From IMG/VR virus record IMGVR_UViG_3300042465_004530, positions 1-21,382 of that record: a DNA stretch of 21,382 nucleotides. One strand, 5' to 3'. The stretch comes from a virus. The translations under genes were made by a program, and so were the position numbers. Positions 1 to 21,382 of this stretch are shown here, in pieces; within the stretch, counting starts at the first letter, position 1, and every line of letters begins with the position of its first letter. Under the pieces are notes generated by a model, which worked only from the letters and a program-made list of their open reading frames with translations, did not search any database and was not told where the DNA came from.

Positions 1-216
1 CATCACATAGGAAGCAGGAACGGTCATCTTCTGCTCCTTCACCGATGCCATCCACGGCACGACAGCAATATTTGCACCGCCGCCCTTCGTGGGCATGGGA
101 ACAACCATGCACGGATTCTTGAGAGTATACGACACAACCTTGTCGCCCTCAAAATTCTCGGTAACGGAAGCAATGAGTTCTTCGCCAGTCTGAACCTTCA
201 CGATCTTTGTAGCCAT
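1..216 (-). CDS. Phage Sm/LSm-like small protein, 3' end cut by window edge
   Basis: This gene reads leftward out of the window, so only the first 72 codons are seen. The protein begins MATKIVKVQTGEELIASVTE, followed by a short stretch ending in YTLKNPCMVVPMP, then PWMASVKEQKMTVPASYV. That order (a 'TGEE(L/V)IA' opening, a 'LKNP' turn, then a hydrophobic 'PWM' strand and 'VPASYV') resembles small beta-rich Sm-like proteins common in T4-type environmental phages. The resemblance is from memory of the family and was not tested by a search. The start ATG at 214-216 has an AAAGGA ribosome site just upstream. It follows the DNA polymerase gene after 43 bases and is probably in the same operon. Its role in phage is not established; RNA binding is only a guess from the fold. 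Confidence 0.55.
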   Translation of the reverse strand, partial: MATKIVKVQTGEELIASVTENFEGDKVVSYTLKNPCMVVPMPTKGGGANIAVVPWMASVKEQKMTVPASYVM

Positions 217-259
217 AATGAATCCTTTTGTTAGGGGGTTACTGTATGTAGTGAGGCGG

Positions 260-2812
260 TCAAGCAAATAACGACTCAAGACTATTTCTTTCCTCGGGAC
301 TCCACCCAACCGCATCGGTGATGGTGCGTAGAGGCTCAAGGAAAGTCTTTTTGAATTGAGTATCGTAGTCAATGTATTTCTGAAGATCAAACTCCTTCGG
401 CATAGTGACGGGGAAACCGATCACGCCTTCGTGAATGGGATTAGGAGTCTTCAGATAGATGAACTTCATTTTCTCGCCCTCACCGATGGTGCGGTACTTC
501 TTGCTCAAGCCCATCTTTTTTACAAGCGAGTTGTGGAGCAGAGCGGACTTTACCGCGATGGGCGTACCCTTCTTGTAGATGGTAAGCGGTGACGAGTACT
601 CCTCCATGCCGTTCACGGATCGGGGAGAAGCCACTTCTTCCACGGGCAGAGACTTGAACTCACGCTCCGTCTTGCGGACAAACTCCTGAAGCGTGGCTTC
701 GTCCTGCATCAGCACCATCTCAATGGCGGTCTTCAGAGACTTGCGGACATAGGCAGGAGTGGATGAACGCGCTGTTTCCATGCCCATGATCTTGAACTTC
801 GGAGTCTTGTAGCGAACGCCTTCGGCATCCCACACGGACAGCATATACCGCTTCTTTGCAGTCCACACTCCCGCCTCCGCGATGACTTCGCGTCCCATTG
901 CCATCTTGTTCGCGTAGGCATTGGTGCAGTCCGCAAGGGTGGCGAACTCCTTTTCAATCTGTGGCTGAATCACCCGCTCACAGAACTTGTCCAAGAAGTC
1001 CACCACCCGTTGCGTATCAGCCTCGCCCTTGAAGGACGACTGCACCACCTTGCCAAGTCTCAAGTAAACGGAATCGGTGTCGGACGCAATCACATAGTCC
1101 TCGCCCTCGGTCTTCAGGACGCGATTGAGAAACTTGTTCAGAGCGTCACCGATCCACTGAATGCTCAACTGCCCCGACAGTGTGATGGCTTCGGCAAGTG
1201 CCACATCAAAGAATCTGAAGTACTGGTTGCCGATTGCGCCGTAAGCGGAGTTCAACTGAATCTTACGCACCAACTGAAAGTTGTGGTACTTGGAAATCTC
1301 GTATTCAATCTTGCGCCGCTCTTCGGCTGGCGCATTCTTGTCCAAGTCCACCAACCGCTTCTGTGCTGCGATCATCAGCCCCTTGTAGTGCTTGCGTTCT
1401 GCGTACATCTTCTCCATGAGTTCAGGCAGGAAGCCTTGGCGATCACGCACAAACGCAACACCGTTCGCTGCCACGCTCACGCCTTCTGCCTTTGCAGAGT
1501 TCAGATATTCGGCAGGGTCAATGAACTGCTTTACAGTCTCGCCGCGATTCCGTGCCAACATGGACTCGGGAGAAATGGCTCCACGCCGCCATACGGGATT
1601 GGGGTGCTTTGTCTCGGGAGAGATGTTGTACTGCATGATGAGGTGAGGATACAGCGAGTTCAAGTCAAAACTCACCACCCAATCGTGCTTGCCCACAAGC
1701 GGATCTTTCACATACGCACCCGCGTACTGATCGTCCTTCTTGTGTTCAGTCTTCTGCGGGATCACCATGCCCTTGCTCATCAGGTGGTGGTGGATGATGG
1801 CATCCCATGTGCGGACTTGCGAGAACACATCCTCAAAGTTCACCCGCGCCGAATACGCCAACGCCACCGCGAGTTCCATGAGTTTCAGTTTGGATTCAAG
1901 GCGATCAACGAGCCGCACATCTTGGAAGTTATACTCCATGAACTTCTGAAAGTTCTGTGTGTAGAACTCCTGAATGGTTTCGTATTCCGCATACGACAGT
2001 TTCTCTTCGCCCAACTCCACCTTGGAAATGTGATTGAGTGAGTAGGACTCCTGCTTCACATAGGTGAAAGTCTGATACAGTTCAAAGTAGTCAAGCGTGG
2101 CAACACCGCTGATCACATACGCGGTTTGGTCGCGTCCCATGCGATTCACCACAGTCTCGCGGAGTTTGCCCCACGGCGAGAGGGAGTTCCCCCATCCTTC
2201 TTCAAGGTAGTTCATCCGCGCCACAAGGTACGGAATATCAAAGAAGCGGATGTTCCACCCTGTCACGATGTCGGGATCAAGGAACTTCCACAGTTCAATG
2301 AATCCTTCTAGCAGTTCTCGCTCGTCATCGTAAGGGATGCAGGAAACTCCCTCGCCGTCAATATGAAAGTCTCCCAAGCCTAGCACATAGGTCTTGTCGC
2401 CCATTGAGATCGTGATTGCAATGACCCGCTCGGTAGGAGCGGATGGCGTGGGAAAACCGCCGTCACACGATGTCTCAATGTCCAAGTTTGCTATGCGGAG
2501 GCTGCTGAAGTCATAATCAACTTCATTGGGAAACTCCTTGTAAAGGTACTGGTACACAAAGTTGGTGTTTCCGTAGATGTCGTAGTTGGAGACATCCTTG
2601 AAACGGTCAATGAACTCGCGGGCTTCCCCGATGCCGTCAAACTGAATGGGCTGCACGGGCTTGCCGTTGATGGTGGTGAACTCTCCCTCGTCCTTGGACG
2701 GGATGTAGAGCGTGGGGCAGAACGGGATGCGGAGATGCTGTCTCTGCCCGTTCTTCCATCCACGATACAGGATGTTCTTGCCACGAATATCAACGGAAGT
2801 GTAGAAGTCCAC
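260..2812 (-). CDS. 43: Family B replicative DNA polymerase, T4 gp43-type
   Basis: This is the phage replicative DNA polymerase with 3'-5' proofreading. The 850 residues are close to T4 gp43 length (about 900). Exo I is DIET (D111, E113), Exo II is NIRFFD (N187, D192), and Exo III is YNFQD (Y294, D298). Polymerase motif A is DLNSLYP (D383), motif B is KIQLNSAYG (K517, N521, Y524), and motif C is DTDS (D578, D580). All catalytic acids are present, so it should be active. The start is GTG at 2810-2812, chosen because AAGGAG at 2817-2822 lies four bases upstream and no ATG is available there. That ribosome site overlaps the stop codon of the GroES-like gene, which suggests coupled translation. 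No intein or insertion was seen. Confidence 0.97.
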   Translation of the reverse strand: MDFYTSVDIRGKNILYRGWKNGQRQHLRIPFCPTLYIPSKDEGEFTTINGKPVQPIQFDGIGEAREFIDRFKDVSNYDIYGNTNFVYQYLYKEFPNEVDYDFSSLRIANLDIETSCDGGFPTPSAPTERVIAITISMGDKTYVLGLGDFHIDGEGVSCIPYDDERELLEGFIELWKFLDPDIVTGWNIRFFDIPYLVARMNYLEEGWGNSLSPWGKLRETVVNRMGRDQTAYVISGVATLDYFELYQTFTYVKQESYSLNHISKVELGEEKLSYAEYETIQEFYTQNFQKFMEYNFQDVRLVDRLESKLKLMELAVALAYSARVNFEDVFSQVRTWDAIIHHHLMSKGMVIPQKTEHKKDDQYAGAYVKDPLVGKHDWVVSFDLNSLYPHLIMQYNISPETKHPNPVWRRGAISPESMLARNRGETVKQFIDPAEYLNSAKAEGVSVAANGVAFVRDRQGFLPELMEKMYAERKHYKGLMIAAQKRLVDLDKNAPAEERRKIEYEISKYHNFQLVRKIQLNSAYGAIGNQYFRFFDVALAEAITLSGQLSIQWIGDALNKFLNRVLKTEGEDYVIASDTDSVYLRLGKVVQSSFKGEADTQRVVDFLDKFCERVIQPQIEKEFATLADCTNAYANKMAMGREVIAEAGVWTAKKRYMLSVWDAEGVRYKTPKFKIMGMETARSSTPAYVRKSLKTAIEMVLMQDEATLQEFVRKTEREFKSLPVEEVASPRSVNGMEEYSSPLTIYKKGTPIAVKSALLHNSLVKKMGLSKKYRTIGEGEKMKFIYLKTPNPIHEGVIGFPVTMPKEFDLQKYIDYDTQFKKTFLEPLRTITDAVGWSPEERNSLESLFA

Positions 2813-2816
2813 GATG

Positions 2817-2822
2817 CTCCTT
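2817..2822 (-). promoter_or_regulatory. Ribosome binding site of DNA polymerase
   Basis: AAGGAG on the minus strand, four bases before the GTG at 2812. It shares bases with the TAA stop of the upstream GroES-like gene (2821-2823) and decides the GTG start. Confidence 0.7.
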
Positions 2823-3084
2823 AACGCTCAACGAGTGCAATCCAGTCCTGATGAACCATGTCCCTGCCATCATGTCCCTGACCTTGGTTCTTGGTGCGAT
2901 CCCACAGAACCTTGTCTCCAACCTTGATGTCTTCCGTTATCTTATCACCGATTGCGGCAACCGTAGCCCAAATGTACTGTGTTTTGACTACTTCATTGTA
3001 GATGATGCCTGCTTCGGTTTCCTTCTGTCCGCCAAGGTGCGACTGCACCCAAATCCATTTTCCAATAGGCTTGAACTTGCTCAT
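2821..3084 (-). CDS. GroES-like cochaperonin (Cpn10 family)
   Basis: An 87-residue protein with the GroES fold pattern: an opening strand IGKWIWVQ, a loop with KETEAGIIYNE (residues 21-31) at the place of the GroES mobile loop, then VAAIGDKITEDIKVGDKVLW, the usual 'V.A.G......VK.GD.VL' core. Known GroES proteins cap the GroEL chamber, and T4 gp31 and other phage cochaperonins replace host GroES to fold phage capsid proteins. The start ATG overlaps the stop of the DNA methyltransferase gene (ATGA), with AAGGAG eight bases upstream. No GroEL is seen in the window, so it would have to work with host GroEL. The sequence is diverged, so binding to GroEL is an inference. Confidence 0.75.
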   Translation of the reverse strand: MSKFKPIGKWIWVQSHLGGQKETEAGIIYNEVVKTQYIWATVAAIGDKITEDIKVGDKVLWDRTKNQGQGHDGRDMVHQDWIALVER

Positions 3085-4232
3085 TCAAATACTCCTTCTA
3101 GGGTTTGTGGAACGGATTCTTTAATCCGCTCTTCTGCGATCTTCACATATTCGGGATTCAGTTCAGTCCCGATGTAGTTGCGTCCATTCTTCAGTGCCAC
3201 CACAGCAGTTGTGCCGCTGCCCGTGAACGGATCAAACACCGTGCCGTCCTTGGGGCATCCTGCAAGCACACACGGCTCAATCAGGTTCTCGGGATACACC
3301 GCAAAGTGTGCGCCCTTGTAGCCCTTCGCGTTCACCGTCCACACCGACCGCTTGTTCTTCAGCGGATTCTCTTCCCACTCCTTGCCCTGTAGCCCGTGGT
3401 GCTTGAGTTTGGGATCGGTAGTTCCATTTCGCATCTCGGTGCGGTCACGGGTTCCCCAATTACGAGCAGGTTCCTTGATTGCTTCGTGATCGTAGTAGTA
3501 CTTCGGCTTCTTGGACAGAAGGAAGATGTACTCATGCGCTTTCGTGCAGCGGTCTTCCACGCTCTCGGGCATGGGATTAGGCTTGTTCCAAATGATATCC
3601 TGCCGCAGATACCACCCGTCTGCTTGCAGCGCAAACGCTACGCGCCACGGAATGCCGATCAAGTCCTTGGTCTTCAGCCCTTTCTGATCCTTGCGATTTC
3701 CAGGAATAAAGTCTGAAGGCATACCGCGCTGACCACCTTGCGTCTGTGGGGGCGGGGCGCAGTTCTTTGCGCTCATGTACGAGTCGCCAAGGTTCAGCCA
3801 CAGCGTACCGTCATCGCGCAGGATGCGGCGCACCTCGCGGAACACTTCGGTCATCTTCTGCACATAGCCGTCAACGGTGTCCTCCTGACCAATTTGAGAA
3901 TCTACTCGTTTTGCACCACACTTTTTGCAAGAATGGTTATATTGAATTCCCTGTCCAATCTGCTCATCGTGAATACGAGTTCTTGTACTGCCATCCATTC
4001 GTTCACCAACAGCAATCATAGACTTCTTTTGCCGAAGCCTTTCTGCCATTGCAGTAGTATCAATATGATCGCATTCTATGTCGCCTCCTTCCCACGATCC
4101 TGTTCCATAGTCACGCAAGCCAAAGTACGGTGGGGATGTAATGCAAGTCTGAACGCAGCCGTCAGGCAGAGTCTTCATGCCCTCAATGCAGTCACCCGTG
4201 ATGATGCGGTAGTGTGGTTGGTGTGTGGTCAT
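3081..4232 (-). CDS. DNA methyltransferase, N4-cytosine/N6-adenine, beta class
   Basis: A 383-residue SAM-dependent DNA methyltransferase. The catalytic motif IV TSPPY is at residues 32-36 and the SAM-binding motif I DPFTGSGTT is at 334-342, so motif IV precedes motif I as in the beta class. TSPPY occurs in both m4C and some m6A enzymes, so the base is undecided. Between residues 50 and 120 lies an insertion with CDH (C54, H56) and CKKC (C102, C105), probably a zinc-binding part of target recognition. The DNA for that insertion is much more AT-rich than the flanks. No restriction enzyme is adjacent, so it is an orphan methyltransferase, probably protecting phage DNA from host restriction. The start ATG overlaps the stop of the upstream HNH gene (ATGA). 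Confidence 0.93.
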   Translation of the reverse strand: MTTHQPHYRIITGDCIEGMKTLPDGCVQTCITSPPYFGLRDYGTGSWEGGDIECDHIDTTAMAERLRQKKSMIAVGERMDGSTRTRIHDEQIGQGIQYNHSCKKCGAKRVDSQIGQEDTVDGYVQKMTEVFREVRRILRDDGTLWLNLGDSYMSAKNCAPPPQTQGGQRGMPSDFIPGNRKDQKGLKTKDLIGIPWRVAFALQADGWYLRQDIIWNKPNPMPESVEDRCTKAHEYIFLLSKKPKYYYDHEAIKEPARNWGTRDRTEMRNGTTDPKLKHHGLQGKEWEENPLKNKRSVWTVNAKGYKGAHFAVYPENLIEPCVLAGCPKDGTVFDPFTGSGTTAVVALKNGRNYIGTELNPEYVKIAEERIKESVPQTLEGVFE

Positions 4233-4948
4233 GCCATGAAATCCTCTAGTGTGGGCTTGCTCTTCAGCGGCTTGCCTGTGATCAGCGCGTCCAAATCGTC
4301 TTCACTCAATCCCAATCCTTCCGCGAGTTGTTGAACAAACTCCCATGCGCGTTCGGGACTGACCCGCTCACTATACAGGCGAAAGTGTTCGGGTGCAAGA
4401 GCAATCGCTTCGGGAAACAGTTTATCTTGCTTGGACACATTTTCCCTGCCATCAAGTATTCTCAAATTGACGGGGTGATGTATTCCTCCGTGAGTGATTG
4501 GAAGAATATGGTCTATGTGATACTCTCGTCCTGTCTCACTTTGGAGTTGTTGGCGAGTGCGTTCCAACAAGAGCATTTTCTCTTTTTCGTTGGCAGTCAA
4601 AGGAATTGATGCATTTTTTTGTTTGCATCTCCGTCTTCTTTTCAGTTCATGGTCTAGGTCACGATTTCGTTCACGCCAAGCCTTGCTTGTTATCGCTCTT
4701 CGTTCACGATTTCGTTCACGCCAAGCCTTATTTGTTGTCGCTTTCCGTTCACGATTGCGTTCAAGCCAAGCCTTGTCTACTATAGATATTCGTTCACGAT
4801 TCCGTTCACGATAAGCCTTGCTTGTTGTCGCTTTCCGTTCACGATTGCGTTCATACCAAGCCTTATTTGTTGCCGCTTTCCGTTCACGATTGCGTTCAAG
4901 CCAAGCCTTGTCTAGTATCTTTTTTCTTTCAGGGTCTTTATATGCCAC
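4229..4948 (-). CDS. HNH endonuclease with repeat-rich N-terminus (copy 1)
   Basis: A 239-residue free-standing HNH endonuclease. The nuclease core lies near residues 143-175: YHIDHILPI (H144, D146, H147), then GGIHHPVNLRILDGREN with N161 and N170, then K174. Residues 15-104 are five full 15-residue repeats of the type AWxERNRERKAxTxK plus a sixth degraded one, strongly charged and probably helical; they may contact DNA. The start is GTG at 4946-4948, preceded by a G-rich GGGGGTGAGG that can act as a ribosome site. The C-terminus ends TLEDFMA and its TGA overlaps the methyltransferase ATG. A longer paralogue lies at 5355-6218. Such genes are usually selfish homing endonucleases in T4-type phages; the target is unknown. 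Confidence 0.9.
   Translation of the reverse strand: MAYKDPERKKILDKAWLERNRERKAATNKAWYERNRERKATTSKAYRERNRERISIVDKAWLERNRERKATTNKAWRERNRERRAITSKAWRERNRDLDHELKRRRRCKQKNASIPLTANEKEKMLLLERTRQQLQSETGREYHIDHILPITHGGIHHPVNLRILDGRENVSKQDKLFPEAIALAPEHFRLYSERVSPERAWEFVQQLAEGLGLSEDDLDALITGKPLKSKPTLEDFMA
4637..4906 (-). repeat. In-frame 45-bp tandem repeats in HNH copy 1
   Basis: Six consecutive 45-base units, each coding for 15 residues of the form AWxERNRERKAxTxK. The first five are well conserved and the sixth (4637-4681) is degraded. On the plus strand the repeated core reads like 'cgttcacgatt(t/g)cgttcacgccaag'. Unit boundaries fall at A-W codons. Confidence 0.85.
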
Positions 4949-4962
4949 ACCTCACCCCCGCA

Positions 4963-5358
4963 TCAGGCAATGTCGCCGTATCCCTTGCCGCGTATAAAGA
5001 AGTTCTCTTCGTGCCCTTCAAAACCAAAGCATTCCCGTGCGTAGTCAAGAATGATCTGCTTGTCAAACTTGTTGCAGGAGTACACATCAAGCGTGATGAA
5101 CCGCTTTGGCTCCATTGAGTGAATCTGAATGCCGCTCTCAATGAGTGGAACCCAACCGCTCACCCCTGCCTTGTCGGGGTACAGTTCCGTGCCGTGGTTG
5201 GTTGGACCATGCATGACTACGGGCTGACTCATGCGGGTCATGCCGATCTTGTCCACCACGCGCTCAAGAAAGCGGTAGTGCAGTTCCAAGTCATCGGCTG
5301 CACCGATGCGGCAGTTGTACATATCAAGGTAATACGAATATCCGAATGGCTTGCTCAT
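4963..5358 (-). CDS. speD: S-adenosylmethionine decarboxylase proenzyme
   Basis: A 131-residue AdoMet decarboxylase of the short prokaryotic type. The family matures by self-cleavage before a serine that becomes a pyruvoyl group. Here the motif is ESGIQIHSMEP, aligning with ESHxSIHTxPE of bacterial SpeD. S75 (pyruvoyl serine), H80 (processing) and C95 in DVYSC are all kept, while the histidine right after the serine is glycine (G76). The product, decarboxylated SAM, feeds spermidine synthesis. No spermidine synthase is seen, so host enzymes would be needed. The gene sits between the two HNH genes and its ATG overlaps the stop of HNH copy 2. Phage speD genes are known in cyanophages; the purpose (DNA charge neutralisation or host metabolism) is inferred. 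Confidence 0.85.
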   Translation of the reverse strand: MSKPFGYSYYLDMYNCRIGAADDLELHYRFLERVVDKIGMTRMSQPVVMHGPTNHGTELYPDKAGVSGWVPLIESGIQIHSMEPKRFITLDVYSCNKFDKQIILDYARECFGFEGHEENFFIRGKGYGDIA

Positions 5359-6218
5359 GTGAAAAAATCCTCTAGTGTTGGCTTGCCCTTTAGTGGCTTG
5401 CCTGTGATCAATGCGTCCAAATCGTCTTCACCCAATCCCAATCCTGCTGCTAGTTGTCGCACAAACTCCCATGCTCGTTCAGGACTGACCCGCTCACTAT
5501 ACAGACGAAAGTGTTCGGGCGCAAGAGCAATCGCTTCGGGAAGAAGTTTGTCTTGCTTGGACTCGTTTTCCCTGCCATCAAGTATTCTCATATTGACGGG
5601 GTGATGTATTCCTCCGTGAGCGATTGGAAGAATGTGATCTATATGATACTCTCGTCCTGTCTCCCTTTGGAGTTCTTGACGAGTTCGTTCTAAAATCACA
5701 ATCTGTTGGGTTTCATTTGCGGTCAAATAAACTGATGCATTTCTTTTTCTGCATCTTCGTCTTCTTACTTTTTCATTTACTAAATCACGATTGCGTTCGA
5801 TCCAAGCCTTTTCTATTTTTCTTGTTCGTTCACGATTTACTTTACGATAAGTTACAATCCGTTCACGATTTCGTTCACGCCAAGCCTTGTTTTTTGCCGC
5901 TCTTCGTTCACGATTGCGTTCATTGTAAATCTTATCTCTAGCGGCTTTTCTTTCACGATTGCGTTCACGACAAATCCGAACCTTTTCGGGATTGTTTTTA
6001 CGCCAAGCCTTGTTTGCTGCCGCTCTTTGTTCACGATTTCGTTCACGCCAAGCCTTGTCTATTGCCGCCTTTCGTTCACGATTGCGTTCACGACAAATCC
6101 TAACTTTTTCAGGATTGCATTCATACCAAGCCCTGTTGGTTGCCGCTATTCGTTCACGATTTCGTTCACGCCAAGCCTTTATATAAGCCCTCTTTTTTTC
6201 AGGATCTCTGTATGCCAC
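5355..6218 (-). CDS. HNH endonuclease with repeat-rich N-terminus (copy 2)
   Basis: A 287-residue paralogue of the HNH protein at 4229-4948. The nuclease part is nearly identical: YHIDHILPI (H192, D194, H195), GGIHHPVNMRILDGREN (N209, N218), K222, and the tail TLEDFFT. The N-terminal repeat part is longer and mixed, with units of 15, 13 and 11 residues. A compound segment containing NPEKVRICRERNRERKAA occurs twice. The start is GTG at 6216-6218, with almost the same 16 bases upstream as copy 1. Its TGA overlaps the speD ATG. Both copies therefore sit neatly between genes without breaking them, as expected of homing elements. Copy 2 follows the lysozyme-like gene, whose stop codon falls inside the shared upstream bases. 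Confidence 0.9.
   Translation of the reverse strand: MAYRDPEKKRAYIKAWRERNRERIAATNRAWYECNPEKVRICRERNRERKAAIDKAWRERNREQRAAANKAWRKNNPEKVRICRERNRERKAARDKIYNERNRERRAAKNKAWRERNRERIVTYRKVNRERTRKIEKAWIERNRDLVNEKVRRRRCRKRNASVYLTANETQQIVILERTRQELQRETGREYHIDHILPIAHGGIHHPVNMRILDGRENESKQDKLLPEAIALAPEHFRLYSERVSPERAWEFVRQLAAGLGLGEDDLDALITGKPLKGKPTLEDFFT
5763..6176 (-). repeat. In-frame mixed-length tandem repeats in HNH copy 2
   Basis: Ten consecutive units coding for 15, 13, 13, 15, 13, 13, 15, 15, 11 and 15 residues, all built on (A-W-x)-E-R-N-R-E-R-x-A. The 15-13-13 block appears twice in a row, which suggests duplication of a 41-residue (123-bp) block within the gene. The last unit is degraded. Confidence 0.8.
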
Positions 6219-6221
6219 GCC

Positions 6222-6653
6222 TCACCCCCGCATCGCCTTCACGATCTTATTCCAATACTTCAGAGTAGCGGTGCGCGTGTGTCCCTTTGGACCGCCGTTG
6301 TGAATCCGCGCCAACTGCTCAACGGTCGCGCCCTTCGGGGCGTACCGCTTCCAATACGCACGAATGATCTTTTCGGCATATGCCTTGTTCATGCAGTCCT
6401 TGTACTCCCCGCCGATAGTCTTGTCAAACTCAACGGCATCCTGCCAGTACTCGCGCCAAATCTGATAAGGACCAATTGCCTTACCGTCATCACCAACGAG
6501 GTTCTTGCCACGGTTGGACTCCACAGTGTACATGGCATCCAACAGATTGTCAACGGTGTAGCACTCAACAGGCATGGGCAGCACAGGGTACGGCTTGCCC
6601 TTGAAGTCAGCGGGAACACCACACAGAATAGTAGCGAGAATCACAGCAAACAT
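6222..6653 (-). CDS. Lysozyme/transglycosylase-like cell-wall hydrolase, exported
   Basis: A 143-residue protein. It opens with a short hydrophobic stretch (MFAVILATILCG), possibly a signal peptide or anchor. The core has MYTVESNRGKN (E45 a likely catalytic acid), GDDGKAIGPYQI (residues 54-65), YWQDA, and ARIHNGGP near residues 115-122. This set is typical of SLT-type transglycosylases and destabilase/i-type lysozyme-like domains: E in 'ESxxG', a 'GPYQI' strand and a late 'NGGP'. It would cut peptidoglycan, for lysis or at entry. No holin or spanin is adjacent. The start ATG lies 13 bases inside the end of the UV endonuclease gene, with AAAGG upstream. Its last codons and stop lie in the sequence also found upstream of HNH copy 1. 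Confidence 0.75.
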   Translation of the reverse strand: MFAVILATILCGVPADFKGKPYPVLPMPVECYTVDNLLDAMYTVESNRGKNLVGDDGKAIGPYQIWREYWQDAVEFDKTIGGEYKDCMNKAYAEKIIRAYWKRYAPKGATVEQLARIHNGGPKGHTRTATLKYWNKIVKAMRG

Positions 6654-7570
6654 GGGGTATGAGCCTTTCTGTACTCAAGAAGTGCCAAGTCCTTTGCCTT
6701 GGCTTCAATCATCACATCGTACTCCACCGTGTCCGACAGCAGAGGAATCTCTTCACGAATGTAGTCCGAGTGGGCTTGCGGTCGCGCTCCCGCCTTGGAC
6801 TCCGAGTAGTGTACCTTGGGAATTTCACGAAAGCCGTCCCATGTGCTGAATGCCATGTCTGCTGCCTCAAGCAGAGACTCCCGATGACAGAAGCGGTGGT
6901 GGTGGATATCCAACACCAACTTCACAGGGCAGTGCTTTGCCACTTGGGTGTACAGTTCCGTCATGCTCCACATTGAGGGCTTGTCATCGTTCTCAAGGGT
7001 AAGCCGCCGCTTGATGCTGTCGGGAAGTCGGGAGAACTCGCGCAGGAAGCGATCAGCCGTCTTGTGCTTGTCGCCGTACACGCCGCCCATGTGGATGTTG
7101 ATGGCAAACTCGTCACCGTAGCCCAAGATGTCGGGGATGAGCGAGTGCATAGCCAAAGACTTCACACTTTTCTCCACCGTGTGAGGATCGGGCGAGGCAA
7201 TGCAAGTGTACGGACCAGGATGGCACGACAGGCGCATCTTGTTCTGCTTGGCGTACCAACCCGCCATGATCAGCGATGCGCGGATGGAGGCTTCGTGTTC
7301 AGGCAGCAAGTCCGTGATCTCGTACCCAAGGGTGGGGTGATCCATGAACGGAAACATCCCGCTGCCGATACGGAAGAACTTGATGCCGTTCGCCACATTC
7401 CATTCGAGAATTGGGAGCAGATCGGCGGCGTTCCGCGCACCAAGTTCTCCCACACGCTCCAACGAAAAGCGATCCATCCGCAGGGTGCGGTCGGTGAACA
7501 GCCGATCCTTGGGCTTGCGCCCTGCTGCAAGGGAAAGGTTCTGACAGGCGTAGCCAAGGTGTCGGATCAT
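6641..7570 (-). CDS. uvsE: UV damage endonuclease (UvdE/UvsE family)
   Basis: A 309-residue TIM-barrel metallo-endonuclease that nicks DNA 5' of UV photoproducts. Family signatures are LGYACQNLSL at the N-terminus, KFFRIGSGMFPFMDHP (residues 64-79), LSCHPGPY (H117), INIHMGG (H160), LTLENDD (E193), VLDIHHH (D221, H223, H224), KVHYSE (H254), AHSDYI (H267) and MIEAKAKD (E289). The metal-binding His, Glu and Asp pattern of the characterised Thermus enzyme appears complete, and the length is normal. A phage using it could repair UV lesions in its genome independently of the host, which suits sunlit water; that ecological point is inference. The ribosome site before the ATG at 7570 is weak (AGAG). 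Confidence 0.93.
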   Translation of the reverse strand: MIRHLGYACQNLSLAAGRKPKDRLFTDRTLRMDRFSLERVGELGARNAADLLPILEWNVANGIKFFRIGSGMFPFMDHPTLGYEITDLLPEHEASIRASLIMAGWYAKQNKMRLSCHPGPYTCIASPDPHTVEKSVKSLAMHSLIPDILGYGDEFAINIHMGGVYGDKHKTADRFLREFSRLPDSIKRRLTLENDDKPSMWSMTELYTQVAKHCPVKLVLDIHHHRFCHRESLLEAADMAFSTWDGFREIPKVHYSESKAGARPQAHSDYIREEIPLLSDTVEYDVMIEAKAKDLALLEYRKAHTPCLL

Positions 7571-7608
7571 GTCTCTAGTGTATCGTCCCTAATATTTGTG
7601 ACAAGTGG

Positions 7609-8253
7609 TTACTTTGACTTTTCAATATTACAGTCAGCAGTTTCATTTTTTAAATCGTAATAATACGAATCATCTTCCCCCTCAATGAGCCAACGGTCAC
7701 TCGCGGCTTCACATCGGAACACTTTATTGTCAACTTTAAAGTCTGGGTTTGGTGGGAAAGGACGGGTGACAAAAGACATATGCTTCCAAAATATTCTGTT
7801 GTTTGGCTGTAGCGTGTAGCAGCCATTGTCCAACCGTATCAAGTGCAGGGACTTGTACTGTGTTGGTTCATCGCTGTACGGATTGCCGTACCAATCAAAA
7901 GACATCATGTATTCGCCCCACAGTTCCTGCTTGTCTTTCAGAACTACCTTTGCTCTTGCCGCTTTCAGATAGTCGTAAACAACCTCTGTGCAGTTCACGG
8001 AAAAACAATCCCACAACTGCAAGTAGTCCAACGGCATTTGAGGTGCGGTTTCCTTGTGGCACAGCATATGGACGGGGACTCTGCTGCGAACAAGCCCATC
8101 ATCTGTTAGAACATGAAACAGCAAAGCCCTGTCGGGGTTTGATTGAGCAGCAAACACACTGACCTTCACAAATTCACCAATGTGATCCTTGTGCTGGTAC
8201 ATATGCTCTTTTCTCATGTAGCAGTAGAAATGTGGTATGTTTATGTTCAGCAT
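7609..8253 (-). CDS. Conserved-looking phage hypothetical protein
   Basis: A 214-residue protein of unknown function. It opens MLNINIPHFYCYMRKEHMY and continues with VSVFAAQSNPDRALLFHVLTDDG and VPVHMLCH. Similar openings are, to my memory, found in proteins of large T4-type environmental phages, but no function is known. It has many aromatic residues (an EDDSYYYDLKN stretch near the end) and no membrane segment or signal. The first part looks beta-rich. It lies between the UV endonuclease and the DUF1599-like gene and reads in the same direction. The 3' end, around 7612-7680, is more AT-rich than its neighbours. The ribosome site before the ATG at 8253 is weak. Confidence 0.7.
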   Translation of the reverse strand: MLNINIPHFYCYMRKEHMYQHKDHIGEFVKVSVFAAQSNPDRALLFHVLTDDGLVRSRVPVHMLCHKETAPQMPLDYLQLWDCFSVNCTEVVYDYLKAARAKVVLKDKQELWGEYMMSFDWYGNPYSDEPTQYKSLHLIRLDNGCYTLQPNNRIFWKHMSFVTRPFPPNPDFKVDNKVFRCEAASDRWLIEGEDDSYYYDLKNETADCNIEKSK

Positions 8254-8259
8254 AAGGGG

Positions 8260-8586
8260 TTACTTGCTCTGCTCTTCCTTGTCCTTCAGATAGGCGGCAA
8301 GCAGCACCATGTAGTTGATCACATCCACACAGGTGTCCATAAATGACTCGTCTTTCACATTCATCTTGCCAGCGCGGACAAACGAGGAGAGGCGGCTCAT
8401 CTTGTCCGTGAGGCGCACCATGAAGCCCTGTTCGGTTTTACAAATTCCCATTGCCTCAACTCGGGTGAAATTGGCAAAAGGCTCAACTCCTTCATTGCCT
8501 GCGTAGTCCCGATTCTTCAGGCTCATCAGTTCGCGGGCTTGCTTCGTGATCTCTTCGTGAAACTTCAGCAGTTCATCGCGTGTCAT
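8260..8586 (-). CDS. DUF1599 / MazG-like nucleotide-modification-associated protein
   Basis: A 108-residue, largely helical protein with a MazG-like pattern: LKNRDYAG (residues 23-30), EPFANF (35-40), RLTDKMSRL (58-66), then SFMDTCVDVINYMVLL (81-96) with D89 and N91. This matches DUF1599, also called nucleotide modification associated domain 1, whose relatives are all-alpha NTP pyrophosphatase-like. In phages the domain occurs among nucleotide-metabolism genes. Here it is next to dUTPase with a one-base gap and is probably co-translated with it (GGGAG site before the ATG). Metal-binding acids typical of full MazG (EExxE) are not clearly present, so hydrolase activity is uncertain. Confidence 0.7.
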   Translation of the reverse strand: MTRDELLKFHEEITKQARELMSLKNRDYAGNEGVEPFANFTRVEAMGICKTEQGFMVRLTDKMSRLSSFVRAGKMNVKDESFMDTCVDVINYMVLLAAYLKDKEEQSK

Positions 8587-8587
8587 A

Positions 8588-9160
8588 TTAGGCTCCCTTG
8601 TTAGCGTCCCATGAAAACTGTCCCGTGCTGCCGAATCCGCCTTCGCGCTGCGTCTTCTTCAGTGGGGGGTGATTAATCTTCAATAGGTCAACAGGCTGAT
8701 TCCGCACCAGTTCCGCTTGGCAGATGCGGGATCCGTTGGGGATGCTCACCAAGCAGTTGCTCACGGCAGTCACCATCACCTTGAGTTCATCGGTGTAGTC
8801 AGAGTCAATCACGCCCTCCGCGTTCGCAAGCACCAAGCCCTCCTTCAGGGCAAGTCCGCTACGGGCATGGAGGCGCACTGAATAGCCTTCAGGGATGTCT
8901 AGGATGAGTCCCGTGGGAACAAGGAATCGCCATCCCGCAGGAACATCAAGAACTCCCTGCGTGGGATAGATTTCGCTCTTTACATTCTGTGGACCGTAGG
9001 CAATCACGGGCTTGTGTGCATCCCAATCCGTGTCGGAGTTCTCGCGGTCGTAGTGGAAACGGGCGCAGATGTCAAAACACGCAGAGCCGTCTGTGGCAAA
9101 TTCGGGAACTGATGCGCCTGTGTCGGGAATGAGATAGAAACCAAGTGTTGGCTTGTCCAT
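8588..9160 (-). CDS. dut: dUTP diphosphatase
   Basis: A 190-residue trimeric-type dUTPase that converts dUTP to dUMP and pyrophosphate, keeping uracil out of DNA and feeding dTMP synthesis. All five motifs are visible: I, ATDGSACFDI (residues 22-31); II, HARSGLAL (98-105); III, GVIDSDYTDELKV (116-128) with D119; IV, NGSRICQAEL (142-151); V, REGGFGSTG (172-180). It is longer than the usual 150 residues because of an insertion of about 35 residues after motif I. Motif III reads YTDE where many family members have YRGE. AAAGGAG precedes the ATG at 9160. The DUF1599-like gene follows one base after its stop. Confidence 0.95.
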   Translation of the reverse strand: MDKPTLGFYLIPDTGASVPEFATDGSACFDICARFHYDRENSDTDWDAHKPVIAYGPQNVKSEIYPTQGVLDVPAGWRFLVPTGLILDIPEGYSVRLHARSGLALKEGLVLANAEGVIDSDYTDELKVMVTAVSNCLVSIPNGSRICQAELVRNQPVDLLKINHPPLKKTQREGGFGSTGQFSWDANKGA

Positions 9161-9205
9161 GATGAAGTCTCCTTTGAGGGGATTGTATCACAAGAAGCAG
9201 AGGAG

Positions 9206-9421
9206 TCAATCCCACTGCTTCAGAATCTTGTTGTTCTTTACTTTTTGAATCTTCACACCGCTGCGGCGGTCGTGCTTCAGCACGGCGGTGAGTTTGTCTT
9301 CGTATATTTTCACGCCACGCGGCTTGGGCTTTACGGTGAATCGGTCAAACCGCACTACAAGTTTGCCCTCGTCTTGCTTGGGCTTCACTGTGTAAGAGGT
9401 TTCCTTTACCTTTAGTTTCAT
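9206..9421 (-). CDS. Small basic protein of unknown function
   Basis: A 71-residue protein rich in lysine and arginine. It contains two related stretches, YTVKPKQ (residues 10-16) and FTVKPKP (28-34), each followed by a likely beta strand. The start is the ATG at 9419-9421, which overlaps the TGA of the virion-protein-like gene (ATGA). A longer reading from 9508 would run deep into that gene and lacks support. The short basic form could bind nucleic acid or sit in the virion, but nothing in it identifies a family. It ends 45 bases before the dUTPase start. Confidence 0.6.
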   Translation of the reverse strand: MKLKVKETSYTVKPKQDEGKLVVRFDRFTVKPKPRGVKIYEDKLTAVLKHDRRSGVKIQKVKNNKILKQWD

Positions 9422-9840
9422 CGCGTGTTCTTCGGGGACACCACAAACTGTCCCTGCATGAGTTCGTCCGTGGTGACACCCTTTGTAATGTCTAGGGAGT
9501 ACTTCCACGATCCTGCGCGTACATAGCCCATAGTGGTGGCATCGGCAGCAATAAGAATGCCACCAGTGAACGCTGCGCCTGTCTCGCCTTTGTTCAGGAA
9601 GATGCCGCCGCTTCCACTGATGCCAGCGGTTGAACCGAACTCTCCAGTAGAGCCGCCACTCGTCACGCCTGATGTGGTGATCATCAAGTACAGTTTGGAG
9701 GAGTCATTGTTTGGACGAACATGGAAACGCGCAGTGTATCCCGTCAGGTCAACAGCGTTTCCATTTTCGTCGTAGTACTCTGCGTGAAAGTTCAGCGTGG
9801 AGTGCTGTTGTGCATTGATGTCATAGTACGCTGATGCCAT
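9418..9840 (-). CDS. Probable virion structural protein (baseplate or fibre-associated)
   Basis: A 140-residue protein with an N-terminal domain of the type seen in phage baseplate and fibre proteins: ASAYYDINAQQHSTLNFHAE, then GNAVDLTGYTARFHVRP (residues 27-43). 'DLTGYTARFxVR' is typical of the beta domain in BppU-like and related structural proteins. The middle is rich in Gly, Ser and Thr, and the end returns to strands (GSWKYSLDIT, QGQFVVSP). Its ATG at 9840 overlaps by one base the stop of the GT2/TPR glycosyltransferase gene, and GGAG precedes it. The pairing may mean that the glycosyltransferase acts on the virion; that is inference. No exact structural role can be assigned. Confidence 0.5.
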   Translation of the reverse strand: MASAYYDINAQQHSTLNFHAEYYDENGNAVDLTGYTARFHVRPNNDSSKLYLMITTSGVTSGGSTGEFGSTAGISGSGGIFLNKGETGAAFTGGILIAADATTMGYVRAGSWKYSLDITKGVTTDELMQGQFVVSPKNTR

Positions 9841-11075
9841 TACTTTCTCCGCTTCTTGAAACTCTTGATCTTTTGCTCTCCGCTAATATTTAGCAAAGAT
9901 GATGCGGTGGGCGCAACATTTAGAGTCTGCGGTGTCTGCATCTGCTGATTTTGCGCTGCACCAATCTGCTGCAATTTTTCCATATATGCTGCATGATTCT
10001 TTTGATTGCGCTCCACTTCACTCTCTGGCAGTCTGTTCTGCTTCAGGAGGGCTTCACAGGCAGCAAAACCGCTCTTGTAGTCATGCACATAGAACGCAGT
10101 GGCAGCGAGTTCATCCAATGCCATCCACTTGTACACATTCGTGTCAATGAACAGGATGTCGTGTTGTGGGTACGGGATCTGGGCGGCTTCCTTCGCAAAA
10201 AGGTAAGCCGCCCGTGGTCGCCCGTTCATCCGAAGAAAACGCGCTATGGCATGGAGAGGTTCGGCACGGCAGGGTCGGTAGTCGTATGCATCAAGGAACT
10301 TCTGCTGCACAGTAGTCCACGGCGACTCCTTGGAGATTTCGCAAAGGGCAATGCGGAACAGCGAGTAGTAGCACTCCTCTTCCCATCCACCCATCTCAAT
10401 CCGCTTGTAGTACGCTTCAATAGCCTTATCCCACTGCTGCGAGTCAAAGTACGACTGTGCAAGGTAGAACTGATAGCGAGAGTTGGTGGGATCTGTTTTC
10501 AGTGCTTCTAGGAGAAGTTCTGCGTCCTTGGAGTACTTTTCAACAGGGGTAACTCCACCATTGCGCTCTTGTCCGAGTGTACGCGCCTCAAGATAGTAGT
10601 CTCCCTCAATCTTTTCTTGACGAAGTGGCTGCTTTTCACAGTGTGCATATTCATGAAGTACGCCAACATACTTCCAACCGATGCCCGTCTTGAAAATTTG
10701 GTTGCGCCACCAAACGCAGTTTTCGCGTCCGCACTTAATGGCGTAAGCGTCAGCGGTGAGGTTCTTGTTGTAGGGGTACTTGAATCCGCCAACTACGCGG
10801 TCATCCGCATCAATCATCCACGCATAGTCCGCCTTGCCAGCACACAGATCAAGTGCTTCGGTGCGGTTGTGTCCAAAGTTCACCCACGGACGCTCAATCA
10901 GTTCGCCTGGAATTCCCTTCTCGGCAAAGTACTTCCTGATGTACTCCTGCGTTCCGTCCGTGGAGCCTGTGTCCACGATCACCCAATAGTCAATATGAGG
11001 ATGGATGGAGTCCAAGCACTCATGCAGGATCTTGGTTTCGTTCTTGACGATCATAGAGAGGCATACTGTAGACAT
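9840..11075 (-). CDS. Family 2 glycosyltransferase with TPR region
   Basis: A 411-residue protein. The GT-A domain starts at the N-terminus: STVCLSMIVKNETKILHECL, then WVIVDTGSTDGT (residues 31-42) and MIDADDR (87-93), where DAD is the metal- and nucleotide-sugar-binding motif. Residues about 185-250 hold TPR-like helical pairs (LLLEALKTDPTNSRYQFYLA, FDSQQWDKAIEAYYKRIE). The C-terminal 40 residues are Gln/Ser-rich and end in a basic KSFKKRRK. GT2-TPR proteins like this often modify protein or surface glycans. It lies directly before a virion-protein-like gene and follows a possible late promoter, so virion glycosylation is a fair guess. The acceptor and donor are unknown. AAGGAG precedes the ATG at 11075. 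Confidence 0.85.
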   Translation of the reverse strand: MSTVCLSMIVKNETKILHECLDSIHPHIDYWVIVDTGSTDGTQEYIRKYFAEKGIPGELIERPWVNFGHNRTEALDLCAGKADYAWMIDADDRVVGGFKYPYNKNLTADAYAIKCGRENCVWWRNQIFKTGIGWKYVGVLHEYAHCEKQPLRQEKIEGDYYLEARTLGQERNGGVTPVEKYSKDAELLLEALKTDPTNSRYQFYLAQSYFDSQQWDKAIEAYYKRIEMGGWEEECYYSLFRIALCEISKESPWTTVQQKFLDAYDYRPCRAEPLHAIARFLRMNGRPRAAYLFAKEAAQIPYPQHDILFIDTNVYKWMALDELAATAFYVHDYKSGFAACEALLKQNRLPESEVERNQKNHAAYMEKLQQIGAAQNQQMQTPQTLNVAPTASSLLNISGEQKIKSFKKRRK

Positions 11076-11097
11076 TGTTCACGATCTCCTTGTAGGG

Positions 11098-12000
11098 TTA
11101 TTTATGCTCCGCAATCCAGTCTTCAAGACGAACTTTAGGAGTCCATCCTATTTCATTCCGTGCTTTTGAAGCATTGGCTAGGCTCAATTTTGATTCTGCT
11201 GGTCGTGGAGGAATGAACGCAATTTCACCACCCATGAGTGCAGCAATTTCATTTATGGAATAGTTTCTGCCTGTGCCAATGTTGTAGACATGACCCCATT
11301 CGTAGTCCTGTGGCTGCGTCATGGTTGCTGCTCGGAGGTTTGCCTCCACCACATCACCCACATAAGTGAAGTCACGCCGTTGAGTGCCGTCACCAACTAT
11401 GGTCATCGGTTCACCCGCCGCTCGCTGACGCAGGAAAATACCGATCACGGGAGCGTATTGCCCACGAAGAGGCTGACGCTCTCCGTACACATTGAAATAG
11501 CGGAAAGTCACGGTTTCCATACCATACAGTCTTGCGTACATTCTGCACAACTCTTCTCCACCCACTTTACTCACAGAATATGGGTTGAGGCAGTCTGTCG
11601 GCATGGACTCTACCATAGGAGGAGTGTTCTTCAGACCATACGCTGCTGATGTGGACGAGTATATGAATCTTTTCACGCAACACACTCGCGCACACTCAAG
11701 AGCAGTCGCTGTCCCCACGACATTGTTCTCAATTGCCTTGAGTGGGTCTTCAATGCTTGGTTGAATGCGCGCTTCCGCAGCAAGGTGAAACACTGCGTCT
11801 TGACCCTCGTACAGTCTGCGTACCATCGTATAGTCACGAACATCATACTTGTAGTTACGAGCCTGCGGATTCCAATAGAACTGCTCGTTGGAGTCCGCAG
11901 ATTCGTTGTCTATCACGGTGACTTCGTGACCATCTGCAATCAAACGATCCACGAGATTTGAACCAATGAATCCTGCTCCACCAGTTACAAGTGCTTTCAT
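11098..12000 (-). CDS. NAD-dependent nucleotide-sugar 4-epimerase/dehydratase (SDR)
   Basis: A 300-residue extended short-chain dehydrogenase. The NAD-binding TGGAGFIG is at residues 6-13, the acid after strand 2 is D31, and the catalytic part has SSTSAAYG (115-122) and YSVSK (Y141, K145). FRYFNVYGERQ (167-176) and RRDFTYVGDVVEA are typical of UDP-glucose or UDP-GlcNAc 4-epimerases and related dehydratases. The product is probably an epimerised NDP-sugar for the glycosyltransferases nearby; the exact sugar cannot be read from sequence. It is the last gene of the sugar module, and its stop codon overlaps a possible late promoter. A GGAG site precedes the ATG at 12000. Its G+C is lower than that of the downstream genes. 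Confidence 0.9.
   Translation of the reverse strand: MKALVTGGAGFIGSNLVDRLIADGHEVTVIDNESADSNEQFYWNPQARNYKYDVRDYTMVRRLYEGQDAVFHLAAEARIQPSIEDPLKAIENNVVGTATALECARVCCVKRFIYSSTSAAYGLKNTPPMVESMPTDCLNPYSVSKVGGEELCRMYARLYGMETVTFRYFNVYGERQPLRGQYAPVIGIFLRQRAAGEPMTIVGDGTQRRDFTYVGDVVEANLRAATMTQPQDYEWGHVYNIGTGRNYSINEIAALMGGEIAFIPPRPAESKLSLANASKARNEIGWTPKVRLEDWIAEHK
11099..11106 (-). promoter_or_regulatory. Possible T4-type late promoter
   Basis: The minus strand reads GCATAAATAACC here, one base from the T4 late promoter TATAAATA; cyanophage late promoters tolerate variation at this first base. It lies 23 bases upstream of the GT2/TPR start (11075), leaving room for a short leader with AAGGAG. The same bases code for the last residues and stop of the 4-epimerase gene (H-K-stop), so it could be chance. 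It was the only 'NATAAATA' I found just upstream of a gene. Confidence 0.35.
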
Positions 12001-12015
12001 AATAATCTCCAGCGA

Positions 12016-12462
12016 CTAATCAATCTTTGATAATGTGTTGGATGTTGAATACCCAACTATCTTTGGAAAAAACACAACGGCTTTGGAGAAAGACGATCCA
12101 ATCACGGTTTTGGTCTTGTATTCATCACCTACTACCATGACCTCGGGCTTGAGAATGCCAATTACTTTTTCCAATTCTTCTGGAGTGTCGTATATGTAGA
12201 CACGATCAATCCCTTTCATAGACAGCAAAAATTCAGCCCTGTCGTTTTCGGTGTTTATGGGTCTGCTCGGTCCTTTCATTTGTTTCACTCTACGATCAGA
12301 ATCTATTCCCACAAAAAAAGAACAGCCTTTATCTTCTGCTATTTTCCTGCAATGCTCAAACAGACGAACATGACCCACATGAAGTATGTCGTAGCATCCA
12401 TTAGTCCACACCACACCCCCATCTATCACGGCAGAAGTGGTATTTGCATAGAATACTTTCAC
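12016..12462 (-). CDS. rfaE2: D-glycero-beta-D-manno-heptose 1-phosphate nucleotidyltransferase (HldE C-half)
   Basis: A 148-residue nucleotidyltransferase matching the C-terminal half of HldE. TNGCYDILHVGH (residues 20-31) carries the HxGH motif (H28, H31). VGIDSDRRVKQMKGPSRPIN (51-70) and RAEFLL follow, and GYSTSNTL (137-144) resembles the HldE 'G.STT' signature. In bacteria this half adds AMP from ATP to heptose 1-phosphate, giving ADP-heptose. Related cytidylyltransferases make CDP-glycerol or CDP-heptose, so the nucleotide is not certain, but the neighbours HldD and HldE kinase favour ADP. The start is GTG at 12460-12462, overlapping the HAD stop (GTGA). The two HldE halves are separate genes here, with HldD, cupin and HAD genes between them. 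Confidence 0.85.
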   Translation of the reverse strand: MKVFYANTTSAVIDGGVVWTNGCYDILHVGHVRLFEHCRKIAEDKGCSFFVGIDSDRRVKQMKGPSRPINTENDRAEFLLSMKGIDRVYIYDTPEELEKVIGILKPEVMVVGDEYKTKTVIGSSFSKAVVFFPKIVGYSTSNTLSKID

Positions 12463-12758
12463 GCAGTCTTATCCCATTCTGCAACCGATATAGCCTTATC
12501 ATCTACAAAGAGGTCTACATCAGGCTTTCCCATTATGATGCGATGATGCTTTACTCCAAAATCGTGCATCTGCTTCACGGTAAACTCATAAAGATCCCTG
12601 CCAGAAGCCATACCTCTTGCGGTGAAAAGCATTATCATGTGTCCTTCATCGTACAGGCGATTCACACGATCTATTCTGTGGTGTATGGGCGTTGAGTTTT
12701 CGTAGTCGCTGCCCACGGTGTGTACTAGAGTGTTGTCAATATCAAATGCGTATCTCAT
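12459..12758 (-). CDS. Small HAD-family sugar phosphatase
   Basis: A 99-residue minimal HAD phosphatase. Motif I is DIDNT (D6 nucleophile, D8), motif II is FTARG (T46), motif III is GKPD (K78) and motif IV is DD at 86-87. It resembles the short HAD proteins of capsule and LPS clusters ('DIDNT...TARG...KP..DLFVDDK'), not typical GmhB, which is about 190 residues. Sitting between heptose kinase and heptose nucleotidyltransferase genes, it could supply the missing 1,7-bisphosphate 7-phosphatase step; this is inference. The ATG overlaps the stop of the cupin gene (ATGA). Confidence 0.8.
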   Translation of the reverse strand: MRYAFDIDNTLVHTVGSDYENSTPIHHRIDRVNRLYDEGHMIMLFTARGMASGRDLYEFTVKQMHDFGVKHHRIIMGKPDVDLFVDDKAISVAEWDKTA

Positions 12759-13126
12759 CCCTGACTGTCTCCTGGAGCAACACGGTAACTGTCGTTGTCA
12801 AAGTGCTGCGTAGAAACTTCAAATATTGTCGCGTCTTCTAGTGCTTCCAATTGGTGTGGATAGCCTGGCAGATTATGAATTACATCACCCACTTCAAGAA
12901 CTTCCCAATACTGCTTTGCGGTAGCAGGATCAATCCAAATGAGTTTGAATCGTCCCCGCGCAACATACCATGTCTCATCCTTCAGCAGATGGTAGTGCAT
13001 ACTGAACTTCTTGCCCGTTGTGAAGTTCAACAACTTGCCGCAGTACTTCTCGTTGTTAGCAAAGATGATCTCGTTTCCCCAACCCTTTGGTACGATCTGT
13101 GATTGCAGTTTCTTGCTGTTCATCAT
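12755..13126 (-). CDS. Single-domain cupin, sugar isomerase/epimerase-like
   Basis: A 123-residue cupin. Motif 1 fits the pattern G(X)5HXH(X)4E(X)6G exactly, from G38 through H44, H46 and E51 to G58. Motif 2 contains PGYPHQLEAL with H91. It resembles the cupin part of mannose-6-phosphate isomerases and small cupins of sugar clusters, so a metal-dependent sugar isomerase or binding role is likely; the substrate is unknown. I chose the ATG at 13126 because AAAGGA at 13133-13138 stands six bases upstream. A GTG at 13141 overlaps the HldD stop but lacks a ribosome site, and would add five residues. It is embedded among heptose genes and might replace an isomerase step, but this is speculative. 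Confidence 0.8.
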   Translation of the reverse strand: MMNSKKLQSQIVPKGWGNEIIFANNEKYCGKLLNFTTGKKFSMHYHLLKDETWYVARGRFKLIWIDPATAKQYWEVLEVGDVIHNLPGYPHQLEALEDATIFEVSTQHFDNDSYRVAPGDSQG

Positions 13127-13132
13127 ATACAG

Positions 13133-13138
13133 TCCTTT
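13133..13138 (-). promoter_or_regulatory. Ribosome binding site of the cupin gene
   Basis: AAAGGA on the minus strand, six bases before the ATG at 13126. It favours this start over the GTG at 13141. Confidence 0.65.
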
Positions 13139-14058
13139 CACATATACGAATGGTTTACCAAGTAATCAAAGTACTTCTGTACTCCGCTCTCAAGACTAGT
13201 AAAGGCATCTGCCCAACCCAAAGAGTGTATCGCAGTCGTGTCTGCCTTCGTGTTCCGCTGATATTGTGCTTGCAGGTCTTCGGGCATGGGAATGTACTCC
13301 TTTTCGCCGCCGCCAAATGACCGCATCACACAATCGGCAACGCTTTCAAAACTCTCTGCGGTGCCTGTGCCAAGATCATACACTCCTGCTCGGGGATTTT
13401 CAAACGCATTGTACGCAACTTTGCAAACATCTTCAACATAGATGAAGTCGCGTCTGTAGTCCGCAGAGTTCTCAAATATCTTGATCCTCCCTGTCTGCTT
13501 CAATTCGTGATACCACTTATACACCACAGACGACATTCTGCCTTTGCGTGGTTCGTGCGGACCATAGACATTAAACAAGCGAAAACACATAGAATCCTTT
13601 GATATCTCTATCTCGCTATCCAATTTTGATTTTGCATACAGATTGACTGGTCCGTTTCCATTACCATACACAGCAGCAGAAGAACTAAACACCATAGGAA
13701 TGCCTCTGCTTTTGCAGACAGAAGACAAAATGCGAGTATAGTCCACATTATAATGTTGTATACGATCAGAACTCTTTTCTAATGTGTTAGATATTGCTCC
13801 AAAGTGAAACACTGCCTTGATGTCTTCTGTTGGAAGTATCATGTCTCTATCACATACAATCGGATAGATAGAAGAAAATTTACAACTCTGTAAATTTGAA
13901 TAGTCTACCCTGCTGGCATACCCACGAACAAAATCAACATCCACATCATCAATAGCAATGATATTATGAATATCCAACGAATTTAAATACGATATCATCC
14001 TGCTTCCTATGAAGCCCTGTGCGCCAGTAACAACAATAAAACCATTTTCAGCAGACAT
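13138..14058 (-). CDS. hldD: ADP-L-glycero-D-manno-heptose 6-epimerase
   Basis: A 306-residue extended SDR. The NAD(P) motif is TGAQGFIG (residues 11-18) and the catalytic part is SSSAAVYG (125-132) with YAKSK (Y141, K145). FRLFNVYGPHEPRKGRMSSV (159-178) and the end MPEDLQAQYQRNTKADTTAI are close to HldD ('NVYGPxExHKGxMASV', 'MPxxLxxxYQxxTxAD'). HldD converts ADP-D-glycero- to ADP-L-glycero-D-manno-heptose, the LPS inner-core precursor. The start ATG at 14058 follows GGAGAG at 14063-14068. A TTG at 14070 would extend it by four residues and is less likely. It lies right after the heptose kinase gene, supporting the assignment. The DNA is AT-rich: 20 of 60 bases at 13741-13800 are G or C. Confidence 0.9.
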   Translation of the reverse strand: MSAENGFIVVTGAQGFIGSRMISYLNSLDIHNIIAIDDVDVDFVRGYASRVDYSNLQSCKFSSIYPIVCDRDMILPTEDIKAVFHFGAISNTLEKSSDRIQHYNVDYTRILSSVCKSRGIPMVFSSSAAVYGNGNGPVNLYAKSKLDSEIEISKDSMCFRLFNVYGPHEPRKGRMSSVVYKWYHELKQTGRIKIFENSADYRRDFIYVEDVCKVAYNAFENPRAGVYDLGTGTAESFESVADCVMRSFGGGEKEYIPMPEDLQAQYQRNTKADTTAIHSLGWADAFTSLESGVQKYFDYLVNHSYM

Positions 14059-14062
14059 GATT

Positions 14063-14068
14063 CTCTCC
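14063..14068 (-). promoter_or_regulatory. Ribosome binding site of hldD
   Basis: GGAGAG on the minus strand, four bases before the ATG at 14058. It decides against the TTG at 14070. Confidence 0.6.
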
Positions 14069-14076
14069 AATATTGA

Positions 14077-14814
14077 TTAGATCACGGTTACTCCACGGTG
14101 CTTCACTACTTCGGAAGCACAGGAGTTTGCAAACTTGATAGAGTCGTATATGTCCTGCGTGTCTAGAAATTTGACACAAAGAGCAGCCATGAAACTATCT
14201 CCCGCACCAGATGTGTCCTTCACCTCTGAGCGATTCACGGCATATCTCTTACCCTGAAATTCGCAACCATCACCACCCATAGTATGGATTATCTTTGACT
14301 CTAACTTATTCGTAAGAAACGGCTTTGAATTCTTGTATTCGTAGTCATTGATTTTAATATACTTGGCATCGGATGCCCAGTCACCAAGGACTTTTTTTGT
14401 ATCCAAGAAAACACACGGATGCTGTTCACAAATATGCATGATGTCCCGCTCTGTCAGGAACCCCTTGTTGTAGTCTGATACAATTACAAGATCATAATTC
14501 AAGTTCAGATCATCCATATTGATTTCAGAAATAGTAGAAGGACTATCTACTCGCATGAACATATGATTTGTATTTTGATGAACATACCTGGTTTTTGTTA
14601 TGCTCAACCAGTTCGGGTTGGTGAAAAGATCACAGGTTTTGTATCTCATTATGTTGCGTTGAACATTCGCTGCCATGCCTGCATTTTCTGTTTGATTTAC
14701 TATGTTTAGTACTGGAACAGGAGCATCAGGACATAGCCGATGACAGTCGCAATATACAAATACATCACGGCAACTGTCTCCTATTACTAGAATATCTGAT
14801 TTTGCCGTTTTCAA
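14077..14814 (-). CDS. rfaE1: D-glycero-beta-D-manno-heptose 7-phosphate kinase (HldE N-half), shortened
   Basis: A 245-residue PfkB-type sugar kinase. The opening ILVIGDSCRDVFVYCDCHRL and CPDAPVPVLN (residues 28-37) are typical of HldE/RfaE1, followed by NAGMAANVQRN (residues 44-54). The catalytic DTSGAGDSF (200-208) has the base D206. The kinase turns heptose 7-phosphate into heptose 1,7-bisphosphate. It is about 70 residues shorter than the kinase half of E. coli HldE; the main loss is between NVQRN and TKTRYV, where the usual 'GxxGxDxxG' stretch is missing. The start is TTG at 14814, overlapping the E1-beta stop (TTGA), with AAAGGA six bases upstream. No frameshift is evident, so this is probably a compact phage version. 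Confidence 0.85.
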   Translation of the reverse strand: MKTAKSDILVIGDSCRDVFVYCDCHRLCPDAPVPVLNIVNQTENAGMAANVQRNIMRYKTCDLFTNPNWLSITKTRYVHQNTNHMFMRVDSPSTISEINMDDLNLNYDLVIVSDYNKGFLTERDIMHICEQHPCVFLDTKKVLGDWASDAKYIKINDYEYKNSKPFLTNKLESKIIHTMGGDGCEFQGKRYAVNRSEVKDTSGAGDSFMAALCVKFLDTQDIYDSIKFANSCASEVVKHRGVTVI

Positions 14815-15842
14815 ATCGTATCCTTTGGACCAAAATTCAGTTCATCAAATGATAGTTCATATGATAGCGGCTGCTTGCCAACCATCTCCAAAATAGCATC
14901 AGCGATAGAAGCCTTGGTCGGGTAGTAATGCTTTGTAAGATGGTGCGATGTAGGAACGGGTACATTCGGAGCAGCCAACTTCACAGGAGGGCATTTGAGT
15001 GATGCGAAAGCATCAATACAAACGCGGGATACAATTTCAGACCCGATATTGAATGCGTCATTGCAAGTGTCCACTGTGATAAGTCTTCCTGTCTTGCGGA
15101 CGGATTCTACGATTGTTGGATAGTCAACAGGATTGACGCTTACTAGATCAATCAACTCAACGCTAACGCCAGATTCTTTGATCATCTGAATTGCCTTCAT
15201 GGAATCAATAAATCCATCTGCATAGGCGACAACGGTCACATCGGTTCCTTCTTTTGCAACTACACTCTTTCCTAGAGGCTTTGTATAATACTCTTCAGGA
15301 ACCTCCTGCTTTATGTTCTTCACCCACAGATGCTCCAAGACAACAACTGGATTGTTGTCTTCTATGGCAGCAGCAATCAATCCCTTTGCCATAACTGGAG
15401 TTGATGGGATTACGCATTTCAGACCAGTGGTATTTCCAAACATGGAATATAGTGATTGTGAGTGCTGTGGTCCAGTTCCCCATTGCCTTCCAACTAGAAG
15501 ACGAATCACTACAGGAACAGGATTGTCTCCACCAAAACTATAGTTCCACTTTGCTGCTTGAGTCACAATAGCATCAATACCAAACAATCCAAACTCAACG
15601 CGATCATGCTGTATGATCGGACGAAGCCCATTGATTGCTGCTCCAACACAAGATAAGGTAGTAGAAAACTCGGAGTTTGGTGTGTCGAACACCCGATCAG
15701 GGTAGATATTCTTTAGACCAGGAGCAGAGACATAGTTTGCTCCAAGCCCCATGATGTAAACACGAGGATCGCGCTGAATTGATTGAGAAATTGCCTCTTT
15801 GATGGCATCTCCATAACTAATGACACGATTATTCGTAGACAT
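14811..15842 (-). CDS. TPP-dependent E1 dehydrogenase, beta subunit
   Basis: A 343-residue transketolase-like E1-beta protein, as in pyruvate, acetoin or branched-chain 2-oxoacid dehydrogenases. DTPNSEFSTTLSCVGAAING (residues 53-72) carries the TPP-activating glutamate (E58). QAAKWNYSFGG and PVVIRLLVG follow, then GPQHSQSLYSMFG with the conserved H127, and VIPSTPVMAKGLIAAAI. The C-terminal ferredoxin-like half is present. With the alpha subunit next to it (genes overlap by 14 bases) it should form an alpha2-beta2 enzyme. No lipoyl E2 or E3 is in the window. The role in a sugar cluster is unknown: it could transfer a two-carbon unit to a sugar or make an acyl donor. An AGAGGA site stands upstream of the ATG at 15842. 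Confidence 0.9.
   Translation of the reverse strand: MSTNNRVISYGDAIKEAISQSIQRDPRVYIMGLGANYVSAPGLKNIYPDRVFDTPNSEFSTTLSCVGAAINGLRPIIQHDRVEFGLFGIDAIVTQAAKWNYSFGGDNPVPVVIRLLVGRQWGTGPQHSQSLYSMFGNTTGLKCVIPSTPVMAKGLIAAAIEDNNPVVVLEHLWVKNIKQEVPEEYYTKPLGKSVVAKEGTDVTVVAYADGFIDSMKAIQMIKESGVSVELIDLVSVNPVDYPTIVESVRKTGRLITVDTCNDAFNIGSEIVSRVCIDAFASLKCPPVKLAAPNVPVPTSHHLTKHYYPTKASIADAILEMVGKQPLSYELSFDELNFGPKDTI
14821..14826 (-). promoter_or_regulatory. Ribosome binding site supporting a TTG start
   Basis: AAAGGA on the minus strand, six bases before the TTG at 14814 of the heptose kinase gene. It lies inside the last codons of the E1-beta gene and points to coupled translation. Confidence 0.6.
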
Positions 15843-16797
15843 GGGTGTATAGATCCTCTTTCACGGGGTCTGGTTCAATCTGGCACTTCGCAATCGAATC
15901 TCTTATTTCCTGTAGAACTGTCTGTTCGATTTCATCCAATACTGGTGCTTCTATTCCTGCCGAAATCAAATGATCGCGCATCTTCTTTACAGGGCAAGCC
16001 TTCAATCGGTTTTCGTAAGTATCGTGCTGATCTCTGTACCAAGAAGTCTTATCCTTATCGTCATATAGAGGAGAACTATGAGAACGATGACGGAATACAT
16101 TGCAATGAAGAATAGAAGGAATATTGGTTTCTTTTATGCTCTTGATTGCTTCAGCACAGTTTTCAGATACGCTGAAGAAATCATTTCCATCAGCCTTGAA
16201 GTAGTTCGCACCTAGTCCTTTTACTATAGTGGGAACATCATATTTTTCTGATCGCCTGTCCCGCTTTACACTATTGATAGAATAGTTGTTGTCTTCAATA
16301 ACCACAAGCAGTGGAAGTTTGAACAGACTTGCAAGATTGATGCTTTCGTAAACGACTCCCTCTTCAGAAGCACCATCTCCCAAAAAGCAAACAACAATAT
16401 TATCTGTGTGCTGAAACTTTTCTGCAAATGCCATTCCACTTGCAAGACCGATTGCGCTTCCTAAAATAGGAGTACTGCCAATGAAATTGACAGAACGATC
16501 AATCATGTGCATTGATCCGCCTTTGCCACGACAACAACCCGTCTTCTTGCCAAGCATTTCGGCAACCATTCCGTGAAGACTGCCACCCTTTGCCAAGTAG
16601 TGACCGTGTGAGCGGTGATTGCCGATCATCTTGTCTTCGTGTTTGAGGTTGCTTGCGACTCCAACAGCGATAGCCTCCTGACCAACATACAGGTGAACTA
16701 TGCTGAAGATTTTGTTATCAATGTAATGCTGTGCCATCTGCTCTTCAGCAGAATGTATCAGAAACATCTTGCGATATGCATCAATCAAGTTGTCCAT
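15829..16797 (-). CDS. TPP-dependent E1 dehydrogenase, alpha subunit
   Basis: A 322-residue E1-alpha protein. It has the start pattern YRKMFLIHSAEEQM, GQEAIAVGVA (residues 39-48), NHRSHGHYLAKG (60-71) and GKGGSMHM. The TPP-magnesium motif runs from GDGASEEG (G140, D141) to EDNNYSI (N170, N171). The later RHRSHSS resembles the active-site 'R.H.HS' loop. All the cofactor residues I can check are kept, so it is probably active. It is encoded just before its beta partner and four bases after the MDR dehydrogenase gene. AAGGA precedes the ATG at 16797. It is similar to acetoin and pyruvate dehydrogenase E1-alpha, but sequence alone does not give the substrate. Confidence 0.9.
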   Translation of the reverse strand: MDNLIDAYRKMFLIHSAEEQMAQHYIDNKIFSIVHLYVGQEAIAVGVASNLKHEDKMIGNHRSHGHYLAKGGSLHGMVAEMLGKKTGCCRGKGGSMHMIDRSVNFIGSTPILGSAIGLASGMAFAEKFQHTDNIVVCFLGDGASEEGVVYESINLASLFKLPLLVVIEDNNYSINSVKRDRRSEKYDVPTIVKGLGANYFKADGNDFFSVSENCAEAIKSIKETNIPSILHCNVFRHRSHSSPLYDDKDKTSWYRDQHDTYENRLKACPVKKMRDHLISAGIEAPVLDEIEQTVLQEIRDSIAKCQIEPDPVKEDLYTHVYE

Positions 16798-16800
16798 TGT

Positions 16801-17817
16801 TCACATCCTTATCATTATGCGTCCAGCCTTGCCACTACGGAGAACATCTATAGCAGTATTTATCTCGTCAAGCGTGTACTCATGCGTGATGATGCTTCTG
16901 ATGTTCAACATTCCTGCCTTGTGCAATTTTACATACCGTGCAATGTCTTCGTTGGGTGATGTCTTTCCACCTTGGGTAGCCTTGATGAACTTTCCATTTC
17001 CGCCAAACAGTGTGCTGGCATTTGGAATGCTGACAGACTGACCAGGTTTTGGTTGACCAACCAAGACATATCTTCCTCTGTCGGATAGGTACTGCATAGT
17101 CGTGGCAATTGTATCAGGGTTTCCTGTTGTGTCAATGATGACATCAACCTTTTGTCCCTTCATTTCGTCAATCATTCTGTTTGAATTGACGAAAAGACTA
17201 GCACCAGCAGTCAGTGCCAGTTGTTGCTTGTCTTCTGAAATATCCAGTCCAATGATAGGATAGGCACTAGCCATCCTTGCTCCTTGAATCAGATTCAAGC
17301 CGACTCCACCGCATCCAACAATCATAATGCTTTCACCAAACTTGAGATCCACCTCATTGTTGATTGTTCCGAGAGCAGTAGTCAGTCCACAGCCAAGCAA
17401 GGCACAAAGATATTCGTCCGTATCAGAAGGGACAGCAGTCAGTCTATTCTCCGAAACAATAGAGTATTCGCTAATTGTCGTGACTTTACCGCTTGAAATG
17501 GTCTTTCCGTCTACGATATATGACGGAAAAGGAGCCTCAATTCCCGCACCAACTCTCCAGTGCATCACAACTTTGTCTCCAACCTTGACGCGAGTAACGC
17601 CTTCTCCGACTTCTTCAACAATACCACACCCTTCGTGACCAAGAAGATGTGGAAGGAACTTTTCGTTTCCTTTCAATCCAGCGATTTCTTGCAACTGCGC
17701 TCCACACAATCCACTTACTAGAACCTTCACCTTGACTTGACCGACCTTGAGGGGGGTCAAGTCCACATCTTTAATTACTAGAGGAGAATTGATTTGCTGT
17801 AGTACGGCTGCTTTCAT
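16801..17817 (-). CDS. Zinc-type medium-chain alcohol dehydrogenase (MDR) without structural zinc lobe
   Basis: A 338-residue MDR. Catalytic zinc ligands appear as SGLCG (C38), GHEGCG (H61, E62) and C143. The cofactor-binding VGCGGVGLN is at residues 167-175 and D192 at the end of the next strand suggests NAD(H). The domain order is like class III alcohol dehydrogenases (SGKVTTISEYSIV), but the four-cysteine structural zinc lobe normally after 'GDKVV' is absent and replaced by HWRVGAGIEAPFPSY. It probably oxidises or reduces an alcohol or keto group on a sugar or side-chain precursor together with the E1 enzyme next to it. The ATG overlaps the stop of the upstream GT9-like gene (ATGA). Confidence 0.88.
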   Translation of the reverse strand: MKAAVLQQINSPLVIKDVDLTPLKVGQVKVKVLVSGLCGAQLQEIAGLKGNEKFLPHLLGHEGCGIVEEVGEGVTRVKVGDKVVMHWRVGAGIEAPFPSYIVDGKTISSGKVTTISEYSIVSENRLTAVPSDTDEYLCALLGCGLTTALGTINNEVDLKFGESIMIVGCGGVGLNLIQGARMASAYPIIGLDISEDKQQLALTAGASLFVNSNRMIDEMKGQKVDVIIDTTGNPDTIATTMQYLSDRGRYVLVGQPKPGQSVSIPNASTLFGGNGKFIKATQGGKTSPNEDIARYVKLHKAGMLNIRSIITHEYTLDEINTAIDVLRSGKAGRIMIRM

Positions 17818-18494
17818 GTGAAGATTTCCTTTACATTCCTGTATAGAGGTATTTCAAAAACGGGTGGATTGCGGCTGTAGCGATGCATGAAAAGTTGATC
17901 GTTCAATCCCATGTTGTCTGTCATAAACCCAAAACAACTTTCCATACAATGGACTTCTTTTGCTCGTTCAACCAACATAGCATATCCAAATATGGTGTTC
18001 GTCAATCCTATTTCAGGGCGAACGATTCGGACATCGTGCGGCAATCTGGACGGATTCAATTTGTAACGATTGTCATCGTGAACAAAGATGTACGGTTCAT
18101 TTATTTGATAGTGATCGTAGATTTTTTGTTCCAGTTCGGGGTCACGATCACATCGGAAAGAATCCCACTTTGCAGACAAAGAAATGCCGTGTTGCAAGTA
18201 GAAGTTTTCCTCAAAACTTTTGTTCATGTCGATCCAGTTGAATCCAATGATGTAAAGTCTATCAGCAGATCCAAACCGATTTATGAAATCAATCGCACCA
18301 GAATCATCGCACTCTACGAACTTGAGATTCGTCAAGTCTCGGTACATATACGAAACAGAACCAACATTGTGCGGTTTGACAAACATGATGTACTCTTGTT
18401 CGGGAACAATAATGCTACGAACAAGCCCGTTGCATACAACATGATCACCAAGACCCATATGCTGATATATGAAACGAGTATTTTCAAAGTTCAT
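17814..18494 (-). CDS. GT9/heptosyltransferase-like protein
   Basis: A 226-residue protein. The N-terminus, YQHMGLGDHVVCNGLVRSII, has the 'GLGD...NG..R' shape seen in heptosyltransferases and related GT-B proteins. A later stretch, AKEVHCMESCFGFMTDNMGL, resembles the GT9 sugar-nucleotide loop ('DSG...H'), although the typical residues are not exact. It is shorter than true heptosyltransferases (about 320-350 residues). The cluster makes ADP-heptose, so a heptose-transferring role would fit, but this is inference; it could be another transferase or a non-catalytic relative. It overlaps both neighbours by four bases (ATGA). It lies at the border between higher G+C upstream genes and the AT-rich sugar module. 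Confidence 0.5.
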   Translation of the reverse strand: MNFENTRFIYQHMGLGDHVVCNGLVRSIIVPEQEYIMFVKPHNVGSVSYMYRDLTNLKFVECDDSGAIDFINRFGSADRLYIIGFNWIDMNKSFEENFYLQHGISLSAKWDSFRCDRDPELEQKIYDHYQINEPYIFVHDDNRYKLNPSRLPHDVRIVRPEIGLTNTIFGYAMLVERAKEVHCMESCFGFMTDNMGLNDQLFMHRYSRNPPVFEIPLYRNVKEIFT

Positions 18495-19183
18495 AAAGTA
18501 CCTTTTACCATATCCAAGTCACTCTGACTGTTGTACTTGTCGTGTTCATCAAAGCACTGACCAATGAACCATACACCACCGTTCTCTTCGCCGCGCTTTG
18601 CGCCATCGGGGAATGGAGACTTTTGAAAGAACGGATCGTGAACGCAGACCGCCAGTTCGCCATCCTTTACCTTGTCCCAAACCCATTCCCACAGGAACGC
18701 CTGATCCTGTCCCTTGTCGCTGCTCGGCTGAAACTCTTCCATGTCACGGGCGATACCCTTGAGTTTGCCGCCCTTCACTCCCCACATACCGCCAAGCATG
18801 GGAACACCGTGATATGGATGGTCGCGCATCACATGAAGATCCGCACCACTGGCAATCCAAGCGTCCACCGCCAGCCGCTCACGCTCGGACAGACGGGAAT
18901 CTGTATCGCGGCTCATCATGTACTCTACGCCCTCTTCGTCTGCGGGAAGGAAACGGTGGAACATACCACGGCTATCTGCGGTATTGTAATCACCCTCCAC
19001 CCGCCGCACAAGCACATTCGGACGAGATTCCAACTGCGCGATTATTTCTGCGGGAACGGACTGAAAGCAGTAGAACACACAAGTCCAATCAGGAAACAGT
19101 TTCTCTGCTAGATCAGCATTCCGAACCGCACCGACCGTATATGTGGGCTTGTCTCCCCACAGGCTATACGAAATTACCTTCAC
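18491..19183 (-). CDS. Glycosyltransferase-like protein (GT-A type)
   Basis: A 230-residue protein. It opens MKVISYSLWGDKPTYTVGA, then has LFPDWTCVFY, YMMSRDTDSRLSERE (residues 88-102) with D93-T-D95 as a likely DxD metal motif, and MRDHPYHGVPMLGGMWG further on. Similar proteins sit in O-antigen and capsule clusters and are annotated as glycosyltransferases; the family is not well studied. The GTG start at 19183 overlaps the stop of the GT2 gene (GTGA) and has AGGAG upstream. The local G+C is higher than in the module downstream: 34 of 60 bases at 18721-18780 are G or C. Confidence 0.7.
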   Translation of the reverse strand: MKVISYSLWGDKPTYTVGAVRNADLAEKLFPDWTCVFYCFQSVPAEIIAQLESRPNVLVRRVEGDYNTADSRGMFHRFLPADEEGVEYMMSRDTDSRLSERERLAVDAWIASGADLHVMRDHPYHGVPMLGGMWGVKGGKLKGIARDMEEFQPSSDKGQDQAFLWEWVWDKVKDGELAVCVHDPFFQKSPFPDGAKRGEENGGVWFIGQCFDEHDKYNSQSDLDMVKGTL

Positions 19184-19818
19184 TGCTGCTCCTGCGGAAC
19201 AAGTGATTCCGTGGTCTTTGAGTTGTAAATATACCCATGAAGTGCATCAGGGATGTGATGCTCGGTCTGAATCTTGGGATACAGACGCATGAGCCAGTCA
19301 ATGTCTTCCGTGGACTGACCGTTGGCTCCGTAGACTGGATTGAATGCCTCGGTGATTGCAATCTCCCGCCGCCACAGGCACATATGGTAAGGAGGACGCT
19401 TGATGTCTCCAAGGAAACCTTCATCATCACGCCACAGGTGTCCATGCGGATTGCCGATGCCGAACTCCACATCCATCGGCTCACCGTCAAGGCTGCACCA
19501 CTGGTTGAACGAGATGCAGTCCACATCGTTCTCGTCAATAGCCTTGAGGATCTTGCTCATGTAGTCCTTGCTCACCGCATCATCGTCATCCAAGAACGCG
19601 ATGTACTTGCCCCGCGCCATTTGCAGGAGGTCATTGCGCTTCTCGGAAATGCTCTTGGACTTGTTGTCAAGCAGCACAAGAATCTCAACAGACTTGCCCT
19701 GCCCCGTGGCATCGGCTTGTTCTTGTAGGTGCGTGACCGCCGCCTTTAGCGATTCAAAACGGGACGGGATGGACAGAATAAGAATGCTGAACTTGATTTC
19801 ACTTGCTGGTACTGGCAT
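19180..19818 (-). CDS. Family 2 glycosyltransferase
   Basis: A 212-residue GT-A protein. It opens with a strand SILILSIPSRFESL (residues 11-24), then VEILVLLDNK (44-53), RNDLLQMARGKYIAFLDDDD (61-80), where the DDDD carries the metal-binding motif, and later STEDIDWLM as the catalytic-base region. I chose the ATG at 19816-19818 because the fold begins right after it and GGAGA lies upstream. A longer reading from 19965 would overlap most of the 3' end of the upstream glycosyltransferase gene and adds unrelated sequence. The true overlap is 20 bases. The acceptor and sugar are unknown. Confidence 0.88.
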   Translation of the reverse strand: MPVPASEIKFSILILSIPSRFESLKAAVTHLQEQADATGQGKSVEILVLLDNKSKSISEKRNDLLQMARGKYIAFLDDDDAVSKDYMSKILKAIDENDVDCISFNQWCSLDGEPMDVEFGIGNPHGHLWRDDEGFLGDIKRPPYHMCLWRREIAITEAFNPVYGANGQSTEDIDWLMRLYPKIQTEHHIPDALHGYIYNSKTTESLVPQEQQ

Positions 19819-20503
19819 AGAACATAGTCTCCATATCAAACTTGTTTGCGGCGCGCCGCTTGAAGGTTTCACCGTCAACGCCATACATTTCAGCGTTTTC
19901 GTTACGAGCGTGGAGGGTATCAAACGGCTCACCCGTCCATTGGTGCTGAATGATGCAGATATCACAGCGGCGCAACTTGTTTAGCGCAGCGCATACCTGT
20001 GTCTGCTCGTCGTCGCAGTAGACCGACTTGTATTCGGGATTGTAGATGTATCCGAACTGCTTGTACAGCGGGAATCCCATGACCGTCAGGGTCATCAGCG
20101 GGTCTTCTTTTGGACGCAGACCATCCCAGAACTTGATGGCTCCATCGTAATCGGGGAAAGCCTGCTCGTACACCTTGGCAATGATTTCATCGTATCCCAT
20201 CTGCACGGGAACCATGTCATCAGACGCAAGCAGCAGCACATCGCCGTCCACGCCCTCTAGGTTCGCGTTGCAGGCTTCAATCTTGCTCTTGGAGTGTCCG
20301 TAGAAGCACTCAATCTGTGCGTTCTGTGAGCGAGTGGCTAGCCACTGCTGCATATCGGGGTTGTTCATCGTGGGATCGTCTTCATCCATCGTGATGATGA
20401 AACGCACATCATGCCGTCCACTAAGGAAGGTAAGATAGCGCGTAAACACAGTCTTGAACTTGTCGGGACGATTGCGGGTAGGGAACTTGATCACTAGTTT
20501 CAT
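19799..20503 (-). CDS. Glycosyltransferase-like protein (GT-A type)
   Basis: A 234-residue protein with a GT-A opening: KLVIKFPTRNRPDKF (residues 2-16), then VRFIITMDEDDPTM (33-46) and DVLLLASDDMVPVQMGYDEI (88-107) with the acidic pair D95-D96. The 'PTRNRP' start and 'ASDDM' are found in family 2-like glycosyltransferases of phage and surface-polysaccharide clusters. The start is the ATG at 20503, with AAGGAGAG at 20509-20516 just upstream. A longer frame to 20554 would run into the methyltransferase gene. It should act in the cytoplasm, as no membrane segment is seen. The sugar and acceptor are unknown. Confidence 0.8.
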   Translation of the reverse strand: MKLVIKFPTRNRPDKFKTVFTRYLTFLSGRHDVRFIITMDEDDPTMNNPDMQQWLATRSQNAQIECFYGHSKSKIEACNANLEGVDGDVLLLASDDMVPVQMGYDEIIAKVYEQAFPDYDGAIKFWDGLRPKEDPLMTLTVMGFPLYKQFGYIYNPEYKSVYCDDEQTQVCAALNKLRRCDICIIQHQWTGEPFDTLHARNENAEMYGVDGETFKRRAANKFDMETMFYASTSK

Positions 20504-20514
20504 TATGTCTCTCC

Positions 20515-21234
20515 TTATTTCTCCAACACAAACACACCACATCCATTCCACCAAGAATACGCATCTCCAACACCATTGTCCAGTATTCTTTCCTTTGGAC
20601 CAGATACCTCTTTCTGATATCGTACCTTCAGGTTCAAGTCCTTTATTGCTCTCATGGTTCCTTCTCGGATACCATCACCGCACATAGCAGCATACCAATC
20701 ATCCACGAGAAATATAAAGGAATCAGCCATGCAATCGTAGTAGTGCTTTAATGACTTGTAATGTGACTCTTCGCTATGGTTTCCATCAAAGAGGTACACA
20801 TCAACATCAGATATACCGTGATCCTTTGGATTGATAGCAAAACAATCAGCATCAATCATGTTGGGATCACAATCGGGAATAAACTCTTTCCAAGATTTCT
20901 GAAAAGACTCTCTGGTACGACCTTGGTTTCCCCACTCAGACCAGTTGTCTATGATCCAATGCTTTTTAACCACATCAAAGTTATTATAGAGAGCGGATAT
21001 AGCGGTCGATCCCATCCAGCATCCAATCTCAAGATAGGATGAGTTAATAGGAAAAGACATTAGCCTATTGGCAAATATTCTGTACTTGAATCCAGACATA
21101 CCCTGTAAGGAGAATATCCGTGGATCAAGATCGTTTGGATATCTGTCGATTGTCAGTTGTTCTGGCTGAACATCATCCATCAAATCAGACAGAGATTCGG
21201 TTACAGCAAGCGTCAGGTCATCAATTCTGCTCAT
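20515..21234 (-). CDS. Class I SAM-dependent methyltransferase (Methyltransf_24-like)
   Basis: A 239-residue methyltransferase-like protein. The SAM-binding motif I is YLEIGCWMGSTA (residues 67-78), and a later strand and acidic loop is VYLFDGNHSEESHY (146-159), followed by FIFLVDDWYA. This arrangement is seen in Methyltransf_24 proteins that methylate sugars or small molecules in glycan clusters. The first 40 residues lack a clear domain. It precedes the glycosyltransferase genes and could methylate a sugar made or transferred by the cluster; this is inference. Its stop overlaps the ribosome site of the next gene. The DNA is more AT-rich than the two following glycosyltransferase genes. Confidence 0.8.
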   Translation of the reverse strand: MSRIDDLTLAVTESLSDLMDDVQPEQLTIDRYPNDLDPRIFSLQGMSGFKYRIFANRLMSFPINSSYLEIGCWMGSTAISALYNNFDVVKKHWIIDNWSEWGNQGRTRESFQKSWKEFIPDCDPNMIDADCFAINPKDHGISDVDVYLFDGNHSEESHYKSLKHYYDCMADSFIFLVDDWYAAMCGDGIREGTMRAIKDLNLKVRYQKEVSGPKERILDNGVGDAYSWWNGCGVFVLEK

Positions 21235-21250
21235 TATGAATATCTCTCTT

Positions 21251-21382
21251 TCACTCTTCAGGCTTAATGTTAATGGTCTTCTTTGACCGTCCTATGTGGT
21301 ATTTAGGACACAATTCCCACTCACCCTTCTCCTTGAATGGAAGGATCTTTATTTTGTTCAGCGGAACCTTGTCCGTGATCTT
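21251..21382 (-). CDS. Partial protein, C-terminus only
   Basis: The last 43 codons of a gene that starts beyond the right edge. The visible end includes KVPLNKIKILPFKEKGEWEL, then CPKYHIGRSKKTINIKPEE and TGA at 21251-21253. The frame is open to the edge and reads in the same direction as its neighbours, with a 16-base gap to the methyltransferase. No family is recognised from this short piece. Confidence 0.5.
   Translation of the reverse strand, partial: KITDKVPLNKIKILPFKEKGEWELCPKYHIGRSKKTINIKPEE

Follow-up and report, generated by a model that had tools for sequence, protein, structure and literature searches.

A dehydrogenase and E2-free E1 pair in a heptose-type sugar module of marine T4-like phages: a possible sugar carboligase

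What would a phage do with both E1 subunits of a 2-oxoacid dehydrogenase, if no E2 partner accompanies them? The question is raised by a 21,382-base fragment of a phage genome (here called the window), in which E1-alpha and E1-beta lie beside a zinc-type dehydrogenase. A sequence-only reading had placed this trio in a sugar cluster and proposed that the E1 pair may be a stand-alone carboligase or decarboxylase, with the dehydrogenase handling the keto group.

RESULTS

The trio lies next to heptose-type sugar genes

The three open reading frames are present as proposed, with heptose-type genes next to them. All of the genes described here, including the trio, are on the minus strand. The first gene of the core module encodes an MDR zinc-type dehydrogenase (16801..17817; 338 aa), with PF08240/PF00107 (ADH_N/ADH_zinc_N) domains and a match to phrog_2640 (E=6e-92). 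After a gap of 3 nt follows E1-alpha, the TPP-binding (PP) half (15829..16797; 322 aa; PF00676 [E1_dh], 9e-59), which overlaps E1-beta by 14 nt. E1-beta (14811..15842; 343 aa) is the pyrimidine (Pyr) half plus a transketolase-C domain, with Pfam matches to Transket_pyr (PF02779, 4e-18) and Transketolase_C (PF02780, 1e-26). It overlaps by 4 nt a short PfkB kinase (14077..14814; TIGR02198, 1e-30; phrog_8133, 8e-87), a relative of heptose-7-phosphate kinase (RfaE domain I/HldE) that contains a GAGD motif.

The next genes encode an HldD-like SDR related to ADP-glyceromanno-heptose 6-epimerase (13138..14070; TIGR02197, 3e-70, under the equivalog cut-off); a small cupin that may be a sugar isomerase/epimerase (12755..13141; PF07883, 4e-6; phrog_7851); a small HAD phosphatase, a GmhB analogue (12459..12758; TIGR01689 EcbF-BcbF, 8e-8; phrog_1238); and an RfaE domain II-like nucleotidyltransferase for sugar-1-phosphate activation (12016..12462; TIGR02199, 7e-29). 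Phage databases label the cupin family "cysteine dioxygenase," and the HAD phosphatase is labelled "phosphoheptose isomerase" in phage records. A GalE-like nucleotide-sugar epimerase/dehydratase (11098..12000; TIGR01179, 4e-50; phrog_540) is accessory, with homologues in many relatives. Directly upstream of the MDR is a mini GT-B protein (17814..18494) that had no match in Pfam. The top Foldseek matches of its AlphaFold2 model (pLDDT 84) were GT9, heptosyltransferase TibC, and E. coli heptosyltransferase II, with a TM of about 0.5, and we describe it as heptosyltransferase-like.

The window therefore holds relatives of the HldE-type kinase and nucleotidyltransferase, the HAD phosphatase, and the HldD-type epimerase of ADP/NDP-heptose synthesis, all below equivalog cut-offs. 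Compared with the ADP-heptose pathway (GmhA, HldE, GmhB, HldD), the phage module has no clear GmhA and a short, divergent kinase, and has an additional MDR, TPP enzyme, and cupin.

Catalytic residues are retained in all three proteins

The catalytic-zinc ligands of the MDR, C38, H61, and C143, are kept in 89/90, 89/90, and 90/90 aligned MDRs, respectively. The GxGGxG motif is invariant among the 90 sequences, and position 192 is D in 83 and E in 7. The acidic residue together with the glycine motif suggests, at the sequence level, that NAD(H) is the cofactor. The MDR is predicted to form a ketone on a sugar or to reduce one.

The sequence-only reading had credited both E1 subunits with TPP and active-site residues, and these proved to be intact on alignment with PDH E1 structures. 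E1-alpha, whose nearest solved relatives are PDH E1-alpha proteins, retains the GDG140-142...DNN TPP motif, H64, and H240, and the TPP motif and catalytic positions match those of the structures. Its NHRSHGHYLAKGG motif is invariant across 11 phage and bacterial relatives. In E1-beta, E58 and H127 align with the catalytic Glu and His of E1-beta structures, and GRQWG(N/T)GPQH is a lineage-specific motif. By its domains (PF00676, PF02779, PF02780) and by the structure alignment, the pair has the make-up of a 2-oxoacid dehydrogenase E1.

The E1 pair groups outside E2-linked E1 proteins

That sequence family leaves room for an ordinary E1, which would feed a host pyruvate or acetoin dehydrogenase complex by using host E2/E3 and would boost energy supply during infection. 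Acetoin operons also combine an MDR with an E1 pair. One such phage-database match, L006, lies in an ordinary acetoin operon that includes E2 and E3, and it was dropped as phage evidence. The window pair shares its fold, TPP site, and catalytic His/Glu with the E1 of PDH and AcoAB. However, it differs from them in having no E2, E3, or lipoyl domain and in falling in a separate clade.

The absence of an E2 alongside the E1 genes had been pointed out in the sequence-only reading, which named an E2/E3 pair elsewhere in the phage as its own refutation. No E2 or E3 gene was found within the window, itself a genome fragment. E2 (PF00198) and the lipoyl domain (PF00364) were also absent from eight related phage records, including the complete S-SM2 and P-TIM68 genomes. 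E2 and lipoyl domains were likewise absent from five CPR genomes carrying MDR-E1a-E1b, which are metagenome assembled and may be incomplete. E2 was nearby in 0/24 loci with an E1-beta score of ≥299 bits and in 38/41 loci at ≤289 bits. In the E1-beta tree, all 38 of the 38 E2-linked rows fell in one clade (support, 100/100), and the phage/CPR/SAR86 clade lay outside it. The window E1-beta falls in a clade of 12 E2-free rows. Two marks of a 2-oxoacid dehydrogenase complex are thus missing from the pair: cognate E2/E3 in related genomes and grouping with E2-linked E1. This sequence evidence places the phage E1 pair in an E2-free lineage.

An ordinary E1 is very improbable, given this position in the tree, the relatives in genomes without E2 or lipoyl domains, scores far under the PDH E1 equivalog cut-offs, and the in-place swapping of the pair for transketolase-type enzymes in relatives (see below).

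The module is conserved in marine T4-like phages

Scanning viral contigs with E1-beta yielded just two loci, and the MDR was therefore chosen as the query for a wider viral survey, which is biased accordingly to loci with that MDR. In all 83 viral loci the MDR was followed by a TPP enzyme. With its intact catalytic-zinc and NAD motifs, the MDR is a candidate ketone-making enzyme. Among the 68 loci of sufficient length, 67 had the short kinase after the TPP enzyme. Homologues of the nucleotidyltransferase, HldD-like SDR, cupin, and HAD were found in 61, 59, 53, and 51 of these 68 loci, respectively. The MDR-TPP enzyme-kinase set is a conserved module of marine T4-like phages. Most of the best E1 matches in phage databases (Acinetobacter MD-2021a, Listeria, Enterococcus, Staphylococcus, and Pseudomonas Y12) lacked annotation or phage context, and these matches, like L006, were set aside as phage evidence.

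These data also bear on whether the genes are inactive passengers or packaging filler, in line with the suggestion of Sullivan et al. (2010) that cyanophage LPS genes might be stuffer DNA (PMC3037559). Open frames, catalytic residues that are invariant in distant relatives, a fixed gene order, and the presence of a TPP enzyme at each informative locus make that explanation scarcely credible.

Our literature search found no description of an MDR-TPP enzyme-heptose module, and the sequence-only reading had known of no described phage system with this set. Nevertheless, the module is present, with generic annotations, in the cyanophages S-SM2 and P-TIM68. Their LPS clusters have an MDR (64% and 59% identical, respectively), a TPP enzyme, and the same kinase, epimerase, nucleotidyltransferase, and HAD set. 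Unlike in the window, the TPP enzyme is a single 381- to 402-aa fused PP-Pyr protein without a transketolase-C domain, previously annotated only as "transketolase central region." Other phages have the set too: relatives are common, and in two cyanophages in culture a different TPP enzyme takes the place of the E1 pair. The fused protein of S-SM2 is ADO97531. Another S-SM2 protein, ADO97573 (PMC4053976), appeared to be a fused TPP enzyme and turned out to be zwf.

Three forms of TPP enzyme are exchanged in place

The TPP slot is occupied by one of three forms. Form A is the E1 pair (9 of 83 viral loci). Form B, represented in isolates by S-SM2 and P-TIM68, is a fused PP-Pyr mini-enzyme (54 loci, plus L041 and an incomplete copy in L014, where the contig ends). 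Form C is a split mini-transketolase (18 of 83). Across the MDR tree, the form switches 10 times or more, and at least six of these switches are forced by supported branches. The loci L058 (form B) and L076 (form C) have about 79% DNA identity up to the end of the MDR and again from the start of the kinase, and the TPP genes between these points differ. The same clean in-place swap is seen in L067/L068 and in L002/L043. Transketolase-type enzymes work without a lipoyl partner. The exchangeability of the E1 pair with such enzymes therefore argues for carboligation.

Forms B and C have a transketolase/DXS fold without the third domain; for the fused form B, comparison of the model with whole transketolase (Foldseek; TM of about 0.63, with a high rmsd from domain arrangement) speaks to fold class only. 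This fold is consistent with a ketose-phosphate synthase resembling DXS or transketolase, which would form the ketose backbone of the sugar from an aldose-phosphate and a two-carbon unit. The cupin, kinase, HAD, and nucleotidyltransferase would then yield an activated aldose, with the MDR interconverting ketone and alcohol. No GmhA (SIS) relative was found in the window, and there were only weak matches (37 to 40 bits) in 3/83 viral loci. The phage module thus has the later heptose-type steps without a GmhA-type isomerase, which leaves room for a TPP enzyme that supplies the backbone instead of a branch. Several Pseudomonadota E1 pairs also adjoin SIS, kinase-nucleotidyltransferase, and SDR genes. 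However, in the SAR86 (L092) and E14 (L091) loci, MDR-E1a-E1b lies beside GmhA, GmhB, and HldE-type genes and a FabG-like SDR, and a new backbone source would be unneeded there. Sedoheptulose-7-phosphate and GmhA are moreover expected from the host, and the GmhA function could come from that source. We consider a backbone-forming synthase somewhat unlikely.

DISCUSSION

Catalytic residues, constant gene order, the E2-free lineage, and the swaps with transketolase-type enzymes underlie our reading of the E1 pair as a stand-alone carboligase, and carboligation itself is probable. The original proposal is strengthened by the E2-free clade, the E2-less genomes, and the swaps; its reaction and product remain predictions. 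In the pathway that we propose, the substrate of the MDR would be a sugar intermediate, heptose-type or related, in which a hydroxyl is oxidised to a ketone. A 2-oxoacid, probably pyruvate, would be decarboxylated by the E1 pair, and the two-carbon unit that results would be joined to the MDR-made ketone, so that the sugar is branched (or extended). Whether a keto-sugar is the acceptor and is branched is, in our judgment, evenly balanced. The kinase, HAD, nucleotidyltransferase, and epimerase would activate the product, and the neighbouring glycosyltransferases would transfer it onto a glycan; the final glycan is one that we infer. Taken as a whole, the trio may, with about equal chances of being so or not, be the core of a phage pathway that makes an activated surface sugar of an unusual kind, and in this pathway a stand-alone TPP carboligase would branch an MDR-made keto-sugar.

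Sugar-branching chemistry of this kind is on record: antibiotic clusters are described as encoding branching enzymes of the E1 and split-transketolase types (PMC12247030). The E1-type (alpha-KADH2) enzymes of the aldgamycin, kibdelomycin, avilamycin, and paulomycin sugars, which add a pyruvate-derived two-carbon unit to a keto-sugar, provide the precedent (PMC12247030, PMC4425429, PMC4802897). Compared by description, AviB1/AviB2, Pau11/Pau12 (Plm8/Plm9), and KbDH-alpha/beta (alpha-KADH2) resemble the window in being E1-alpha/beta pairs in sugar clusters, and the window pair likewise has no E2 and lies inside a sugar biosynthesis cluster. The window-type pair differs in its carriers, which are phages and CPR bacteria, and in its neighbours, an MDR and activation genes of heptose type. 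In the antibiotic cases the ketone mostly comes from a 4,6-dehydratase, not an MDR, which counts against branching. Split transketolases have been proposed to act after an oxidoreductase in the miharamycin/amipurimycin pathways (PMC12247030). Phage form C resembles them as a split gene after an oxidoreductase that is predicted to make a ketone; however, form C has no third domain, and the window has an E1 pair. The YerE type (yersiniose, bacterial LPS) is a single-chain flavoprotein of the decarboxylase superfamily, unrelated in architecture to the window proteins, which carry E1_dh and transketolase-type domains (Pfam).

The E1 pair might instead free an aldehyde from a 2-oxoacid, which the MDR would reduce to an alcohol serving as a small substituent. 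Aldehyde reductases occur in the MDR family, and the MDR and TPP genes are strictly linked. This decarboxylase-reductase scheme is nonetheless quite improbable, since the E1-type and transketolase-type precedents catalyse carboligation or acyl transfer (PMC12247030) and the E1 lineage is tied to sugar-activation genes.

Returning to carboligation, we tentatively suggest that the TPP enzyme may serve as an interchangeable cassette for diversification. The MDR and activation genes would stay constant while the carboligase is swapped, changing the two-carbon branch of a surface heptose (e.g., acetyl versus hydroxyacetyl) and altering the host or virion glycan.

If our reading is correct, a large E2-free branch of E1 enzymes would be defined in bacterial sugar clusters, and donor and acceptor specificity could readily be tested on a single operon slot in which three types of TPP enzyme have replaced one another in nature. 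It would also be unsafe to take viral "transketolase" or "pyruvate dehydrogenase" genes as central carbon metabolism. The long-noticed cyanophage "LPS clusters," left as possible stuffer DNA (PMC3037559) and deliberately filtered out of a recent ocean gene catalogue (PMC11360552), would gain a function. Widespread marine phages would use a carbon-joining enzyme of their own to produce branched or extended sugars, which is chemistry known to date mainly from antibiotics and a few O-antigens.

Results

The window is a linear virus fragment of 21,382 bases, and the nearest relatives of its DNA polymerase are those of T4-like cyanophages (49% identity). The trio and all neighbors discussed here lie on the minus strand. 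The zinc-type MDR dehydrogenase (16801 to 17817; Pfam) is separated by 3 nt from E1-alpha (15829 to 16797; Pfam E1_dh, 9e-59). E1-alpha overlaps E1-beta (14811 to 15842; Pfam Transket_pyr and Transketolase_C) by 14 nt, and E1-beta overlaps a kinase gene by 4 nt. These open reading frames bear out the location assigned to the trio in the sequence-only reading. Both E1 proteins strongly matched NCBIfam PDH-E1 models, yet scored far below the curated cutoffs (291 versus 394 bits for E1-alpha and 235 versus 321 bits for E1-beta). Alignment to solved E1 structures placed the TPP motif GDG140-142...DNN, H64, and H240 in E1-alpha, and E58 and H127 in E1-beta; we take these to be the catalytic residues known from established PDH E1 biochemistry. 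In nearly all of the 90 sequences of the MDR group, the ligands of the catalytic zinc (C38, H61, and C143) are retained, as is an NAD-type Rossmann motif.

Downstream of the trio are a short RfaE-domain-I-like kinase, an HldD-like epimerase, a small cupin, and a small HAD, followed by an RfaE-domain-II-like nucleotidyltransferase and a GalE-like SDR. Upstream are genes for glycosyltransferases and methyltransferases. The ORF directly upstream of the MDR (17814 to 18494, minus strand) had no match in a Pfam search, and its AlphaFold2 model (pLDDT 84) is most like GT-B family 9, including the heptosyltransferases TibC and E. coli heptosyltransferase II (TM about 0.5). Because activation genes lie downstream, and glycosyltransferase genes and this heptosyltransferase-like ORF lie upstream, the region reads as one for heptose-type sugar activation and transfer.

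Some database names are misleading (loci L004 and L005 and PHROG entries): the small HAD is called a "phosphoheptose isomerase," the cupin a "cysteine dioxygenase," and the nucleotidyltransferase a "bifunctional heptose kinase/adenylyltransferase." The phage relative L001, whose E1 proteins are 98% identical to those of the window, has three extra genes between kinase and epimerase (L001 positions 10718 to 13001; glycosyltransferase-like, methyltransferase-like, and SDR). The window lacks all three, so the tailoring part of the cluster changes quickly. Elsewhere, this T4-like phage fragment carries a homologue of the UV-damage endonuclease UvdE (6641 to 7570, minus strand; PF03851, 1e-56). Two related minus-strand proteins (4229 to 4948, endonuclease VII-like, and 5355 to 6218) carry long N-terminal repeats rich in arginine (RERNRERKA...), and their C-terminal halves closely resemble each other. 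A SAM-decarboxylase-like ORF (4963 to 5358) lies between the two, which seem to be a duplicated pair of homing endonucleases.

Scanning viral contigs with the MDR as the query gave 80 loci; adding the window, L001, and a second phage relative, L002 (on the contig also listed as L063), gave 83, in 44 clusters at 90% MDR identity. A TPP enzyme followed the MDR in all 83 (81 scored together, L041 separately, and L014 with a partial copy at a contig end), and E2, the lipoyl partner of ordinary E1 enzymes, was found in none of them. Among only the 68 viral loci whose downstream sequence exceeds 5.5 kb, we counted a kinase in 67, a nucleotidyltransferase in 61, an HldD-like gene in 59, a cupin in 53, and a HAD in 51. 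Synechococcus phage S-SM2 and Prochlorococcus phage P-TIM68, whose genomes are complete, also carry the module.

The TPP enzyme takes three forms. Form A, the E1 pair, occupies 9 loci. Form B (55 loci), about 400 aa long, fuses the PP and Pyr domains in one protein that lacks a transketolase-C domain; its predicted model has a transketolase/DXS fold of PP and Pyr domains only, and its alignment shows no variation at the GDG, at the Glu of the Pyr domain, or at the TH histidine. Form C (18 loci) is a split mini-transketolase (245 plus 160 aa), whose nearest relatives are the Carboxydothermus split transketolase and DXS; here a methyltransferase-like gene sometimes sits between the MDR and the TPP enzyme. 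The form switches at least 10 times on the MDR tree, with at least 6 switches forced by supported branches. At the DNA level, loci L058 (form B) and L076 (form C) are about 79% identical across two stretches, 7.6 kb that run up to the end of the MDR and 2.7 kb that begin at the kinase start, and the TPP genes between these stretches differ. The MDRs of L067 (form C) and L068 (form B) are 95% identical, and those of L002 (form A) and L043 (form B) are 88.5% identical. These pairs show clean, in-place exchange of the TPP enzyme among relatives. The cassette-like swap of this enzyme alone between conserved flanks suggests local recombination at gene borders.

Bacterial relatives sharing the MDR-E1a-E1b order were found by genome scan in "Ca. 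Liptonbacteria," "Ca. Kaiserbacteria," bacterium E14, and SAR86, and searches of about 780 genomes added more. We scored 65 loci by E1-beta profile and checked their flanks (about 15 kb for most) for E2. The split was sharp: none of the 24 loci scoring at least 299 bits had a flanking E2, whereas 38 of the 41 loci at or below 289 bits had one. Of the three exceptions, two were sugar clusters and the third was a contig end; any single absence is weak, as a few contigs are short. In an IQ-TREE phylogeny, all 38 E2-linked rows and the contig-end row formed one clade, and phage, CPR (candidate phyla radiation bacteria), and SAR86 rows formed a separate clade (support 100/100 for each). The lineage of the E1 pair is E2-free. 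Many of the remaining E2-free pairs adjoin HldE-like, GmhA-like, or GalE-like genes, and named isolates with such pairs include Azospirillum oryzae and Solidesulfovibrio magneticus (plasmids).

In five Pseudomonadota loci (L131, L132, L129, L136, and L185), E2-free pairs are accompanied by varying combinations of a reversed HldE-like fusion (nucleotidyltransferase first and kinase second) and SIS, radical SAM, and DegT genes, which may represent a further, unstudied sugar pathway. At L100, L104, L105, and similar loci, the open frames that contain E2-free E1-beta are about 700 aa long, which suggests natural E1-alpha/E1-beta single-chain fusions in some Pseudomonadota.

Discussion

Transketolase-type enzymes work without a lipoyl E2. 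Their exchange with the E1 pair therefore argues that the pair, too, works alone as a carboligase. The sequence-only reading had proposed a stand-alone carboligase or decarboxylase and had named an E2/E3 pair elsewhere in the phage genome as a finding that would count against it. In the related genomes covered, this counter-evidence did not turn up: five CPR genomes with the MDR-E1a-E1b order had no E2 catalytic or lipoyl domains (positive controls were found), and eight related phage records had neither domain. We predict with high confidence that the E1 pair is independent of E2, and carboligation is probable.

On the most economical interpretation, the MDR would make (or reduce) a ketone on a heptose-type intermediate, to which the TPP enzyme would attach a two-carbon unit; for keto-sugar branching specifically, we put the chances at about even. 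As the main alternative, the TPP enzyme may act like DXS or transketolase and use an aldose-phosphate to build a ketose backbone. Backbone building is favored by the transketolase-like forms and by the phage module having no clear GmhA, but the heptose-entry genes beside the trio in the SAR86 and E14 loci speak against it, and we consider it unlikely.

Two-carbon branching would have close precedents, by analogy, in antibiotic sugars. In aldgamycin and kibdelomycin, as judged from knockout and feeding or in vitro work with KbDH, E1-type (alpha-KADH2) enzymes attach acetyl units derived from pyruvate to keto-sugars, and this kind of enzyme is also implicated in avilamycin, kosinostatin, and paulomycin; in miharamycin and amipurimycin, split transketolases are proposed to transfer hydroxyacetyl following an oxidoreductase (PMC12247030, PMC4425429, PMC4802897, PMC4753412). 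These are the same two enzyme kinds as phage forms A and C. A FabG-like SDR adjoins the set in E14 (L091), SAR86 (L092), and P-TIM68, and could reduce an acetyl branch, like the paulomycin aldo-keto reductase.

A 2010 study drew attention to LPS clusters in S-SM2, S-SSM7, and P-SSM2 and left their function open, the idea of stuffer DNA included (PMC3037559), and a global ocean catalogue discarded contigs bearing LPS-cluster islands (PMC11360552). Searches of the non-subscription literature found no account of the MDR-TPP-heptose module or of its exchangeable TPP slot. We therefore regard the module as familiar classes of chemistry placed in a genetic setting that is new, and its substrate as putative.
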